Source: Loktanella sp. (GTDB lineage Bacteria > Pseudomonadota > Alphaproteobacteria > Rhodobacterales > Rhodobacteraceae). Taken from it: a DNA stretch of 64,000 bases. The position numbers and the translations under genes are program-made. The number at the start of each line of letters is the position of its first letter. Position 1 is the first letter of the stretch. The notes beneath the pieces are model-generated. The model did no database searches, was not told where the DNA came from, and saw only the letters and a program-made list of their open reading frames with translations. Where the stretch lies: the NCBI GenBank assembly GCA_017390475.1, contig JAFPBO010000008.1:124001-188000 (forward strand). Direction: 5' to 3'. Below are positions 1 through 64,000 of the stretch, one piece after another.

Positions 1-1621
1 GCAGCGTCTCGAACGTATGCTCTGGCGGTGGGCAGGGCAGGGTCCATTCCAGCGTATCGGCATATTCGTTCCAGGGGTTGTTTTCTGTCACGCGACGTCC
101 GCGCAGCAGGGTCCAGGCCAGTACCCCGATGAAGAACAGGAAAGAGGCGAAGGACAGGAAGGCACCCCAGCTTGATACCAGGTTCCAGAAGGCGAAAGCT
201 TCTGGATAGTCGATATAGCGACGCGGCATCCCCTGACGACCCAGAAAGTGCTGTGGGAAGAAGGTAATATTGGCACCGATGAACATCGCCCAGAAATGCA
301 GCTTGCCAGCCCATTCAGGATACATCCGGCCCGACATCTTGGGCAGGTAGAAATAGATCCCTGCAAAGATTGCAAACACGGCACCCAGGCTCATCACATA
401 GTGGAAATGGGCAACGACATAATAGGTGTCGTGGTAAACCCGGTCGATCCCGGCCTGCGACAGCACGATGCCGGTAACACCGCCGACGGTGAAGAGGAAC
501 AGGAACCCGAATGCCCAGAGCATCGGTGTCTTGAACTCGATCGAGCCGCCCCACATCGTGGCAATCCAGCTAAAGATTTTCACACCTGTCGGCACCGCGA
601 TGACCATGGTCGCCAGCATGAAATAGCTTTGCTGGGTCAGGGACATGCCCACCGTATACATGTGGTGCGCCCAGACGACAAAGCCCAGAACCGCAATCGC
701 CACCATCGCATAGACCATCGGCAGATAGCCAAAGATCGGCTTGCGGCTGAACGTGGCGATGACATGGCTGATGATACCAAAGCCGGGGATGATGATGATG
801 TAAACTTCGGGGTGACCGAAGAACCACAGGATGTGCTGATAGAGCACCGGATCGCCGCCACCTTCTGGTTGAAAGAAGGTCGTGCCGAAATTCCGGTCGG
901 TCAGCAGCATGGTGATTGCACCGGCCAGAACGGGCAGGGCGAGAAGGATCATCCAGGCGGTGACAAAGATCGACCAGGCGAACAGCGGCACTTTATGCAG
1001 GGTCATGCCCGGTGCGCGCATATTCAGGAAGGTCGTGATGATGTTGATTGCCCCAAGGATAGAAGAGGCACCCGACAGGTGAACCGCGAAGATCGCGAGA
1101 TCCATCGACAGGCCAGCCTCATTGGTGGACAGCGGCGGATACATGACCCAACCGACACCCGACCCAAGCTGGCCATTGCCGCCCGGTGCGAACATCGAAG
1201 CCACACCCATCGCGCCACCGGCGATGAACATCCAGAACGAGAGGTTGTTCAGCCGTGGAAACGCCATATCCGGCGCGCCGATCTGCAATGGCATGAAATA
1301 ATTGCCGAACCCACCAAACAGCGCCGGGATGACGACGAAGAACATCATCAGCACGCCGTGATAGGTGATCAGCACGTTCCACAGATGGCCATTGGGTGTG
1401 CAGGGATCGGTCATGAACCCTTCGGTACACATATATTGCACACCGGGATGCATCAGTTCGAGCCGCATATAAACCGTGAATGCGACCGACACGAACCCCA
1501 GAATACCTGCGGCGAACAGATACAGGATCCCGATGTCCTTGTGATTGGTGGACATGAACCACCGGGTAAAGAAGCCCCGGTTGTCTTCGTGTGCATCGCC
1601 GTGGATGGCTGCGTCCGCCAT
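1..1621 (-). CDS. ctaD: Cytochrome c oxidase subunit I (aa3 type), 3' end cut by window
   Basis: This is the catalytic heme-copper subunit of the aa3 terminal oxidase in the inner membrane, which reduces O2 and pumps protons. The reverse strand reads continuously from the ATG at 1621, preceded by GAGGAG, to base 1, giving about 540 codons. The family is about 555 residues, so only the C-terminal tail lies outside. Landmarks visible are the N-terminal STNHKDIG motif, the Cu_B histidine region ([10 protein letters not shown], then the HH of [11 protein letters not shown]) and the heme-ligand region [12 protein letters not shown]. Around twelve hydrophobic segments are evident. A divergent OLD-type gene lies upstream. 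Identification is by strong family resemblance along the whole length. Confidence 0.97.
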
Positions 1622-1741
1622 GTGGCTCTCCTCGTATTGGCTACAGATCGACGCCGCCGATTCAAGCATTGGGCGGTCGTTGCCAAGCGTTCTAGTCGCT
1701 TGGGCCGGGCGGGGCAACTACGGATGCATGTGCAGCGTTGG

Positions 1742-1769
1742 GTTATATTGGCGCAGGGGTGGGGCGCAA
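1742..1769 (-). promoter_or_regulatory. Candidate sigma-70 promoter of ctaD
   Basis: On the minus strand TTGCGC (1769-1764) and TATAAC (1747-1742) are separated by 16 bp, about 120 bp upstream of the ctaD start. The -10 hexamer is good and the -35 moderate. This is a pattern match only. Confidence 0.4.
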
Positions 1770-1846
1770 ATGACCCTGCGGTTGACGGCATAAGATGCTT
1801 CGCCCACTGATTGCAGGATCAGTTTTTTGCAAAGGTTCGATGCCAT

Positions 1847-3604
1847 ATGCCTGTCTACCTCGAAGGGATCGCCGTTCAGTTCTACCGGGGCATCGGCCCC
1901 GAGACGCAATATATTGCGCCCTTCGCCGGGATGAATTTCTTCGTTGGAGCGAACAATGCGGGCAAGTCGGTGGTGCTGAATTTGATCAGGGATCGGTTGC
2001 CGTTTGGGGGTGGCAATGTATCGGCCACTGAAACAGCATCGATAGAACGATACCGTGGCTCAACAGGTTTGGTTGAAGGCAGCTTTTCCGCCGCAATCGC
2101 GTTAACCAAAGCGAAATATTTAAAAAATATAAGGCAAGCCAATCCGGCGGCTTTCCAAAATACGAACACTTCTGGGTTCAAGTCCTTGAATGATGCTTGG
2201 GATACCATGAGCCAGAACGGCTTTATTTGGTTGGCAGATACCAATGGTGGCAGGCCAAAGATTTGGAAGGCGGAACACCCTGATAGCGCACATTTCAATC
2301 CCGATGTGCTGAATGGGCGCCAGATTTTTCGCGAGTTGCGTATCGGCTTAAATCACGCCGACAACACATCGTGGGGGGCGAGGGCGTGTGATTGGCTTTT
2401 GGAGGCGCAAAGCCTTAGATTTCCTGAATGTCTGATCATCCCCGCCAAACGTCAGCTCGGCACTGACGGTGATACATTCGAGGACCTCTCCGGCAAGGGC
2501 CTGATCAAACACCTCGCCGAGATTCAGAACCCCGACCATGATGAACGTGAAAAAAAGCTGATCTTCGACCGGATTAATGCGTTCGTCCGCGAGGTGACCG
2601 ACAAACCGGATGCGCTTTTGGAGGTGCCTAACCATCGCAAACATCTTTTGGTTCATATGGACAACAAGGTCTTGCCTCTAGACTCCCTCGGCACCGGCAT
2701 CCACGAGGTGATCCTCATCGCCGCCTTCTGCACCATCCATCAGCAAAAGATCATGTGCATCGAAGAGCCGGAAATACATCTGCACCCGGTCCTGCAACGC
2801 AAGCTGATCCGTTACCTGCAAGAGAACACCGAAAACCAATATTTCATCGCCACCCATTCCGCAGCTTTCATTGATACGCCGGGGGCCTCGGTCTTTCATG
2901 TGCGCAATGACGGGGTGCAGACCTATGTCACCCCGGCCATCGTCAAAGGCGACAAACGCGCGATTTGTGATGAATTGGGCTATCGCGCCTCTGACATTCT
3001 GCAAGCCAATGCGGTGATCTGGGTCGAGGGACCCTCCGACCGGATCTATATCCGGCGCTGGCTGCAGGAGGTGGATGAAGATCTGATCGAGGGTGTCCAT
3101 TACACGATCATGTTCTACGGCGGCGGGCTAATCAGACATTTGAGTGCCGATGATCAGGCTTTGGACGATTTCATCAACCTGCGCGACCTGAACCGCAACA
3201 TCGCCGTGGTGATTGACAGCGATAAAGATGGCCCGCAGGCGAAGCTGAAACCGGCAGTGCAGCGGATCAAGGCGGAAATGTCCGAAGGGCGGGGCGTTGT
3301 CTGGATCACCAAAGGCCGGGAGATCGAGAATTACGTGCCGCATGTCCAGCTTCAGGATGCATTGCAGCAGATCCATACGAAAACCTATGGCGCGCCTGCG
3401 GCAGGCGGTGTGTATGACCATGCCTTTTACTTCAAGCGCAAAGGGACGCAGGGCGAAGACTACAAAGACGCCGATAAAGTTGGGGCGGCCAAAATCGTCT
3501 GCGATGGTGCGGCTGATTTGGGCGTGTTGGACTTGCGGCAGCGCGCGACTGAGTTGGTTGCTATGATCCGCCGCGCGAATGGGATGAATCCGGAAGCGGG
3601 GTAA
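1847..3604 (+). CDS. OLD-family ATP-dependent endonuclease (ABC ATPase + TOPRIM)
   Basis: This is a 585-residue protein when started at ATG 1847; an in-frame TTG at 1811 would add 12 residues, and neither has a strong ribosome binding site. The N-terminal ABC/SMC-like ATPase has Walker A GANNAGKS (about 34-41) and Walker B with D-loop as EEPEIHLHP (about 305-314), followed by an ATHSAAF switch histidine. The C-terminal TOPRIM nuclease domain shows WVEGPSD (about 391) and IDSDKDG (about 453). OLD proteins (phage P2 Old, GajA of Gabija) are DNA nucleases, several of them antiphage. No UvrD-like GajB partner is adjacent, so it fits a stand-alone class 1 OLD. Roughly 2040-2300 is more AT-rich than the neighbouring genes, which suggests transfer. 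Confidence 0.85.
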   Translation: MPVYLEGIAVQFYRGIGPETQYIAPFAGMNFFVGANNAGKSVVLNLIRDRLPFGGGNVSATETASIERYRGSTGLVEGSFSAAIALTKAKYLKNIRQANPAAFQNTNTSGFKSLNDAWDTMSQNGFIWLADTNGGRPKIWKAEHPDSAHFNPDVLNGRQIFRELRIGLNHADNTSWGARACDWLLEAQSLRFPECLIIPAKRQLGTDGDTFEDLSGKGLIKHLAEIQNPDHDEREKKLIFDRINAFVREVTDKPDALLEVPNHRKHLLVHMDNKVLPLDSLGTGIHEVILIAAFCTIHQQKIMCIEEPEIHLHPVLQRKLIRYLQENTENQYFIATHSAAFIDTPGASVFHVRNDGVQTYVTPAIVKGDKRAICDELGYRASDILQANAVIWVEGPSDRIYIRRWLQEVDEDLIEGVHYTIMFYGGGLIRHLSADDQALDDFINLRDLNRNIAVVIDSDKDGPQAKLKPAVQRIKAEMSEGRGVVWITKGREIENYVPHVQLQDALQQIHTKTYGAPAAGGVYDHAFYFKRKGTQGEDYKDADKVGAAKIVCDGAADLGVLDLRQRATELVAMIRRANGMNPEAG

Positions 3605-4258
3605 CTACCCACCCGCCATCGTCGCGTCGAATGTCTGCCGCAGTGCCACGTCGAGATCATCCATGCTGACCGGCAGGCCCAGATCGACCAAGGATGTCAC
3701 GCCGTGGTCGCGGATGCCGCAGGGGACGATCCCGTCGAAATGCGACAGGTCCGGGTCCAGATTGATCGAGATGCCATGGAAAGAGACCCATTTGCGCATA
3801 CGGATGCCAATGGCGGCGATCTTATCCTCGGCGACCTTGCCATCGGCACTGCGCGGCTTTTCCGGGCGCTGTACCCAGACACCGACGCGGCCTTGCCGGA
3901 TTTCACCCTTCACGTTGAATGTGTCCAGCGTGCCGATCACCCAGTTTTCCAGATCCTGCACGAAACGGCGCAGGTCATGGCCGCGTTTGCCGACATCCAG
4001 CATCACATAGACCACCCGTTGCCCTGGCCCGTGATAAGTATATTCGCCGCCGCGCCGCGCCTCATAGACCGGGAAACGGTTAGGGCTGATCAGATCGGCG
4101 GCCTTGGCCGAGGTGCCGGCCGTGTAAAGCGGGGGATGTTCCAGCAGCCAGATACATTCATCCGCCGTGCCTGCGATGATCGCATTCACGCGGTCTTCCA
4201 TGAAGGCCAGCGCCTGCGGGTATGCGGTCAACTCGTCGCTGATGATCCAGTCAATCAT
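3605..4258 (-). CDS. lipB: Lipoyl(octanoyl) transferase LipB
   Basis: The enzyme moves octanoyl groups from acyl carrier protein to lipoyl domains of 2-oxoacid dehydrogenases and the glycine cleavage H protein; it is cytosolic. The 217-residue length is normal. The family signature [13 protein letters not shown] lies at 68-80, the catalytic lysine is K146 in DKIAAIGIR, and the acyl-accepting cysteine is C180 in PCGI. Its stop codon abuts that of the convergent OLD gene with no spare bases. The upstream neighbour on the same strand is the LytTR protein, 3 bp away, so the two may be cotranscribed. No lipA is present in the window. Confidence 0.96.
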
Positions 4259-4261
4259 ATG

Positions 4262-5023
4262 TCACCGGGGAAGAAGCCCGGCCTCCTTGATGGTCGGGAT
4301 GTTGGACCGGCTGACGGGGATATCAGGGCCGGTGGACATGCGCAGGATCGCCCCATCCCCCTTGCGGCGGGCGGATTGCACCTGTTCCAGTGCGACCCAA
4401 TGCGACCGGTGGACTTGCAGGCCGCGACTGTCGCCGGTTTCGCGAATGGCATCTGACAGGCGCATGAGCAGCACTTCTTCCCCGGACAGCGTTCTGACCC
4501 TGACATAATGATCTTCTACCGAGAGCGCCACCAGCGCTGCCCGTTTTTCCAGCGGCAAACGGTCCAGCAAGGCACAGGGCTGGCGTTTTTCAACCGTGGC
4601 CGGACGGTCATGCAGCAGGTGGAACATGACGGCAATAGTCATCGCGATGACAGAAATATTGGCGACCGAGGTCAATAAAGCCGCCCCCGCAGGCGCATAG
4701 GACAAGACAACAAGATTGACGACAAAGACCACAAGATTGGCCCCCGCCGCGGTGATCGTGGCGCTGGACATGATCCGCAGCACAGGACGGGCGCGAAATT
4801 TATCATGCGCCAACTTATGCGCCAAAGAGCCGATCGCATAGGTCAACACCGCGATCAGGAGCCAATAGAAAAACCTGTGCAATGGGCCAATTGCCCGGTC
4901 TGTGCCGAAAGGGGCAATCAGGGTCAGTATCAAGGCCAGTCCGGCAAAGATCGCCAGCGCCAGAGGCTGGGTGATATGATCGCGCCATTCGCGAAGCGTG
5001 GACTGCGATCTGGCGTCTTTCAC
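4262..5023 (-). CDS. Membrane-anchored LytTR DNA-binding regulator
   Basis: This is a transcription regulator with an N-terminal membrane part of about four hydrophobic helices and a C-terminal LytTR domain. The LytTR signature ALSVEDHYVRVRT and the later HRSHWVAL are clear. There is no receiver domain, so the signal is presumably sensed in the membrane part. I place the start at GTG 5023 because the 25 residues encoded upstream look non-protein-like and would extend over the spacer to the divergent DUF2306 gene. An ATG at 5098 is the alternative, and neither has a convincing ribosome binding site. The target genes cannot be told from sequence; the divergent DUF2306 gene is an obvious candidate. 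Confidence 0.8.
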   Translation of the reverse strand: MKDARSQSTLREWRDHITQPLALAIFAGLALILTLIAPFGTDRAIGPLHRFFYWLLIAVLTYAIGSLAHKLAHDKFRARPVLRIMSSATITAAGANLVVFVVNLVVLSYAPAGAALLTSVANISVIAMTIAVMFHLLHDRPATVEKRQPCALLDRLPLEKRAALVALSVEDHYVRVRTLSGEEVLLMRLSDAIRETGDSRGLQVHRSHWVALEQVQSARRKGDGAILRMSTGPDIPVSRSNIPTIKEAGLLPR

Positions 5024-5115
5024 GAAGTTTTTCCCGGTTTCACGTATCGTCCATTGGCCTGTGGCCCACAGCGCGGCATCCACTTTGCATCGTAACATTT
5101 TCCGGAGGTTTTGCC

Positions 5116-5622
5116 ATGGATTTCGGCCCGATTGTCCAGGCTTCGTTCATTATTCAGCTTCATGTGCTGGCGGCCCTGCCTGCCTTGGTCCTGGGGCCAC
5201 TGGTGCTTTGGGGGCGGGGCGGGCGCCTGCGGCACAAGTTGTTGGGCTATACATGGGTGACCAGCATGTTGGTGCTTGCAGGATCGGGGCTGTTCATTCC
5301 GTCGCAGAATCTGGCGCTGGCCGGTCATTTCGGTCCGATTCATTTGCTGTGTTTCCTGACATTTGCGGGGATCTGGCAGGGTGTCGGGCATGCCCGCCAT
5401 GGCCGGATTGCCGCGCATCAAAAGGCGATGCGGCAGATCTGGTTCTGGGCCTTGGGATTGGCCGGCATGTTTACGCTGCTGCCGGGGCGGATCATGAATG
5501 AGGTTCTGCTGGGTGGCGGCACATCTGCCGGATGGCTGGCGCTTGCAACCGGGCTTGGCCTGCTGGTTTTTCTGCTGCGGTGCAAGCCGCGCCCGTTCCG
5601 CGACCCGCATTCCACAGCTTAA
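5116..5622 (+). CDS. DUF2306-family membrane protein
   Basis: A 168-residue protein dominated by about four to five hydrophobic helices, with conserved-looking histidines in HVLAALPAL, HKLLGY, HLLCFLTF and AHQKAMRQ typical of DUF2306 proteins. The start has an excellent ribosome binding site, CGGAGG, about 8 bp upstream. It is divergently transcribed from the LytTR regulator, an arrangement that often reflects local control. The molecular function of the family is not established; the histidine pattern would suit a heme or metal site, but that is inference. Confidence 0.75.
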   Translation: MDFGPIVQASFIIQLHVLAALPALVLGPLVLWGRGGRLRHKLLGYTWVTSMLVLAGSGLFIPSQNLALAGHFGPIHLLCFLTFAGIWQGVGHARHGRIAAHQKAMRQIWFWALGLAGMFTLLPGRIMNEVLLGGGTSAGWLALATGLGLLVFLLRCKPRPFRDPHSTA

Positions 5623-5686
5623 GCGTTTTTGCCCTTGAGCAGGACCGGCGCTTTCACTAAAGACGACGGCACTAAGCCCGGACAAT

Positions 5687-5773
5687 GCGGTCGTGGCGGA
5701 ATTGGTAGACGCGCAGCGTTGAGGTCGCTGTGAAGTAACATTCGTGGGGGTTCGAGTCCCCCCGACCGCACCA
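5687..5773 (+). tRNA. tRNA-Leu (anticodon GAG), CCA encoded
   Basis: The acceptor stem GCGGTCG (5687-5693) pairs with CGACCGC (5763-5769), followed by discriminator A and encoded CCA (5771-5773). The D region contains TGGCGGAATTGGTAGACGC, typical of leucine class II tRNAs. The anticodon arm is CAGCG-TTGAGGT-CGCTG, giving anticodon GAG, which reads CTC and CTT. There is a long variable arm, and the T arm is GGGGGTTCGAGTCCCCC. No integrase or duplicated 3' end is seen nearby. Confidence 0.96.
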
Positions 5774-5800
5774 CGGGCTGATCTCCAACATGGCGCATAA

Positions 5801-5824
5801 AAGGTTTTTCGTCCGAAAAACCTT
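5801..5824. terminator. Perfect palindrome downstream of tRNA-Leu (hairpin 1)
   Basis: Two 11-bp arms, AAGGTTTTTCG and CGAAAAACCTT, flank a 2-base centre (TC). It starts 27 bp after the tRNA CCA and shares its TTTTTCG/CGAAAAA core with the next palindrome. It could be a terminator or a dispersed palindromic element. The tight loop must open to form a hairpin, leaving 9-10 pairs. Confidence 0.5.
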
Positions 5825-5832
5825 CCTTCGCG

Positions 5833-5860
5833 ACAAGATTTTTCGGACGAAAAATCTTGT
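5833..5860. terminator. Perfect palindrome between tRNA-Leu and pseudouridine synthase gene (hairpin 2)
   Basis: Two 13-bp arms, ACAAGATTTTTCG and CGAAAAATCTTGT, flank a 2-base centre (GA). It lies 16 bp from the 3' end of the convergent pseudouridine synthase gene. The arms would give T-runs in either orientation, so it could stop transcription from both sides. Confidence 0.55.
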
Positions 5861-5876
5861 CCTCTCCGCCCGCGCC

Positions 5877-6428
5877 TTACCGCAGCGGTGCATCCCGCCA
5901 TGTTCCGCTGACCAGCCCGTCAAGCGACCAATCCCCGATACGCCAGCGCACCAGCCGCAAGGTGGGAAAGCCGATATGCGCGGTCATCCGGCGTATCTGA
6001 CGGTTGCGCCCTTCGCTGATCGTGATTTCCAGCCAATGGTCGGGCACTGATTTGCGAAACCGTACCGGCGGATCGCGGTCCCACAGGATGGGGGAATCAA
6101 TCAGTCGCACGTTCGCAGGGCGCGTCGGCCCATCGTTCAGCACAACACCTTTGCGCAGCGGGTCCAGATCGCGGTCATCTGGCGCGCCTTCGACCTGCAC
6201 CAGATAGGTTTTTGGCAATTTGTGGCGCGGATCCGCGATCCGCGCCTGCAGCCCGCCATCATCGGTCAGCAGCAGCAACCCTTCGCTGTCGCGGTCCAGC
6301 CGGCCTGCGGGATAGACGCAAGGCACGTCGATATAGGCCGACAAAGTTGGCCGGGGCGAGGGACTGCGCTGGTCGGTGAATTGCGACAAGACGCCATATG
6401 GTTTGTTGAACAGGATGATCCGGGTCAT
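5877..6428 (-). CDS. 23S rRNA pseudouridine synthase, RluE/RsuA family
   Basis: The enzyme isomerises a uridine in rRNA to pseudouridine. The protein is 183 residues from ATG 6428, beginning with the family-typical [16 protein letters not shown]. Longer in-frame extensions upstream run into sequence with no protein-like character. The catalytic loop is [18 protein letters not shown], with the aspartate of RLD as nucleophile, and motif III is [11 protein letters not shown]. It has no N-terminal S4 domain, which fits the short RluE group better than RsuA or RluB. It is transcribed towards tRNA-Leu and divergently from the DUF3422 gene. Confidence 0.92.
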
Positions 6429-6571
6429 GGCCTTCGCGGGGCTGGTGATGTGATTCACCGCTACCGTATACCTTTGTGTGCGACTAAGTAATTCTAAATT
6501 AACGATTTTCCTGTTTACAGCACGATTTAGCGCGCTACTGTGTGATGCATGACCCAGTAAAAGGCCGCGCC

Positions 6572-7852
6572 ATGCCACCGATTTCCGACCATCCTCTGCG
6601 TTATGCGATGGCCAATGAACTGCATGCACGGCCGTTTCCCACGGTCGAGGCCCCCAGCCGTGCGGCCTATCTGGCGATCAAACCGGCCAGCAATGCAGCC
6701 GGGCGGGACCGGGCGGCGGACCGGGCGCATCTGATCGCCTTGCTGGACCGGTTCGGCGCGCAGCACCCGCAACCGGATGCGACGCATTATTTCGGCACCA
6801 TCGGCAAACATCAGCTGAAATGGGAAAGCCATACGGAATTCGTGACCTTCACCATTTTCAGTGCGGGTCTGGCGGAGCGCCCGTTTGATGCGACAACCTT
6901 TGATGTGTTTCCCGATGATTGGCTGTCCAGCGCGCCGGGCACCCGCGTCACCTCGGCGTTGATCCGGATCGAGGTGGCCGAAGGAGATGACGGCATCATC
7001 GAAAAGGCGCGCGACTGGTTTGTCCCCGAAAGCCTGGCGATCAGCCGCGTACTTGAGGATGATCTGGTCATCGCGGGCGATTTCCGCATCGATTCCGCTG
7101 GGCATATGCGGTTTGCGATCTTCGCCCGCCCGCATGTCGGCAATCGTCGGGTCGGCCGGGTGATGCAGCGGCTTTGCGAGATTGAGACCTATAAGTCCAT
7201 GTCGATGCTGGCTTTGTCCAAGGCGCGATCACTGGGGCCACGGATGGCGGCCTTTGACAAGACCCTGACTGGTCTGCTGGAGGATATGCGCGGCTCTGTC
7301 GCCAATCCGGCTGATGTGCTGCAATCCCTGCTGGAAGTTTCGGCGGAGATTGAGAACACAATCGCCCAATCGACCTTCCGGTTCGGGGCGGCAGGTGCCT
7401 ATGAGACCATCGTCAATCAGCGCGTCGCGGTCCTGCGCGAGGAACGTTTCGGCGGGCGGCAGACCTTCAGCGAATTCATGATCCGTCGCTTTGACCCCGC
7501 GATGCGTACCGTCAAATCGACAGAGGCGCGTTTGCTGGCAATGTCCGACCGTGCCCTGCGCGCTGGTGATCTGTTGCGCACAAGGGTCGATGTGGAACGG
7601 TCGGCGCAGAATCAGGAATTGCTGACCAGCATGGATCGGCGCGCCGACCTGCAACTGCGCCTGCAGCGCACGGTCGAAGGTCTGTCCGTCGTCGCCATCA
7701 GCTATTACGCCGTGAACCTGGCGCTTTACATGGCCGCCCCGCTGGCCGAGGCATTGGCAATCACCAAACCGGTGCTGACTGCTGTGACCACGCCTACCGT
7801 GCTGTTGCTGGTCTGGCTGGTGGTGCATAATATCCGCAAGCGGATGGAATAG
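6572..7852 (+). CDS. DUF3422-family membrane-anchored protein
   Basis: The N terminus [18 protein letters not shown] is the hallmark of the DUF3422 family. I chose ATG 6572 because AAAAGG lies 8 bp upstream and family members begin just before this motif; the frame stays open back to 6542. The 426-residue protein has a long helical middle and two C-terminal hydrophobic helices ending in a short basic tail (IRKRME), so it is probably an inner-membrane protein with a cytoplasmic domain. The function of the family is unknown. It is flanked by divergent and convergent genes, so it is probably monocistronic. Confidence 0.85.
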
Positions 7853-7970
7853 CGGACCGCTCCAGCGATAACGATGTGGCGTGCCACGAGCGCCGGGCAG
7901 GGTGGGGCATCCGAGCGATCCTCGAACAGCGGCCCGGCGCTGGCCGGCAGAAACAGCGCAGGCAAACGTA

Positions 7971-9236
7971 TCATGCCCGTGCCTCGCCCAGTACTTTGTC
8001 GGTAACGGCAGCCAGCGCCAGCGCGGATGCACCGCGCGCCCAGACCAGATCGCCCCAGGCGTGGGTTTCAATCCGGCAGGGGGTACGGCCATCGTTCAGC
8101 GTCAGTTTGCGCATCTCGGCCAGGACTTCGTCGGCGTAAAGGTAATCATATTGCATCCTCTCGCCCGACAGGATGATCAGTTCGGGGTCGAACAGTTGGA
8201 TCACATTGGCCAATCCTACCGACAGATAACGCCCGGCGCGGCGAAAGATCGTGCGCGCGGCCTGGTTCCCGGCCTTGGCCTGGGCGAATAATGCATCCAG
8301 CATCGCATTGGGGCTTTGCAGGTTGCGCGGGTTGCGGTGCAGCGCGGTCGCCGCTTCGCGGGCAAGCGCGTAATCGGCCAGATAAGCCTCCAGACAGCCG
8401 CGCTGACCACAGCGGCACAAAGCGCCATCCAGTTGCACCTTCGTGTGGCCCAGTTCCAGCCCCATGCCGCGCGACCCACGAAACAGCCGGTTATCCAGCA
8501 CCAGACCCATGCCGACGCCATGTTCGATGGTCACCACGGCAAAATCGGTCATCGACCGGCCCGCGCCGAACCAGAGTTCCGCCAGCGTCAGCACATTGGC
8601 GTCGTTGTCCAGATGCAGCGGCAGACCAAATCGGGCGACAAAGGCGGTGGCGAGGTCCATTTCGCGCTCTGCCAGCAGCGGCGACCATGGCACTGTGCCG
8701 GTCTGATGATCGACGATCCCCGACAGGCCGATGCCGACCGACGCGACATCGCAAAGTTCCTTGCCGGTGCCATCCAGCAATTTTGCAATCAGCACGGCGA
8801 TTTCATCCAACAGATCCGGCAGGGATTTGCGGGTCGGTGGGGTGGGCAGGCTGGCATCGGCGACCATCTGCCCGGAAAAGTCGGTCAGGACGGCAGTGTG
8901 CACCTCATCCGACAATTTGATGCCGATGACATGGCAGGCCTCTGCCACGACCTCCAACGCGACAGGCGGACGGCCGCGGCCGGTTTCGCGCGGCAGGCCT
9001 TCGACCTCGCGCAGCAGGCCGGCGGCGATCAGATCGGCAGTCAATGTGGTCGCCGATCCCGCGCTGATGCTGAGCGCGCGTGTCACATCGGCGCGCGCGG
9101 CACGTCCGGCCCCGCGCACATGTTCGAAAATCTGCTGACGCAGAGGCTTGGCCACGGCGCTGGCCGTCGGCAACAATGGGCCGCAACCTGATTCGACAGG
9201 CGATTCGTCGCCAATCGATGTGATGTCCTCATACAT
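7971..9236 (-). CDS. ROK-family transcriptional regulator, probable xylose repressor
   Basis: A 421-residue repressor with an N-terminal winged helix-turn-helix (about 30-90, ADVTRALSISAGSATTLTADL) and a C-terminal ROK sugar-kinase-like domain. The ROK zinc motif CRCGQRGCLEAY and the LDNDANVLTLAE segment are intact. ROK regulators of the XylR type bind D-xylose or a related sugar and release operators. It is divergent from xylF across a 212-bp spacer, the usual position for the xylose repressor in this bacterial group. The ligand is inferred from the neighbours. Confidence 0.88.
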   Translation of the reverse strand: MYEDITSIGDESPVESGCGPLLPTASAVAKPLRQQIFEHVRGAGRAARADVTRALSISAGSATTLTADLIAAGLLREVEGLPRETGRGRPPVALEVVAEACHVIGIKLSDEVHTAVLTDFSGQMVADASLPTPPTRKSLPDLLDEIAVLIAKLLDGTGKELCDVASVGIGLSGIVDHQTGTVPWSPLLAEREMDLATAFVARFGLPLHLDNDANVLTLAELWFGAGRSMTDFAVVTIEHGVGMGLVLDNRLFRGSRGMGLELGHTKVQLDGALCRCGQRGCLEAYLADYALAREAATALHRNPRNLQSPNAMLDALFAQAKAGNQAARTIFRRAGRYLSVGLANVIQLFDPELIILSGERMQYDYLYADEVLAEMRKLTLNDGRTPCRIETHAWGDLVWARGASALALAAVTDKVLGEARA

Positions 9237-9448
9237 AGTTCAACACCTGAATTATTAACGGGCCATCAAAGAGCAAAAACCCGGGGTGTTCCCAGACTGC
9301 CCAATAATTCCGCAGTCTCAAAGCGGTTTTTTCGGAAATGTGGCGATTTTTATTTTGACAAGTAAATTTAATATGGCATTTTGGTCCGCGTAGGGTCGAG
9401 CGACCCACACCCTCACTGCATGAGGGCCGCATTTTCTGGGAGGAATAC
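9237..9448. promoter_or_regulatory. Divergent control region of ROK regulator and xyl operon
   Basis: This 212-bp spacer is much more AT-rich than its neighbours. It holds a TTGACA hexamer at 9355-9360 inside an AT-rich run, without a good -10 at standard spacing, and a perfect GGGTCG-AG-CGACCC palindrome at 9393-9406. The ribosome binding site GGAGGA of xylF lies at its right end. Either element could be the repressor's operator; this is inference. Confidence 0.45.
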
Positions 9449-10477
9449 ATGCATAAATCCATCATCGCTGCCGCGATTGCTGTCGCTGGTTTCAATTCTG
9501 CTGCTTTGGCACAGGACCTGACGGTCGGTGTCAGCTGGTCCAACTTTCAGGAAGAGCGCTGGAAAACCGATGAGGCCGCGATTCGCGCCGCTTTGGACGC
9601 TGCTGGCGCGACCTATGTTTCCGCCGATGCGCAATCATCCTCGGCCAAGCAATTGTCCGATGTCGAAAGCCTGATCGCACAGGGCGTTGATGCGCTGATC
9701 ATTCTGGCACAGGACAGCGCCGCCATTGGCCCCGCTGTCGAGGCTGCCGCGAATGAAGGTATCCCCGTCGTCGCCTATGACCGCCTGATCGAAGACCCGC
9801 GCGCCTTTTATCTGACTTTCGACAATGTCGAAGTCGGCCGGATGCAGGCCCGCGCCGTGCTGGAACAGATGCCCGAAGGCAATTATGTCATGATCAAAGG
9901 CTCGCCCACTGACCCGAACGCTGATTTCCTGCGCGGCGGTCAGCAGGAAGTCCTGCAAGAGGCGATTGACAGCGGCGCGATCACCATCGTGGCCGAGGCC
10001 TATACCGATGGCTGGCTGCCTGCCAACGCGCAGCGCAACATGGAACAGATCCTGACCGCCAATGACAATATGGTCGATGCGGTTGTGGCTTCGAACGACG
10101 GCACTGCAGGCGGTGTTGTCGCAGCGCTGACAGCGCAGGGTCTGGAAGGCATTCCAGTTTCCGGTCAGGACGGCGACCATGCCGCGCTGAACCGTGTTGC
10201 TTTGGGGACGCAGACTGTGTCGGTCTGGAAAGACGCCCGCGAACTGGGTCGCGCCGCCGCTGAAATCGCGGTCGCTCTGGCTGCAGCGGATGGCGACATG
10301 GCTGCTGTAGAAGGCAGCCAGACATGGACATCGCCAGCAGGCACCGACATGACTGCGATCTTCCTGGAACCACTGCCGGTGACAGCTGACAATCTGTCTG
10401 ATGTGACCGACGCTGGCTGGATCACCGTAGAAGCTCTCTGTCAGGGTGTGACTGCGGGTCCGGCCCCTTGTAACTAA
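9449..10477 (+). CDS. xylF: D-xylose ABC transporter, substrate-binding protein
   Basis: A periplasmic sugar-binding protein of 342 residues with a cleavable signal peptide (AALAQ at about 18-22). The mature start LTVGVSWSNFQEERWKTDE matches the XylF group of the periplasmic binding protein 1 family, as do VVAYDRLI, FDNVEVGRMQA and VVASNDGTAGG. It delivers xylose to XylH and XylG. It is the first gene of the xylose operon, with a strong GGAGGA site, and is separated from xylH by a hairpin region likely to favour its higher expression. Confidence 0.95.
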   Translation: MHKSIIAAAIAVAGFNSAALAQDLTVGVSWSNFQEERWKTDEAAIRAALDAAGATYVSADAQSSSAKQLSDVESLIAQGVDALIILAQDSAAIGPAVEAAANEGIPVVAYDRLIEDPRAFYLTFDNVEVGRMQARAVLEQMPEGNYVMIKGSPTDPNADFLRGGQQEVLQEAIDSGAITIVAEAYTDGWLPANAQRNMEQILTANDNMVDAVVASNDGTAGGVVAALTAQGLEGIPVSGQDGDHAALNRVALGTQTVSVWKDARELGRAAAEIAVALAAADGDMAAVEGSQTWTSPAGTDMTAIFLEPLPVTADNLSDVTDAGWITVEALCQGVTAGPAPCN

Positions 10478-10484
10478 GCCCGTG

Positions 10485-10505
10485 GCGGCGGGGTTCACCC
10501 GCCGC
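10485..10505 (+). repeat. Hairpin after xylF (1)
   Basis: GCGGCGGG (10485-10492) and CCCGCCGC (10498-10505) form an 8-bp stem with loop GTTCA. It resembles the hairpin at 19414-19431. It has no T-run, so mRNA 3'-end protection is more likely than termination. Confidence 0.5.
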
Positions 10506-10510
10506 GGTCA

Positions 10511-10544
10511 GGGGCCCTGCCGATGTGCAGGGCCCCGATTTTCC
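10511..10544 (+). terminator. Strong hairpin between xylF and xylH (possible partial terminator)
   Basis: GGGGCCCTGC (10511-10520) and GCAGGGCCCC (10527-10536) form a 10-bp GC-rich stem with loop CGATGT, followed by GATTTTCC. Such hairpins after binding-protein genes commonly cause partial termination or stabilise the upstream mRNA, giving excess XylF over the membrane subunits. Confidence 0.65.
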
Positions 10545-10602
10545 TTTTCATGCAAACCCTCGGCCGCTGACCTTGCGCAATCGGCTGCGATGGAGCACCT
10601 TT

Positions 10603-11898
10603 ATGTCTGATGAAACCGCCACTGCGCCCAGCGATGCGCGACGGTCCTTTTTTAAAACGCTTGAAGTCGATACCCGCCTGTTGGGTATGATTGGAGCGCT
10701 GATCCTGATCTGGGTCGTCTTCCATATCTGGTCGGACCAGCGGTTTCTGACACCGCGCAATATTTTCAACCTGTCGATCCAGACCGTTTCCGTGGCGATC
10801 ATGGCCACCGGCATGGTCTTTGTGATCGTGACCCGCCACATTGATCTGTCGGTAGGGGCCTTGCTGGCGACCACCACGGCAGTGATGGCGATCACGCAGA
10901 CCCAGTTTCTGCCACAGATCTTCGGGCTGGAAATCGGTCATCCGATGATCCCCTGGATCACCATTGCCGCGGGTATTCTGACCGGTGCGCTGATCGGGGC
11001 GTTTCAGGGCTATCTGATCGGCTATCAGATGATCCCCGCCTTTATCGTCACTTTGGGCGGTCTGTTGATCTGGCGCAACGTTGCCTGGCACCTGACCAAT
11101 GGCCAGACCATCGGGCCGCTGGATCAGACCTATATGCTGTTTGGTGGGATCAACGGTACATTGGGCATTTTCTGGAGCTGGATTTTCGGCCTGATTGCTG
11201 CTGCTGCGGCGGCTGTCGGTATTCTGCTCGCGCGTCGGACCAAGATCAGCCATGGTTTTTCGGTCAAGCCGCTTTGGGCCGAAGCGGTCGTGATCGCTGT
11301 CGTTATCGCAGCGATCCTTGGTTTTGTCGCGGTGCTGAATGCCTATGCTGTGCCGGACCGCGTGATTGCGCGCGAATTTGAACGCTGGGGCTGTACCGCA
11401 GTGGAAAACTGCACGGCTGGTTATGGCATTCCCTATTCGGTGCTGCTGCTGATTGCCGTGGCTGTGGTGATGACGATCATCGCACAGCGCACCCGTCTGG
11501 GCCGCTACATTTTTGCCACCGGCGGCAACCCCGATGCGGCGGAACTGTCCGGCATCAATACAAAGCTTCTGACGGTCAAGATTTTCGCCATGGTCGGGAT
11601 GCTTTGTGCGCTTGGTGGGATCGTCGCCTCGGCCCGGCTGGGGTATCATACCAATGATATCGGCACGCTGGACGAACTCCGCGTCATCGCTGCAGCCGTC
11701 ATTGGCGGCACCGCACTCGCTGGCGGGATCGGCACGATCTATGGCGCGATCATCGGTGCGCTGATCATGCAATCCTTGCAATCGGGCATGGCGATGGTCG
11801 GGGTCGATGCGCCCTATCAGAACATCGTGGTGGGCCTTGTGCTGGTCCTCGCCGTCTGGATCGACATCCAGTATCGCAAATATTCAGGAGCGAAATGA
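10603..11898 (+). CDS. xylH: Sugar (D-xylose) ABC transporter permease
   Basis: This is the inner-membrane permease of the xylose importer, 431 residues from ATG 10603, which has GGAG 8 bp upstream. About ten hydrophobic helices are visible, with the family signatures TRHIDLSVGALL, FIVTLGGLLIWRN and GNPDAAELSGIN, and a late VIGGTALAGG segment. An upstream in-frame extension to 10525 covers the intergenic hairpin tail and is unlikely to be translated. It overlaps xylG by 4 bases (ATGA), which indicates coupled translation. Confidence 0.94.
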   Translation: MSDETATAPSDARRSFFKTLEVDTRLLGMIGALILIWVVFHIWSDQRFLTPRNIFNLSIQTVSVAIMATGMVFVIVTRHIDLSVGALLATTTAVMAITQTQFLPQIFGLEIGHPMIPWITIAAGILTGALIGAFQGYLIGYQMIPAFIVTLGGLLIWRNVAWHLTNGQTIGPLDQTYMLFGGINGTLGIFWSWIFGLIAAAAAAVGILLARRTKISHGFSVKPLWAEAVVIAVVIAAILGFVAVLNAYAVPDRVIAREFERWGCTAVENCTAGYGIPYSVLLLIAVAVVMTIIAQRTRLGRYIFATGGNPDAAELSGINTKLLTVKIFAMVGMLCALGGIVASARLGYHTNDIGTLDELRVIAAAVIGGTALAGGIGTIYGAIIGALIMQSLQSGMAMVGVDAPYQNIVVGLVLVLAVWIDIQYRKYSGAK

Positions 11899-12644
11899 TG
11901 ACACCCCTTGTGCAGATGAAAGATGTCTCGATCTCATTCGGTGGGGTCAAGGCGGTGGATCACGTGAGCATCGACCTATATCCCGGTGAAGTTGTTGGTC
12001 TTTTGGGTCATAACGGTGCTGGTAAATCGACGCTGATCAAGATCCTGTCCGGTGCCTATAAGATGGATTCTGGCGAGATCTGGGTCGAAGGCAAAAAGGT
12101 CGATTTCCAATCGCCGCGCGACAGTCGCGACCATAATATCGAAACGATCTATCAGACTTTGGCCTTGGCCGATAACCTTGACGCGGCATCGAACCTGTTT
12201 CTGGGCCGCGAACTGACCACGCCTTTTGGCTTTGTCGATGATGGCCGTCAGGAATCCGAGACGCGCAAGATCATGGCCCGTCTGAACCCCAATTTCAAAA
12301 AACTGAAAGAACCCGTGTCGGCCCTGTCCGGTGGCCAGCGACAGTCGGTCGCCATCGCGCGGGCGGTCTATTTCAAGGCCAAGATCCTGATCATGGACGA
12401 ACCGACTGCCGCTTTGGGTGTGCATGAGACCAAGATGGTCGCGGATCTGATTCAGGAATTGAAGGCGCAGGGTCTTGGCATTTTCCTGATCAGCCATGAC
12501 ACGCGCGAGATGATGGAATTGTGCGACCGTGTGTCGGTAATGAAAAACGGACAGGTCGTCGGCACCGAACGTGTCGAGGACGTGACCGAGGATGACATCC
12601 TGTCGATGATCATCATGGGCAAGAATCCTAAAAAGGCAGCGTAA
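11895..12644 (+). CDS. xylG: Sugar (D-xylose) ABC transporter ATP-binding protein, single domain
   Basis: This is the ATPase of the xylose importer. Walker A is GHNGAGKST (about 35-43), the signature is LSGGQRQSVAIARA, and Walker B is ILIMDEPTAALG, followed by an ISHDTREM switch histidine. At 249 residues it holds only one nucleotide-binding domain, whereas the E. coli XylG/RbsA/AraG type carries two fused domains (about 500 residues), so this subunit must act as a homodimer. It overlaps xylH by 4 bases and shares one base with xylB (TAATG). Confidence 0.93.
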   Translation: MMTPLVQMKDVSISFGGVKAVDHVSIDLYPGEVVGLLGHNGAGKSTLIKILSGAYKMDSGEIWVEGKKVDFQSPRDSRDHNIETIYQTLALADNLDAASNLFLGRELTTPFGFVDDGRQESETRKIMARLNPNFKKLKEPVSALSGGQRQSVAIARAVYFKAKILIMDEPTAALGVHETKMVADLIQELKAQGLGIFLISHDTREMMELCDRVSVMKNGQVVGTERVEDVTEDDILSMIIMGKNPKKAA

Positions 12645-14083
12645 TGTTTATCGGACTTGATCTGGGGACCTCCGGTCTCAAAGCTGTTTTGATAGACGTC
12701 AATCAAAACATCCTTGCCGAAGCGTCAGCACCGCTAGAGGCGACGCGCCCGCACAGCGGCTGGTCCGAACAGGACCCCGCGACATGGTTGGATGCGGCGG
12801 ATACGGTAATGCGTGATCTGGGGGCGCAGGTGTCGCTGGCTGACGTCAAGGCCATCGGCCTGTCCGGCCAGATGCATGGCGCGACTTTGCTGGATGCCGA
12901 TGACAATGTGCTGCGCCCCTGCATTCTGTGGAACGACACTCGCTCTGCCGTGGAAGCCGCCGAACTGGACGCCGACCCGCGTTTCCGCGCACTGACCGGC
13001 AATATCGTCTTTCCGGGTTTCACCGCGCCGAAACTTGTCTGGGTGGCGAAACATGAACCCGACATCTTCGCCAAGGTCGCCCGCGTGCTGCTGCCCAAAG
13101 ATTACCTGCGCCTGTGGCTGACAGGCGAGGCGGTCGCCGAAATGTCCGACGCGGCTGGCACAAGCTGGCTGGATGTGGCGAAGCGCGACTGGTCAGATGA
13201 TCTGCTTGCTGCGACCAGCCTGACCCGCGCGCAGATGCCGCGCCTTGTCGAAGGCTCCGAAGTCTCGGGGCAGGTGCGGGATCAACTCGCCAGCCGCTGG
13301 GGCTTGCCGCAGGGTGTCGTCGTGGCAGGTGGTGGCGGTGACAATGCCGCAAGTGCTGTGGGCGTGGGCGTGGTCAAGGCGGGCGATGCTTTCGTCTCGC
13401 TCGGCACCTCTGGCGTGCTCTTTGCGGCCAGCGACGCCTATAACCCCGATGCCGCCAGCGCCGTGCATACGTTCTGTCATGCCTTGCCGGATACATGGCA
13501 CCAGATGGGCGTGATCCTCGCTGCCGCTGATGCGCTGAACTGGTTTGCCAAGGTCGCGGATAAACCTGCCGCCACCCTGACCAGCGGTTTGGGCGCGTTG
13601 CAGGCCCCCGGCAAGCCGCTGTTCCTGCCTTACTTGGGCGGCGAACGGACCCCGCATAATGATGCGGCGATCCGCGGCGCGTTCCTGCATCTGGACCATG
13701 CGACCGACAGCCAGGCCATGGCCCGCGCCGTGCTGGAAGGGGTGACGCATGCGATCCGCGATTGCCATGATGCGCTGACCAGCACCGGCACCAAGATCAA
13801 CCGCCTGATCGCGGTCGGCGGCGGGTCCAAATCCGATTACTGGGTGCAAGCGATTGCCACATCGCTTGATCTGCCGATTGAACTGCCCGTCGCGGGTGAT
13901 TTCGGCGGGGCCTTTGGCGCCGCTCGCCTTGGCCTGATGGCCGCAACCGGCGCAGGGGCCGAGGTCGCGACCGCACCGAAGATCGCTCGCACCATTGACC
14001 CTGACACCAAACTGACAGCGGCTTTTGCCGAGGCCCATGCGCGTTACCGCGCCAGCTATATCGCACTGAAAGGACTATCATGA
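12644..14083 (+). CDS. xylB: Xylulokinase
   Basis: The enzyme phosphorylates D-xylulose to D-xylulose 5-phosphate, feeding the pentose phosphate pathway. It is an FGGY-family kinase of 479 residues. The N-terminal phosphate-binding motif is [13 protein letters not shown], then [11 protein letters not shown] and ILWNDTRS appear with the substrate aspartate, and the C-terminal adenosine motif is [13 protein letters not shown]. The start codon overlaps the xylG stop, and the gene overlaps xylA by 4 bases. Confidence 0.96.
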
Positions 14084-15381
14084 CCGATTTCTTCAAAGGC
14101 ATCCCCGCCATCACCTACGAAGGCCCGGACAGCGACAATGATTTCGCCTTCCGCCAATACAACCCCGAAGAGGTTGTGATGGGCAAAAAGATGAAAGATC
14201 ACCTGCGCTTTGCGGCTGCCTATTGGCATTCCTTTGCCTGGCCGGGCGGTGACCCGTTTGGTGGGCAGACCTTTGATCGACCATGGTTCGGCGACAGCAT
14301 GGATCTGGCCCGGATGAAGGCTGATGTCGCCTTCGAGATGTTCCAGATTCTGAACGTGCCTTATTTCTGTTTCCACGACGCCGATGTGCGGCCCGAAGGT
14401 GCTGATTTCGCCGAAAACACCCGCAACCTGGAAGAGATCGTCGATTATTTCGCCGAAAAAATGGAAGCGACCGGTGTCAAACTGCTCTGGGGCACGGCGA
14501 ACCTGTTCTCGCACAAGCGCTTCATGTCCGGTGCCGCGACGAACCCTGACCCGGATGTGTTCGCGTTTTCAGCCGCGACGATCAAGACCTGCATGGACGC
14601 GACCATGAAACTGGGCGGTGAAAACTACGTCCTCTGGGGTGGTCGTGAAGGCTATGAAACCCTGCTCAACACCGATATGGGCCGCGAACGCACCCAGGCG
14701 GGCCGGATGTTGCAGATGGTCGTCGACTACAAGCACAAGATGGGCTTCAAGGGCGCGATCCTGATCGAACCGAAACCGCAAGAACCGGCCAAGCATCAAT
14801 ATGACTACGATGTCGCAACGGTTTACGGCTTCTTGAAGGAGTTTGGCCTGGAGGGCGAGGTCAAGGTCAATGTCGAACAGGGCCATGCCATTCTGGCGGG
14901 CCATTCGTTTGAACATGAACTGGCGATGGCGCGGGAATTGGGGATTTTCGGCTCGATCGACATGAACCGCAATGATTATCAATCCGGCTGGGATACCGAC
15001 CAGTTCCCGAACAATGTGCCCGAAATGGCGCTGGCCTATTACGAGATGCTGCGCGCCGGTGGCTTCACCACGGGCGGCACCAATTTTGACGCCAAACTGC
15101 GCCGTCAGAGCCTTGATGCAGAGGATCTGATCCTCGCCCATGTCGGCGGGATGGATGCCTGTGCAGCAGGGCTGAAGGCTGCGGCGGCGATGCTGGAAGA
15201 TGGCAAGCTGGAAGCGGCGCGTAATGAACGCTACGCAGGTTGGGATACCGATGCGGGCAAGGCGCTGCTCGACAGTGATCTGGATGCGATCACCGCGCGC
15301 GTGCAGTCTGAGGGGATCAACCCACAGCCTCGCTCTGGCCGTCAGGAACGGTTGGAAAATCTGGTCAATCGCTACCTGTGA
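14080..15381 (+). CDS. xylA: Xylose isomerase
   Basis: The enzyme converts D-xylose to D-xylulose in the cytosol using two divalent metals. At 433 residues it belongs to the longer class II isomerases. Signatures visible are the [12 protein letters not shown] segment with the catalytic histidine and aspartate, [32 protein letters not shown] with metal ligands, and SIDMNRND. It is the last enzyme gene of xylFHGBA and is followed by a palindrome at 15399. Confidence 0.97.
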
Positions 15382-15398
15382 CCTTGTCAACCTGTCCG

Positions 15399-15424
15399 GT
15401 AAGGTGGAACATGATCCACCTTAC
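15399..15424. terminator. Palindrome after xylA
   Basis: GTAAGGTGGA (15399-15408) and TCCACCTTAC (15415-15424) form a perfect 10-bp stem with loop ACATGA. There is no T-run, so it is either a weak terminator or a member of a dispersed palindrome family. It sits between xylA and the glycerate kinase gene. Confidence 0.5.
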
Positions 15425-15447
15425 ATGGGCGGGGGATGAGGCCAGCG

Positions 15448-16635
15448 ATGAATGAGATGCGCAGCACGGCACAGCGGATATTCGAGGCAGGCGTGCAAGC
15501 GGCTGACCCGGTGGCCGCTGTCACAAAGCACCTGGATGATCTGCAAAAACCCGCATCGATCATCGCCGTCGGCAAGGCGGCGCGGGGTATGGCGCAGTCT
15601 GCGCTGACGCATTTCTCTGGCGTGCCTGCCATCGTCGTCACCAATTATGAAAACGCCCAGCCGCTGGACGGGGCCGAGGTGCATGCCGCAGGTCATCCGG
15701 TCCCAGATGAAAGTGGCGCAAAAGCAGCGCTTGCCGTGATTGCGGCCCTGCATGCGGCACAGGGCCCGGTATTGGCGCTGATCTCGGGCGGTGGGTCTGC
15801 GCTGTTGCCGGCCCCTGCGGGGGCTTTGACGCTGGCGGATAAGGTCGCGGTCAATGCCTTGCTGCTGGGGTCTGGGCTGGATATCAGCGAGATGAACCTG
15901 ATCCGCCAGCAACTTTCTGACCTCAAGGGCGGTGGTTTTCTGCGCCATGCCGCCCCCAATCCGGTGACCGCGCTGATCCTGTCGGATGTCGTCGGAGATG
16001 ATCTGGCGGCGATTGCTAGCGGTCCCACAGTGCGCCCGATCGGCACAGCCGCGCAGGCGATCAAGCTGTTGCGCAAGGCCTGGCTCTGGGACCAGATCCC
16101 GCAGGCGGTGCGCGATCACCTGACCGCAGATCGCCCGGTGGCGGATTTGCCGCAAGCGCGCAATATCCTGATCGGGTCCAACGGCCAAAGTGTCGCTGCG
16201 ATGGCGCAGGCGGCGGGCGAGGCCCATGTCATCCCCACCCCCGTCACCGGCGATGTGGCGGACGCGGCCCGGCTGATCTGCGATCAGGCAAGACCCGGCA
16301 TCACGCTTTGGGGCGGGGAAACCACGGTTGTGTTGCAAGGCAATGGGCGCGGCGGGCGCAATCAGGAACTGGCCCTGCATATCGCGGTTGAGGCGGCGCG
16401 GCGCGGCTGGCGCAACTGGACATGCCTGCAGGCGGGTAGTGACGGCCGCGACGGACCGACCGATGCTGCAGGCGGAATTGTGGATCAGGACAGTTTGGGC
16501 AAGATCGCTGATCTTGATACGCTTTTGGCCAATAACGACAGCTATGCCGCATTGGCGCAGGCGGATGATCTGCTGATCACCGGCGCGACAGGCACCAATG
16601 TGGCTGATCTTGGCGTGTTGATCTGGCGGGGGTAA
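15448..16635 (+). CDS. Glycerate kinase (GckA/TtuD, MOFRL family)
   Basis: The protein probably phosphorylates D-glycerate to 2-phosphoglycerate. It has the N-terminal DUF4147 half (IIAVGKAARGMAQ, LALISGGGSALLPAP) and the C-terminal MOFRL half with GGRNQELAL and GSDGRDGPTDAAGG. I choose ATG 15448, which has GAGG 6 bp upstream; ATG 15436 in the same frame lies directly behind a G-run and is the alternative. It follows xylA in the same direction after a palindrome and may be partly cotranscribed. Glycerate is not an intermediate of the isomerase pathway, so the link to xylose is not obvious. Confidence 0.9.
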   Translation: MNEMRSTAQRIFEAGVQAADPVAAVTKHLDDLQKPASIIAVGKAARGMAQSALTHFSGVPAIVVTNYENAQPLDGAEVHAAGHPVPDESGAKAALAVIAALHAAQGPVLALISGGGSALLPAPAGALTLADKVAVNALLLGSGLDISEMNLIRQQLSDLKGGGFLRHAAPNPVTALILSDVVGDDLAAIASGPTVRPIGTAAQAIKLLRKAWLWDQIPQAVRDHLTADRPVADLPQARNILIGSNGQSVAAMAQAAGEAHVIPTPVTGDVADAARLICDQARPGITLWGGETTVVLQGNGRGGRNQELALHIAVEAARRGWRNWTCLQAGSDGRDGPTDAAGGIVDQDSLGKIADLDTLLANNDSYAALAQADDLLITGATGTNVADLGVLIWRG

Positions 16636-16680
16636 CGCGCGCCGCGCGGGGAAGTATTTGCAACAAAGCGAGGTGGGGTG

Positions 16681-17352
16681 ATGGCGCAGGATAGCAGCTG
16701 GCTGGACAGGTTTGCGGGGCTGTCAAAGCTGGAACCCGCCGTCAAGGCACAGCTGTTGCAGCGCAGCGTGATCATGGCCGCGCCGCAAGGAAGCGTCATC
16801 TTTGGCCCCGGCAAATCACCGGAGAACATGTTGTTCCTTCTCGACGGTACTGTCCGGGTGCAGCAAGTGTCAGAGACTGGCCATGATATCGTCCTCTACA
16901 GGATCGAAGCCGGCGAAAGCTGTGTGCTGACCACGGCCTGTTTGCTGGCCTATGACGATTATGCCGCCGAGGGTATTGCTGAAACCGATGTGCAGGCTGC
17001 TGCGATCCCGCGTGATCTGTTCGATGATCTGGTCGCGCAGTCGAAATCATTCCGCAACTTTGTCTTTGCCGCCTTTTCCAAACGGATCACCGATCTGTTT
17101 TTGATGATCGATCAGGTCGCGTTCCAGCGCATCGATGTGCGTCTGGCGGATAAGCTGTTGAAACTGTCCGGAGGCGTGGACCGGATCGCGACGACCCATC
17201 AAAATCTTGCGGTCGAATTGGGTACGGCGCGCGAGGTCGTGTCGCGCCAGTTGCAGGAATTCCAGCGCCGGGGCTGGATCGCACAGGCGCGTGGGTCCGT
17301 CACAGTGCAGGATCGTGCGGGGCTTGCCGGGCTGGCGCAGCATCATTCCTAG
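16681..17352 (+). CDS. Crp/Fnr-family transcriptional regulator with paired cysteines
   Basis: A 223-residue regulator with an N-terminal cyclic-nucleotide-binding-like beta-barrel (about 15-110), a dimer helix and a C-terminal winged helix (about 175-215, QNLAVELGTAREVVSRQLQE). The start ATG 16681 has GAGGTGG upstream; GTG 16678 is the alternative. In place of the cAMP pocket sequence it has GESCVLTTACLL, putting C81 and C87 close together. It lacks the N-terminal cysteine cluster of FNR. A thiol or persulfide sensor is a reasonable guess, given the neighbouring DUF2892 and SulP genes. A palindrome just beyond its stop is a likely operator. Confidence 0.88.
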   Translation: MAQDSSWLDRFAGLSKLEPAVKAQLLQRSVIMAAPQGSVIFGPGKSPENMLFLLDGTVRVQQVSETGHDIVLYRIEAGESCVLTTACLLAYDDYAAEGIAETDVQAAAIPRDLFDDLVAQSKSFRNFVFAAFSKRITDLFLMIDQVAFQRIDVRLADKLLKLSGGVDRIATTHQNLAVELGTAREVVSRQLQEFQRRGWIAQARGSVTVQDRAGLAGLAQHHS

Positions 17353-17356
17353 CCTT

Positions 17357-17371
17357 GGTGACATTGTCACC
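17357..17371. promoter_or_regulatory. Crp/Fnr-type palindromic operator candidate
   Basis: GGTGACA-T-TGTCACC is a perfect 7+1+7 palindrome with the TGA/TCA half-sites used by Crp/Fnr proteins. It lies 4 bp after the regulator gene and 56 bp before the DUF2892 start, where an activator or repressor would act. Confidence 0.6.
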
Positions 17372-17427
17372 GTCACTGCCCGCCGGATAGGCTAGGGTCA
17401 GGGCAGAGATTTGAAGGAGTTTCAATC

Positions 17428-17640
17428 ATGCCTGTCAATGTTGGCGATATCGACCGTATGTTCCGCGCCGTTCTGGGAATCGTGCTTTTGGCGCTGCCCT
17501 TTGTCAGCGGGCTGCCCTTGTTCAACAACACACTGGCGACAGTGGTTTCTGTCATCGTTGGGCTGATGATGCTGGGTGTGGCCGCGACGCGGTCCTGCCC
17601 ACTCTATACTGTTCTGGGTCTGCGGACCTGCAAGATCTGA
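17428..17640 (+). CDS. DUF2892 (YgaP-like transmembrane) protein
   Basis: A 70-residue membrane protein with two hydrophobic helices. It starts with an optimal GAAGGAG site. The N-terminal NVGDIDRMFRAVLG and the C-terminal CPLYTVLGLRTC are typical of the DUF2892 domain, which in E. coli YgaP is fused to a rhodanese (sulfur-transferase) domain. Here the domain stands alone, with two cysteines near the C terminus. Its position between a cysteine-containing Crp/Fnr regulator and a SulP transporter supports a role in reactive sulfur or anion handling, but this is inference. Confidence 0.85.
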   Translation: MPVNVGDIDRMFRAVLGIVLLALPFVSGLPLFNNTLATVVSVIVGLMMLGVAATRSCPLYTVLGLRTCKI

Positions 17641-17658
17641 CTGATGCGATAAATCCGA

Positions 17659-17681
17659 CCGTTTGCAGTTTTTGCAAGCGG
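17659..17681. promoter_or_regulatory. Inverted repeat upstream of sulP
   Basis: CCGTTTGCA (17659-17667) and TGCAAGCGG (17673-17681) match at 8 of 9 positions around GTTTT. It could be an operator of the SulP gene 20 bp downstream, or a weak terminator of the DUF2892 gene. Confidence 0.35.
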
Positions 17682-17700
17682 TGCAACTGGCCATAATATA

Positions 17701-19413
17701 ATGCATATCCCATTCGCCCGTTACCTGCCCATTCTGTCCTGGGGGCGGGATTATTCCCGGTCCGACCTTGGCAATGACCTGACCGCTGCCTTTATCGTGA
17801 CGATCATGCTGATCCCGCAATCTTTGGCCTATGCCTTGCTGGCGGGGTTACCAGCCGAGGCGGGGCTTTATGCCTCGATCGTGCCGATCATGCTGTACGC
17901 TGTTTTCGGAACCAGCCGCAGTCTGGCCGTGGGGCCGGTGGCGGTGGTATCGCTGATGACGGCAGCCGCGCTCAGCAATATCGTTGACCAAGGCAGTATG
18001 GGCTATGCCGTCGCCGCGCTGTCGCTGGCCGGGCTGTCGGGGGCGATCCTGCTGGCGATGGGGCTGTTCCGGCTGGGGTTTGTCGCCAATTTCCTGTCAC
18101 ATCCGGTGATTGCGGGATTCATCACCGCCTCGGGCCTGATCATTGCGGCAAGTCAGATCAAGCATATTTTCGGGATCACCGCCGATGGGCATAACCTGCT
18201 GGATCTGATCATATCACTGGGCAGTAATCTGGGTGGGATCAACTGGATCACCGCGCTGATCGGCCTGCTGGCGACGGGGTTTTTGTTCTTTGTGCGCAAA
18301 GGGCTGAAACCATTGCTGACCAAACTCGGCCTAGGCGCCGGTCTGACCGGATTTCTGGTCAAGCTGGGGCCGATTGTCGTGGTCATCGCAACCACCGCTG
18401 CTGTCTGGTATTGGGGGCTGGACGCGCGCGGCGTCAGGATCGTCGGCGCAGTCCCGCAGAGCCTGCCGCCCTTTACCCTGCCATCGCTTTCTCCTGCATT
18501 GCTGAGCCAGCTCCTGCTGCCCGCCTTTCTGATCGCGATCATTGGTTTTGTGGAATCGATCTCCGTCGCACAGACGCTCGCTGCCAAAAAGCGCCAACGC
18601 ATCGACCCGGATCAGGAATTGATCGGGCTGGGGGCGGCGAATATCGGCGCGGCCTTTACCGGCGGCTTTCCGGTCACGGGCGGTTTTGCGCGCTCGGTCG
18701 TGAATTTCGACGCCGGTGCAGCAACGCCCGCCGCCGGGGCCTTTACCGCTGTGGGTCTGGCGATTGCCGCCGTCGCGCTGACGCCGCTGATCTATTTCCT
18801 GCCCATCGCTACGCTGGCTGCGACCATCATTGTCGCGGTTCTCAGCCTCGTGGATTTCTCGATCCTTAGACGCAGCTGGTCCTACAACCGTGGCGATTTC
18901 GCCGCTGTCCTGACCACGATCCTGTTGACCCTGGCCATGGGGGTCGAGGCCGGGATTTCCGCCGGTGTCCTGCTGTCGGTGTTGCTGCATCTTTACCGGT
19001 CGTCCAGGCCGCATATCGCCGAAGTCGGGCAGGTCCCCGGCACCGAACATTTCCGCAATATCCTGCGCCATGACGTGATCACCCATCCCGGCATCGTGAG
19101 CTTGCGGGTGGACGAGAGCCTTTACTTTGCCAATGCGCGCTATCTGGAGGATTGCATTCAGACCCGCGTCGCACGCGACAAGGACGTGCGACACGTGATC
19201 CTGCAATGTGCGGCGATCAACGAGATTGATTTCAGCGCGCTGGAATCTTTGGAGGCGATCAATGAAAGGTTGCGCGAAATGGGTGTGCAATTGCACCTGT
19301 CAGAGGTGAAAGGGCCAGTGATGGACCGGCTTGCCGCACAGCATTTCCTGCAGCAATTGTCGGGCCGGGTGTTTTTGTCGCAATTTGAGGCGGTGCAGAA
19401 GATATCCGCGTAG
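17701..19413 (+). CDS. SulP-family anion (sulfate) permease with STAS domain
   Basis: An inner-membrane anion transporter of 570 residues. Ten or more hydrophobic helices occupy about 20-420; the SulP signature lies in the first helices (IPQSLAYALLAGLPAEAGLY) and TGGFPVTGGFARSVVN is conserved. The C-terminal STAS domain (about 440-560) contains AAINEIDFSALESLEAI. Substrates in the family include sulfate, bicarbonate and other anions, and the exact one cannot be read here. The DUF2892 and Crp/Fnr neighbours favour a sulfur oxyanion. Two hairpins follow the stop. Confidence 0.9.
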   Translation: MHIPFARYLPILSWGRDYSRSDLGNDLTAAFIVTIMLIPQSLAYALLAGLPAEAGLYASIVPIMLYAVFGTSRSLAVGPVAVVSLMTAAALSNIVDQGSMGYAVAALSLAGLSGAILLAMGLFRLGFVANFLSHPVIAGFITASGLIIAASQIKHIFGITADGHNLLDLIISLGSNLGGINWITALIGLLATGFLFFVRKGLKPLLTKLGLGAGLTGFLVKLGPIVVVIATTAAVWYWGLDARGVRIVGAVPQSLPPFTLPSLSPALLSQLLLPAFLIAIIGFVESISVAQTLAAKKRQRIDPDQELIGLGAANIGAAFTGGFPVTGGFARSVVNFDAGAATPAAGAFTAVGLAIAAVALTPLIYFLPIATLAATIIVAVLSLVDFSILRRSWSYNRGDFAAVLTTILLTLAMGVEAGISAGVLLSVLLHLYRSSRPHIAEVGQVPGTEHFRNILRHDVITHPGIVSLRVDESLYFANARYLEDCIQTRVARDKDVRHVILQCAAINEIDFSALESLEAINERLREMGVQLHLSEVKGPVMDRLAAQHFLQQLSGRVFLSQFEAVQKISA

Positions 19414-19465
19414 GGCGGGGTTTACCCCGCCACCCGTGAAATAGGTCGGGGAGAACCCCGACCTA
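19414..19465. terminator. Two tandem hairpins between convergent sulP and TRAP genes
   Basis: The first hairpin is GGCGGGG (19414-19420) / CCCCGCC (19425-19431), loop TTTA. The second is TAGGTCGGGG (19442-19451) / CCCCGACCTA (19456-19465), loop AGAA, followed by CATTTTCC. They separate two convergent transcription units and probably act in both directions. Confidence 0.7.
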
Positions 19466-19474
19466 CATTTTCCA

Positions 19475-20530
19475 TCAGTTCAGATCAGCCTCATAGGCAC
19501 CAGCCAAATCAGCCTCAACCTCGGCCACGGCCTCTTGCAGCGCGGCGAGGATTTCCGGTCCGCCCTGCACATTGGCGCTGAACCAATCGTGCACAGGGGC
19601 TGCGGCTTCGGCGAACAGCGCTTTTTCTTCCGGTGATGGCACATAAAGATCACCACCACCGGCGAGGAATGCCTCATAGGCTTCGATCGACTTGCGCTTG
19701 GGGGATGCGAATGTCGCCTGTTGCAGCGCATAGAACCCATCCACTACGACGCGGCGCAGGTCCTCTGGCATCGACAGAAACATTTCGTTGTTCATCCACC
19801 AGATCGCGCCCATATAGCTGTGCCCGTCCAGCGTCAGATATTGCAGCCCGGCATCGGGGAATTTCATGTTCATGATATCGGTGATGCCATTGGCGGTGCC
19901 TTCGACAACGCCCGTCTGCAACGAGGTGAACAATTCCGGCCATTGGATCGGGGTGGCAGAGGCGCCCATCGATTCCACCAGTTGGATCGGCAGGTCGGCG
20001 ACCACGGTGCGCAGTTTCAGCCCTTGCAGATCGGCGGGGGTCTGGACGCGGCGCTGGGTATTGGCAAAGTTGCGCCAGCCGCCGGTATTGCCGATGGTCA
20101 TCAGGCGGATCGTGTCGCCGCTGTCAGCCAGCGCCATATCGCGCATGGTGCGGACGAAATCGCCCGACAGCACGGCCTCTGCCACGCGGTCGCTGGACAT
20201 CAGATAGGGCAGGTCAAGCACCTGCACATAGGGGAAAATCCCCGCTGCACCGCCGGAGGTCGAGATATAGACGTCAATGGACCCTTCGGACACGCCTTCA
20301 AGGCATTCTTCACCGGTCGCGCAAAGCTGGGTGCCGATGAACAATTCCACCGCGATCTGACCGTTTGATGCGGCTTCGACATAATCCTTGAACACGACAA
20401 GACCGTCGTAGTCTTCGTCATCGGTATTGGAATTGGCTGTCGCGCGGATCGTGAACTCCTGTGCGGTCAAAGCCATTGGCGTGACAAGTGCGGCGGCTGT
20501 TGCTGCGACTTTTGTTAGTTTATTCAGCAT
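19475..20530 (-). CDS. TRAP transporter substrate-binding protein (DctP family)
   Basis: A periplasmic solute receptor of 351 residues. It has a signal peptide ending near LTAQE, a strong GGGAGG ribosome binding site, and the family motifs TQLCATGEECLEGVSEGSID, GLKLRTV, ATPIQWPELFTSLQTGVVEG and YLTLDGHSYMG. TRAP receptors bind carboxylates, sulfonates and other small acids. It is the last gene of a leftward operon beginning with a flavin monooxygenase, which suggests that the TRAP system imports the substrate of that monooxygenase. Confidence 0.93.
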   Translation of the reverse strand: MLNKLTKVAATAAALVTPMALTAQEFTIRATANSNTDDEDYDGLVVFKDYVEAASNGQIAVELFIGTQLCATGEECLEGVSEGSIDVYISTSGGAAGIFPYVQVLDLPYLMSSDRVAEAVLSGDFVRTMRDMALADSGDTIRLMTIGNTGGWRNFANTQRRVQTPADLQGLKLRTVVADLPIQLVESMGASATPIQWPELFTSLQTGVVEGTANGITDIMNMKFPDAGLQYLTLDGHSYMGAIWWMNNEMFLSMPEDLRRVVVDGFYALQQATFASPKRKSIEAYEAFLAGGGDLYVPSPEEKALFAEAAAPVHDWFSANVQGGPEILAALQEAVAEVEADLAGAYEADLN

Positions 20531-20556
20531 ATTATCCTCCCAGTGGATGCTGTGAA

Positions 20557-22125
20557 TTACTGTACCGGCACGGGGCTGATACAGGCGGAAAAGCCGACCT
20601 CTGGGCCGCAGCCCAGAAAGCCTGCCAGATATGGCACTGTCATCGAAATGGCAGGGACATAGGTAATCAGGAAAATCACCAGGATTTCGACCGCAAGGAA
20701 CGGCAGTATCGCCTTTGCAATGGTTTCGACCCTTTCGCCCGATACAGTCGAGGCGACGAATAACACCAGCCCCATCGGTGGTGTGGCGAGGCCCACGGTG
20801 AGGTTGACGCTCATGATGATGGCGAAATGCACCGGATGCACGCCCATCTCGACGAAGATCGGTCCAAGGATTGGCCCCAGAATGATGATTGCCGGACCCG
20901 CATCAAGGAACATGCCGACGATGAACAACAAAATATTGATCAAAAACAGCAGGATCAGCGGATTTTCCGACAACGACAGGATATAGTCCGACAGTATCTG
21001 CGGCGCATATGACAAGGCGACGACAGTTTTGAATGCGACGGCAGCACCGACCAGCAACAGCACGGCCGATGTCGCTAGTGCTGAACGCGTCAGCACGCCT
21101 GACAGGTCGCGCAATTTCATCGAGCGCAGCACGAAGAAGGACACGATCAGCGCATAGGCAACGGCAACAGCCGACGCTTCGGTCGGGGTGAAGACACCGA
21201 CCAGAATGCCGCCAAGAATGATGATCGGGGTTTGCAATGGGGCGACCGCCTTTTTGCAGACCATGCGGAAATCATGGGTGACCCGCTTGCGATATCCCAT
21301 CAGAATGTAATGCGACGCCACAAGCAGCGCGGCAAATACAACCCATAGGTTCAGCGCATGTACCGTATCACCGGCGGCATCCACGCTGGCCAACCCGACT
21401 GGCCCGGCAATCAAAGAATAAAGCGCGATCAGCAGCCCTGCCAGATTGATCCGCAGCAGGGCAAAGCTGACCCAATATTCCACCGGGGTGATGGCCTGAC
21501 CCTTGCTGACGATCCGTTCCGCCTTGGGCAGGTCATAGCGATCAGCCATCAGCCGCACCATCACCATCAACCCGACGCCCACCAGAATGCCCGGCACGAT
21601 CCCTGCCAGAAACAGCGAGGCTACGCTTTCGCCCATCACATAGGCATAGATGATCATGATGCCCGATGGCGGGATGATCGGCCCGATGACGGAACTGGCA
21701 GCGGTGATCGCGGCGGCAAAACGGCGGGTATAGCCGTTCTTTTCCATCGCGGGGATCATGGTAGATCCGATGGCCGAAGTATCGGCGACGGCGGACCCGG
21801 ACAGACCCGCGAACAGCATGGAAGACAGGATATTCACATGCGCCAGCCCGCCGCGCAGATGCCCCATGAAGGCTTGCGCGAATTCCACCAGCCGCATGGT
21901 GATGCCGCCGCGGTTCATGATTTCGCCCGCCAGCATGAAGAACGGCAGCGCCATCAGCGGAAAGGAATCCATCCCGTTGTAAAGATTGCGGTAAAGGCCT
22001 GCGATTACATTGCGGGTATCGCCTTCGGCCATGATCATCGCGAAAGGGGCTGCCATCAGCGCAAAGACCACGGGCAGGCCGATCATGATCAGGATCAGGA
22101 AAAGTGGCAGGAAAAGGGTCAGCAT
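20557..22125 (-). CDS. TRAP transporter large permease (DctM family)
   Basis: This is the membrane subunit that moves solute with Na+ or H+. At 522 residues it is longer than the usual ~430 residues because of an insertion of about 100 residues in the middle (AGLLIALYSLIAGPVGLASVDA and following), containing extra hydrophobic helices. Signatures include PFFMLAGEIMNRGGIT, GLSGSAVADTSAIGSTMIP, IIPPSGIMIIYA and NLTVGLATPPMG. Its start overlaps the DctQ stop (TAATG), so the two membrane subunits are translationally coupled. Confidence 0.93.
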   Translation of the reverse strand: MLTLFLPLFLILIMIGLPVVFALMAAPFAMIMAEGDTRNVIAGLYRNLYNGMDSFPLMALPFFMLAGEIMNRGGITMRLVEFAQAFMGHLRGGLAHVNILSSMLFAGLSGSAVADTSAIGSTMIPAMEKNGYTRRFAAAITAASSVIGPIIPPSGIMIIYAYVMGESVASLFLAGIVPGILVGVGLMVMVRLMADRYDLPKAERIVSKGQAITPVEYWVSFALLRINLAGLLIALYSLIAGPVGLASVDAAGDTVHALNLWVVFAALLVASHYILMGYRKRVTHDFRMVCKKAVAPLQTPIIILGGILVGVFTPTEASAVAVAYALIVSFFVLRSMKLRDLSGVLTRSALATSAVLLLVGAAVAFKTVVALSYAPQILSDYILSLSENPLILLFLINILLFIVGMFLDAGPAIIILGPILGPIFVEMGVHPVHFAIIMSVNLTVGLATPPMGLVLFVASTVSGERVETIAKAILPFLAVEILVIFLITYVPAISMTVPYLAGFLGCGPEVGFSACISPVPVQ

Positions 22126-22721
22126 TATTCGGCCCCCGCCATTTGTTCCGGTTTGAATGATGTCAGCCGGTTGCCCTGACCGCAGAGCGTAATCACCTGC
22201 CGCAGCATCAGTTCGGCATTCACCGCGATCAGCAGATTTACCCCGACCCAGAGCGAGGCATATTGGTAATTATTCTGGAACCGCGCGCCGCAACGCCCGA
22301 TCTCGATTCCGAAAGGCCAGCGCAGGCTGGCCGAACAGCCGCGCCCGGACAACGTGTCGAGATGGTTGTTCAATCCACGCTCCCAGGCGATGATCAGGAC
22401 CCAGAGCGAAATCGCCAGCAGCAGCAAGCTCAGCAGCCCCGCCAGCAGCCGGGGCAGGGCGCGTTCCAGCATATCAATCGCGACAAACCCGCCCATGCGA
22501 TAGACCAGCGGTGCCATCAGCCCGGTCATCCAGAGCATGCCGAACCGCGCGCCTTCTTCGGTCCAGTTCGGTGCCGCGTTCAGGACATAACGAAAAAAGA
22601 CCTGGCCTAGGATCAAAGCCACCATGACGGTCAATGCCGCGATCGCGATGATCTTGCCAATTGCAAGAACCGCGGTGTTGAACCGCTCCAGCGGCCACAA
22701 GATACCAAACAGGACCGACAT
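22125..22721 (-). CDS. TRAP transporter small permease (DctQ family)
   Basis: The small membrane subunit, 198 residues, with four hydrophobic helices and the family-type WTEEGARFGMLWMTGL motif. The start at 22721 has a good GGGAGGAG site. There is a loop of about 40 residues (LDTLSGRGCSASLRWPFGIE) between helices 3 and 4 that is longer than in most DctQ proteins. It begins the transporter part of the leftward operon, 88 bp after the flavin reductase gene, with three small hairpins in between. Confidence 0.9.
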   Translation of the reverse strand: MSVLFGILWPLERFNTAVLAIGKIIAIAALTVMVALILGQVFFRYVLNAAPNWTEEGARFGMLWMTGLMAPLVYRMGGFVAIDMLERALPRLLAGLLSLLLLAISLWVLIIAWERGLNNHLDTLSGRGCSASLRWPFGIEIGRCGARFQNNYQYASLWVGVNLLIAVNAELMLRQVITLCGQGNRLTSFKPEQMAGAE

Positions 22722-22744
22722 CGGCTCCTCCCCTGTTCATGTTG

Positions 22745-22791
22745 CGGGCCTGCGGCCCGTTCGGGGCGCTGCCCCCTTGCCCCTGCGGGGC
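22745..22791. repeat. Cluster of three small GC hairpins
   Basis: The hairpins are CGGGCC-TGC-GGCCCG (22745-22759), GGGGC-GCT-GCCCC (22763-22775) and GCCCC-TGC-GGGGC (22779-22791). The identical TGC-type loops and tandem layout suggest a REP-like palindromic element. It sits between the flavin reductase and dctQ-type genes, where it may adjust the ratio of enzyme and transporter expression. Confidence 0.55.
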
Positions 22792-22809
22792 AATTCCCCC
22801 GGGATATTT

Positions 22810-23319
22810 TTACTCTGAAGATGGATGATGTGGTGCGAAAGTGCCGTATTGGCCGCCATGAAAGGTTAGCGGCGCGCCGTCGGTGAAATGGGCTTTGGTC
22901 ACGCGGCCGATGATGATGACATGGTCACCGGCATCATGGCTGGTCTCGAAATTGCATTCAAAGGTTGCCAAAGCGCCCGCGATGATCGGGAGGCCGCAAT
23001 GCGACAGATGCGTCGGCACCTGGCGGATCGCGGTTTTGGAGCCGAGCACCGCAGCGCAGATATCGCGTTGATCTGCTGCCATGACATGAATGGCAAAGCG
23101 CTGGGCATCCACGAAATGCGCAAAACGCTTGGAGGCTTTCGCCGGCGACCACAGCACAAGCGGCGGATCGAGCGAGACACTGGCAAAACTATTCGCGACG
23201 ATACCGATCGGCCCTTCGGGGCTGTCGGTGGTGATCACTGTCACCCCGGTGGTGAACGCCCCAAGGGCGCTGCGGAAATTGCTGCTGTCGGTCTGCGGAT
23301 CGAATGTCTGAAGCGTCAT
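22810..23319 (-). CDS. Flavin reductase family protein (FMN reductase partner of monooxygenase)
   Basis: This 169-residue NAD(P)H:flavin reductase carries the conserved GAFTTGVTVITT, NSFASVSLDPPLV and the late HHP ending of the DIM6/NTAB fold. Such proteins supply reduced FMN to two-component flavin monooxygenases. Its start overlaps the aldo/keto reductase stop (ATGA), and the monooxygenase is two genes upstream, so the three are one coupled unit. In the sulfo-SMO pathway the corresponding protein is SmoA. That assignment is by gene neighbourhood and family, not by alignment. Confidence 0.9.
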   Translation of the reverse strand: MTLQTFDPQTDSSNFRSALGAFTTGVTVITTDSPEGPIGIVANSFASVSLDPPLVLWSPAKASKRFAHFVDAQRFAIHVMAADQRDICAAVLGSKTAIRQVPTHLSHCGLPIIAGALATFECNFETSHDAGDHVIIIGRVTKAHFTDGAPLTFHGGQYGTFAPHHPSSE

Positions 23320-24206
23320 GGAACTTCCTGGCCAAGGGCTGCGGTATAGAGTGTGAACCAGGTTTCACGGTCCATCGTAACTTTCAATGCGTCAGAAAGC
23401 GTTTTGATCCGCGCGATATTATTGGTCCCCATTACGGGCATGATCCGCGCCGGATGCGCCAGTAACCAAGCCACGGCGACCGCTGATTTGTCAACGCCCT
23501 GTGTGGCGGCAACCCTTGCCAGCGCGTCCTGCACCGCGCCGTCGCCGGTCATCAGCGCGCCACCGCCCAAGGGCGACCATGCCATGACCGGCACGCCGCA
23601 TTCCTGGCAAAAGGCGATATCGCCGTTGGTGAAGGCGTGATGCGCGCTTAGTGATGCCTCGATCTGGTTGGTCACCAGTGTCGTCTGCATTGCCGATTGC
23701 AGCAGGGTCCAGTCGTGTCGTTTGAAGTTGGATACACCGATGCTGCGGACCTTGCCCGCTGCCACCAGCCCGTCCAGCGCCGCGCCGGTTTCGTGATGAT
23801 CCATGAACGGATCAGGCCGGTGGACCAGCAAAGTGTCGATCCGGTCAATACCCATCAGCCGCAGCGAATGATCGACCGACGCAGTGATATGGGTCGCTGA
23901 CGTATCGTAATGTTTGACCCTGGCACCGGCATAGCGCCCGGCAGGGGCGACGATACCGCATTTCGTCACGATTTCGATCTGGTCTTTCAGGGCAGGGGCC
24001 GCGCGCAGGGCATTGCCGAGCACCTCTTCGGCTTCATAGCCGCCATAGATATCTGCCTGATCCATCGTGGTGATGCCCTGTTCCAGACAAGCCTCGATCT
24101 TGGCCTGCACATGGGCGGGGCTGGTGTCGCTGTCATCGCCCAGCCGCCACATGCCATAGATGATGCGGCTGAAGGAAAGGTCGTCAGTTATTGTGATACG
24201 GTCCAT
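23316..24206 (-). CDS. Aldo/keto reductase
   Basis: A 296-residue NAD(P)H-dependent reductase with a TIM-barrel fold. The catalytic tetrad is visible: Asp and Tyr in DQADIYGGYEAEE, Lys in IVTKCGI, and His in LLVHRPDP. The cofactor-binding end has MPVMGTNNIARIK. It resembles the YdhF/COG4989 group. Wedged between an SsuD-like monooxygenase and its flavin reductase with overlapping start and stop codons, it probably reduces the aldehyde made by the monooxygenase. SmoB, which reduces 6-oxoglucose to glucose in sulfoquinovose breakdown, is the matching role. Confidence 0.92.
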   Translation of the reverse strand: MDRITITDDLSFSRIIYGMWRLGDDSDTSPAHVQAKIEACLEQGITTMDQADIYGGYEAEEVLGNALRAAPALKDQIEIVTKCGIVAPAGRYAGARVKHYDTSATHITASVDHSLRLMGIDRIDTLLVHRPDPFMDHHETGAALDGLVAAGKVRSIGVSNFKRHDWTLLQSAMQTTLVTNQIEASLSAHHAFTNGDIAFCQECGVPVMAWSPLGGGALMTGDGAVQDALARVAATQGVDKSAVAVAWLLAHPARIMPVMGTNNIARIKTLSDALKVTMDRETWFTLYTAALGQEVP

Positions 24207-25363
24207 TAGCGGCGTGTCCCTGTGCCCAAAGGCGTTGCTGGTGTCTCGGTCGGCACACGACCGTATTCATGCGGCAGCGAGCAGGTTTTCAGATGTGGCA
24301 TCACGCGTTTGCCGAAATGTTCGGCTTCATCGATATGTGGATAGCCGGAAAAGATGAAGGCGCGGATGCCCATTTTCTGATAATCCTCGATCTTGGACAG
24401 AATCTGATCTGTCGATCCGACCAGCGCCGCACCGCAACCCGACCGCGCCCGGCCAATCCCGGTCCAGAGCCCCGGTTCGGTATAGCCGAACTGATCTGCC
24501 AATTCGCGCGCACGTGCCTGATGCGCCACGCCAAGGCTGATGCTGTCATGGGCGCGGTCGCGGATCAGTTTGCCATATTCGTCGTCCAGTTTGCTGGCGA
24601 TGAATTCGGCATATTCCTTGGCCTCTGCCTCTGTGTCACGCACGATCATATGGACGCGCAGGCCATAATCCAGTGTCCGGCCATGGGCAGCAGCGCGGGC
24701 ATGCACATCTTTCATCCGCTGCGCCAGCATATCCTTGGTTTCGGGCCACATCAGATAGACATCACATTGCGCGCCGCAAAGCTCCAGCGCATCTGGCGAA
24801 TAGCCGCCGAAATAGAGCAGGGGTCCGCCGTTTTGCTGATAAGGGCGGGCCGGGTCAGTGCTGAGTTCGGAGATCTGATAGATATCACCGTCATAGCTGA
24901 CGTCATCCTGCGTCCAGCATTTGCGCAGAATTTCAACGACCTCATGACTGCGTTTGTAGCGGTATTTGCTTTCGGCCACTTCACCCGGAAAATCGGAGCT
25001 GATCACATTCAGCGTCAGCCGCCCTTTGAGCATGTGATCCAGTGTCGCAATGGTGCGGGCGAGCATGATTGGCTGGACCTCACCGCAGCGGATCGCGGCA
25101 AGAAAATTGATCTTTTCGGTCAACGGCGCCATCCCCGCGACAAAGGATAAAGTATCCTGACCGACCTGATAGGATGACGGGGCAAGTATATTGCGGAAAC
25201 CCTGCGCCTCGGCGGTCAATGCGATGTCGCGGCAGTGTTCCCATGAGGACCGCAGATCGCCGTCAGGCACGCCCAGGAACTGGTAATCATCCGAACATAA
25301 CGCGGAAAACCAAGACACTTCTGCCGCGTCAAGATCGGCGCTGGTCACAGGCACGATGCTCAA
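24206..25363 (-). CDS. LLM-class flavin-dependent monooxygenase (alkanesulfonate monooxygenase-like)
   Basis: A luciferase-like FMNH2-dependent monooxygenase of about 385 residues, close in size and style to SsuD (FLAAIRCGEVQPIMLARTIATLDHMLKGRLTLN, with the N-terminal SSYQVGQD region). I place the start at TTG 25363 because GGGAGGGG ends 5 bases upstream of it; the in-frame ATG at 25378 overlaps that site and is less likely. It heads the leftward operon with an aldo/keto reductase, a flavin reductase and a TRAP importer. The same three enzyme families form SmoC, SmoB and SmoA in sulfoquinovose desulfonation. The substrate is inferred from this set. Confidence 0.88.
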   Translation of the reverse strand: MSIVPVTSADLDAAEVSWFSALCSDDYQFLGVPDGDLRSSWEHCRDIALTAEAQGFRNILAPSSYQVGQDTLSFVAGMAPLTEKINFLAAIRCGEVQPIMLARTIATLDHMLKGRLTLNVISSDFPGEVAESKYRYKRSHEVVEILRKCWTQDDVSYDGDIYQISELSTDPARPYQQNGGPLLYFGGYSPDALELCGAQCDVYLMWPETKDMLAQRMKDVHARAAAHGRTLDYGLRVHMIVRDTEAEAKEYAEFIASKLDDEYGKLIRDRAHDSISLGVAHQARARELADQFGYTEPGLWTGIGRARSGCGAALVGSTDQILSKIEDYQKMGIRAFIFSGYPHIDEAEHFGKRVMPHLKTCSLPHEYGRVPTETPATPLGTGTRR

Positions 25364-25464
25364 TGATTCCCCTCCCATGGTCTCTTTGATTGCACTTGCG
25401 TAGCACGAGAATCTGTGTGCAACAATAGTGTATCAATTTGTGGCGCGCCGGGGAGGGGCAGGCC

Positions 25465-26172
25465 ATGGCAACAACCTCAGCCTTGCCGAAATTCGTGCAG
25501 ATCAGCGAAATGCTGATCCGTGAAATTGCAGCCGGCCATCTGGCCGATGGTGCCCGCCTGCCGCCTGAACGCGAGATGGCCGAGGATCTGGGAATCGCAG
25601 TCGGCACATTGCGCAAGGCACTGGCCGATGTCGCAGCCAAGGGTCTGCTGGAACGGGTGCAAGGGTCCGGCAATTATGTCCGCCGCCGTGAGCAGGTGGA
25701 TTCGGTCTATGCCTTCTTCCGGCTTGAACTCAAACGCGGCGGCGGTCTGCCCACGGCAGAGGTCGTGTCGGTCGATCTGCTGCCGAAACCCGGCGATGCG
25801 CCACATTTTGGTGACCATAGCCATGGCCACCGGATCAGACGGTTGCGCCGTCTGGGCGGCACGTTGATCGCGGTCGAGGAGATCTGGCTGGACGCGGGGG
25901 CCTGCGATGTGATCGGGGAAAATGATCTGCTGGAATCCCTGTATCTGTTCTACCGCGACCGGCTCGGGCTGGTGATCGCCGCAGCCGAGGACCGAATTGG
26001 CATCGCGCAATTGCCGGACTGGACGCCAGAGGCGTTTCATCTGCCCGCAGGTGCCGTCACGGGTTATATCGAACGCAATTCTTATCTGGCTGGCCGGGTG
26101 CCTGTCGAATTTTCGCGCACATGGTTCGATACGGACCGGGCGCAATATGTTTCACGCATGGGAAAAGGGTGA
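25465..26172 (+). CDS. GntR-family (HutC/UTRA) transcriptional regulator
   Basis: A 235-residue regulator with an N-terminal winged helix (LPPEREMAEDLGIAVGTLRKAL, then GLLERVQGSGNYV) and a C-terminal UTRA-like ligand domain (RIRRLRRLGGTLIAVEEIW). ATG 25465 has a strong GGGAGGGG site; an earlier in-frame start at 25438 is unlikely. It is divergent from the monooxygenase operon and overlaps the Gfo/Idh/MocA gene by 4 bases. It most likely controls both directions and responds to the imported sugar or a breakdown product. Confidence 0.9.
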   Translation: MATTSALPKFVQISEMLIREIAAGHLADGARLPPEREMAEDLGIAVGTLRKALADVAAKGLLERVQGSGNYVRRREQVDSVYAFFRLELKRGGGLPTAEVVSVDLLPKPGDAPHFGDHSHGHRIRRLRRLGGTLIAVEEIWLDAGACDVIGENDLLESLYLFYRDRLGLVIAAAEDRIGIAQLPDWTPEAFHLPAGAVTGYIERNSYLAGRVPVEFSRTWFDTDRAQYVSRMGKG

Positions 26173-27266
26173 TCAACGTGCAGATGGTGAACTACGGGCT
26201 GGTCGGCTGCGGCATGATGGCCCGCGAACATATTCAGAATATCAATCTGTTGCCGCATGGGCGGGTCAGCGTGGTCTATGACCCGGTGCCGGAACTCGCG
26301 CAGGCGGCTGCCGCGCTGGCCTGTGGTGCTCAGATTGCGGATAGTCTGGATGATCTGCTGGCCTTTGCCGCGCTGGATGCTGTCGTGATCGTCAGTCCCA
26401 ACCATCTGCATGTGCCGCAATTGCAGCAGATCGTAGCGACGCGGCCGCTGCCGATCCTGTGCGAAAAGCCGATCTATACCAACCCGTCCGAGGCCCCTTT
26501 GCTGGACGCATTATTCGCCGATTATCCGCATCCTGTCTGGGTCGCGATGGAATATCGCTATATGCCGCCCGTCGCAGCCTTGGTCGCGCAGGCCGAGGCC
26601 GCGACGGGTGCCGTCAAAATGCTGACCATCCGCGAACACAGGTTTCCGTTCTTGCCAAAGGTCGGCGACTGGAACCGGTTCAACGCCAAGACCGGCGGGA
26701 CAATGGTGGAAAAATGCTGTCACTTTTTCGATCTGATGCGGCTGATCCTGCAGGACGATCCGGTCCGCGTGATGGCCAGTGCCGGGCAGGCGGTAAACCA
26801 TATCGACGAACGTTATGGCGGGCAGGTGCCTGATGTCTGGGACCACGGCTATGTCATCGTCGATTTTGCGCGCGGCAGCCGGGCGATGCTGGAACTTTGC
26901 ATGTTTGCCGAAGGATCGCGCTATCAGGAAGAAATCAGCGCTGTCGGCCCAACCGGCAAGATCGAGGCGCTGGTGCCCGGACCGGGCCGGTTCTGGCCCA
27001 CGGCCTTGGGCGAACCGCCGGTACCGCAGCTGATCATCAGCCCGCGCGACCCCAAAGGGCCGTTCGTGTCAGAAATCCCGGTTGATCCGACCCTGCTGGA
27101 CGCGGGCGATCACAACGGATCAACTTTCTATCAGCACCAGCGGTTTAACGCCGTGGTGCGCGGTGCAGGCGAGGTTGAGGTCAGCCTGCACGATGGCGCG
27201 ATGGCCGTAGCGATGGGGATCGCAGCGCAGGACAGCGCACACACAGGGCAGGCTGTTATCTTTTAA
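26169..27266 (+). CDS. Gfo/Idh/MocA-family NAD-dependent protein, candidate glycosidase or dehydrogenase
   Basis: About 365 residues with an N-terminal Rossmann fold (GLVGCGMMAREHI), the family EKP motif in CEKPIYTN, and a C-terminal Gfo/Idh/MocA domain (GGTMVEKCCHFFDLMR). The GTG start at 26169 overlaps the GntR stop (GTGA); ATG 26184 is the alternative. Ordinary family members oxidise sugars. However, sulfosugar gene clusters without a classical GH31 sulfoquinovosidase often carry an NAD-dependent glycosidase that works by transient C3 oxidation. The absence of any GH31 gene here makes that reading attractive. Whether this protein is in that family needs sequence comparison. Confidence 0.85.
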   Translation: MINVQMVNYGLVGCGMMAREHIQNINLLPHGRVSVVYDPVPELAQAAAALACGAQIADSLDDLLAFAALDAVVIVSPNHLHVPQLQQIVATRPLPILCEKPIYTNPSEAPLLDALFADYPHPVWVAMEYRYMPPVAALVAQAEAATGAVKMLTIREHRFPFLPKVGDWNRFNAKTGGTMVEKCCHFFDLMRLILQDDPVRVMASAGQAVNHIDERYGGQVPDVWDHGYVIVDFARGSRAMLELCMFAEGSRYQEEISAVGPTGKIEALVPGPGRFWPTALGEPPVPQLIISPRDPKGPFVSEIPVDPTLLDAGDHNGSTFYQHQRFNAVVRGAGEVEVSLHDGAMAVAMGIAAQDSAHTGQAVIF

Positions 27267-27277
27267 GGGGGGCAGAT

Positions 27278-27309
27278 ATTGCTGGCAGGACGACAATCCT
27301 GCCAGCAAT
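27278..27309. terminator. Hairpin after Gfo/Idh/MocA gene
   Basis: ATTGCTGGCAGGA (27278-27290) and TCCTGCCAGCAAT (27297-27309) form a perfect 13-bp stem with loop CGACAA, 12 bp after the stop. There is no strong T-run, but its position and stability favour a terminator. Confidence 0.65.
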
Positions 27310-27792
27310 GTTACGGTCGCCACCAGGCGTTCGCCGGTCTGAAGCACTATTTAAAAACCAATACCTAGCACCGGTAACACTAAAATCCGTACCAATTGCA
27401 CAGCACTCTTTAACCACTCATCACACGCAGCGGAGCACTGCAAAAACATACATTCGGCTCTGCTGGTGGCGATTTACTCCCATACATTTCATGGCGTCAA
27501 TGCATGTTTCGCGTGTCTGGCCGGGAAACCTTACCTAAAGTACAGGTTATCAAAATGTGACGTAAGGTAAGCTGCGTATTTACCGCGAAAAAGTCAGAAA
27601 TAAGGATCGTGAACGTTTGTTTTTTTATGGAAACGTTATCGTGATTCGGGGGTACCCGACCCTAAGGGACCGTAGATTGCGTGTTGATTGCAACTTGGGG
27701 TTGAGGTGTCGCGAAAGCATGGCCAACGAGCCCTTGACGAAGGTCCGCCTGCCAGAAACATTCGCCGCGATAACCAACCCGAAGGATAAGAC
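27310..27792. other. Gene-free, lower-GC spacer
   Basis: About 480 bp without a convincing gene. GC falls to roughly the high forties for 27330-27640, unlike the ~60% around it. It contains an inverted repeat at 27612-27637 and a looser CCTTACC/GTAAGG pair (27529-27535 and 27562-27567). The right end leads into the ribosome binding site AAGGA of the CoA-transferase gene. It may be an eroded foreign insertion or a long control region; no transposase remnant is recognisable. Confidence 0.5.
27612..27637. promoter_or_regulatory. Inverted repeat AACGTTT-N12-AAACGTT
   Basis: The perfect 7-bp arms AACGTTT (27612-27618) and AAACGTT (27631-27637) flank a T-rich centre. It lies 155 bp upstream of the CaiB-type gene. 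It may be an operator; no regulator is adjacent. Confidence 0.35.
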
Positions 27793-28974
27793 ATGGCAGG
27801 CGCACTTGACGGGATCACAATTCTTGATCTGACCCGCATTCTGGCTGGGCCGACCTGTACGCAATTGCTGGGCGATCTGGGGGCGGATGTGATCAAGGTG
27901 GAAAACCCTGTCACCGGTGGTGACGACACCCGCGGCTGGGGGCCGCCCAATGTCTGTGACACCAATGGTGCGCCGACTGATCTGTCGGCCTATTTCATGG
28001 CTGCCAACCGCAACAAGAAATCAGTCAGCATTGATATCAGCACGGCGCAGGGGCAGGCGCAGGTCCGCGCCTTGGCGGCCAAGGCCGATATTGTGGTGGA
28101 AAACTTTAAACCAGGGGGGCTCGCGAAATATGGGCTTGGCGCGGATGATCTGCTGACGCGGCAGCCGGGGCTGATCTATTGTTCGATCTCGGGTTTTGGT
28201 CAGACCGGGCCAAACCGGGATAAGCCGGGCTATGACCTGATGGCCCAGGGCTTTGGCGGCATCATGAGCCTGACCGGCGAACCGGATGGCGCACCGATGA
28301 AGGTTGGCGTCGGCATCGCCGATGTGATGTGCGGGATGTATGCGACGGTGGGTATTCTGGCCGCCCTGCGCCACAAGGAACGCACTGGCGAAGGCCAGCA
28401 CATCGATGTGGCGCTGGTCGATAGCCAGATCGCCTGGCTGATCAATGAAGGCACCAATTATCTGGAATCAGGTGATTTGCCTTTGCGGCGCGGCAACGGG
28501 CATCCCAATATCGTGCCTTATCATGTCTTTGCCGTGGCTGATGGTCATGTCATCATCGCGGTTGGCAATGACACCCAGTTCGCGCGGTTCTGCGATTTTC
28601 TGGGCTGTCCGCAGGTGGCACAGGACGCGCGTTTCACCACCAACCTTGCGCGGATCGCCAACCGAGATGCGCTGATGGATATCATCGGGCCAAAACTGGC
28701 GGCCCATAGTCTGGCCGACACGATTGACGGGCTGGAGGCGCGCAAGGTCCCCGTCGGCCCGGTCCATACGATTGATCAGGCTTTGGGGTCCGATCAGGCA
28801 CAGGCGCGCGAGATGGTTGTCACCATGCCGCGCGATGATGTGCAAAAAGGGCAGGTGCGTCTGTTGGGCAATCCCTTGAAATTATCGCGCACGCCGGTGA
28901 CCTACCGCCTTGCGCCGCCGCATTTCGGGCAGGACACAGCCGATGTGCTGGCTGATCTGCCTGTTGACGACTGA
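27793..28974 (+). CDS. CaiB/BaiF (class III) CoA-transferase family protein
   Basis: The family transfers CoA between carboxylic acids. The 393-residue length is normal. Family landmarks are ILAGPTCTQLLGDLGADVIKVE at the N terminus, the motif MAANRNKKSVSIDI, GYDLMAQGFGG with the catalytic aspartate, and the late RKVPVGPVHTI. A good AAGGA ribosome binding site precedes the ATG. The next gene, a dehydrogenase, starts 12 bp downstream, so they form a pair. The acid substrate cannot be told. Confidence 0.93.
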   Translation: MAGALDGITILDLTRILAGPTCTQLLGDLGADVIKVENPVTGGDDTRGWGPPNVCDTNGAPTDLSAYFMAANRNKKSVSIDISTAQGQAQVRALAAKADIVVENFKPGGLAKYGLGADDLLTRQPGLIYCSISGFGQTGPNRDKPGYDLMAQGFGGIMSLTGEPDGAPMKVGVGIADVMCGMYATVGILAALRHKERTGEGQHIDVALVDSQIAWLINEGTNYLESGDLPLRRGNGHPNIVPYHVFAVADGHVIIAVGNDTQFARFCDFLGCPQVAQDARFTTNLARIANRDALMDIIGPKLAAHSLADTIDGLEARKVPVGPVHTIDQALGSDQAQAREMVVTMPRDDVQKGQVRLLGNPLKLSRTPVTYRLAPPHFGQDTADVLADLPVDD

Positions 28975-28986
28975 CCGAAGGATAAA

Positions 28987-30006
28987 ATGATGAAAGCTGT
29001 CGCCCTGACCCGTTATCTGCCCGTCACTGATCCGCAGGCCTTTGTCGATGTGGATTTGCCCAAACCTGTGCCTGCGGGCCGCGATATTCTCGTTGCGGTC
29101 AAGGCGGTGTCGGTCAATCCCGTCGATACCAAAGTCCGCAAATCCAAAGGGGCCGATGTGGTGGAAAACCCGCCGCGCGTGCTGGGATATGATGCAGCGG
29201 GTGTCATCGCGGTTGTCGGCCCTGACGTGACGCTGTTCGCCGTGGGGGATGAGGTTTATTATTCCGGCGATATCACCCGGTCAGGCTCCAACGCGGAATT
29301 CCAGCTGGTCGATGAACGCATCGTCGGACGCAAACCCACAAGCCTTGACTTTGCGCAGGCTGCGGCGCTGCCTTTGACCACGATCACCGCCTATGAAAGT
29401 TTCTTTGACCGGCTCGGCATTGACCGCGACGGCGCGGATGCGGGGCAAAGCATCCTGATCATCGGGGCAGGGGGCGGTGTTGGGTCGATTGGCATCCAAC
29501 TTGCCAAGGCGGCGGGGTTGGTCGTGATCGCCACCGCGTCGCGGCCCGAAACCCGCGACTGGGTGACAGAACTGGGGGCAGATCATGTGATCGACCACCG
29601 CGATGATATGGTCGCACAGGTTCGTGCGCGCGGCATCCACCATGTCGATCACATCGCGATTTTCAATGATATGCGGCATTGGGATGCGGCGGTTGAACTG
29701 ATCCGCCCACAAGGCGGGATCGTGTCGATCGACAATACAGATGTGCCGATGCCGATGGCCGCGATGAAAACCAAGGCGGCCAGCCTGCATTGGGAATTCA
29801 TGTTCGCCCGCGCGATGTTCGAAACGCCCGATATGATCGGGCAGCATGATTTGCTGTGCTACGTGGCTGATGAAATCGACGCCGGGCGTATTCGCACGAC
29901 GCTGGACACCGTGCTGTCGCCGATCAACGCCGAAAACCTGCGCAGGGTGCATGAGATGGTCGAAACCGGCACGGTAAAGGGCAAAATTGTGTTGGAACAT
30001 TTCTGA
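28987..30006 (+). CDS. Zinc-binding alcohol dehydrogenase / quinone oxidoreductase-like protein
   Basis: A 339-residue medium-chain dehydrogenase with an N-terminal GroES-like domain (VSVNPVDTKVRKSKG, VLGYDAAGVIAVVG) and a nucleotide-binding motif GAGGGVGSIGIQLAKAAG. The catalytic-zinc cysteine and histidine of classical alcohol dehydrogenases are not evident, so it fits the zinc-free quinone oxidoreductase-like subgroup despite the usual family name. It starts 12 bp after the CoA-transferase gene with AAGGA upstream, so it is probably cotranscribed and may act on the same carbon skeleton. Confidence 0.9.
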   Translation: MMKAVALTRYLPVTDPQAFVDVDLPKPVPAGRDILVAVKAVSVNPVDTKVRKSKGADVVENPPRVLGYDAAGVIAVVGPDVTLFAVGDEVYYSGDITRSGSNAEFQLVDERIVGRKPTSLDFAQAAALPLTTITAYESFFDRLGIDRDGADAGQSILIIGAGGGVGSIGIQLAKAAGLVVIATASRPETRDWVTELGADHVIDHRDDMVAQVRARGIHHVDHIAIFNDMRHWDAAVELIRPQGGIVSIDNTDVPMPMAAMKTKAASLHWEFMFARAMFETPDMIGQHDLLCYVADEIDAGRIRTTLDTVLSPINAENLRRVHEMVETGTVKGKIVLEHF

Positions 30007-30136
30007 CAGAGGTGCGTTATCGCAGTATCACACCACAAACTTGTGTCCGCTGGCGTGGTGTAAAATCCTTGTCAGTGACCCACGTGCCGCCTAAGGGTGG
30101 AAAAAATGCAATCTATGCGACATTGGACCTGACCCT

Positions 30137-30892
30137 ATGCTGAACAGACGCCATTTCATTGTTACCGGCGCTGCGTTGTTTTCGCAGCCGCTTGCTGCGC
30201 AGAGCGTGATCGATCCGCAGACCCGGACCCTTCTGGGTGGCGATATTACACCTGCACCGGTCACCTCTGACCTTGTAGAAGAGGTCGTGCCAGCACCGCG
30301 TGCGCCAGTTTCGCCGCCCAATATGTGGCCGGTCTGGGATCGTCGGGTGACGCCTGCCAATTACGATCCGATGACAACGAACCCATGGGGATTTCATCCC
30401 CGGTTCCTGCCGACACTGGTCGAGGCCAATGCCGGCCTGCGCCCCGGCGATATCCATGTCGATGCGGTAGCACGTTACCTGTACCATGTGCGCGGTGATG
30501 GCACCGCGATGCGCTATGGCGTGGCAATCGCCCGCGGCAATCTTTATGAGCCTGGCAGCTATACCGTGCGGCGCAAGGCGAAATGGCCAACCTGGCGGCC
30601 CACCGATGCGATGATCGCGCGCGATCCGCAGGCCTATGAACAGCATTCCGACGGCATGGATGGCGGCCCCAACAACCCATTGGGCGCGCGGGCATTCTAT
30701 CTGTTTGAGGGCAACCGCGACACTTATCTGCGGATTCATGGCACGCCAGAGCCGCGGTCCATCGGCGGGCGCGCAAGTTCCGGCTGTGTGCGGATGGTCA
30801 TGGCGCATATCATCGGGCTGTATGAAGAGGTCAATCCCGGTGTGACCGCGATCCTTTACCCCACCGAGAACACCGTCACTGCGCGCAGCTGA
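30137..30892 (+). CDS. L,D-transpeptidase (YkuD domain)
   Basis: The enzyme cross-links peptidoglycan or attaches proteins to it in the periplasm. It has 251 residues, starting with a signal peptide that carries a twin-arginine-like NRRHFIVTG and ends around LAAQS. The catalytic YkuD motif is complete: an upstream histidine in LRIHGTPEP and SSGCVRM with nucleophile C217. It is flanked by a spacer of 130 bp upstream and a bidirectional hairpin downstream, so it is probably monocistronic. Confidence 0.93.
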   Translation: MLNRRHFIVTGAALFSQPLAAQSVIDPQTRTLLGGDITPAPVTSDLVEEVVPAPRAPVSPPNMWPVWDRRVTPANYDPMTTNPWGFHPRFLPTLVEANAGLRPGDIHVDAVARYLYHVRGDGTAMRYGVAIARGNLYEPGSYTVRRKAKWPTWRPTDAMIARDPQAYEQHSDGMDGGPNNPLGARAFYLFEGNRDTYLRIHGTPEPRSIGGRASSGCVRMVMAHIIGLYEEVNPGVTAILYPTENTVTARS

Positions 30893-30901
30893 CGGGGGGC
30901 A

Positions 30902-30924
30902 CCCGCAGGGGCACACCCTGCGGG
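30902..30924. terminator. Hairpin between convergent transpeptidase and lipoprotein genes
   Basis: CCCGCAGGG (30902-30910) and CCCTGCGGG (30916-30924) form a perfect 9-bp stem with loop GCACA, between two convergent stop codons. It probably serves both genes. Confidence 0.6.
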
Positions 30925-30931
30925 CGCTGAT

Positions 30932-31318
30932 TTAGCGTGGCGACAGCATGGCCAGCGTGCCAACCTGCGGGAACGCTGTCGTTGCAGCAGCCGTTGTGGC
31001 TGCTGCCGGTGTCGCTGGTGCCGCGACAGGCGTTGCGGGGGCTTCGGCGCAGATTGCATTACCGCGGACCGTGCGCAACGGCAGCAGGGTCGTCTCGACC
31101 GGGCCGCGATGCTGATACCAATAGCAATTGTCTTCTTCCAGGAACACGACTGTGCTCAGGTCCTGAAACGGGGCAGCGATGTCGCGCACCGCTTGCGGCA
31201 CGTCAGTATTGGCCCCGGTGCCGGTGCCGGGCATATCGCCCCCGGTCGGCATCGGAATGTCCGCGCAAGCGCCCGCAGCAATCACAGCAAAAAGCGCCAG
31301 TTTTGAAGATATCTTCAT
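30932..31318 (-). CDS. Small putative lipoprotein of unknown function
   Basis: 128 residues with an N-terminal signal sequence ending in AAGAC, a loose lipobox with C18. The middle segment, with DLSTVVFLEEDNCYWYQHRGPVETTLLPL and AICAE, contains two more cysteines that might pair. The tail is a low-complexity Ala/Thr/Pro stretch. I do not recognise the family beyond its resemblance to short envelope lipoproteins of this bacterial group. A weak GGAGGA site precedes the ATG. It is convergent with the transpeptidase gene. Confidence 0.65.
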   Translation of the reverse strand: MKISSKLALFAVIAAGACADIPMPTGGDMPGTGTGANTDVPQAVRDIAAPFQDLSTVVFLEEDNCYWYQHRGPVETTLLPLRTVRGNAICAEAPATPVAAPATPAAATTAAATTAFPQVGTLAMLSPR

Positions 31319-31619
31319 CGTGTCCTCCAGTCATCCTTGGCCAAGGCCGCATTTATTTCCTGCGTGAGTGGCAGCACCTTGCACGATGCGCAACAGGCTG
31401 TTGACAGCATCGGCAATTTTTCCGCAACGGCGGCAAAGCGGTGGCATCGGCAGGCAGATGTGTTTATGCTTGCGTTTGCAGCAAGTTGCACAACAATTAT
31501 ACAAATCGCCGCCGCGCTCTCAGGGAATTGACCAGGACGTCATGGGCCGTCTGGTGTCTGGGCGCGGTGCGGATGAAATCTGATCGGCAAGCGATCTTTT
31601 ATCAACGGGGAATTTCATC
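31319..31619. other. Intergenic region with weak promoter candidate
   Basis: There is no convincing gene in these 301 bp. A possible promoter, TTGCAG (31476-31481) and TATACA (31498-31503) with 16-bp spacing, would drive the ABC transporter genes to the right. A short GATCG-GCAAG-CGATC repeat lies just before the ribosome binding site. No thiamine-type riboswitch motif is seen. Confidence 0.35.
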
Positions 31620-32621
31620 ATGTTCTATCGGACACTTCTGGCCGTGGCGCTGACCAGCGCATCCGCGGTTCACGCGCAGACCAACCTACCATTCACGCTC
31701 GACTGGCGCTTTGAAGGGCCGGCCGCGCCGTATTTTGCCGCGATTGATAACGGCAATTTTGCCGCATTGGACCTGAACGTCACAGTGGCCGCAGGTGACG
31801 GATCACTCGACGCGATCCCGAAAGTGGCGACAGGGGCCTTTCCGGTGGGTATGGCCGACATCAATAGCCTGATCAAATTTCTGGACCAGAACCCCGGCGC
31901 GCCGGTCATTGGCGCGATGATGATCTATGACAAACCGCCTTTCGCCATCATCGGGCGTCGATCTTTGGGCATCGACACACCGCAAAGCCTTGAAGGCCGT
32001 GTTCTGGGCGCGCCGCCACCTGATGGTGCCTGGGCGCAATTCCCGATCTTTGCTGCGGAGAACGACCTTGATATGTCCGCGATCACCGTCGAACCCGTGG
32101 GTTTCCCAACCCGCGAACCCATGCTGGCCGAAGGCAATGTCGCCGCGATCACCGGCTTTTCCTTCACGTCCTATCTGAACACCGCCCGCCTTGGCGTACC
32201 AGAGGATGATCTGGTCACGCTGCTGATGGCCGATTACGGCGTCGAATTGTATGGCAATGTCATCATCGTCAACACAGAATATGCCGAAGCCAACCCCGAA
32301 GTGATCTCCAACTTCCTGCAAGGTGTCGCTGAAGGCTGGGCTGCTGCGATTACGGACCCCGAAGCAGTGATCCCTCTGTTGATGTCGCGTAACCCTGCCG
32401 CTGATGCGGAACTTGAACTGCGCCGTCTGGAACTGTCGATTGCCGACAATGTGGCAACCGATTGGGTGATGGAAAATGGCTTTGGCATCATCGACGACGC
32501 ACGGATGGCGACATCCTTGGACCAGATCGCCACGACCTATGAATTCGTGAACGAACCTGACGCGTCTTTGTATTTCACCGATGCCTATCTGCCCGAGGGC
32601 GGGTTTTCCCTGGCTGAATAA
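31620..32621 (+). CDS. ABC transporter substrate-binding protein (NMT1/THI5-like, SsuA/TauA superfamily)
   Basis: A periplasmic binding protein of 333 residues with a signal peptide ending near AVHAQ. FTLDWRFEGPAAPYFAAIDNG at the mature start and the later GMADINSLIKFL are typical of the NMT1 group, which binds thiamine precursors, taurine, nitrate or aromatic sulfonates. It is followed directly by its ATPase and permease. The substrate cannot be read from the sequence, and no catabolic gene lies in the unit. Confidence 0.88.
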   Translation: MFYRTLLAVALTSASAVHAQTNLPFTLDWRFEGPAAPYFAAIDNGNFAALDLNVTVAAGDGSLDAIPKVATGAFPVGMADINSLIKFLDQNPGAPVIGAMMIYDKPPFAIIGRRSLGIDTPQSLEGRVLGAPPPDGAWAQFPIFAAENDLDMSAITVEPVGFPTREPMLAEGNVAAITGFSFTSYLNTARLGVPEDDLVTLLMADYGVELYGNVIIVNTEYAEANPEVISNFLQGVAEGWAAAITDPEAVIPLLMSRNPAADAELELRRLELSIADNVATDWVMENGFGIIDDARMATSLDQIATTYEFVNEPDASLYFTDAYLPEGGFSLAE

Positions 32622-32623
32622 CC

Positions 32624-33418
32624 TTGGATAACCTGATTGATATCAAGGGGGTGCGGCATGCTTATCGCACCGCATCTGGCCCTTTACCGGTGCTGGACGG
32701 TCTGGAACTGTCCGTGCCGGAAGGGGGCTTTGTCGCCGTGGTCGGCCCGTCTGGCTGTGGCAAATCCACCCTGACGCGGCTGGTCGCCGGGCTGCTGATC
32801 CCGGATGAGGGCGAGGTGCGGGTGCATGGCACCCGTATCACCGCGCCACGGTCCAATGTTGGCATGGCGTTCCAAAATCCGGTTTTGCTGGAATGGCGGA
32901 CTATTCTGCAAAACGTCCTGCTGCCGTTGGAGATTGTCCCGACAAAGCTGAGCAAGGCGCAGGGTGAGGAACGCGCGCGTAAATTGCTGGCGCTGGTCGG
33001 TCTGGAAGGGTTTGAAAACAAACGCCCATCGGAATTGTCGGGCGGCATGAAACAACGCGCCTCGCTGTGCCGGGCGTTGATCCACGCGCCAGAGGTATTG
33101 ATCCTTGATGAACCTTTCGGCGCGCTCGATGCTTTCACCCGCGAAGACTTGTGGCAGATCATGCACAGGGTCAAGGCCGAGGAACCCTTTACCGGCGTGC
33201 TGATCACCCATGACCTGCGCGAATCCATCTTTCTGGCCGATCAGGTTGTTGTCCTGTCAGGCCGGCCTGCGCGCACGCAATATGTGATGGATATCCCCGA
33301 TACGGGTGTCCGCACGCTGGATCATCTTTATACGCCCGAGGCTGCGAATATGCTCAACATCCTGCGCCACCAGATCGAGGTGGCCCAAGGCCGCGTGCCC
33401 GCCGAGGTGCAGCCATGA
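32624..33418 (+). CDS. ABC transporter ATP-binding protein (SsuB/TauB-like)
   Basis: 264 residues, starting at TTG 32624 only 2 bp after the binding-protein gene; no better start exists nearby except GTG 32651. Walker A is GPSGCGKST, the Q-loop is in FQNPVLLEW, the signature is LSGGMKQRASLCRA, Walker B is ILDEPFGALDA, and the switch histidine is in LITHDLRES. This pattern is that of nitrate/sulfonate/taurine importers. It overlaps the permease gene by 4 bases. Confidence 0.92.
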   Translation: MDNLIDIKGVRHAYRTASGPLPVLDGLELSVPEGGFVAVVGPSGCGKSTLTRLVAGLLIPDEGEVRVHGTRITAPRSNVGMAFQNPVLLEWRTILQNVLLPLEIVPTKLSKAQGEERARKLLALVGLEGFENKRPSELSGGMKQRASLCRALIHAPEVLILDEPFGALDAFTREDLWQIMHRVKAEEPFTGVLITHDLRESIFLADQVVVLSGRPARTQYVMDIPDTGVRTLDHLYTPEAANMLNILRHQIEVAQGRVPAEVQP

Positions 33419-34176
33419 AAGTGCAGCAAATCGTCGTCCCTGTCGCCGCGCTTCTTATCTTTCTGATCGCGTGGGAGGCTTTGGTCTGGGTCATGGGCTG
33501 GCCCACCTATAAAATGGCCGCCCCCAGCGATCTGCCCCCGGCCTATGCGAAATATTCGGAATTGTTCCTTGTGATGGGCTGGCAGACGCTTTGGCGCACG
33601 ATGGCGGGGCTGTTGCTGGCTGTGATTTTTGGCACGGCCTTGGGCATGATCATGGGCTTTTCGCGGATCATGCGCGATGCGCTGTATCCGCTGCTGGTGG
33701 GTTTCAACGCCGTACCAAAAGCGACGGTCGTGCCCATCGTGGCGCTGCTGTTTGTCGGCTGGCATGATTTCAACACGGTGCTGATCGCCTTCATGATCAG
33801 TTTTTTCCCGATTGCCGTCTCGGTTTCCATCGGCCTGTCGACGCTGGAACCTGAATACCGCGATATCCTGCGATCCTTGGGTGCGTCGCAATCGACAATT
33901 TTCTGGAAGATCGCGCTGCCCAAGACTTTGCCGGAATTCTTCGGTGCGCTGAAGGTCGCGGTCACGCTTGCCTTTATCGGGACGAACCTGATGGAGATCG
34001 TATCTCCGCATGGGCGCGGACTTGGCGCATTGTTCGACAGCGGCAAAACCAATTCCGACTATCCGCTGATGTTTGCGGTGCTGATCGCCTTGGCGCTGCT
34101 GGGGATCTTTCTGTATTACATCGTTGTCGCTTTGGAAAAAACCTTTGCAGGTTGGGCGGATCGCAGCACTATCTAG
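33415..34176 (+). CDS. ABC transporter permease (SsuC/TauC-like)
   Basis: A 253-residue inner-membrane permease with about six hydrophobic helices. The cytoplasmic EAA loop is recognisable in YRDILRSLGASQSTIFWKIALP. Its start overlaps the ATPase stop (ATGA), completing a three-gene importer. The stop codon overlaps that of the convergent DUF2238 gene. Confidence 0.92.
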   Translation: MKVQQIVVPVAALLIFLIAWEALVWVMGWPTYKMAAPSDLPPAYAKYSELFLVMGWQTLWRTMAGLLLAVIFGTALGMIMGFSRIMRDALYPLLVGFNAVPKATVVPIVALLFVGWHDFNTVLIAFMISFFPIAVSVSIGLSTLEPEYRDILRSLGASQSTIFWKIALPKTLPEFFGALKVAVTLAFIGTNLMEIVSPHGRGLGALFDSGKTNSDYPLMFAVLIALALLGIFLYYIVVALEKTFAGWADRSTI

Positions 34177-34862
34177 CTGCGGTCCTTGCGCCGGGTCTTG
34201 GAATAGAGATGCCGGTTCAGGGTGATGAAATCATTCAGCAAGCGTGACAGCAGGCCGGTTTTACGGCCCTTCAGATAGGCGTAGCCCGCCAGCGCGCCGA
34301 TAATCGCGCCGATGGCATCAAAGATCAGGTCAATCATCGTGTCATCGGCACTTTTCTGCATATTGGTGCCGAAAAACACATCCATCCCGTATTCAAAGAT
34401 TTCCCACATAGCCCCGATGCTCAGCGCAAAGGTAAAGGCCAGAAAGGCGATGGCGCTGGGTGGCGCGGCGAATTTATCACCGTCAAACAACATATAGATG
34501 AACAAAAACCCGATCATCCCCAGCGCGATGGCCGAGGTGGCATGCAGCGCGATATCCCACCACCAGATCTTGTAATAAATATCAAACACCTCGCCCAGGA
34601 TCAGCGAGGCGATGATGAAGACCACGATGCTGACCACAAACGGAAAAGGCAGCGCGATATTGAACCGCGACGCCAGCAGCACAGGGGCCAGCGACAGGAT
34701 CAGCGTCAGCGCCGACATGGCGGTCAGGGCCCACCAGCCTTCCCATGCGGCCCAGATGCAAGCCACCACCAACGCGACCCAGATCGGGGCGAGCAGGCGC
34801 AGGCGGGTATTGTTGTGGTCTGAGCCTTGGGTCATGGCAGTATCTTTCATCTTGGCTGGCAT
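34173..34862 (-). CDS. DUF2238-family membrane protein
   Basis: About 229 residues with five to six hydrophobic helices and the motifs WWWDIALHATSAIALGMIGF and WEIFEYGMDVFFG, which are characteristic of DUF2238 (E. coli YjdF-like) proteins. DTMIDLIFDAIGAIIGALAGY recalls VanZ-like proteins. The start is uncertain: ATGs at 34862, 34850 and 34835 are all in frame and none has a good ribosome binding site. Function unknown. It is divergent from the EEP hydrolase gene. Confidence 0.8.
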   Translation of the reverse strand: MPAKMKDTAMTQGSDHNNTRLRLLAPIWVALVVACIWAAWEGWWALTAMSALTLILSLAPVLLASRFNIALPFPFVVSIVVFIIASLILGEVFDIYYKIWWWDIALHATSAIALGMIGFLFIYMLFDGDKFAAPPSAIAFLAFTFALSIGAMWEIFEYGMDVFFGTNMQKSADDTMIDLIFDAIGAIIGALAGYAYLKGRKTGLLSRLLNDFITLNRHLYSKTRRKDRS

Positions 34863-34873
34863 GACCCTATATC

Positions 34874-35605
34874 ATGGGGATGACAGATGCACCCCGCAAC
34901 CCGCGCAAGCTCCGCCTCGCCTCTTACAATATCCGCAAGGCCAAAGGTGTCGACGGCCGCTACGATCCGGGGCGGATCATCGATATTCTCGCGCGGCTGG
35001 AGGCAGATGTCGTCGCCGTACAAGAGGTGGATTTCCGCTGGCGTGGCAGGCCTGCTGCGTTGTCGGCTGCGATGATCGCCGGGCATACCGATTACGAGAT
35101 CGTCCCGGTGCCGGGCGCTGGCGATTCTCTGGGCTTTCATGGCAATGCCCTGCTGGTCCGGCGCGGCACGCTGGTGCAAGCTGTCACCCCATTGATCCTG
35201 CCAGGTCTGGAACCGCGCGGCGCCTTGCGTGCCGATCTGGATATCGACGGCCGGTTCAGCATCATCGCAACCCACCTGGGACTGACCCGCTATCACCGGC
35301 AGGGCCAGCTTGCCGCCATCCGGGCCGGGTTGGCACCTGAGGCGCTGTCCAGTGTGATCATGGGCGATTTCAATGAATGGTCCGCCGATCGCGGACTGGA
35401 CCCGTTGCGTGCCGATTTTGCGGTACATGCGCCGGGCAAATCCTTTCATGCCGCCATGCCGATGGCCGCACTCGACCGGATCGCGCTCAGCCGCGATATC
35501 ACGCTGATTGATGGCGGTGTGGTGCAGACGCCGCAAAGCCTGAAAGCGTCTGATCACCTGCCGGTCTGGGGCGATGTGGTGATTGATCGCGCAAATCCGG
35601 GCTGA
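34874..35605 (+). CDS. Endonuclease/exonuclease/phosphatase family hydrolase
   Basis: A metal-dependent phosphoesterase of about 243 residues (ATG 34880 is an alternative start). The EEP residues are in place: SYNI, QEVD with the metal-binding glutamate, THLGL, GDFNEW and the C-terminal SDHLPV. It lacks a clear signal peptide, so it is probably cytosolic. Relatives include DNase I-like nucleases and phospholipid or inositol phosphatases, and its substrate is unknown. A second member of this family begins at 63753. Confidence 0.88.
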   Translation: MGMTDAPRNPRKLRLASYNIRKAKGVDGRYDPGRIIDILARLEADVVAVQEVDFRWRGRPAALSAAMIAGHTDYEIVPVPGAGDSLGFHGNALLVRRGTLVQAVTPLILPGLEPRGALRADLDIDGRFSIIATHLGLTRYHRQGQLAAIRAGLAPEALSSVIMGDFNEWSADRGLDPLRADFAVHAPGKSFHAAMPMAALDRIALSRDITLIDGGVVQTPQSLKASDHLPVWGDVVIDRANPG

Positions 35606-35648
35606 TTGATCAAGGTCAAGCCGGATTGGGCGGAATTGTGCTATGATC
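35606..35648 (+). promoter_or_regulatory. FNR-type class II promoter of the phasin gene
   Basis: TTGAT-CAAG-GTCAA (35606-35619) matches the FNR consensus TTGAT-N4-ATCAA at 9 of 10 positions. A TATGAT -10 hexamer lies at 35643-35648, so the box is centred near -41.5, the classic activating position. The phasin start is at 35677. This predicts induction under low oxygen. Confidence 0.6.
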
Positions 35649-35676
35649 CTGCATCGCACACCCCAAGGAGACGGAT

Positions 35677-36018
35677 ATGACACAGATCACCGACACCGAA
35701 AAGCTGGCACCGGATGCGCTTGATGTGCTGGCCGCTGTCGCACCTTTGGCACCCACCGCCTGGGCTTCGCAGGTCTGGATTGACAACATGACCCGGATCA
35801 CCAGCGAGATTGCGACGTTCATGGCCGAAAGGATCAGCGAAGATATCCAGACCCAGCAGGCCTTGATGCAATGCAGGACATTGTCCGATGTGCAGCATGT
35901 GCAGGCAGCGTTCCTGCAAAAGGCCGTGGCGCAGTATCAGGCAGAAACCGGCAAGCTGATCGAGATGACCAGCCAATTGGCGGCGGATCTGCATGTCAGG
36001 CCCGGTGCGCCCAACTGA
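35677..36018 (+). CDS. Phasin-family protein
   Basis: A 113-residue, strongly helical protein with an AAGGAG ribosome binding site. The segment ISEDIQTQQALMQCRTL...DVQHVQAAFLQKAVAQYQAETGKL matches the amphipathic core of phasin proteins that coat polyhydroxybutyrate granules. No polymer synthase gene is in the window. An FNR-type promoter lies upstream and a terminator downstream, so it is monocistronic. Some proteins with this fold act in other stress roles. Confidence 0.82.
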   Translation: MTQITDTEKLAPDALDVLAAVAPLAPTAWASQVWIDNMTRITSEIATFMAERISEDIQTQQALMQCRTLSDVQHVQAAFLQKAVAQYQAETGKLIEMTSQLAADLHVRPGAPN

Positions 36019-36045
36019 CAAGCAACAATTGTTGCAGGCCGGGCA

Positions 36046-36073
36046 GGGCGGCATGATCTGCCGCCCCGTTTTG
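36046..36073 (+). terminator. Rho-independent terminator after phasin gene
   Basis: GGGCGGCA (36046-36053) and TGCCGCCC (36059-36066) form a perfect 8-bp stem with loop TGATC, followed by CGTTTTG. It lies between the convergent phasin and universal stress protein genes. Confidence 0.75.
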
Positions 36074-36074
36074 T

Positions 36075-36926
36075 TTAATGGGCCAGTAAGGTAGGATAAT
36101 CTTTCTGTGTCACCATGATCTGGGTCGTGCCGCCCAGAATGCGCTGACGCGCGCGGGAATGCACATAGGCCCCCATGATGATCAGATCAGCCCCCAATTC
36201 GCTGGCGCGGCCCAGAATGCACTGGCCGACATCATTGCCGCCGCTGGGCGATTGCTGCACATTCACGTTGCAGCCATGCCGGGTCAGCCAGGTGGCGACA
36301 TCGCTGCCGGGGTTTTCACCTTCTGGCCCATGCGGGTCGGGGTCGATCACCAGAATGGTCACCGCTGCGGCCTGCCGCAGGATCGGCAAGGCGCGGTGCA
36401 GCGCGCGCAGGGCAGGCAGGCTGCCATCCCAGGACAGCATCGGATGTTTGGCATGGATCACCTGATCCACGCCTTTGGCATTCAGCACGGCTGCGACCGG
36501 AGTTTTGAACAAGACGCCATCGACGGCTTGCTGAAAAGTAAAATCTGTTTCGGTCAGCCCGGCGTCAATCAATACCAGATCCGCCATCCCTGCACGGGCC
36601 GCGACCCGTTCATCCAGCGCCTGCGCCTCGCAATAGGCGGTGGTCACATCGCCAGGGACATCGGCGCTTTGCAGCAGCTTTTCGATGGCATCGGCGCGGT
36701 CGGTCACCTCTGTCCCGCCCTCGCGATAGCTGTCATGCCAGCTGTCGGGGAAAATGATCGGCCCATAAGGCGCAGAGCCATAAGCCCACATCGGCAGGGG
36801 CGGCGCGACCCCCACGACCATGATCGACAGATGTACGCCCTCGTCGGGCAGGTTGGTCATATATTCTCTGATCCGGTCATCGGGACAGGCGGCGTCTACA
36901 ACAATCAATGCGGTTAGTCGGTCCAT
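36075..36926 (-). CDS. Universal stress protein, tandem-domain type
   Basis: 283 residues from ATG 36926, chosen for the AAGGA 7 bp upstream; an in-frame ATG at 36959 lacks one. Two UspA-like halves are suggested: an N-terminal MDRLTALIVVDAACPDD and a C-terminal ATP-loop-like segment MGAYVHSRARQRILGGTTQIM. The first half is degenerate. Two FNR-type boxes lie upstream in the divergent spacer, implying induction when oxygen falls, as is common for Usp genes in this group. Confidence 0.85.
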   Translation of the reverse strand: MDRLTALIVVDAACPDDRIREYMTNLPDEGVHLSIMVVGVAPPLPMWAYGSAPYGPIIFPDSWHDSYREGGTEVTDRADAIEKLLQSADVPGDVTTAYCEAQALDERVAARAGMADLVLIDAGLTETDFTFQQAVDGVLFKTPVAAVLNAKGVDQVIHAKHPMLSWDGSLPALRALHRALPILRQAAAVTILVIDPDPHGPEGENPGSDVATWLTRHGCNVNVQQSPSGGNDVGQCILGRASELGADLIIMGAYVHSRARQRILGGTTQIMVTQKDYPTLLAH

Positions 36927-36982
36927 CTTCTGTTCCTTTATATTCTGTTGCGCAACCATCGCATATGTTACGTGATCATGAC

Positions 36983-36996
36983 TTGACCCAAATCAA
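36983..36996. promoter_or_regulatory. FNR-type box 1 (usp/mla divergent spacer)
   Basis: TTGAC-CCAA-ATCAA matches the FNR consensus at 9 of 10 positions. Its centre is 63 bp upstream of the universal stress protein start, so that gene is the more likely target. Confidence 0.65.
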
Positions 36997-37045
36997 GCCC
37001 GCTGCTTGCCGGTGTCGCGCCGATATGCAACCTGTGGGGAAGTGC

Positions 37046-37059
37046 TTGATCGAGATCAA
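37046..37059. promoter_or_regulatory. FNR-type box 2 (usp/mla divergent spacer)
   Basis: TTGAT-CGAG-ATCAA is a perfect match to the FNR consensus. It lies 63 bp after box 1 and 78 bp before the MlaE-type start. It may serve the lipid transport operon, the stress gene, or both. Confidence 0.7.
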
Positions 37060-37136
37060 CGCCAAGGCACTGCCCCAACGCCAAAAGGATAACATGTCTT
37101 GCCTCATCATCACAAATCTTGCAGGAGGGCGCGCTG

Positions 37137-38234
37137 ATGGATGACGCGCGGTTCGAGATTGCGGATGGCAGGCTGCTGGTTACGGGCCGTTTGACGATCG
37201 AGGTTTTCGAAACGCTGGACCGCGCAAGCACCCGTCAGATGGCGCAAGAGGCGCAGGGTATCGATATCGCCGGTCTGACGCAGATGGATACATCAGGGGC
37301 ATGGTTTCTGGTTGATCTCGAACAGCGTCTGGGCGCGGGCAGGATCACCGGGGCCAGCGAAGCACAGGACCAGCTGATCGCCACCATCCGCCAGAACATG
37401 CCGCCCAAGGATGCGGTTGCCACCAAATCGCTGGGGTTGACTGATCATCTTGAAAATCTGGGGCGTCGTGTTGCTCTCGGTGGTCGTAACGCGCTGGAGC
37501 TGATTTCATTTCTCGGGCAGGTGATGGCCACGCTGGCGCGGGTGATTATCCATCCACGGCAATTGCGCCTGACCTCTGTCGTGCATCATTGCCAGCAGGT
37601 CGGTGTGCAGGCGGTTCCCATCGTCGCATTGATGGCGTTTCTGATCGGGGTCGTGCTGGCGTTTCAGGGCTCTGCCCAATTGCGTCAGTTCGGGGCAGAG
37701 GTATTCGTCGTCGATCTGATCTCGATTTCGATCTTGCGGGAGTTGGGTATTCTGTTGACCGCAATCATCGTGGCGGGGCGGTCGGGGTCGGCCTTTACCG
37801 CCGCCATCGGGTCGATGAAGATGCGTGAAGAGATTGACGCGATGCGCACCCTTGGCCTTGATCCTGTCGCGATCCTGATCGTGCCGCGGGTGCTGGCGCT
37901 GATCATCATGCTGCCTGCGCTGGGGCTGATCGCCAATATCTCTGGTCTGATCGGTGGCGCGATGATGTCCTGGATCGAACTTGGCGTGTCGCCTGCGGTG
38001 TTTCAGTCGCGGCTGGTCAGCAATACCGATGTCTGGCATTTCAATGTCGGCATGATCAAAGCGCCGTTTTTCGCGCTGATCATCGGGATTATCGGCTGCT
38101 ATCAAGGGATGAAGGTCGGCGGCGATGCCGAAAGCCTTGGGCGGTTGACCTCGGCCTCGGTCGTCATGGCGATTTTCATGGTGATCGTGGTTGATGCGTT
38201 GTTTTCCATCTTCTTTGCCATCGTGGGGGTGTGA
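37137..38234 (+). CDS. MlaE-family lipid transport permease with N-terminal STAS domain
   Basis: This is the inner-membrane permease of an MCE-type phospholipid transporter. ATG 37137 has an ideal GGAGG site; the frame extends to 37119 without one. The first ~100 residues form a STAS-like domain (GRLTIEVFETLD, IDIAGLTQMDTSGAWFLVDLE), the role played by separate MlaB in E. coli. The MlaE part follows with AFLIGVVLAFQG, LGILLTAIIVAGRSGSAF and MRTLGLDPVAILIVPRVLA. It overlaps the ATPase gene by one base (TGATG). Confidence 0.93.
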   Translation: MDDARFEIADGRLLVTGRLTIEVFETLDRASTRQMAQEAQGIDIAGLTQMDTSGAWFLVDLEQRLGAGRITGASEAQDQLIATIRQNMPPKDAVATKSLGLTDHLENLGRRVALGGRNALELISFLGQVMATLARVIIHPRQLRLTSVVHHCQQVGVQAVPIVALMAFLIGVVLAFQGSAQLRQFGAEVFVVDLISISILRELGILLTAIIVAGRSGSAFTAAIGSMKMREEIDAMRTLGLDPVAILIVPRVLALIIMLPALGLIANISGLIGGAMMSWIELGVSPAVFQSRLVSNTDVWHFNVGMIKAPFFALIIGIIGCYQGMKVGGDAESLGRLTSASVVMAIFMVIVVDALFSIFFAIVGV

Positions 38235-39019
38235 TGACAGATGATCCCATCATCCGCGTGCGCGGTCTGGTCACCAGTTTTGGCACCAATGTGGTGCATG
38301 ACGGGCTGGATCTGGACGTCAAACGTGGCGAAGTTATCGGCGTTGTCGGCGGGTCCGGCACCGGCAAATCGGTGCTGCTGCGCGCTATTGTCGGGCTGCT
38401 GAAACCCGATGCCGGCCAGATCGAAGTGTTCGGCGAAAGCGTGCGCACCAATGACGCCGACAGCTATCGCGCGCTGCGCCGCCGTTGGGGCGTGATGTTT
38501 CAGGACGGCGCGCTGTTTTCATCGCTGAACGTGCGCCAGAATGTCGAAGCCCCGATGCGCGAACAGCTGAACCTTGATGATGATCTGCGTGCATTGCTGG
38601 CCGGGATCAAGGTCCGCATGGTCGGTCTGCCCGATAAGGCGCAGGATAATTATCCGTCGGAACTGTCAGGCGGGATGCGCAAACGCGCGGGTTTCGCCCG
38701 CGCCATCGCGCTTGATCCCGAAATCGTGTTTCTGGATGAACCAACGGCAGGTCTTGACCCGATCGGTGCGGCAGCCTTTGATACATTGATCAAGCAATTG
38801 CAGAAATCGCTAGGGCTGACCGTGTTTCTGGTGACCCATGATCTGGACAGTCTGCATGCGATCTGCGACCGCATCGCGGTGCTGGCAGATAAAAAGGTGC
38901 TGGCCGTGGGAACGATGCAGGAAATGCTGGATGTCGATCACCCTTGGGTGCAGGAATATTTTCATGGGCCGCGCGCCCGCGCCGCCATGCCTTTGGCTGA
39001 TCTGAAAGAGACTGAGTAA
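38234..39019 (+). CDS. MlaF-family lipid transport ATP-binding protein
   Basis: 261 residues. Walker A is GGSGTGKSV, the family-typical MFQDGALFSSLNV carries the Q-loop, the signature is LSGGMRKRAGFARA, Walker B is VFLDEPTAGLDP, and the switch histidine is in VTHDLDSL. These features are those of MlaF rather than a generic importer. It pairs with the upstream permease, and its stop overlaps the start of the MCE gene (TAATG). Confidence 0.94.
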   Translation: MTDDPIIRVRGLVTSFGTNVVHDGLDLDVKRGEVIGVVGGSGTGKSVLLRAIVGLLKPDAGQIEVFGESVRTNDADSYRALRRRWGVMFQDGALFSSLNVRQNVEAPMREQLNLDDDLRALLAGIKVRMVGLPDKAQDNYPSELSGGMRKRAGFARAIALDPEIVFLDEPTAGLDPIGAAAFDTLIKQLQKSLGLTVFLVTHDLDSLHAICDRIAVLADKKVLAVGTMQEMLDVDHPWVQEYFHGPRARAAMPLADLKETE

Positions 39020-40692
39020 TGGAAACCCGTGCCAATTTCATCCTGATCGGGGCGTTCACCCTTGCGGCGATTCTCGGGACGCTGGGGTTTTTCATCTGGC
39101 TTGCCTCGGTGCAGCTGGACCGGCAGTACGCGACTTATGGGATATTGTTCAGCGACGTGTCGGGGCTGGATGCGTCAGGTGCGGTGACTTACAACGGGAT
39201 CGCTGTAGGGTCGGTCATCGGGCTGGAAATCTATGAAGAAGATCCGTCGCAGGTGTTCACCACGATCCAGATCGATGCGAACACGCCGGTCAGCAGCAAT
39301 ACTGTCGCGCAATTGCAGTCGCAGGGGGTGACGGGGGTTGCCTTTATCTCGCTCTCTGCAGGTTCCGACACGCCCGGACCCTTGACCGAGTTTGCCAATA
39401 ATCTGCCGCTGATCCGGTCGGAACGGTCCACTGTGCAGGCGCTGGTCGAGGATGCGCCCGATATTCTGGCCGAGGCCAAGCAATTGCTGCAGCAGGCGCA
39501 GGTCATCACCGGGCCGGAAAATCAGGCGCTGGTGAATGATATCCTGTCCAATCTGGCGCGCACATCTGGCCAGCTTGATCAGGCGCTGAGCGATTTTTCC
39601 GACATCAGCGGCACAGTGCGTGATGCAACCGCGCAGATCACCTTGTTCACTGACCGGCTGGAAAGCATCGGCGAAGGGGTTGAAACCACTCTGCGCAGCA
39701 CCGACAGCGCGCTGGTTGCTGTGCAGCAGGCGTTTATCTCTGCCGATGTGGTGCTGAATACGATGGCCCCGGCGCTGGAACGGTTCGAGGGTACCTTTGC
39801 ACTGGCCGAAGTCCTGATGCGTGATCAGATCCCCGCCGTGCTGACACAGATCGCCGTCGCCGTGGGGGATATCAGCAGCCGTGCCAGCGATACGCTGGAC
39901 GGTTTCGGCGAAACGGCGACCCTGCTGAACGCGCGGCTGGTCGAACTGGAAACCACATTGGAAGAGGCGAATATCGCCTTTGATGCGGTGACCACGGCCT
40001 CTGAAAGTATCGAAGAAATGGTCGAGGGCGATGGCACCCTGTTGATATCTGAAATGCGCGGCGCGATTGCGACGGTCGAAACGGTGGTGAACACTGACCT
40101 GCCGCTGATCGTCGCTGATGTCCGCCGGGCAGTGAACACGGCCTCTGTCGCGGTCGAAGATGTCGCTGCCGATGTCACAGGCTTTACCGCACGGCTGAAT
40201 CCGATGGCGGATGATGCACAGATTGCGATCACTGCCGCCACGGATCTGATGGCGCAGGCGCAGACTTCGCTGGCCGCGCTGAACACGACGCTTGTCGTGG
40301 TCGATGGCGCGTTGGGATCGGCGCAGGATACGTTCGACAGTGCCAATGAAGTCCTGCAGGAAGATATCGGTCCGGTGCTGGAGGATCTGCGTACCGCCGC
40401 CAGCCGCATCAGCCTTGCGGTTGAAGATGTCACTGATGATGTCCCCGCCATTGCTGCCGATCTGCGTGCCCTGATCGCGCGCGCGGATGAGGTAGTGGTG
40501 CAGGTGCAGGCCGCGATTGCACAATCAAGTCCCGGCATCAGTGCCTTTACAACGACCGGGCTACCCGAACTGACCCGCTTTGGCACAGAGGCGCGCGGTC
40601 TGGTTGCGACGCTGAATAACCTTGCGCGCCGGATCGAAAGCGACCCGACTGGGTTTATCCTAGACAACCGCGTTCCCGAATACCGGAGATAA
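39019..40692 (+). CDS. MlaD-family (MCE domain) protein, long form
   Basis: The membrane-anchored lipid-binding component. One N-terminal helix (about 8-30) is followed by an MCE domain (about 40-120, FSDVSGLDASGAVTYNGIAVG). The remaining ~420 residues are repetitive helical sequence rich in Ala, Asp, Thr and Val, resembling coiled coil. At 557 residues it is about three times E. coli MlaD, closer in design to the needle-forming MCE proteins. It may span part of the periplasm. Confidence 0.9.
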   Translation: METRANFILIGAFTLAAILGTLGFFIWLASVQLDRQYATYGILFSDVSGLDASGAVTYNGIAVGSVIGLEIYEEDPSQVFTTIQIDANTPVSSNTVAQLQSQGVTGVAFISLSAGSDTPGPLTEFANNLPLIRSERSTVQALVEDAPDILAEAKQLLQQAQVITGPENQALVNDILSNLARTSGQLDQALSDFSDISGTVRDATAQITLFTDRLESIGEGVETTLRSTDSALVAVQQAFISADVVLNTMAPALERFEGTFALAEVLMRDQIPAVLTQIAVAVGDISSRASDTLDGFGETATLLNARLVELETTLEEANIAFDAVTTASESIEEMVEGDGTLLISEMRGAIATVETVVNTDLPLIVADVRRAVNTASVAVEDVAADVTGFTARLNPMADDAQIAITAATDLMAQAQTSLAALNTTLVVVDGALGSAQDTFDSANEVLQEDIGPVLEDLRTAASRISLAVEDVTDDVPAIAADLRALIARADEVVVQVQAAIAQSSPGISAFTTTGLPELTRFGTEARGLVATLNNLARRIESDPTGFILDNRVPEYRR

Positions 40693-40696
40693 CATC

Positions 40697-41314
40697 ATGA
40701 CCCCCGCCCATCTGACCCGCCGTGTCGCCCTGCTGGGGGCTGCTGCTGCCCTTGGCGGCTGCGGTGCTGTTTCCGCGCTGAATTCAGCCGCATCGCCGCT
40801 GGATACCTATGACCTGATCCCGCGTGTAGGCAGCACATCCGGGCGGCAGACAAGCCGCACCTTGTTGCTGGCTTTGCCCGATGCGCCCGCACCACTCAGC
40901 ACCGACCGGATCATGATCCGCCCCAATGCCGTTGCGATCACCTATCTGCCACAGGCGCGCTGGACTGACGAGTTGCCGCGCGTGGTGCAGAGCTTGCTGG
41001 TGCGCAGCATCTCGGCCACCGGGCGGATCGGCTATGTCGGGCGCAGCGATGGCGGGCCGGTGCCGGATTCGGCGCTGCTGACGCGGATCGACGCCTTTGA
41101 CGTCACTGTCGGGGCAGATGGCAGCTTGACCGCCACGATTGATATCACGCTGACGGTGCTGGATGACCGCGACCAACGGGTGATCGGCACCCGCAGGTTC
41201 AGCCAGTCCGTGCAGGTGCCCAATGACAGCCCTGCAACGATTGTGGCAGGGTTTCAGGCACTGGTGGATGCGCTGGTGCCGACCATGGCAAACTGGGCGC
41301 TGGACCGGGCTTAA
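40697..41314 (+). CDS. ABC-type transport auxiliary lipoprotein (PqiC/DUF330-like)
   Basis: 205 residues with a signal peptide and lipobox LGGC (C22). The body has the LLLALPDAPAPLSTDRIMIRP and ARWTDELPRVVQSLLVRS segments of the ABC-type auxiliary family, which partners with MCE transporters at the outer membrane. It starts 4 bp after the MlaD-like gene and closes the operon. Confidence 0.9.
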   Translation: MTPAHLTRRVALLGAAAALGGCGAVSALNSAASPLDTYDLIPRVGSTSGRQTSRTLLLALPDAPAPLSTDRIMIRPNAVAITYLPQARWTDELPRVVQSLLVRSISATGRIGYVGRSDGGPVPDSALLTRIDAFDVTVGADGSLTATIDITLTVLDDRDQRVIGTRRFSQSVQVPNDSPATIVAGFQALVDALVPTMANWALDRA

Positions 41315-41396
41315 CGTCCGTTACAAAATCTTCGTGCAGCATACACAAATGTGACACGTACACGGCCTAGTGATCGCCCTGACAAGAGGGCTGATC

Positions 41397-42215
41397 ATGC
41401 TGACATTTGATAAAGTGACAAAGACTTTCGGTGCAAATACAGCGGTCAATGCCGCCTGTTTCACCGTGGACAAGCCGATGATGATCGGCATTATCGGGCG
41501 GTCTGGCGCGGGCAAGTCCACGCTGCTGCGGATCCTGAACCGGTTGTCGGATTCGACCTCGGGCAAAATCACCTTTGACGGGCTTGATGTGACCGCGTTG
41601 CGCGGTGCCGCAAAGCGCAGCTGGCAGTCGCAATGCGCGATGATCTTTCAGCAATTTAATCTGGTGCCACGGATGGATGTTGTGTCCAACGTGCTGCATG
41701 GCACGCTGAACCGGCAATCTACCTTTGCCACGATGTTCAACCTGTATCCGAACGAAGACATCCACCGTGCCATCGATATCCTCGACCGGCTTGGCATGGC
41801 AGCGCATGCGCCGAAACGGGCAGAGGCCTTGTCCGGTGGCCAGCAACAGCGCGTCGCGATTGCGCGTGCCCTGATGCAGGACCCACGGATCATTCTGGCG
41901 GATGAACCTATCGCCTCGCTCGACCCGATGAATGCGCAAGTGGTCATGCAGGCCCTGCGCGACATCCACGAAGAAGACGGGCGCATGGTGATCGCCAACC
42001 TGCACACGCTGGATACCGCGCGGCGCTATTGCGACCGCGTGATCGGCATGCGTGACGGGCGGATCGTGTTTGACGGTACGCCCGGGCAACTGACAACCGG
42101 TGTCGCCCGCGACATTTACGGTGCTGATGGCAGCTTTTCGGAAAGCATGACCTCGACCCAGATCGAGCAAAGCGCTGCAGCTGCCGCAATGATGGAAAAA
42201 GCCACCGCGCTTTGA
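41397..42215 (+). CDS. phnC: Phosphonate ABC transporter ATP-binding protein
   Basis: 272 residues from ATG 41397 (GAGGG upstream; GTG 41370 is an unlikely earlier start). Walker A is GRSGAGKST, the Q-loop is in [14 protein letters not shown], the signature is [14 protein letters not shown], and Walker B is [13 protein letters not shown]. The phrase [17 protein letters not shown] is typical of PhnC. It begins the phnCDEE unit. I saw no convincing Pho box in the 80 bp upstream. Confidence 0.95.
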
Positions 42216-42266
42216 CCCCTTTCCCCCGTGCCCCTCGCGGGGTGCATTCAACCAAGAGAGACTGAT

Positions 42267-43172
42267 ATGAAAAAGATCATCGCGACTGCCTTGATGACGA
42301 CTGCCCTGGTGGCGCCTGCTTTTGCGCAGGACAGCATCACCGAATTCCGCATCGGCCTGCTGGGCGGCGAAAACGCGCAGGACCGTCTGGCCTCGAACGA
42401 ATGTTTCCGCGTGTACACCGAAGACGCATTGGGTGTTCCCACACGTCTGTTCACTGCTGCCGATTATAACGGCGTTATTCAGGGGCTGATTGGCGGCACG
42501 CTGGATATGGCGTGGTTGGGTGCCTCTGCTTATGCGGCGGTCTACGTGGAAGATCCCGATGCGGTCGAACCAGTGTTGGTCAAGACCAATCTTGATGGGT
42601 CTTTCACCTATCATTCGATCGGTTTTGCCCGCGCTGACAGCGGCATCGCTTCGCTTGAAGATATGGAAGGCAAAGTCTTTGCTTTCGGTGATCCCAACTC
42701 GACTTCTGGCTATCTGATCCCGCTGGTTGAAATCCCCGAAGAAGGTTTCTCGATGGAACCCGGTGAATACTTCTCTGACGTCGTCTTCACCGGCGGACAT
42801 GAGCAGACAATCGTTGCCGTTGCAAATGGCGACATCGACGCTGGTGTGACCTGGGCGGATGGCCTGGGTGACTGGGAAGATGGCTATAATTCCGGCGCAC
42901 TGCGCCGCGCCGTGGACAGCGGTCTGGTCGACATGAACGATCTGGTCGAAATCTGGCAGTCCAAGCCGATCCCCGAAGGTCCAATCGTCCTGCGTCAGGC
43001 CCTGCCGGACGACGTCAAAGCGACGATGATTGAACTGACTGAAAATCTTCATGAAGTCGATGAAGCCTGTGCGTATGGCGTTGCTGCCGGTGAAACTGCT
43101 GGTTTTACACCAATCGGTCATGACGCCTATGAAACGATTATCGCTGTGCGCCGCACACAGATCGATAACTAA
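42267..43172 (+). CDS. phnD: Phosphonate ABC transporter substrate-binding protein
   Basis: A periplasmic receptor of 301 residues with a signal peptide ending at AFAQ. Family features are FRIGLLGGENAQDRL, LGVPTRLFTAADYNGVIQGL, MAWLGASAY and FGDPNSTSGYLIP, the last lining the phosphonate pocket. A strong terminator-like hairpin follows, which would favour excess of this subunit over the permeases. Confidence 0.95.
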   Translation: MKKIIATALMTTALVAPAFAQDSITEFRIGLLGGENAQDRLASNECFRVYTEDALGVPTRLFTAADYNGVIQGLIGGTLDMAWLGASAYAAVYVEDPDAVEPVLVKTNLDGSFTYHSIGFARADSGIASLEDMEGKVFAFGDPNSTSGYLIPLVEIPEEGFSMEPGEYFSDVVFTGGHEQTIVAVANGDIDAGVTWADGLGDWEDGYNSGALRRAVDSGLVDMNDLVEIWQSKPIPEGPIVLRQALPDDVKATMIELTENLHEVDEACAYGVAAGETAGFTPIGHDAYETIIAVRRTQIDN

Positions 43173-43189
43173 GGTTTCCACTACCTATC

Positions 43190-43222
43190 GCGGGTCCGGC
43201 AACAGCCGGGCCCGCATTTTTT
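43190..43222 (+). terminator. Hairpin with T-run after phnD
   Basis: GCGGGTCCGGC (43190-43200) pairs with GCCGGGCCCGC (43205-43215), including one T-G position, with loop AACA and ATTTTTTG behind. It is a good intrinsic terminator but sits within the operon, so it is probably partial. Confidence 0.75.
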
Positions 43223-43238
43223 GTGACAGGGCAGGCCC

Positions 43239-44111
43239 ATGGCAGATTTATCCGCATCAGGATCAATGAACACGCAAACCACGCGTGACAATTACATGGC
43301 GATGACCCGCCGCAAACGCGCCTATGGCGGCATCCTGTTGGCAATCTTCGTGCTGTTGATGGTGACCGGTTTTCAGACCGTCGATGCGCGCAGCGCGGGC
43401 GGCTTCTGGTCCGGGATATCGCAGGTCTTTGACTTTCCCGCCGGTGTCGTCCGCGAAGCCTGGGAAAAGATCGACCGGATGCCTGCAAATCTGGTGAATT
43501 TCTTTCCCGCGCTGCTGGAAACGATCAATATCGCCGCAGTTTCGACGCTGGTCGGTGCCTTTCTGGGGCTGGTGTTGTCACTGTTGTCGACACGTGGGCT
43601 GGCGAAATGGCCGCGTATGATCCCGGTCTTTCGCCGGATCATGGATATCATGCGTGCCTTCCCCGAAATCGTCATCGCGCTGGTGCTGATCTTTATCCTT
43701 GGCGGTGGGCCGATCCCGGCGATGATTGCCATCGCTATTCATACGGCCGGTGCGCTGGGCAAGTTATTCTCTGAAGTTGCCGAAAACGCTGATCTGAAAC
43801 CTGTCGAAGGATTGGCCTCTGTGGGTGCCAACTGGTCACAGCGGATGCTGCTGGGCGTGATCCCGCAGGTCGCGCCGAACTACCTCAGCTACACGCTGAT
43901 GCGGTTCGAGATCAACATCCGCGCCTCGGCGATCCTTGGCTTTGTTGGTGCTGGCGGCATTGGTTATGAATTGCGCAATGCCATGACATTCGGCACCGGG
44001 CGTTTCGATCTCGCCGCTGCGATTTTCGTGCTGCTGTTTCTGACCATCGTCTTTTTCGACCAGCTTTCCAGCCACTACCGCAACAAACTGGTCAAGGGGA
44101 ACCAAGTATGA
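43239..44111 (+). CDS. phnE: Phosphonate ABC transporter permease, first copy
   Basis: 290 residues with about six hydrophobic helices. Family landmarks are AALLETINIAAVSTLVGAFLG-type sequence near 95, MRAFPEIVIALVLIFILGGG, and the EAA-like loop ENADLKPVEGLASVGA. It overlaps the second permease gene by 4 bases (ATGA). The two different PhnE proteins presumably form a heterodimeric channel. Confidence 0.94.
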   Translation: MADLSASGSMNTQTTRDNYMAMTRRKRAYGGILLAIFVLLMVTGFQTVDARSAGGFWSGISQVFDFPAGVVREAWEKIDRMPANLVNFFPALLETINIAAVSTLVGAFLGLVLSLLSTRGLAKWPRMIPVFRRIMDIMRAFPEIVIALVLIFILGGGPIPAMIAIAIHTAGALGKLFSEVAENADLKPVEGLASVGANWSQRMLLGVIPQVAPNYLSYTLMRFEINIRASAILGFVGAGGIGYELRNAMTFGTGRFDLAAAIFVLLFLTIVFFDQLSSHYRNKLVKGNQV

Positions 44112-45436
44112 CCATGCTCAGCACTGACGGCGATCTGCGCGACCAGACGGTCAAGATCTTTGGCCGCAAGAAATTCGTGGCCCTGGCCGTGCCTGCCGTG
44201 ATTTTTGTCTATCTGGTCTATATTTTCATCAGCTTCAACTTTGCCGGTCTGGTTGAACGTGCGCGTATGGACAATGCCCGGGCGCTTGTTGCCGATAGCT
44301 ATAGCTACAAAACCCATGTCAGCCGCGACAACCGTTCTGGCGATCTGGCCTTTGCGATCGAAGGGGCGCGGGCAGGCACCTATGCCGACGGTACCTATCC
44401 TGATTGGGTGACGGTCGAAGGCAGCAATATGGTGGTTGATCTGGGCGACGGTCATGTCGTGACCTATCTGGATGACAATCTGGTCACCTATGACATGCCT
44501 GATTTCCCGACGATCACGCTGCAACTGATCGATGATGTGGTGGTCACAAATCTGCCCGATCCTGCGCCTGACTGGGTCAATGCATCCGATACCCGCGTGG
44601 CGATTACGACAGAGGCAGGGCGTCTGACCTATACCCGTTCCAAGGCCGAGATTTTCCGTTATTCCTTTGGTTGGGAGATGTTCTGGTTCACGCTTGCCAG
44701 CCCCTATCACGATGTCGGTTTCTTTCAGTTGCTGGCTGGCCCGCAACTGGATGCGAACCGTAGCAATATCGTGGGTGCCTGGCAGGATTTCTGGAACAAC
44801 GGGTTGTGGCGGCATTCAGATGTGGCATGGGCCCTGTGGGAGACCGTTCTGATGGCTTTCCTGGGCACTTTTGGGGCTGCGATCATTGCCTTGCCGCTGG
44901 CCTTTCTGGCAGCCAAGAATTTCGCGCCTGTTGTCGCGTTGCGCTTTGCCGTGCGCCGGGTGTTCGATTTCGTGCGCGGTGTGGACGGGTTGATCTGGAC
45001 GATCATTCTGAGCCGCGCCTTTGGCCCCGGCCCATTGACCGGCGCGCTGGCGATCCTTGTCACTGATACCGGCAGTTTCGGCAAAAGCTTTTCCGAGGCT
45101 CTGGAAAACGTTGATGAAAAACAGATCGAAGGGCTGGAATCCACCGGCGCGCGCCCGGTGCAGCGTTATCGTTTTGGGGTGATCCCACAGGTGACACCGG
45201 TGCTGTTGTCGCAGATTCTGTATTACTTTGAATCCAACACCCGCAGCGCCACAATCATCGGCGCGATCACTGGCGGCGGCATTGGTCTGTTCCTGACACA
45301 GGCGATCCAGACCCAGAACGATTGGGAAAAGGTGACCTATTATATCGTCCTGATCCTGATCATGGTGATGGTGATGGATACAATCTCGGGCTGGCTGCGC
45401 CGCAAGCTGATCAAGGGCGACGATGGCGGGCATTGA
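44108..45436 (+). CDS. phnE: Phosphonate ABC transporter permease, second copy with long N-terminal extension
   Basis: 442 residues. The C-terminal ~230 are a normal PhnE permease (VRGVDGLIWTIILSRAFG, ENVDEKQIEGLESTGA, NTRSATIIGAITGGGIG). The first helix (about 24-45) is followed by about 170 residues of mainly polar sequence before the second helix group, which should lie in the periplasm. This extra domain is absent from E. coli PhnE. The stop overlaps the start of the acetyltransferase gene (TGATG). Confidence 0.93.
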   Translation: MTMLSTDGDLRDQTVKIFGRKKFVALAVPAVIFVYLVYIFISFNFAGLVERARMDNARALVADSYSYKTHVSRDNRSGDLAFAIEGARAGTYADGTYPDWVTVEGSNMVVDLGDGHVVTYLDDNLVTYDMPDFPTITLQLIDDVVVTNLPDPAPDWVNASDTRVAITTEAGRLTYTRSKAEIFRYSFGWEMFWFTLASPYHDVGFFQLLAGPQLDANRSNIVGAWQDFWNNGLWRHSDVAWALWETVLMAFLGTFGAAIIALPLAFLAAKNFAPVVALRFAVRRVFDFVRGVDGLIWTIILSRAFGPGPLTGALAILVTDTGSFGKSFSEALENVDEKQIEGLESTGARPVQRYRFGVIPQVTPVLLSQILYYFESNTRSATIIGAITGGGIGLFLTQAIQTQNDWEKVTYYIVLILIMVMVMDTISGWLRRKLIKGDDGGH

Positions 45437-46050
45437 TGGCAAGGTTGTCCGCTGATGCGCCCATCATCCATCCGGATTGTTCGGTTACCCATGCCCAGTT
45501 CGGCCGCTATGTCGAAATCGGGCAGGGCAGCAGGATCGCCTATAGCGAGATTGGCGATTATTCCTATTGCGACCGTTTCGCCGACATTGCCAATACCACC
45601 GTGGGAAAATTTGCCAATATCGCCGCCTTCGTGCGGATCGGCGCAACCGATCACCCGATGGACAAAGCCAGCCTGCATCACTTTCACTATCGCTCAGCGG
45701 ATTACTTTGACGATGCGGCTGACGATGCCGATTGGTTCGCGCACCGCCGGTCACGCCGCACGGTGATCGGTCATGATACCTGGCTGGGGCATGGTGCGCA
45801 GGTCCGGCCAGAGGTGACAATCGGGCATGGCGCTGTCGTCGCAGGCGGTGCCATCGTGACCAAGGATGTCGCGCCCTATATGATCGTCGCCGGTATCCCC
45901 GCCGTGCCGTTGCGCGCGCGGTTCAGCGACAATATCGCCACGCGGATGCTAGATCTGGCCTGGTGGGACTGGCCACATGACAGGCTGCGCGCGGCCTTGG
46001 ATGATTTCCGCCGCCTCAGCGCCGAAGACTTCCTCGACCGTTACGCCTGA
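45436..46050 (+). CDS. Phosphonate-associated left-handed beta-helix acetyltransferase
   Basis: 204 residues with hexapeptide repeats: QFGRYVEIGQGSRIAYSEIGDYSYCD, then VGKFANIAAFVRIGATDHP and VIGHDTWLGHGAQVRPEVTIGHGAVVAGGAIVTKDV. This is the acyltransferase family found in C-P lyase clusters of alpha-proteobacteria and often mislabelled as chloramphenicol acetyltransferase. By position it may acetylate aminoalkylphosphonates, as PhnO does in E. coli. It overlaps phnE(2) by one base and abuts the convergent phnM(1). Confidence 0.88.
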   Translation: MARLSADAPIIHPDCSVTHAQFGRYVEIGQGSRIAYSEIGDYSYCDRFADIANTTVGKFANIAAFVRIGATDHPMDKASLHHFHYRSADYFDDAADDADWFAHRRSRRTVIGHDTWLGHGAQVRPEVTIGHGAVVAGGAIVTKDVAPYMIVAGIPAVPLRARFSDNIATRMLDLAWWDWPHDRLRAALDDFRRLSAEDFLDRYA

Positions 46051-47235
46051 TCACTCTGCCGCATGGGCCATGCGCGCAGCGCCACCGCTGACCCGGTCGG
46101 CCAGATCACCGCACAGATGCGACCAGCGGCCTGCGGCCAAAGTGCCCTCGATCTCGCGGGTCTGCGCATTGCAGATCACCAGATCGGCGCGTTTGCCGGG
46201 GGCGATCACACCACGGTCGGCCAGCCCCATGATCCGGGCCGGATTGCTGGACACCATGTCCCACGCCTTGGCAAAAGGCAGGATGCCTTTGTCAGTCAGC
46301 GTAAAGGCGGCATTTGCCAGCGACGGGTAATGATAATCCGACACCAGAGCATCGCACAGCCCGGCCCGGATCAGATCGTTCGCGGCGATATTGCCTGCTT
46401 GCGACCCGCCGCGCACGACATTGGGCGCGCCCAACAGTACCGGATCGCCATTGGCCTTGGCCACGCTCGCGGGCGCATGCCGGGTCGGAAATTCGCAGAC
46501 CCGCGCGCCGATCATGCCGTAGTAATCGCGGGTGGCAGCGTCATGGTCATCATGGCTGCCGTATGTCACGCCAAGTTCGTCAAACGCTGCGGCCAGATTG
46601 CACAGATAGCGCGGTACGCGCGGGGCGAGCGCCTTGGTCTCATGCAGGTGCCGGATGAATCCCGCCAGATCGCGCCCGCCACGTTTGCCCCAGACCGACA
46701 GATGTTCAGGGTCGGTCTTGATCATGTCCAGAGCCTCGCCCAGGTGATCGTTGAAGATCACGTAATCAATACCATGGCTGCGCACTGCATCTATCAGCTG
46801 ATCCGCACTATCCACCGTATAGGTTTCGCAGCGCAGCTGTATTCGCAGATCGGTCAGCGCGCGGGGCCGGTAAGCGGCCAGATCGCGCATGAATTGCAAG
46901 GCAAAATCCGGGCCGCGCGACCCGCCTTCCCATGACCAGCTTTGCGCCATCCAGGCCGTGGTGACCCCGCAGGAGGCCGCATCACGATCCACCGATTGCA
47001 ACCCGATCTTGGCCGGAAACGGGGCAGAGGGACGCGGTGCAAGATGCCGTTCAAAGGCATCGCCATGCAGGTCGATAATCCCGGGCAGCACCAGATAACC
47101 AGACAGATCAACATGCTGGCCAGCGCCGGGCTGATCTGAAATCAGCGGACCAGTGATCCAAAGATCGCCTTGCGCTAATGTCCCGTCGGTAAGTATCTCT
47201 GCGCCGACAAGGCGCAGCTTATGCCTGCGTGTCAT
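46051..47235 (-). CDS. phnM: PhnM-like amidohydrolase, divergent first copy
   Basis: PhnM removes diphosphate from the ribose methylphosphonate triphosphate intermediate. This 394-residue amidohydrolase has the metal site DLHGDAFERHLAPRP (the HTDNLE motif of E. coli PhnM is changed to HGDAFE), ASHDDH-type YGSHDDHDAATRDYY, GAPNVVRGGSQAGN and SDYHYPSL. It carries WMAQSWSWEGG where canonical PhnM has FDAVRVG. It lies behind phnF on the minus strand. It is clearly a relative of the second copy at 53712 but may prefer another substrate. Confidence 0.88.
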   Translation of the reverse strand: MTRRHKLRLVGAEILTDGTLAQGDLWITGPLISDQPGAGQHVDLSGYLVLPGIIDLHGDAFERHLAPRPSAPFPAKIGLQSVDRDAASCGVTTAWMAQSWSWEGGSRGPDFALQFMRDLAAYRPRALTDLRIQLRCETYTVDSADQLIDAVRSHGIDYVIFNDHLGEALDMIKTDPEHLSVWGKRGGRDLAGFIRHLHETKALAPRVPRYLCNLAAAFDELGVTYGSHDDHDAATRDYYGMIGARVCEFPTRHAPASVAKANGDPVLLGAPNVVRGGSQAGNIAANDLIRAGLCDALVSDYHYPSLANAAFTLTDKGILPFAKAWDMVSSNPARIMGLADRGVIAPGKRADLVICNAQTREIEGTLAAGRWSHLCGDLADRVSGGAARMAHAAE

Positions 47236-47300
47236 GTGATCTGCTCAATCTGATAGGTTTTTGCCACTTTATCCTGTCTCTGTGTCACGGTTGTGACGTT

Positions 47301-48008
47301 TCATTCATCGATCAACGTCAGAGTGACTTTATCCCCGGCGAACCATGTCAGTCCGGCCTCGACCGGCAGGCCGTCATTATCCACATTGACGCTACTGGTG
47401 CGCAGGATCGGCGCGCCTTCGTCGATTTGCAGATGCAAAGCCTGCGTCGCGCTGGCCAGTTTTGCAGTGATCCGCGTGCTGGCGCGGGTGTAATCAGCCA
47501 CACCGCTGGCGCGCAAGGCGGCGGTGACGGATGGGTCCGCGCGCAGATGATCGGGCAGATCGGGAAACCGTGCCGCCGGAAAGACAGACCGAAACAGCGC
47601 GATCACTTGTCCGTCAGACAGCGATAATCCCTCATAGACATGGACCGGCTCATCCGCGATCTGCAAGGCGCTGCGTTCCGCGCTGCTGGCGGCGCGGGTG
47701 TCCAGCGCCAGCAATTGCTTGGCCGGGCTGCGGCCAGCGGCGCGCAGATTCTGGTGAAACCGGACGCGCGGGCCGATCGGGTAATCCGTTGGTGTCGCGG
47801 TCACGAACACGCCTGCGCCGCGCCGTGGGCGCACCAGCCCTTCCTCTGCTAATGCGGCCAGCGCCTGTCGCACGGTATGGCGGTTGACACCAAAGCGGGT
47901 CGCCAGCGCCGCCTCGGTTGGCAGTTTGTCGCCGGGGCGGTGGATATGGTCGCCGATTTCGTCGCGGACCGCATCGGCGATGGCTTTCCAGATCGGGGTG
48001 CGGGTCAT
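47301..48008 (-). CDS. phnF: Phosphonate metabolism GntR-family repressor
   Basis: 235 residues. The N-terminal winged helix (LPTEAALATRFGVNRHTVRQALAAL, GLVRPRRGAGVFV) and the C-terminal UTRA ligand domain (SVFPAARFPDL, LHLQIDEGAPILRT) are those of PhnF. It is divergent from phnG across 93 bp and followed 65 bp later by phnM(1). It probably represses the phnG operon and itself in response to a pathway intermediate. Confidence 0.93.
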   Translation of the reverse strand: MTRTPIWKAIADAVRDEIGDHIHRPGDKLPTEAALATRFGVNRHTVRQALAALAEEGLVRPRRGAGVFVTATPTDYPIGPRVRFHQNLRAAGRSPAKQLLALDTRAASSAERSALQIADEPVHVYEGLSLSDGQVIALFRSVFPAARFPDLPDHLRADPSVTAALRASGVADYTRASTRITAKLASATQALHLQIDEGAPILRTSSVNVDNDGLPVEAGLTWFAGDKVTLTLIDE

Positions 48009-48065
48009 GTCATGGAAACTTCACACTTGCAGGGATTGGCACGGCACGGCTGGTCGTTTATGATT

Positions 48066-48101
48066 TGTCTAGTTGTATAGTATAGCACGACAGGTGTCTA
48101 G
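48066..48101. promoter_or_regulatory. Control region of phnF and phnG operons with direct TGTCTAG repeats
   Basis: TGTCTAG occurs at 48066-48072 and again at 48095-48101, immediately before the phnG ATG, around an AT-rich TATAGTATAG stretch. These are candidates for PhnF or PhoB binding. The assignment is tentative because the repeat is direct and not a matched Pho box. Confidence 0.35.
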
Positions 48102-48557
48102 ATGCAGATGACGGAAGAAACTGAAACCGCCCGCAAGGCCTGGCTTGGCCTGCTGGCGAAAGCGCCCGCTGCTGATCTGGCGGCGTTGTGGCATGGCTTT
48201 GGTCAGGTGCCCGCGCACAAAGTCTTGCGCGCACCGGAAATCGGGGCGGTGATGGTGCGGGGCCGGGCAGGGGCTGTCGGCGCTGCCTTCAATCTGGGCG
48301 AAATGACGGTGACGCGCGCCAGCATTCAACTGGCGGGTGGCGTGGTTGGGCATGGCTATGTCCAAGGGCGCTGCAAGGATCACGCGCTGCAAGCTGCCCT
48401 TGTCGATGCTTTGATGCAGACAGATGCTGCCGCGCTGGTGGATCGCGCCGTATTGACGCCATTGCGTGACACCGTCACGCGCCGCAAAGCCACGCGCGCC
48501 GCCAAAGCCGCTGCCACCAAGGTTGATTTTTTCACGATGGTCCGGGGAGAAGATTGA
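48102..48557 (+). CDS. phnG: Phosphonate C-P lyase system protein PhnG
   Basis: A 151-residue subunit of the C-P lyase core complex that, with PhnH, PhnI and PhnL, makes alpha-D-ribose 1-methylphosphonate 5-triphosphate. It has the family sequences ARKAWLGLLAKAP, GAAFNLGEMTVTRASI and GYVQGRCKDHALQAAL. It is first of the phnGHIJKLN operon; its stop overlaps the phnH start (TGATG). Confidence 0.95.
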   Translation: MQMTEETETARKAWLGLLAKAPAADLAALWHGFGQVPAHKVLRAPEIGAVMVRGRAGAVGAAFNLGEMTVTRASIQLAGGVVGHGYVQGRCKDHALQAALVDALMQTDAAALVDRAVLTPLRDTVTRRKATRAAKAAATKVDFFTMVRGED

Positions 48558-49117
48558 TGGATGCCCAAACGCTCGACGGTGGTTTCGGCAGCCCGCCGCA
48601 GGAGTCGGCCCAAGCCTTTCGCGCGATCATGAACGCGACCGCACAGCCCGGCACGATCTGGCAAGTCGCGGGGGCCATGCCGCCAGCGCCTGTGTCGGTC
48701 GCCGCCGGGGTGGCTTTGCTGACGCTCTGTGACCCCGAAACGCCGCTGTTTCTGGGGGCCAGTATCGACAGCCCCGGTTTGCGCGACTGGATCACCTTTC
48801 ACTGCGGCGCGCCTTTGGTCAGCGCCGATCAGGCGCGTTTCGCGCTGGGGATTTGGGATGACCTGCCGCTGGATGACTTTGCACTTGGCACGGCGGAATA
48901 TCCCGACCGCTCTGCCACATTGATCGTCGAACTGCACGCGCTGACGGATCAAGGTGCTGTCTTGCGTGGTCCCGGGATCAAGGATCAGGCGCAATTATCC
49001 TTACCGGAAACTGCCGCCTTCCAGCGCAACAATGCCCTGTTCCCGCTGGGCCTTGATTTCATCTTTACCTGCGGCGACCGCTTGGCCGCCTTGCCGCGCA
49101 GCACGAGGATCGGCTGA
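48557..49117 (+). CDS. phnH: Phosphonate C-P lyase system protein PhnH
   Basis: 186 residues, a core-complex subunit. QESAQAFRAIMNATAQPGTIWQV is the typical PhnH N terminus, and later FPLGLDFIFTCGDRLAALPRST completes the family match. The ATG at 48557 overlaps the phnG stop; the TTG one codon earlier is less likely. Its own stop overlaps the phnI start. Confidence 0.95.
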   Translation: MDAQTLDGGFGSPPQESAQAFRAIMNATAQPGTIWQVAGAMPPAPVSVAAGVALLTLCDPETPLFLGASIDSPGLRDWITFHCGAPLVSADQARFALGIWDDLPLDDFALGTAEYPDRSATLIVELHALTDQGAVLRGPGIKDQAQLSLPETAAFQRNNALFPLGLDFIFTCGDRLAALPRSTRIG

Positions 49118-50202
49118 TGTATGTTGCCGTCAAAGGTGGCGAACGCGCCATCGACAATGCCCATGCCTGGCTGGCCGAGGAACGGCGCGGTAATCTCGCC
49201 GTCCCGGAATTCACCACCGACCAGATCCGCGAACAACTGGCGCTGGCGGTCAACCGGGTGATGGCCGAAGGGTCACTTTACGACCCCGACCTTGCCGCAC
49301 TTGCGATCAAACAAGCGCGCGGTGATCTGATCGAGGCGATCTTTCTGATCCGCGCCTATCGCACCACCTTGCCGCGTTTTGGTGGGTCACTGCCGGTGGA
49401 TACCGCCAATATGGCCTGCGACCGCCGCGTGTCCGCCACGTTCAAAGACGCGCCGGGCGGGCAGGTGCTGGGGCCGACTTTTGACTATACGCATCGCCTG
49501 CTGGATTTTAAACTCGCCGCCGATGGCGAGGCGGGGCAGGTGGCAGAGGCCGCCCCCCTGCAAGGCCCGACGCCGCATATCATGGGCTTTCTGGACCGCG
49601 AAAACCTGATCCAGCCGGAACCGGCGGGCGAAGAGACACCCGCCGACCTGACCCGCGCGCCGCTGGAACTGCCAGCATCCCGCGCCTTGCGCTTGCAAGC
49701 CCTGACGCGCGCGGATGAAGGTTTCACCCTCGGCATGGCCTATTCCACCCAGCGCGGCTATGCCCGCAACCACGCCTTTGTCGCCGAACTGCGGATCGGG
49801 ACAGTGGCCGTTGAAATGGAGATCCCCGAACTCGGCTTCGCGATCGAGATCGGCGAAATCACTCTGACCGAATGTGAAACCGTCAACCAATTCCAGGGCT
49901 CCAAAACCCAGCCGCCGCAATTCACGCGGGGTTATGGCCTCGTCTTCGGCATGACCGAACGCAAGGCGATTTCCATGGCCTTGGTCGACCGCGCCCTGCG
50001 CTGGAAAGAACTGGGCGAGGATGACATAGGCGCGCCCGCGCAGGATGAGGAATTCGTGCTTTATCATTGTGACAACATTCAGGCGACCGGATTCTTGGAA
50101 CATATCAAATTGCCACATTATGTGGATTTCCAGTCCGAACTGGAACTGATCCGCAAACTCCGCCGTGACGCGCAGGTGGCGATGCAGGAGGCCGCAGAAT
50201 GA
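49117..50202 (+). CDS. phnI: Phosphonate C-P lyase system protein PhnI
   Basis: 361 residues, the purine nucleosidase-like catalytic subunit that attaches phosphonate to ribose. It starts MYVAVKGGERAIDNAHAWL, very close to E. coli PhnI, and continues with ARGDLIEAIFLIRAYRTTLPR and GYGLVFGMTERKAISMALVDR. It overlaps phnJ by 4 bases. Confidence 0.97.
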   Translation: MYVAVKGGERAIDNAHAWLAEERRGNLAVPEFTTDQIREQLALAVNRVMAEGSLYDPDLAALAIKQARGDLIEAIFLIRAYRTTLPRFGGSLPVDTANMACDRRVSATFKDAPGGQVLGPTFDYTHRLLDFKLAADGEAGQVAEAAPLQGPTPHIMGFLDRENLIQPEPAGEETPADLTRAPLELPASRALRLQALTRADEGFTLGMAYSTQRGYARNHAFVAELRIGTVAVEMEIPELGFAIEIGEITLTECETVNQFQGSKTQPPQFTRGYGLVFGMTERKAISMALVDRALRWKELGEDDIGAPAQDEEFVLYHCDNIQATGFLEHIKLPHYVDFQSELELIRKLRRDAQVAMQEAAE

Positions 50203-51029
50203 CCGAGTATAATTTCGCCTATCTGGATGAACAGACCAAACGGATGATCCGCCGCGCGATCCTGAAAGGGCTGGCGATCCCCGGCTATCAGGTGCCCTTC
50301 GCCAGCCGCGAAATGCCGATGCCCTACGGCTGGGGCACCGGCGGGGTGCAGGTCTCTGCCGCCGTGCTGACGCCGGATGACACGCTGAAAGTCATAGATC
50401 AGGGCGCGGATGACACCACCAACGCCGTGTCGATCCGGCGGTTTTTCCAGCGCACCGCCGGCGTCGCCGTGACCGAGAAAACCACCGAGGCCAGCGTGAT
50501 CCAGACCCGCCACCGCATTCCCGAACAGGCTTTGCGCGCGGATCAGATCATCGTATATCAGGTCCCGATCCCGGAACCTTTGCGATTTCTCGAACCCTCC
50601 GAGGTGGAAACCCGCAAGATGCATGCGCTTGAGGATTACGGCCTGATGCATGTAAAACTCTACGAGGATATCAGCCAGCACGGTGCCATCGCGACCGCCT
50701 ATGCCTATCCGGTCAAGATCGAGGGGCGCTATGTGATGGACCCTTCGCCAATCCCTAAATTCGATAATCCGAAACTTGAAATGGCTGCGATCCAATTGTT
50801 CGGGGCGGGCCGGGAGCAACGGATTTACGCACTGCCGCCCTATACGAAGGTCGTCAGCCTTGATTTCGACGACTACCCGTTTCAGCCCAGCAAGGCGGAT
50901 CATTGTTGCGCCATCTGCGGATCTACCACCAGCTATCTGGATGAGCTGATCACCGATGACGCAGGCGGGCGGATGTTCATCTGTTCCGACACCGATTATT
51001 GCGCAACCCGAGTGGAGGATGCCGGATGA
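50199..51029 (+). CDS. phnJ: Alpha-D-ribose 1-methylphosphonate 5-phosphate C-P lyase
   Basis: This radical S-adenosylmethionine enzyme breaks the carbon-phosphorus bond. 276 residues beginning YNFAYLDEQTKRMIRRAILK. The cluster-binding and catalytic cysteines are all present at C237, C240, C262 and C268, with spacing identical to the four conserved cysteines of E. coli PhnJ. GTGGVQVS and IPEQALRADQIIVYQVPIPEPLR are also typical. It overlaps phnK by 4 bases. Confidence 0.98.
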   Translation: MTEYNFAYLDEQTKRMIRRAILKGLAIPGYQVPFASREMPMPYGWGTGGVQVSAAVLTPDDTLKVIDQGADDTTNAVSIRRFFQRTAGVAVTEKTTEASVIQTRHRIPEQALRADQIIVYQVPIPEPLRFLEPSEVETRKMHALEDYGLMHVKLYEDISQHGAIATAYAYPVKIEGRYVMDPSPIPKFDNPKLEMAAIQLFGAGREQRIYALPPYTKVVSLDFDDYPFQPSKADHCCAICGSTTSYLDELITDDAGGRMFICSDTDYCATRVEDAG

Positions 51030-51796
51030 CGCCCCTGTTACAGGTTGAGAACCTTGCCAAATTCTACGGTGCCCGGATTGGCTGCACCGATGTCAGTTTC
51101 GATCTTTACCCCGGCGAGGTCATGGGCATCGTCGGCGAAAGCGGATCGGGCAAATCCACCTTGCTGAATTGCCTCGCCGGTCATCTGCCGCCTGATCGCG
51201 GCGCTGTCAGGTTCGACACACGCACAGACGGTTTGCGCGACACGGTCACCATGTCCGAACCCGAACGCCGGATGCTGGGCCGCACCGATTGGGCCTTTGT
51301 CCATCAACATGCCCGCGACGGGCTGCGGATGAATGTCAGCGCAGGCGGCAATGTCGGCGAACGGCTGATGGCGGTGAATGCGCGCCATTACGGCGATATC
51401 CGCAGCAGCGCGATCGACTGGCTTGGCCGGGTCGAGATTACCGCCGACCGGATAGACGACCGCCCCACCGCCTTTTCCGGCGGGATGCAGCAACGGTTGC
51501 AGATCGCGCGCAATCTGGTCACCGGGCCGCGGCTGGTGTTCATGGATGAACCGACTGGCGGCCTTGATGTCTCGGTGCAGGCGCGGTTGCTGGACCTGTT
51601 GCGTGGGCTGGTGCGTGATATGGGCCTGAGCGCCATCATCGTTACTCATGATCTGGCCGTCGTGCGGCTGCTTGCCGACCGGCTGATGGTGATGAAAGAT
51701 GGCCATGTGGTCGAAACCGGGCTGACCGATCAGGTGCTGGACGATCCGCAGCATGGCTATACCCAGCTTCTTGTGTCCTCTGTCTTGCAGGTGTGA
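51026..51796 (+). CDS. phnK: Phosphonate C-P lyase system protein PhnK (ABC-type ATPase)
   Basis: 256 residues from ATG 51026 with GGAGG upstream; the longer frame to 50999 overlaps phnJ without support. Walker A is GESGSGKST, the signature is [14 protein letters not shown], Walker B is [12 protein letters not shown], and the switch histidine is in VTHDLAVV. PhnK docks on the C-P lyase core near PhnJ and is not a transporter subunit. No permease is linked to it here. Confidence 0.95.
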
Positions 51797-51797
51797 A

Positions 51798-52481
51798 ATG
51801 ATTTCTGTTGAAAATGTATCCAAGAATTTCGTCCTGCATAATCAGGGCGGCACCACGATCCCGGTGATGGCAGGGGCGAGCCTGCATGTGGCCAAGGGCG
51901 AATGTGTCGCCTTGGTCGGTGCCTCGGGGGCTGGCAAATCCACGCTGATGCGGATGATCTATGGCAATTACCTGACCGCCGCGGGCCGGATCATGGTCGG
52001 CGACGTCGATGTCGCACAAGCCGCCCCGCGCGAGGTGATCGCCCTGCGCCGCCGCACTTTGGGCTATGTCAGCCAGTTCCTGCGCGTCGTGCCACGGGTG
52101 CCGACGCTGGATGTCGTCGCCGAACCCCTGCTGCTGACCGGCACCGGGCAGGAACAGGCCCGCGCACAGGCGGCGGAACTACTGGCGCGGCTGAATATCC
52201 CCGAACGGCTCTGGGGTCTGAGCCCCACGACCTTTTCGGGCGGTGAACAGCAACGCGTCAATATCGCGCGCGGCTTTGCCTTTGCCTATCCCGCGCTGTT
52301 GCTGGATGAACCCACCGCCAGCCTTGACCCGACGAACCGCGCCGTGGTGCTGGGCATGATCAAAGAGGCCAAGGCGCGGGGCGCTGCGATCATCGGGATT
52401 TTCCATGACCATGCCGCGCGCGATGACATCTGCGACAGACAGGTCGATGTCACCCGCTTTACCCCCGGTCTGGCGGCATGA
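51798..52481 (+). CDS. phnL: Phosphonate C-P lyase system protein PhnL (ABC-type ATPase)
   Basis: 227 residues starting [18 protein letters not shown], which is the PhnL style. Walker A is GASGAGKST, the signature is [14 protein letters not shown], and Walker B is [12 protein letters not shown] followed by FHDHAARDD. It starts one base after the phnK stop and overlaps phnN by 4 bases. Confidence 0.96.
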
Positions 52482-53020
52482 GGGGGCGGTTTATCGCCAT
52501 CGTTGGCCCGTCCGGTGTCGGCAAGGATTCAGTGATGGAGGCACTTGCCGCCCGTGATCCGCGTCTGGCGCTGGTGCGCCGGGTGATCACCCGGCCCGGC
52601 GATGCGGGGGGCGAGGATTTTGAGGGGGTCACGGCGGATGAATTCCATACCCGCGCGGCCAGGGGCGATTTTGCCCTGACATGGCCCGCGCATGGTTTGC
52701 ACTACGCCATTCCCGCGACGGTGGCGGATGATCTGGCGGCGGGCCGTGACATGCTGGCGAACTTGTCGCGCGCCGCCTTGCCTGCGGCCAAGGCGCAGTT
52801 CGATCCGTTCATGGTGATCCAGCTGACGGCGGAACGCGACGTGCTGGCACAACGCCTTGCAGCGCGGGGTCGCGAAACCGCCGATGATATCGCGCGCAGG
52901 CTGGACCGGGCTGATTATGCGCTGCCGGATGGCATCATTGCTACAAACATCGACAATTCCGGTTATTTGGATATGACCGTGCAGCGCATCCTGAAACTGC
53001 TTTATCCGGTCAAAGGATAG
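52478..53020 (+). CDS. phnN: Ribose 1,5-bisphosphate phosphokinase PhnN
   Basis: The enzyme converts ribose 1,5-bisphosphate to phosphoribosyl pyrophosphate, closing the C-P lyase pathway. It is a 180-residue guanylate-kinase-like protein with P-loop [18 protein letters not shown] and [16 protein letters not shown]. It ends the phnG operon and overlaps the 3' end of the convergent DUF1045 gene by 19 bp. Confidence 0.95.
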
Positions 53021-53676
53021 CGATGGATCTGATGGAACATGCCCGCTGCATCTTCGCCCATCAAGGTCACGGCGTCGATCACCCACGGATCAGCGATGAT
53101 CGGGTCCAGCATCGGTTGCAGCGCGCTGACGACCTGCGCGCCCGTTGCGCCGGGCAAATGCCCGCTCAGCGTCAGGTGGAAATGGAAATCGTCAAAAATA
53201 TAGGGATAGCCCCAGTCCAGCATCTGCTGGTCTTGCTGTGGGGTCAGCGTTGCCTTGCGCCGGCGGACGATATCGGCCTCGGTCAGGGGGGCGCGGTGGT
53301 TGTCCAGCGCGGTGACAATCGCCGCCGCCAGATCGCGCAGGGCAGGCGGGTCACCCGCAGGTCGCAAAGCGACAAAGCCGTGGTGATGCGCCAATTGCAA
53401 ACGCCCGATATCGACGGCCGTGTGACGCTTGGCAAATTCTGCAACCGCCCTTTGCAGCTCGGCGGGACTGCTGTCGGCGAACAGCCGGAACGGCGCTTTC
53501 AACGTGCCGTGTATCCCATATTTGCGCGGGGTTGCCGTCACGGCGGCGACATCGACCCCCGGCACATCCGGATGCGGCACCGCCTGTCCGGTGACACTGT
53601 CCCACCCCAGCCATGCCGCGCCGACATCGGCCAGCGCGCCCTTTGGTGTGTAGAAAACTGCATATCTCTTAAACAT
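53002..53676 (-). CDS. DUF1045 2H-phosphoesterase-like phosphonate operon protein
   Basis: 224 residues from ATG 53676 (AAAGGTGG upstream), beginning MFKRYAVFYTP as is usual for this family. Two HxT/S motifs typical of the 2H phosphoesterase fold are present: YGIHGTLKAPF and FHFHLTLSG. The family is found almost only in C-P lyase clusters. E. coli uses the metallo-hydrolase PhnP to open the cyclic ribose phosphate made by PhnJ; no phnP is visible in this window, so this protein may do that job. That is inference. Confidence 0.88.
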   Translation of the reverse strand: MFKRYAVFYTPKGALADVGAAWLGWDSVTGQAVPHPDVPGVDVAAVTATPRKYGIHGTLKAPFRLFADSSPAELQRAVAEFAKRHTAVDIGRLQLAHHHGFVALRPAGDPPALRDLAAAIVTALDNHRAPLTEADIVRRRKATLTPQQDQQMLDWGYPYIFDDFHFHLTLSGHLPGATGAQVVSALQPMLDPIIADPWVIDAVTLMGEDAAGMFHQIHRYPLTG

Positions 53677-53711
53677 AACGCCACCTTTAGCCAAAGCATC
53701 GTGACACTGAC

Positions 53712-54857
53712 ATGACAGACCAGATTATTCTTGCCAACGCCCGCCTGATCCTTGGCGATGAGGTGATCACCGGATCATTGCAGATCACGGACGGGATCAT
53801 CACCGATATCGGCACTGGGTCCACCGTGCCTGTCGGTGCGGTCGATCTGGGCGGCGATTATCTGGCCCCCGGTCTGGTGGAATTGCATACGGACAACCTT
53901 GAACGGCATCTGTCGCCCCGGCCCAAGGTCGATTGGCCGTACCGCGCCGCGATCATGGCGCATGACCGGGAGCTGGCAGGCTGCGGGATCACCACGGTGT
54001 TTGATGCGGTGCGGGTCGGGTCGATCACGCTGGATGGCGACAAGGGCTATGCCAAATATGCGCGCCAGATGGCCGATGAGATCATCACGATGCGTGCGGC
54101 AGGCGCGCTGCGGATCAGCCACCACCTGCATCTGCGGGCCGAGATCTGTTCACAGACGCTGGCCGAGGAGCTGGATGAATTCAGCACAGATGACAGGATC
54201 GGCATCATCTCGATCATGGATCATACGCCGGGGCAGCGGCAATTTGCGGATGTCGCCAAGTTCGAGGCCTATGTGCGCGGCAAAAGAAACATGAGCGCCG
54301 AGGATTTTCGTGGCTATATTGATTTTCTCTATGGTCTGCAGGCCCAACTGGGCGACGCGCATGAGGCCGCGACGGTCGCGGCGGCGCAAAGGCTGGGCGC
54401 GGTGCTGGCCAGCCATGATGATACGACGCCGGAACAGGTGGCTACCAGCCATGCCCATGGCGTACGGTTGGCGGAGTTTCCGACCACAATGGAAGCCGCT
54501 GACGCCTGCCATGCCAGCGATATCGCGGTGATCATGGGCGCGCCGAATCTGATCCGGGGCGGGTCGCATTCGGGCAATGTGGCGGCGGCGGATCTGGCGC
54601 AGGCGGACCGGCTGGATATTCTGTCCTCTGATTATGTGCCTGCCGCTTTGCTGCTGGCAGCGGTGCGACTGGGTCTGATCTGGGATGACCTGCCGCGCGG
54701 GATCGCCACGGTGACCAGCGCCCCGGCGCAGGCGGCAGGGCTGACCGACCGGGGGCAGTTGGCCATCGGTCAGCGCGCTGATTTGGTCAGCTTTGCCATG
54801 ATCGACGATATCGCGATGGTGCAGCAAAGCTATGCAGCGGGGCGGCGGGTGTTCTGA
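53712..54857 (+). CDS. phnM: Alpha-D-ribose 1-methylphosphonate 5-triphosphate diphosphatase (canonical copy)
   Basis: 381 residues with the complete PhnM signature: VELHTDNLERHLSPRPKVDWP, CGITTVFDAVRVG, SIMDHTPGQRQF, ASHDDTTPEQV and GAPNLIRGGSHSGN, plus SSDYVPAALL. This is close to E. coli PhnM in its metal site, unlike the first copy at 46051. It is divergent from the DUF1045 gene, with 35 bp between starts, so the two probably share a control region. Confidence 0.95.
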   Translation: MTDQIILANARLILGDEVITGSLQITDGIITDIGTGSTVPVGAVDLGGDYLAPGLVELHTDNLERHLSPRPKVDWPYRAAIMAHDRELAGCGITTVFDAVRVGSITLDGDKGYAKYARQMADEIITMRAAGALRISHHLHLRAEICSQTLAEELDEFSTDDRIGIISIMDHTPGQRQFADVAKFEAYVRGKRNMSAEDFRGYIDFLYGLQAQLGDAHEAATVAAAQRLGAVLASHDDTTPEQVATSHAHGVRLAEFPTTMEAADACHASDIAVIMGAPNLIRGGSHSGNVAAADLAQADRLDILSSDYVPAALLLAAVRLGLIWDDLPRGIATVTSAPAQAAGLTDRGQLAIGQRADLVSFAMIDDIAMVQQSYAAGRRVF

Positions 54858-54908
54858 CCCGCATATGAAGTTTCTGTAAAGTACCGAAAACGCGATTGTC
54901 CGAATCTG

Positions 54909-54930
54909 TATTTCGTATATTCGTGAAATA
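54909..54930 (+). promoter_or_regulatory. ArsR-type operator overlapping the arsR-arsC start
   Basis: TATTTC (54909-54914) and GAAATA (54925-54930) are outer arms around a TATATT-like centre. AT-rich imperfect dyads of this size are typical of ArsR/SmtB sites. The last base is the A of the ATG, so binding would block initiation and give autorepression. Confidence 0.6.
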
Positions 54931-55763
54931 TGGAAACTGATATCACCACACGTCTGACGACCCTTGGCCATCCGCAGCGGCTGGCCGTGTTCCGTTTGCT
55001 GATGCGGCGCTACCCTGACCAGGTGCCTGCAGGGGAACTGGCGCAGGCGCTGGATATCAAAGCATCCACCCTGTCGGCCTATCTGTCCGCCTTGACGCAG
55101 GCAGGGCTGGTGACGCAGCACCGGATTGCCACATCACTGCAATACAGCATCGCTATGGATGCGGTGAACGCCACCTTTCAGGACCTTTACAATGATTGCT
55201 GTCGGGGCAGGCCCGACCTTTGCGCACCCGCGCCCCTTGGACATAATGCCATGACCCAGACCGTCTATAATGTGCTGTTCATCTGCACCGGCAATTCCGC
55301 CCGGTCGATCTTTGCTGAATCGATCCTGCGCAAGGAAGCCGGGGATCGCTTTGCCGCCTATTCCGCAGGCACTGTGCCGCGATCGGAACTGAACCCTTTC
55401 GCGCTCGACGTGTTGCGCCAGAAAGGTCATGACATATCCGTGCTGGAATCGAAAAACGTCAGCGTGTTTACCGGCCCCGATGCGCCCGCCTTTGATTTCG
55501 TTTTCACCGTCTGCGACCAAGCCGCGAATGAGGAATGCCCGGCATGGTCCGGCCAGCCGGTCAGCGCGCATTGGGGGATGCCGGACCCGGTCAAGGCGAC
55601 CGGGACAGATGCTGAAAAAAGCCTCGCGTTTCAGCGGGCTTACGGTGCGCTGCATAACCGGATCAAGCTGTTCACGGCCTTGCCGCTGGCCAGTCTGGAC
55701 CGGATGTCACTGCAAAAAGCGGTGGATGATATTGGCCGCAACAAAGAGGAAACCACTCAATGA
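54930..55763 (+). CDS. Fused ArsR regulator and LMW-PTP-type arsenate reductase (ArsC)
   Basis: 277 residues. The N-terminal ~100 are a winged-helix ArsR repressor ([34 protein letters not shown]) with C90, C91 and C98, a C-terminal cysteine set like that of the Acidithiobacillus-type ArsR that binds As(III). From about 112 an arsenate reductase follows: [10 protein letters not shown] with nucleophile C119, and C195 and C203 in [11 protein letters not shown], matching the redox relay of thioredoxin-coupled ArsC. It overlaps the next gene by 4 bases. Fusion couples sensing to reduction in one polypeptide. Confidence 0.92.
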
Positions 55764-56758
55764 CCACTTACGCCATCAACGGCCTTGGGCGGATCGGCAA
55801 ACTGGCGCTGAAACCACTGCTGGAAAAAGGCGCGAAGATTGCGTGGATCAATGATGGCGTGGGTGATCCGGCGATGCACGCGCATCTGCTGGAATTTGAT
55901 ACGGTGCATGGGCACTGGGATGCTGATTTCGCCCATGATGCCGACAGCGTGACGATCAATGGCACGCGGCTGCCCTTTATCGGCACCAAGGATATCGCCG
56001 CACTGCCGCTGGACGGCGTTGATGTGGTCATTGACTGCACCGGCGTGTTCAAGACGGAGGCCAAACTGGCCCCCTATTTCGCCGCTGGCGTGAAAAAGGT
56101 CGTCGTCTCTGCCCCGGTCAAGGACGGGCCGACCGCGAACATCGTCTATGGCGTGAATAACGACGCCTATGATCCTGCGACACATCAGATCATCACCGCC
56201 GCCTCCTGCACCACCAATTGTCTGGCCCCGGTGGTCAAGGTCATTCTGGAAGGGATCGGGATCAGGCACGGATCGATCACCACGATCCACAATGTCACCA
56301 ATACCCAGACCATCGTGGACCGCCCGGCCAAGGATCTGCGCCGCGCGCGATCGGCGCTGAATTCGCTGATCCCGACAACCACCGGCAGCGCCACGGCGAT
56401 CACGCTGATTTATCCCGAACTGACCGGCAAGCTGAACGGCCATGCGGTGCGGGTGCCATTGCTGAACGGATCACTGACCGATTGCGTGTTCGAGGTTGCG
56501 CGCGAAACCACGGTGGAAGAGGTCAATACCCTGCTGAAAGCCGCCGCCGATGGCCCGCTGCAAGGCATCCTGGGCTATGAGGAACGCCCGCTGGTATCTG
56601 CCGATTACACCAATGACACGCGGTCAGGGATTGTCGATGCGCCATCGACCATGGTGGTGAATGGCACACAGGTAAAGCTTTATGTCTGGTACGATAATGA
56701 AATGGGCTATGCCCACCGGCTGGTTGATGTCGCGCTGATGGTCGGGGCGTCGCTGTGA
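55760..56758 (+). CDS. ArsJ-associated glyceraldehyde-3-phosphate dehydrogenase
   Basis: 332 residues. NAD-binding [13 protein letters not shown] and the active-site [13 protein letters not shown] (with catalytic cysteine and nearby HNVTNTQ histidine) are intact. In operons with arsJ this enzyme uses arsenate in place of phosphate and forms 1-arseno-3-phosphoglycerate, which ArsJ exports. Its position directly between arsR-arsC and arsJ, with 4-base overlaps on both sides, supports that role rather than glycolysis. Confidence 0.93.
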
Positions 56759-58023
56759 CTGCTGCCGCCAAGCCCGAGGGATTAAGCGCCTATATCGCCG
56801 TCACCGCGTCTTATTGGGCCTTCATGCTGACCGATGGCGCGTTGCGGATGCTGGTGCTGCTGCATTTCCACACGCTGGGGTTTTCGCCGGTGCAACTGGC
56901 CTATCTGTTTGTGCTGTACGAAGTCGCGGGCATCGTCACAAACCTGTCCGCCGGGTGGATCGCGGCGCGGTTTGGCCTGACCTTTACCCTATACGCAGGT
57001 CTGGGCTTGCAGGTCGTGGCTTTGCTGGCGCTGGCGCAGCTTGATCCAGCCTGGGCAATCGGGGCCTCGGTCGTGTTTGTGATGCTGGTCCAAGGGGCAA
57101 GCGGCGTGGCCAAGGATCTGGCCAAGATGGCATCAAAATCCGCCGTCAAACTGCTGGCACCGGACGGGCAGGCGGGGCTGTTCCGCTGGGTCGCCTTGCT
57201 GACCGGGTCCAAGAATGCGGTCAAGGGGCTGGGCTTTCTGCTGGGTGCGGCGCTGCTGGCCACGATCGGATTTGTCGGCGCGGTGCTGGCGATGGCCGCC
57301 GCACTTGCGGTGATCCTGATCGCAGTGCTGGTGTTCATGCCCGCGGGCCTGCCCAAGGGGCGCAAAGGCACGAAATTTTCCGAAGTCTTCTCCAAATCCC
57401 ACAACGTCAACTGGTTGAGTGCCGCGCGTGTCTTCCTGTTCGGTGCGCGCGATATCTGGTTTGTCGTCGGCATCCCGATCTATTTCTATGCCGTGCTGTC
57501 GGATGGCACAGTCGCAGGCAATCGCACTGCGTTTTTCCTGATCGGCAGTTTCATGGCGGTCTGGATCATTCTTTACGGCGCGGTGCAGGCATCCGCCCCC
57601 AAGGTGCTGCGCGCCACCACACGGCCTGCCGGTGAATTGATCGGGGCGGCGCGGCAATGGGCCTGGGCGCTGGCGGCGGTGCCCGCGGTGCTGACTCTGG
57701 CGGCGCTGGCATCGGGCGGGCCGCAGACATGGCTGACGGTGACGCTGGTCGTCGGGCTGCTGGTTTTTGGCGCGGTATTTGCGATCAATTCGGCGCTGCA
57801 TTCCTATCTCATCCTGTCCTTCAGCAAGGCAGAACGGGTCACAATGGATGTCGGGTTCTATTATATGGCCAATGCCGCCGGGCGTCTGTTGGGCACGCTG
57901 TTGTCGGGTCTGACCTATCAGGCGGGCGGCTTGCCCCTGATGCTGGGTGTTGCCACGGTGATGGTTGCAACCTCGGCGCTGGCGGCGGGGCGGCTGGACG
58001 CGCGCGTTACTGAAACCGGTTGA
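56755..58023 (+). CDS. arsJ: Organoarsenical efflux MFS transporter ArsJ
   Basis: A 422-residue major facilitator with about twelve hydrophobic helices, starting at GTG in overlap with the GAPDH stop. Characteristic stretches are [40 protein letters not shown] and [17 protein letters not shown]. ArsJ expels 1-arseno-3-phosphoglycerate, which then breaks down to arsenate outside. Its 3' end overlaps the convergent nikR-like gene by 17 bp. Confidence 0.95.
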
Positions 58024-58471
58024 CCACACGGGCATGGCGATGCGGCGCGCCATTGCCATGGGCATGGCTGTCATCCTCGACCACCACAGGAACCAGCGCC
58101 AGACGGCCATGGCTGACCCCGCGTTCAAGGAAGAGCGCGTTGGCAATCGTTTCCACTTCGGCCACCGATCCTTTCAGCACCGCGACTTCGAGAGATGTGG
58201 AATGATCGACCGGGACCGACAAGGCGGCGGTGAAACGGTCGTGATTATCCTGCCGGACCTGCGGGATCTTGCGCGCAAGGTCGCGCATGTCGGGGGCCAC
58301 GGTATAGCTGACAATCCCCAGACAGGACGCATCGGCCGGCGCGGCAGGGGTCAGCGCGCGTGCGACCAGATCGCGGATCGCCTCAGACCTGTTGGTGGCA
58401 CCGGATGCATCCATATGCGCATCCACCGCCGCCAGCAGATCATCATCCAGCGTCATTGTGATCCGTTTCAT
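58007..58471 (-). CDS. NikR-family ribbon-helix-helix regulator lacking nickel ligands
   Basis: 154 residues from ATG 58471 (GGGGGA upstream). The ribbon-helix-helix (MKRITMTLDDDLLAAVD, TNRSEAIRDLV) and the ACT-like domain (LEVAVLKGS, ERGVSHGRLALVPV) align without gaps to E. coli NikR with an offset of two. All four high-affinity Ni(II) ligands are replaced: H76 by Q74, H87 by S85, H89 by P87 and C95 by S93. A histidine-containing tail ([18 protein letters not shown]) is added. It may sense another metal or work without one. Confidence 0.85.
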   Translation of the reverse strand: MKRITMTLDDDLLAAVDAHMDASGATNRSEAIRDLVARALTPAAPADASCLGIVSYTVAPDMRDLARKIPQVRQDNHDRFTAALSVPVDHSTSLEVAVLKGSVAEVETIANALFLERGVSHGRLALVPVVVEDDSHAHGNGAPHRHARVVNRFQ

Positions 58472-58725
58472 GCCGGGTCCCCCATTACTGCAAGGAATAT
58501 CAGGCAAAGCTGCGGCAAGGGCAATCGCTTAGACGCCCGGCACTGCGAAACAGCCAGTACCATTATGCTGGGCCGAAACCGGTAAATTTGTTCGTTTTTC
58601 TTTCCACGAGGAAATTTCGGGCGATTGAATGGCTTTATCTTCGTGACATTCCTGGCAAGACTGTCAGCTGCTAACACAACGAACATCGCCGGGCCGCGGC
58701 GTGATTGGGGCAGGGACAGGGGCAG

Positions 58726-59502
58726 ATGTCACAGGAAGAACGCTTGCGCGATATCCAGACCATCGCCCGTCGCGACGGGCGGGTCAGTGTCGACGACCTT
58801 GCCGCGCATTTCAACGTGACTATGCAGACGATCCGGCGCGATCTGACCGAACTGGCCGATCAGGGCAAATTGCAGCGTGTGCATGGCGGTGCGATTCTGC
58901 CCTCGACCGTGGCCAATATCGGCTATCATGACCGGCGCGACCTGAACGAAGCGGCCAAAGCTGCCATCGCACAGGCCTGCGCCCGCGATATTCCCAATGG
59001 CTGTTCGCTGTTCTTGAATATCGGCACCACAACAGAGGCGGTGGCGCGGGCCCTGCTGGGCCATCGCGACATCATGGTGCTGACCAATAATTTGAATGTG
59101 GCCAATATCCTTGTCGATAATCCGCAGTGCGAGGTGATCGTTGTCGGCGGCCTGCTGCGCCGGGCCGACGGCGGGTTGGTGGGGACGATCACGACACAGG
59201 CAATCGGGCAGTTCAAATTCGATCTGGCGGTGATCAGCTGTTCAGCGCTGGATCAGGATGGCGATATGCTGGATTACGATATTCAGGAGGTCGGGGTCAG
59301 CCAGGCGATTCTGCGGCAGGCAAGGCGCAGCTATCTGGTGGCCGACCAGTCGAAATTTCGCAGGCGCGCGCCAGCACGGATCGGGTCAATTGCGCAGATT
59401 GATGGGTTTTACACCGATGCACCGCTGCCGGGTGATTTGCAGGCCGCTTGCAATGGATGGGGCACGGCCGTGACAATCAGGAATGCGGCCCATAGCGCTT
59501 GA
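58726..59502 (+). CDS. DeoR/GlpR-family transcriptional regulator
   Basis: 258 residues. The N-terminal helix-turn-helix (RDGRVSVDDLAAHFNVTMQTIRRDL) and the C-terminal phosphosugar-binding domain (FLNIGTTTEAVARALLGH, VVGGLLRRADGGLVG, DLAVISCSALD) match the GlpR group. I start at ATG 58726 behind GGGGCAG; a TTG at 58705 is possible. No glycerol genes are adjacent within the window, so its target is unknown. It converges on the TadE-like gene. Confidence 0.9.
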   Translation: MSQEERLRDIQTIARRDGRVSVDDLAAHFNVTMQTIRRDLTELADQGKLQRVHGGAILPSTVANIGYHDRRDLNEAAKAAIAQACARDIPNGCSLFLNIGTTTEAVARALLGHRDIMVLTNNLNVANILVDNPQCEVIVVGGLLRRADGGLVGTITTQAIGQFKFDLAVISCSALDQDGDMLDYDIQEVGVSQAILRQARRSYLVADQSKFRRRAPARIGSIAQIDGFYTDAPLPGDLQAACNGWGTAVTIRNAAHSA

Positions 59503-59529
59503 TGCCAGCCGGGTTGCACAATGTAGATT

Positions 59530-60096
59530 TCAGTTTTGTGAAATGATCGTCAATCCAGCGTCAAAAGCAACCTGCGGCGCGAACCGCGGGCGGGTCACAA
59601 CCGCCTGCTCGAAGGTGCGTTCGCCAATGCCGACGCGGAACAACGGCTTATAATCCACCCTGGTTTCAACCAGCAAAAGCGTCTCACCCTGTTTAATGCG
59701 CGGCAGACGCGCCGCGATTGCGCCTGCGTTGACATCGCTATCGTTCAAACTTGGGCCGAGTGCGGCATCGCCCGACCAGATAACGACATAGCGATTTGTC
59801 CGGTCGTTGAACCCGATGCTGGACACACGCATTGATGTTGCGGCGTCGGTGCGCGCCAGAATACCATGCAACTGGTTCAGCCCCAGAATAAAGCGGGCAT
59901 CGATTGCCTGTGTCTGACGCGAAATGTTATCCGCCACGATATAGGCGGCTTTCTGGCTGGCAGTGCTGACCCGGTAGGCGTCAAAAAACACATAGACGGC
60001 ACAAAAAGCCAGCGCGACAAAAGGGATCGCGATCACTGCCTCGACCGTGATGACCCCGTCTTCGTTGTGCCAGAAACGCGAAATCAGGTTTGTCAT
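59530..60096 (-). CDS. TadE-like pilus assembly protein (1)
   Basis: 188 residues with the TadE N-terminal pattern: a short charged segment ending in EDGVITVEAVIAIP, then a single hydrophobic helix. The E in TVEA is the conserved glutamate of the pilin-like class. The rest is extracytoplasmic. It overlaps the next gene upstream (60096) by one base, forming a three-gene unit with it and the TadG-like gene. Confidence 0.85.
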   Translation of the reverse strand: MTNLISRFWHNEDGVITVEAVIAIPFVALAFCAVYVFFDAYRVSTASQKAAYIVADNISRQTQAIDARFILGLNQLHGILARTDAATSMRVSSIGFNDRTNRYVVIWSGDAALGPSLNDSDVNAGAIAARLPRIKQGETLLLVETRVDYKPLFRVGIGERTFEQAVVTRPRFAPQVAFDAGLTIISQN

Positions 60097-60629
60097 CAGC
60101 GCGGCTCGTTCACAAAGGCCGAGATTGAAAACATCTGATAGCCGCCGCTTTTGTCCAGCGGCAGCCGCAGGCCCAATGGTGATGTCGGAAAGATCGGGTC
60201 AATGATCAGACAGGCCCGCAGGATCATCAGATCATTGCTGCCGCCTCCGGTGACCTGCGTGACAGGCGCGATCTCTTCCGTGCGGTCGATACAGGCGGGT
60301 GGGGATGTCGGATAATCCCAGGTCGTCGTGTTGACGCGCTGCAATTCCAGCAGCAGGTTTTGTTCACAATCCCTGATCAGGGCTGTAGAGGCGCAGATGC
60401 TGCGCCGCAGCTTGGTCAGGTTCGGGTCCTCGATATTGCCTAGGCGCAGGGCGCGCACGCTGATATCCACCGCCCGGTCCAGCATCACCTGACGCGTCAT
60501 GACCATGCCCAGTTCGATGCCCATGAACATGAACATGAAAAACACTGGCGCGATGATCACGAATTCAATCGTTGATGTGCCACTTTCATCACGGAAAAAC
60601 TGACGTAGAAATGGCATGGAAATGATCAT
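60096..60629 (-). CDS. TadE-like pilus assembly protein (2)
   Basis: 177 residues. DESGTSTIEFVIIAPVFFMF is the canonical TadE pseudopilin segment with its processing-type glutamate. Two cysteine pairs in the exported part (SICASTALIRDC, ACIDRT, RACLI) suggest disulfides. The start overlaps the TadG stop (ATGA). It probably contributes to a Flp/Tad pilus, though the core tad genes are not in the window. Confidence 0.88.
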   Translation of the reverse strand: MIISMPFLRQFFRDESGTSTIEFVIIAPVFFMFMFMGIELGMVMTRQVMLDRAVDISVRALRLGNIEDPNLTKLRRSICASTALIRDCEQNLLLELQRVNTTTWDYPTSPPACIDRTEEIAPVTQVTGGGSNDLMILRACLIIDPIFPTSPLGLRLPLDKSGGYQMFSISAFVNEPR

Positions 60630-62221
60630 TGTGTCAGTCGCAAACGGCTGATTGTTCCGGCAATGGCGCGAAAGGTGCCGACGAGGTCAGCGCCCTCGAC
60701 GTCAAAGAAATGGCTGTCCGATGTGGCGCAGTCCCGCATCGCGGCTACACCATTCGGTGGCGCGTCGAATGCAATGGTAAAGATCGGTATATCACGCGCC
60801 CTGACGGCTTCGCAGATCGTGGCGAGACGTTGGTCTTTTTCAGCCCGCTCAGTGAACTTGATCCACCAGTTATTGTATTGATTATTCGCGATGTCATATT
60901 CTGAATACCATTGGTTGCGCAGTGGAATACCGTAAAGGTTCAGCGCCACCCAATAGACTGAATGGCGTGCCCAAACCTGATCCCAAGTCAGCCTGCGGGC
61001 CGAGTCCAGGTTTTGCGCATCGATTGCGCCCCATGGATGATCTTGCCAACTCCTGATAAATGGCACGTAATATTTTCTGTTGCCCGGACGCGAAGGCAGA
61101 TAAATCGAGACGTTGTTGTCGATTGTATCGACGTATACGGGTGACTCTCCGGTCTTGTGCGTCGGGATCATCCGCGCCTCGCGGTCGTTTACACCGTCGG
61201 TCATGACCACAAGGATTTTCAGCGCGCTTGGATCATCGTAATCCAGCGGACGACCCTCGAAACTGTCGGTGACATCACCGGCGGCGATCATGCCGGAAAT
61301 GGCTGGCCGCATCGACGGGTCCAGCAATGCGGCGCCCCATTTTACGCCCACGTCAATCGATGTGCCGCCATAGCCGGTCAGGTTTGTGATCTGGCGGCGC
61401 AGTTCGACGGGGTCGCTGGAAAAGGCTGAAATCTGGCTGTAGACGCCTGCATGGACAGGGCAAGTGAACATCTGCGCTGCCATCCCGTCAAGGCTCGGGT
61501 CGAAATGGCCGGTGCCAGTTAACGGCGTGAGGGGGGACAGTTCTGTCGTCCTGAATTGATTTTCCGTGAAATCAACACATTGCGATTGCGTCAGGCGCGG
61601 TGAAATACTCATCTGGCGCGCCAGCGCAGACCCCGGATTAACCTGCCCTGCATAGGGTATGATCGAGACTGAAACCCGCCCCGGTTCGGCATTGCCAAAC
61701 AGAGTGTCGATGAATTCGACACCGGCCCGGCGCAGGTCCTGAATGCGGCCATTGTCGTTCATTGACCCCGAAATATCGAGCACCAGCGACACTTCGACAT
61801 TGTTATAGCGTTCTTCAGATGCGCTGACGAGATTGATGGAAAGTTCGTCGATTCCCACAAGCCGCATGAACATCGTCGGGAAGGTATCCGCACTCTGCAC
61901 GCTGACGTTCCGGAAATTCAGGCCACGGTCGACGTTCACGGCAACCAGATAGTCTTCGAGCCCTTCGCTACGGAAATAGTCGCGCACGACATTTTCAGCT
62001 GCATTGGGCTGGCTCATGCTGCCGGCCGCCAGCACCGCCCGGTCTGCCGTGTTCTGCAAGGAAACCCGTTTGTATTCATAGCGCATGACATCAACGGCAA
62101 TGCCGCCGACAGTCAGGATGATCACAAAGATGATGACGCCAAAGATCGTCATCGACCCGGCCTGATCCCGCAGGAAGCCCCAGCGTGATAACCGGCAATC
62201 AAGGGAAAGCGGACGTTTCAC
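60626..62221 (-). CDS. TadG-like pilus assembly protein with von Willebrand A domain
   Basis: About 531 residues. A TadE/G-like N-terminal segment (RDQAGSMTIFGVIIFVIILTVGGIAVD-type, with one hydrophobic helix) precedes a von Willebrand A domain whose metal site DISGSMND is visible, with VVMTDGVND later. I choose GTG 62221, preceded by GGGGTGG at good spacing; GTG 62239 is the alternative. vWA-containing TadG proteins anchor or assist Flp pili at the cell surface. It is the first gene of the leftward unit. Confidence 0.88.
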   Translation of the reverse strand: MKRPLSLDCRLSRWGFLRDQAGSMTIFGVIIFVIILTVGGIAVDVMRYEYKRVSLQNTADRAVLAAGSMSQPNAAENVVRDYFRSEGLEDYLVAVNVDRGLNFRNVSVQSADTFPTMFMRLVGIDELSINLVSASEERYNNVEVSLVLDISGSMNDNGRIQDLRRAGVEFIDTLFGNAEPGRVSVSIIPYAGQVNPGSALARQMSISPRLTQSQCVDFTENQFRTTELSPLTPLTGTGHFDPSLDGMAAQMFTCPVHAGVYSQISAFSSDPVELRRQITNLTGYGGTSIDVGVKWGAALLDPSMRPAISGMIAAGDVTDSFEGRPLDYDDPSALKILVVMTDGVNDREARMIPTHKTGESPVYVDTIDNNVSIYLPSRPGNRKYYVPFIRSWQDHPWGAIDAQNLDSARRLTWDQVWARHSVYWVALNLYGIPLRNQWYSEYDIANNQYNNWWIKFTERAEKDQRLATICEAVRARDIPIFTIAFDAPPNGVAAMRDCATSDSHFFDVEGADLVGTFRAIAGTISRLRLTQ

Positions 62222-62409
62222 GACCGTCCACCCCTGCACAATGATATCAATACAGAACGTTTCATCGGGCGTGCAGCAGCCTCGCCAACAGGTTACTCAG
62301 AAACTAACTTACCCTGCGTCCATGGCACAAAGTCGCAAATCTGGCAATAGTTTCGTAACTTTGTCGGATACAGCCGAAGGTCGGACAACATACAGCGACG
62401 CCGGTCCCA

Positions 62410-62428
62410 TCAGGGCGCTGCGCCCTGA
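62410..62428 (-). terminator. Hairpin downstream of the MltB-type gene
   Basis: TCAGGGCGC and GCGCCCTGA are perfect 9-bp arms around a single base, giving a stable hairpin 12 bp beyond the stop of the leftward transglycosylase gene. No T-run follows. Confidence 0.5.
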
Positions 62429-62439
62429 CGGGTCGTCTC

Positions 62440-63573
62440 CTACAACACCATGCGCAACAAAGCCGGAGAGGGATCTCCGGTCACCGGCAGGCCCTGACGG
62501 CGCTGAAACGCTTCGATCGCTGAGGTCGTATTGGCACCGATCACACCATCCGCGCCCTGCGTGTCGAAACCGCGCCGGGTCAGCCCGTTCTGCAAGGCGA
62601 CACGGTCCTGTTTGGTCAGCCCGAACCGGTCCGGCGGGAATGGCATCTGCAACGGCCCGCCACCGGCGATCCGGTCAGCCAGATGACCGACGCCAATCGC
62701 ATAGGCATCGGAATTGTTATAGCGTTTGATCGCCCGGAAATTGGCGGTGGTGGTAAAACGAGGCCCACCTGGTTGCGGTTCCAGCGCGCCATTCGGGTCT
62801 TCGCGGCCCCAACTGGTACCGGTCTGCCAGCCGCTGCGGGCCAGATAATTGGCGGCACTGGCCAAAGCATCAGAGGGATCATCAGCCCAGATATCACGTC
62901 GCCCGTCACCGGTGAAATCGACAGCGAATTGCGCGAAAGTCGTCGGGATGAACTGGGTATGCCCCATCGCCCCGGCCCAGGACCCGGTCATCCGCGCCGG
63001 TGTGATATCGCCTGCCTGAAGGATGCGCAGCGCGGCCAATGCCTGGGCCTCGAAAAACGCGCCGCGCCGCCCGTCAAAGGCCAGCGTCGATGTGGCGGCG
63101 ATCACCGGAATGTCGCCTTGGCGTTCGCCGTAGAAGCTTTCCAGCCCCCAGATTGCCGTGACGATGTAGCGGCTGACCCCATAACGCGCCTCGATCGCGT
63201 TGAGCACCTGTGCATGTCGGGCATAGGCAGCGCGGCCCTTGCTGATCCGTTCATCTGAAGTGGCGATGGCCAGATAATCCTCCAGCGTGCGACGAAATTC
63301 TGTCTGATTGCGGTCGCGACTGACGACGCCGGGCAGAAAACCGGCATTGCGGAAGGCTGCATCGAAAGTCGTGGGCGTGATCCCTTGCCCGGTGGCCCGG
63401 CCCCGGAACCCGGCAACCCAGGCATCATAGCCCGCATTGCGTTGCGGTAACAGATCGCTGGGGGTCTGGCTGGCGCTACGCGGCGTACTGGCCACGGCGC
63501 GCGGATTGCTGGCGCATCCTGCCAGCCAAGTCGCCCCAAGGCCCGCGATGATGAAACGTCGGTTGATGGTCAT
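62440..63573 (-). CDS. Lytic murein transglycosylase (MltB family) with peptidoglycan-binding domain
   Basis: 377 residues cutting glycan strands of peptidoglycan. The signal peptide ends in a lipobox, LAGC (C20). The catalytic domain shows AIWGLESFYGERQG with the catalytic glutamate, GSWAGAMGHTQFIPTTF and DIWADDPSDALASAANYL. A C-terminal PG_binding_1 domain follows (LQNGLTRRGFDTQGADGVIG). It is convergent with nothing and lies leftward of the divergent EEP gene. Confidence 0.95.
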   Translation of the reverse strand: MTINRRFIIAGLGATWLAGCASNPRAVASTPRSASQTPSDLLPQRNAGYDAWVAGFRGRATGQGITPTTFDAAFRNAGFLPGVVSRDRNQTEFRRTLEDYLAIATSDERISKGRAAYARHAQVLNAIEARYGVSRYIVTAIWGLESFYGERQGDIPVIAATSTLAFDGRRGAFFEAQALAALRILQAGDITPARMTGSWAGAMGHTQFIPTTFAQFAVDFTGDGRRDIWADDPSDALASAANYLARSGWQTGTSWGREDPNGALEPQPGGPRFTTTANFRAIKRYNNSDAYAIGVGHLADRIAGGGPLQMPFPPDRFGLTKQDRVALQNGLTRRGFDTQGADGVIGANTTSAIEAFQRRQGLPVTGDPSPALLRMVL

Positions 63574-63752
63574 GTGCTGCTCTGGCCTTTTATGATTTTG
63601 GCAGGACTCTATCAGTTATCCCTCGCGGCACAATCCCGCGCCGCTTTGCCCGGCAGGGCTTTGCTGGCGATGACACAAAGTTTTGCATTCCGCTGGCCGC
63701 CGCCGGATGGCATCACGGCATGACATTTTGTGGAAAGGGCTGCCATTTGCCT

Positions 63753-64000
63753 ATGATCACTTGCGCGACCTGGAACATCCACCGTGCCCGCGGCCGTGAT
63801 GGTCGTGTGGACCCCGACCGCGTGGTCGCGACCATTGCCCGCGATATCAGCCCGGCAGGCCGCCATCAGGTGCTGGCTCTGCAAGAGGCTGACGGGGAAT
63901 GTCCGCCCCATGCGGGCCTGCTGGATATCGCCCGGGTCGAGGCCGTGACTGGTTTGCGCTATGTCCAACAGGATGCCGCCCTGCGCTGGGGCCCGCAAAG
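63753..64000 (+). CDS. Endonuclease/exonuclease/phosphatase family hydrolase, N-terminal part
   Basis: The reading frame from ATG 63753 runs off the window end after about 82 codons. TWNIHRARGRDGRVDPDRVV and VLALQEAD contain the EEP metal-site asparagine and glutamate. It resembles the EEP protein at 34874 in this opening block. The C-terminal GDFN and SDH motifs lie beyond the window. Confidence 0.85.
   Translation, partial: MITCATWNIHRARGRDGRVDPDRVVATIARDISPAGRHQVLALQEADGECPPHAGLLDIARVEAVTGLRYVQQDAALRWGPQ

Follow-up and report, generated by a model that had tools for sequence, protein, structure and literature searches.

How sulfoquinovose (SQ) reaches the enzymes that degrade it is the question raised by a Loktanella sp. 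locus at positions 19475-27266 of the window (the whole 64,000-nucleotide stretch of DNA that was analyzed), in which sulfo-SMO-type genes are followed by a TRAP importer. SQ is an abundant plant sulfolipid sugar, and the available text of PMC10755693 gives its estimated production as 10 billion tons/year. According to the available text of PMC13372026, the sulfo-SMO route is how rhizobia and bacteria of the Roseobacter clade break it down; the uptake route of SQ in Roseobacter relatives is not stated in the accessible parts of the literature searched. The overall proposal of the sequence-only reading, a sulfo-SMO locus for SQ with a TRAP importer, was supported by our analysis, with a sulfosugar as the presumed ligand of DctP. 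The features of the locus are as follows.

19442..19465, no strand assigned: terminator-like hairpin between DctP and a convergent SulP gene (pattern match only)
19475..20530, - strand: DctP, TRAP solute-binding protein of the SQ-associated clade (secretion signal by eye)
20557..22125, - strand: DctM, TRAP large permease (TIGR00786, 399 bits, cut-off 268)
22125..22721, - strand: DctQ, TRAP small permease (adjoins DctM and is conserved there across TRAP loci)
22722..22809, no strand assigned: SmoA-DctQ spacer of 88 bp with a G+C-rich stem-loop
22810..23319, - strand: SmoA-like flavin reductase (Flavin_Reduct, PF01613, 122 bits)
23316..24206, - strand: SmoB-like aldo/keto reductase (PDB 7bby/7bbz, 443 bits)
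24206..25363, - strand: SmoC, FMNH2-dependent sulfoquinovose monooxygenase (7olf/7oh2, 740/712 bits)
25423..25438, - strand: conserved box AATTGATACACTATTG, probable GntR operator (sole genome copy at up to 2 mismatches)
25465..26172, + strand: GntR/HutC-type regulator (NCBIfam PhnF/HutC-type matches, all those listed below cut-off)
26184..27266, + strand: GH188 NAD+-dependent sulfoquinovosidase, SqgA-type (8zn9, 513 bits; 8qc2/8qc3, 375/371 bits)

All eight genes, with the order and overlaps originally described for them, were re-found at these positions. In the leftward run SmoC-SmoB-flavin reductase-DctQ-DctM-DctP the genes lie close together, and the GntR and GH188 (Gfo/Idh/MocA) genes are divergent from it. 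SmoC and SmoB overlap by 1 nt (TAATG), SmoB and SmoA by 4 nt (ATGA), and DctQ and DctM by 1 nt; the only sizeable gap in the run is the spacer from SmoA to DctQ, whose element CCCCCGGGATATTTTT (22796-22811, the downstream element of the hairpin) has 7 occurrences in the genome at no more than 1 mismatch. The longest SmoC ORF spans 24206-25378 from an upstream ATG at 25378, but the TTG at 25363 is the most likely start, judged by eye from relatives with ATG at this position and from the overlap of the upstream ATG with the likely ribosome-binding site. By eye, GntR probably starts at ATG 25465 (its longest ORF begins at TTG 25438) and GH188 probably at ATG 26184, past the GntR stop at 26172. 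With regard to the transporter, the solute-binding protein and the large permease of a TRAP (DctPQM) system were identified, and the small permease was assigned by position and conservation alone, an NCBIfam search with DctQ giving no match. No ABC importer genes were found among the eight genes of 19475-27266, and no room is left for any.

The monooxygenase had been taken for SmoC, and the comparison with PDB chains bore this out: it scored 739.9 bits against 7olf and 711.7 bits against 7oh2, whereas the next matches, MsuD/SsuD, reached at most 200.3 bits. The title of 7oh2 names an FMNH2-dependent monooxygenase for the oxidative desulfurization of sulfoquinovose, and that of 7olf (Agrobacterium tumefaciens) names an FMNH2-dependent monooxygenase and oxidative desulfurization, with the substrate word visible as 'sul'. 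Grouping with enzymes for other substrates, set beforehand as evidence against the proposal, was not observed, the SQ monooxygenases being far closer. In a hand alignment to the SsuD active site, W211, R241, H243, R312, Y346, and H348, which we take to be active-site residues shared with SsuD, were invariant in 125/125 rows (123 other loci besides the window and the copy in its own genome). The aldo/keto reductase likewise proved SmoB-like, with best structural matches of 443 bits to 7bby/7bbz and the next match at 216 bits; these entries carry the name aryl-alcohol dehydrogenase and are presumably the Agrobacterium SmoB structures. Its D52, Y54, K82, and H129, presumably the aldo/keto reductase tetrad, were invariant in all 124 aligned rows (122 other loci besides the window and its own genome copy). 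The flavin reductase belongs to the HpaC/FerA type (best NCBIfam match FerA at 189.5 bits, below the cut-off of 260; PDB 4xhy at 138 bits), and this SmoA-like PF01613 gene, the flavin reductase partner of a sulfo-SMO, overlaps SmoB. A sulfo-SMO is recognized in the available text of PMC13372026 by SmoC and SmoB being encoded together, and in the window the two are adjacent and overlapping. These enzymes belong to an established kind, and what is new at the locus is the importer.

The divergent Gfo/Idh/MocA protein noted in the sequence-only reading is present, but its role had been missed, namely that of the gateway sulfoquinovosidase of family GH188. It matches 8zn9 at 513 bits and 8qc2/8qc3 at 375/371 bits, and the latter two structures are the NAD+-dependent sulfoquinovosidases SqgA in the available text of Kaur et al. 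2023 (PMC10755693). The top match, 8zn9, is itself described as a putative oxidoreductase. The same source, in its available text, lists Lys107, Tyr136, Glu189, His193, and His321 at the sugar site and Arg166/Leu170/Lys172 at the sulfonate site (PMC10755693), and by hand mapping the window protein keeps their equivalents, K116, Y145, E197, H201, and H331 and R174, L178, and K180; a ninth residue, E172, falls beside Glu163 of that paper by hand count. All nine were invariant in 138/138 rows of at least 40% identity (136 other loci besides the window and its own copy), and GH188 is near-universal in Roseobacter sulfo-SMO clusters according to the available text of PMC10755693. The window protein is therefore a GH188 enzyme with intact catalytic and sulfonate-binding residues, predicted to hydrolyze sulfoquinovosides in an NAD+-dependent manner, so that the locus would span the way from glycoside to glucose. 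No secretion signal was seen in it by eye, which together with the need for NAD+ suggests that cleavage probably takes place in the cytoplasm. Cytoplasmic cleavage would in turn mean that the importer carries the glycoside, at least in part.

To relate the importer to SQ pathways, a family sample of 248 genomes, one per genus, was queried with SmoC (threshold 1e-100), DctP, and the SQ-isomerase-like protein from a TRAP locus. SmoC was found in 106 genomes (five of these matches have an in-frame stop as read, one of the five being a fragment). The DctP clade, taken at 65% identity or more with three weaker matches at 38-49% set aside, was present in 86 genomes, 63 of them with SmoC, 21 with the SQ-isomerase-like gene, and 2 with neither. 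The isomerase-like gene itself was found in 22 genomes, and the sole one without the DctP clade, G209, has a DctP of 49%. SmoC and DctP thus co-occur in 63 of the 248 genomes against 36.8 expected, and their distance is 2.1-3.8 kb in 59 of these 63, the remaining 4 having them on different contigs; the SmoC-TRAP arrangement is not due to chance.

SmoC and the isomerase-like gene were never found in one genome (0 against 9.4 expected among the 248 genomes, P 2e-6, relatedness ignored), and this mutual exclusion indicates that two unrelated routes share the importer. The DctP clade was present in 84 of 128 genomes with an SQ pathway marker compared with 2 of 120 without one (Fisher P 3e-30, relatedness ignored). 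Among genomes without SmoC, it was present in 21 of 22 with the isomerase-like gene compared with 2 of 120 without it (P 8e-22, relatedness ignored and the marker having been chosen after it was seen beside TRAP). That two unrelated SQ routes share it points to SQ or sulfoquinovosyl glycerol as the likely cargo of DctP. The importer clade follows SQ genes between genomes and is widespread, not rare, and this genome-wide tie backs the proposal that a TRAP system takes the importer's place. In a class-wide sample of 385 genomes from 276 genera (at least 5 in the window's family, 4 of these also in the family sample), SmoC of at least 70% was found in 9, DctP of at least 72% in 11, and both in 8, in two of them on different contigs. 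SmoC-like proteins of 50-53% were seen in 12 further class-wide genomes without this DctP.

The sequence-only reading had treated ABC importers as usual and the TRAP importer as their substitute here. The TRAP system is indeed present; however, it is not the exception in the family sample but the commonest importer adjoining the SmoC pathway (59/106 SmoC genomes). From the best 80 of 241 public SMO loci, which are biased to close relatives and in which contig ends were scored as misses, 56 yielded a DctP reading frame and 78 yielded GH188; TRAP-bearing SMO loci occur in Rhizobium, Peteryoungia, and Pannonibacter besides Rhodobacteraceae. The remaining 43 of the 106 SmoC genomes are without this TRAP clade, and some of them have ABC or MFS genes near SmoC, so that the importer is the exchangeable part; at several of the 43 loci, none of the importer probes used matched.

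All 23 loci from genomes with the DctP clade but no SmoC were then compared, with the three weaker DctP loci included alongside. In 15 of the 23, an isomerase-like protein, a PfkB kinase, and a DeoC/LacD aldolase lie near TRAP, with GH188 in 15/15, and part of these EMP-type loci also carry a mutarotase, an aldehyde dehydrogenase, DeoR, or a MauG-like cytochrome. The sole NCBIfam match of the isomerase marker is sulfoquinovose isomerase SftI, under the cut-off. The other eight genomes (G014, G040, G048, G059, G126, G143, G201, and G226) vary: six encode GH188 and the isomerase at some genomic position (in G059 beside TRAP) and two have neither. At the thresholds used, SmoC, GH188, and the isomerase were all absent from G048, and SmoB alone of the SQ genes was found in G226. 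In loci L105 and L089, the neighbors of TRAP include a PhyH dioxygenase and a MauG-like cytochrome, with no SQ enzymes adjoining and with GH188 and the isomerase elsewhere in the genome.

Besides the window and three outgroup rows, a DctP tree built by a quick method took in the 23 TRAP-only loci and 29 of the 56 DctP-bearing SMO loci. The 53 clade members form one branch with support 100 in this tree, in which the outgroup rows are on long branches and many inner branches are weak. The SMO context does not form one branch and needs 3 changes, of which well-supported branches force at least 2; the EMP label requires 5 changes, at least 3 of them forced. DctP identity to the window was steady between contexts (mean 74.8% for EMP, n=15, vs 75.8% for SMO, n=56), whereas that of GH188 fell from 72.5% (SMO, n=78) to 51.5% (EMP, n=15), the SMO loci here having been selected by SmoC closeness. 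This difference suggests that the importer follows a shared substrate and not the enzymes, and the simplest reading is that its cargo would be what both pathways share. We think it likely that the clade is a sulfosugar-dedicated TRAP subfamily, the first for a sulfonated sugar, which would be defined by its cargo, exchanged between SmoC and sulfo-EMP-type routes in alphaproteobacteria, bring uncleaved sulfoquinovosyl glycerol to GH188 in the cytoplasm, and frequently stand with a di-haem MauG-like cytochrome.

Could the enzymes degrade SQ while the TRAP system imports another solute, such as an isethionate-like short sulfonate or a sugar acid, and SQ enters otherwise? Among solved TRAP proteins, those nearest in fold have isethionate, sugar acids, and other compounds as ligands, but at just 16-26% identity the fold does not fix the ligand, and residues 200-222, where the DctP model is weak, belong to what we take as the expected binding region. 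For other bacteria, the available text of PMC10507020 and PMC6386719 proposes TRAP import of taurine, sulfolactate, and isethionate, not of SQ, and the SmoC genomes without this TRAP clade manage without it. Against this, the clade tracks two unrelated SQ pathways, is nearly absent otherwise, and in the family sample lies close to SmoC wherever both are on one contig, which makes import of another solute unlikely.

It is very improbable that the main substrate of the enzymes is a 6-sulfosugar other than SQ, for instance sulfofucose. In favor of this reading, a Paracoccus uses sulfofucose, albeit via a different pathway, in the available text of PMC12421959; against it, SmoC is 72-78% identical in structure alignment to the chains titled SQ monooxygenases, and a GH188 with SQ-binding residues adjoins. 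A sulfur-starvation alkanesulfonate module of the SsuD type, with no use of the sugar, has next to no probability; the NCBIfam SsuD models match SmoC at 241 bits, under the cut-off of 518, but the match to SQ monooxygenases is far higher, and SmoB and GH188 would be left without a role.

We consider it highly probable that the locus is a complete sulfolytic operon for sulfoquinovosides, predicted to lead from TRAP uptake to glucose and sulfite. DctP would capture SQ and most likely sulfoquinovosyl glycerol, and DctQM would carry them across the membrane. In the cytoplasm, GH188 would then free SQ through an NAD+-dependent oxidation at C3 followed by elimination and hydration. Using O2 and the FMNH2 supplied by the flavin reductase, SmoC would break the C-S bond, releasing sulfite and leaving 6-dehydroglucose for SmoB to reduce to glucose. 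We infer the ligand of DctP, the energy coupling of the TRAP system, and the fate of the sulfite.

GntR would govern both directions through one box, its binding and sign being deduced. Located between SmoC and GntR, some 60 bp ahead of the proposed SmoC start, the 16-bp box AATTGATACACTATTG is the single copy at up to 2 mismatches in the 4.13-Mb genome, where the reversed control has none. Of 123 other loci, all differing in SmoC sequence, 106 have it no more than 250 bp from the SmoC start, a count inflated by the relatedness of the loci; the other 17 have no box at 2 mismatches. Among the 15 EMP-type TRAP-only loci, none has it at up to 3 mismatches (0/15). The TRAP-only loci L091 and L100, which carry the window-type GntR and GH188 (58-62% and 66-68%), have it at 2 mismatches, and L105 has one match at 3. 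In L117, where GntR is distant from SmoC, an exact copy adjoins GntR. The box is the predicted and probable GntR operator, because it travels with the regulator as an operator would.

In the sulfoquinovose and sulfosugar literature searched, whose coverage lacks key pathway papers, TRAP was not found as an SQ importer, and this absence is therefore not proof. The word 'trap' denotes a column, an instrument, or a verb in the available text of PMC12421959, PMC6278857, PMC11659671, PMC12133307, and PMC11968277, and is absent from the available main text of PMC13372026, the 2026 review PMC12890257, and PMC9594981; the available main text of PMC10755693 has no 'trap', 'transporter', or 'importer', and its supplementary gene tables may list TRAP. 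The SQ pathway is already known, and we rate its TRAP-fed form, widespread rather than rare, as apparently new. The DctP clade could serve as a second, pathway-independent marker for spotting SQ users in genomes. TRAP importers are driven by ion gradients, not ATP, and such a system would suit high-affinity SQ uptake from dilute water.

Compared with characterized systems, IseP, the isethionate TRAP binding protein (8t9t, 8te9), shares 23-24% identity with DctP, and its ligand is a C2 sulfonate, not a sugar. The sulfo-SMO system of A. tumefaciens (sulfo-ASMO) likewise has SmoC, a SmoB-like reductase, and a flavin reductase, and its sulfoquinovosidase is, as we take it, a GH31 enzyme inside the cluster. 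In the available text of PMC9594981, that species takes up sulfoquinovosyl glycerol through an ABC transporter and has a characterized sulfoquinovosidase of its own, whereas the window has TRAP and GH188 in their place. SqgA (8QC2, 8QC3) has the nine residues in common with the window GH188, at lower scores than 8zn9. The locus also resembles the sulfo-SMO clusters of the Roseobacter clade, which in the available text of Kaur et al. 2023 (PMC10755693) likewise combine SmoABC-type genes with GH188.

In and around the sulfoquinovose (SQ) locus, the window has the following features:

7971-15381, xylose-type operon, neighbour of the SQ locus
17701-19413, permease of the SulP family, in convergent orientation with DctP
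22786-22811, hairpin plus CCCCCGGGATATTTTT element, in the SmoA-DctQ spacer

The operon, which encodes an ROK regulator, a periplasmic sugar-binding protein, a permease, an ATPase, an FGGY kinase, and a xylose-isomerase-like protein, is probably not related to the SQ locus. A candidate role for the SulP permease is that it could move the sulfate arising from sulfite oxidation. Among the best 80 of 241 SMO loci, L004 and L005 were the only two in which its gene was seen, some contigs (e.g., L001) being too short to tell. The CCCCCGGGATATTTTT element was found at seven places genome-wide with at most one mismatch and is possibly a dispersed repeat.

A second SmoC-like group (50-53% identity) was present in other families of the class (loci L164-L175). 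The SQ-associated DctP clade was absent from the 12 genomes carrying these proteins (G256, G265, G367, G369, G389, G470, G472, G494, G556, G574, G578, and G600). Three further loci, L091, L098, and L107, combined the TRAP importer with SmoB (60-67%), and two of them also had SmoA; SmoC was absent from their genomes at 1e-100. The following features were located in relatives' loci:

L098:3510-4673, minus strand, Rieske ring-hydroxylase alpha subunit, upstream of SmoB on the opposite strand
L103:7285-9057, di-haem, MauG-like cytochrome of roughly 590 aa (CCP_MauG)
L105:7994-8758, PhyH-family dioxygenase
L094:8413-9105, PhyH-family dioxygenase
L089, near 3640, PhyH-family dioxygenase
L097, near 11725, PhyH-family dioxygenase

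In many relatives, a MauG-like cytochrome repeatedly adjoined SQ TRAP or SMO genes; none was found in the window genome. Homologues of the L103 protein occurred in L002, L023, L068, L087, L100, L105, L106, L115, L134, and L150, and its top NCBIfam model was the His-Xaa-Ser-associated MauG-like protein, with a score below the cut-off. The PhyH-family dioxygenase and MauG occurred together in L105, L094, L089, and L097, all of which hold the TRAP importer, and there the dioxygenase could provide an alternative oxygenolytic step.
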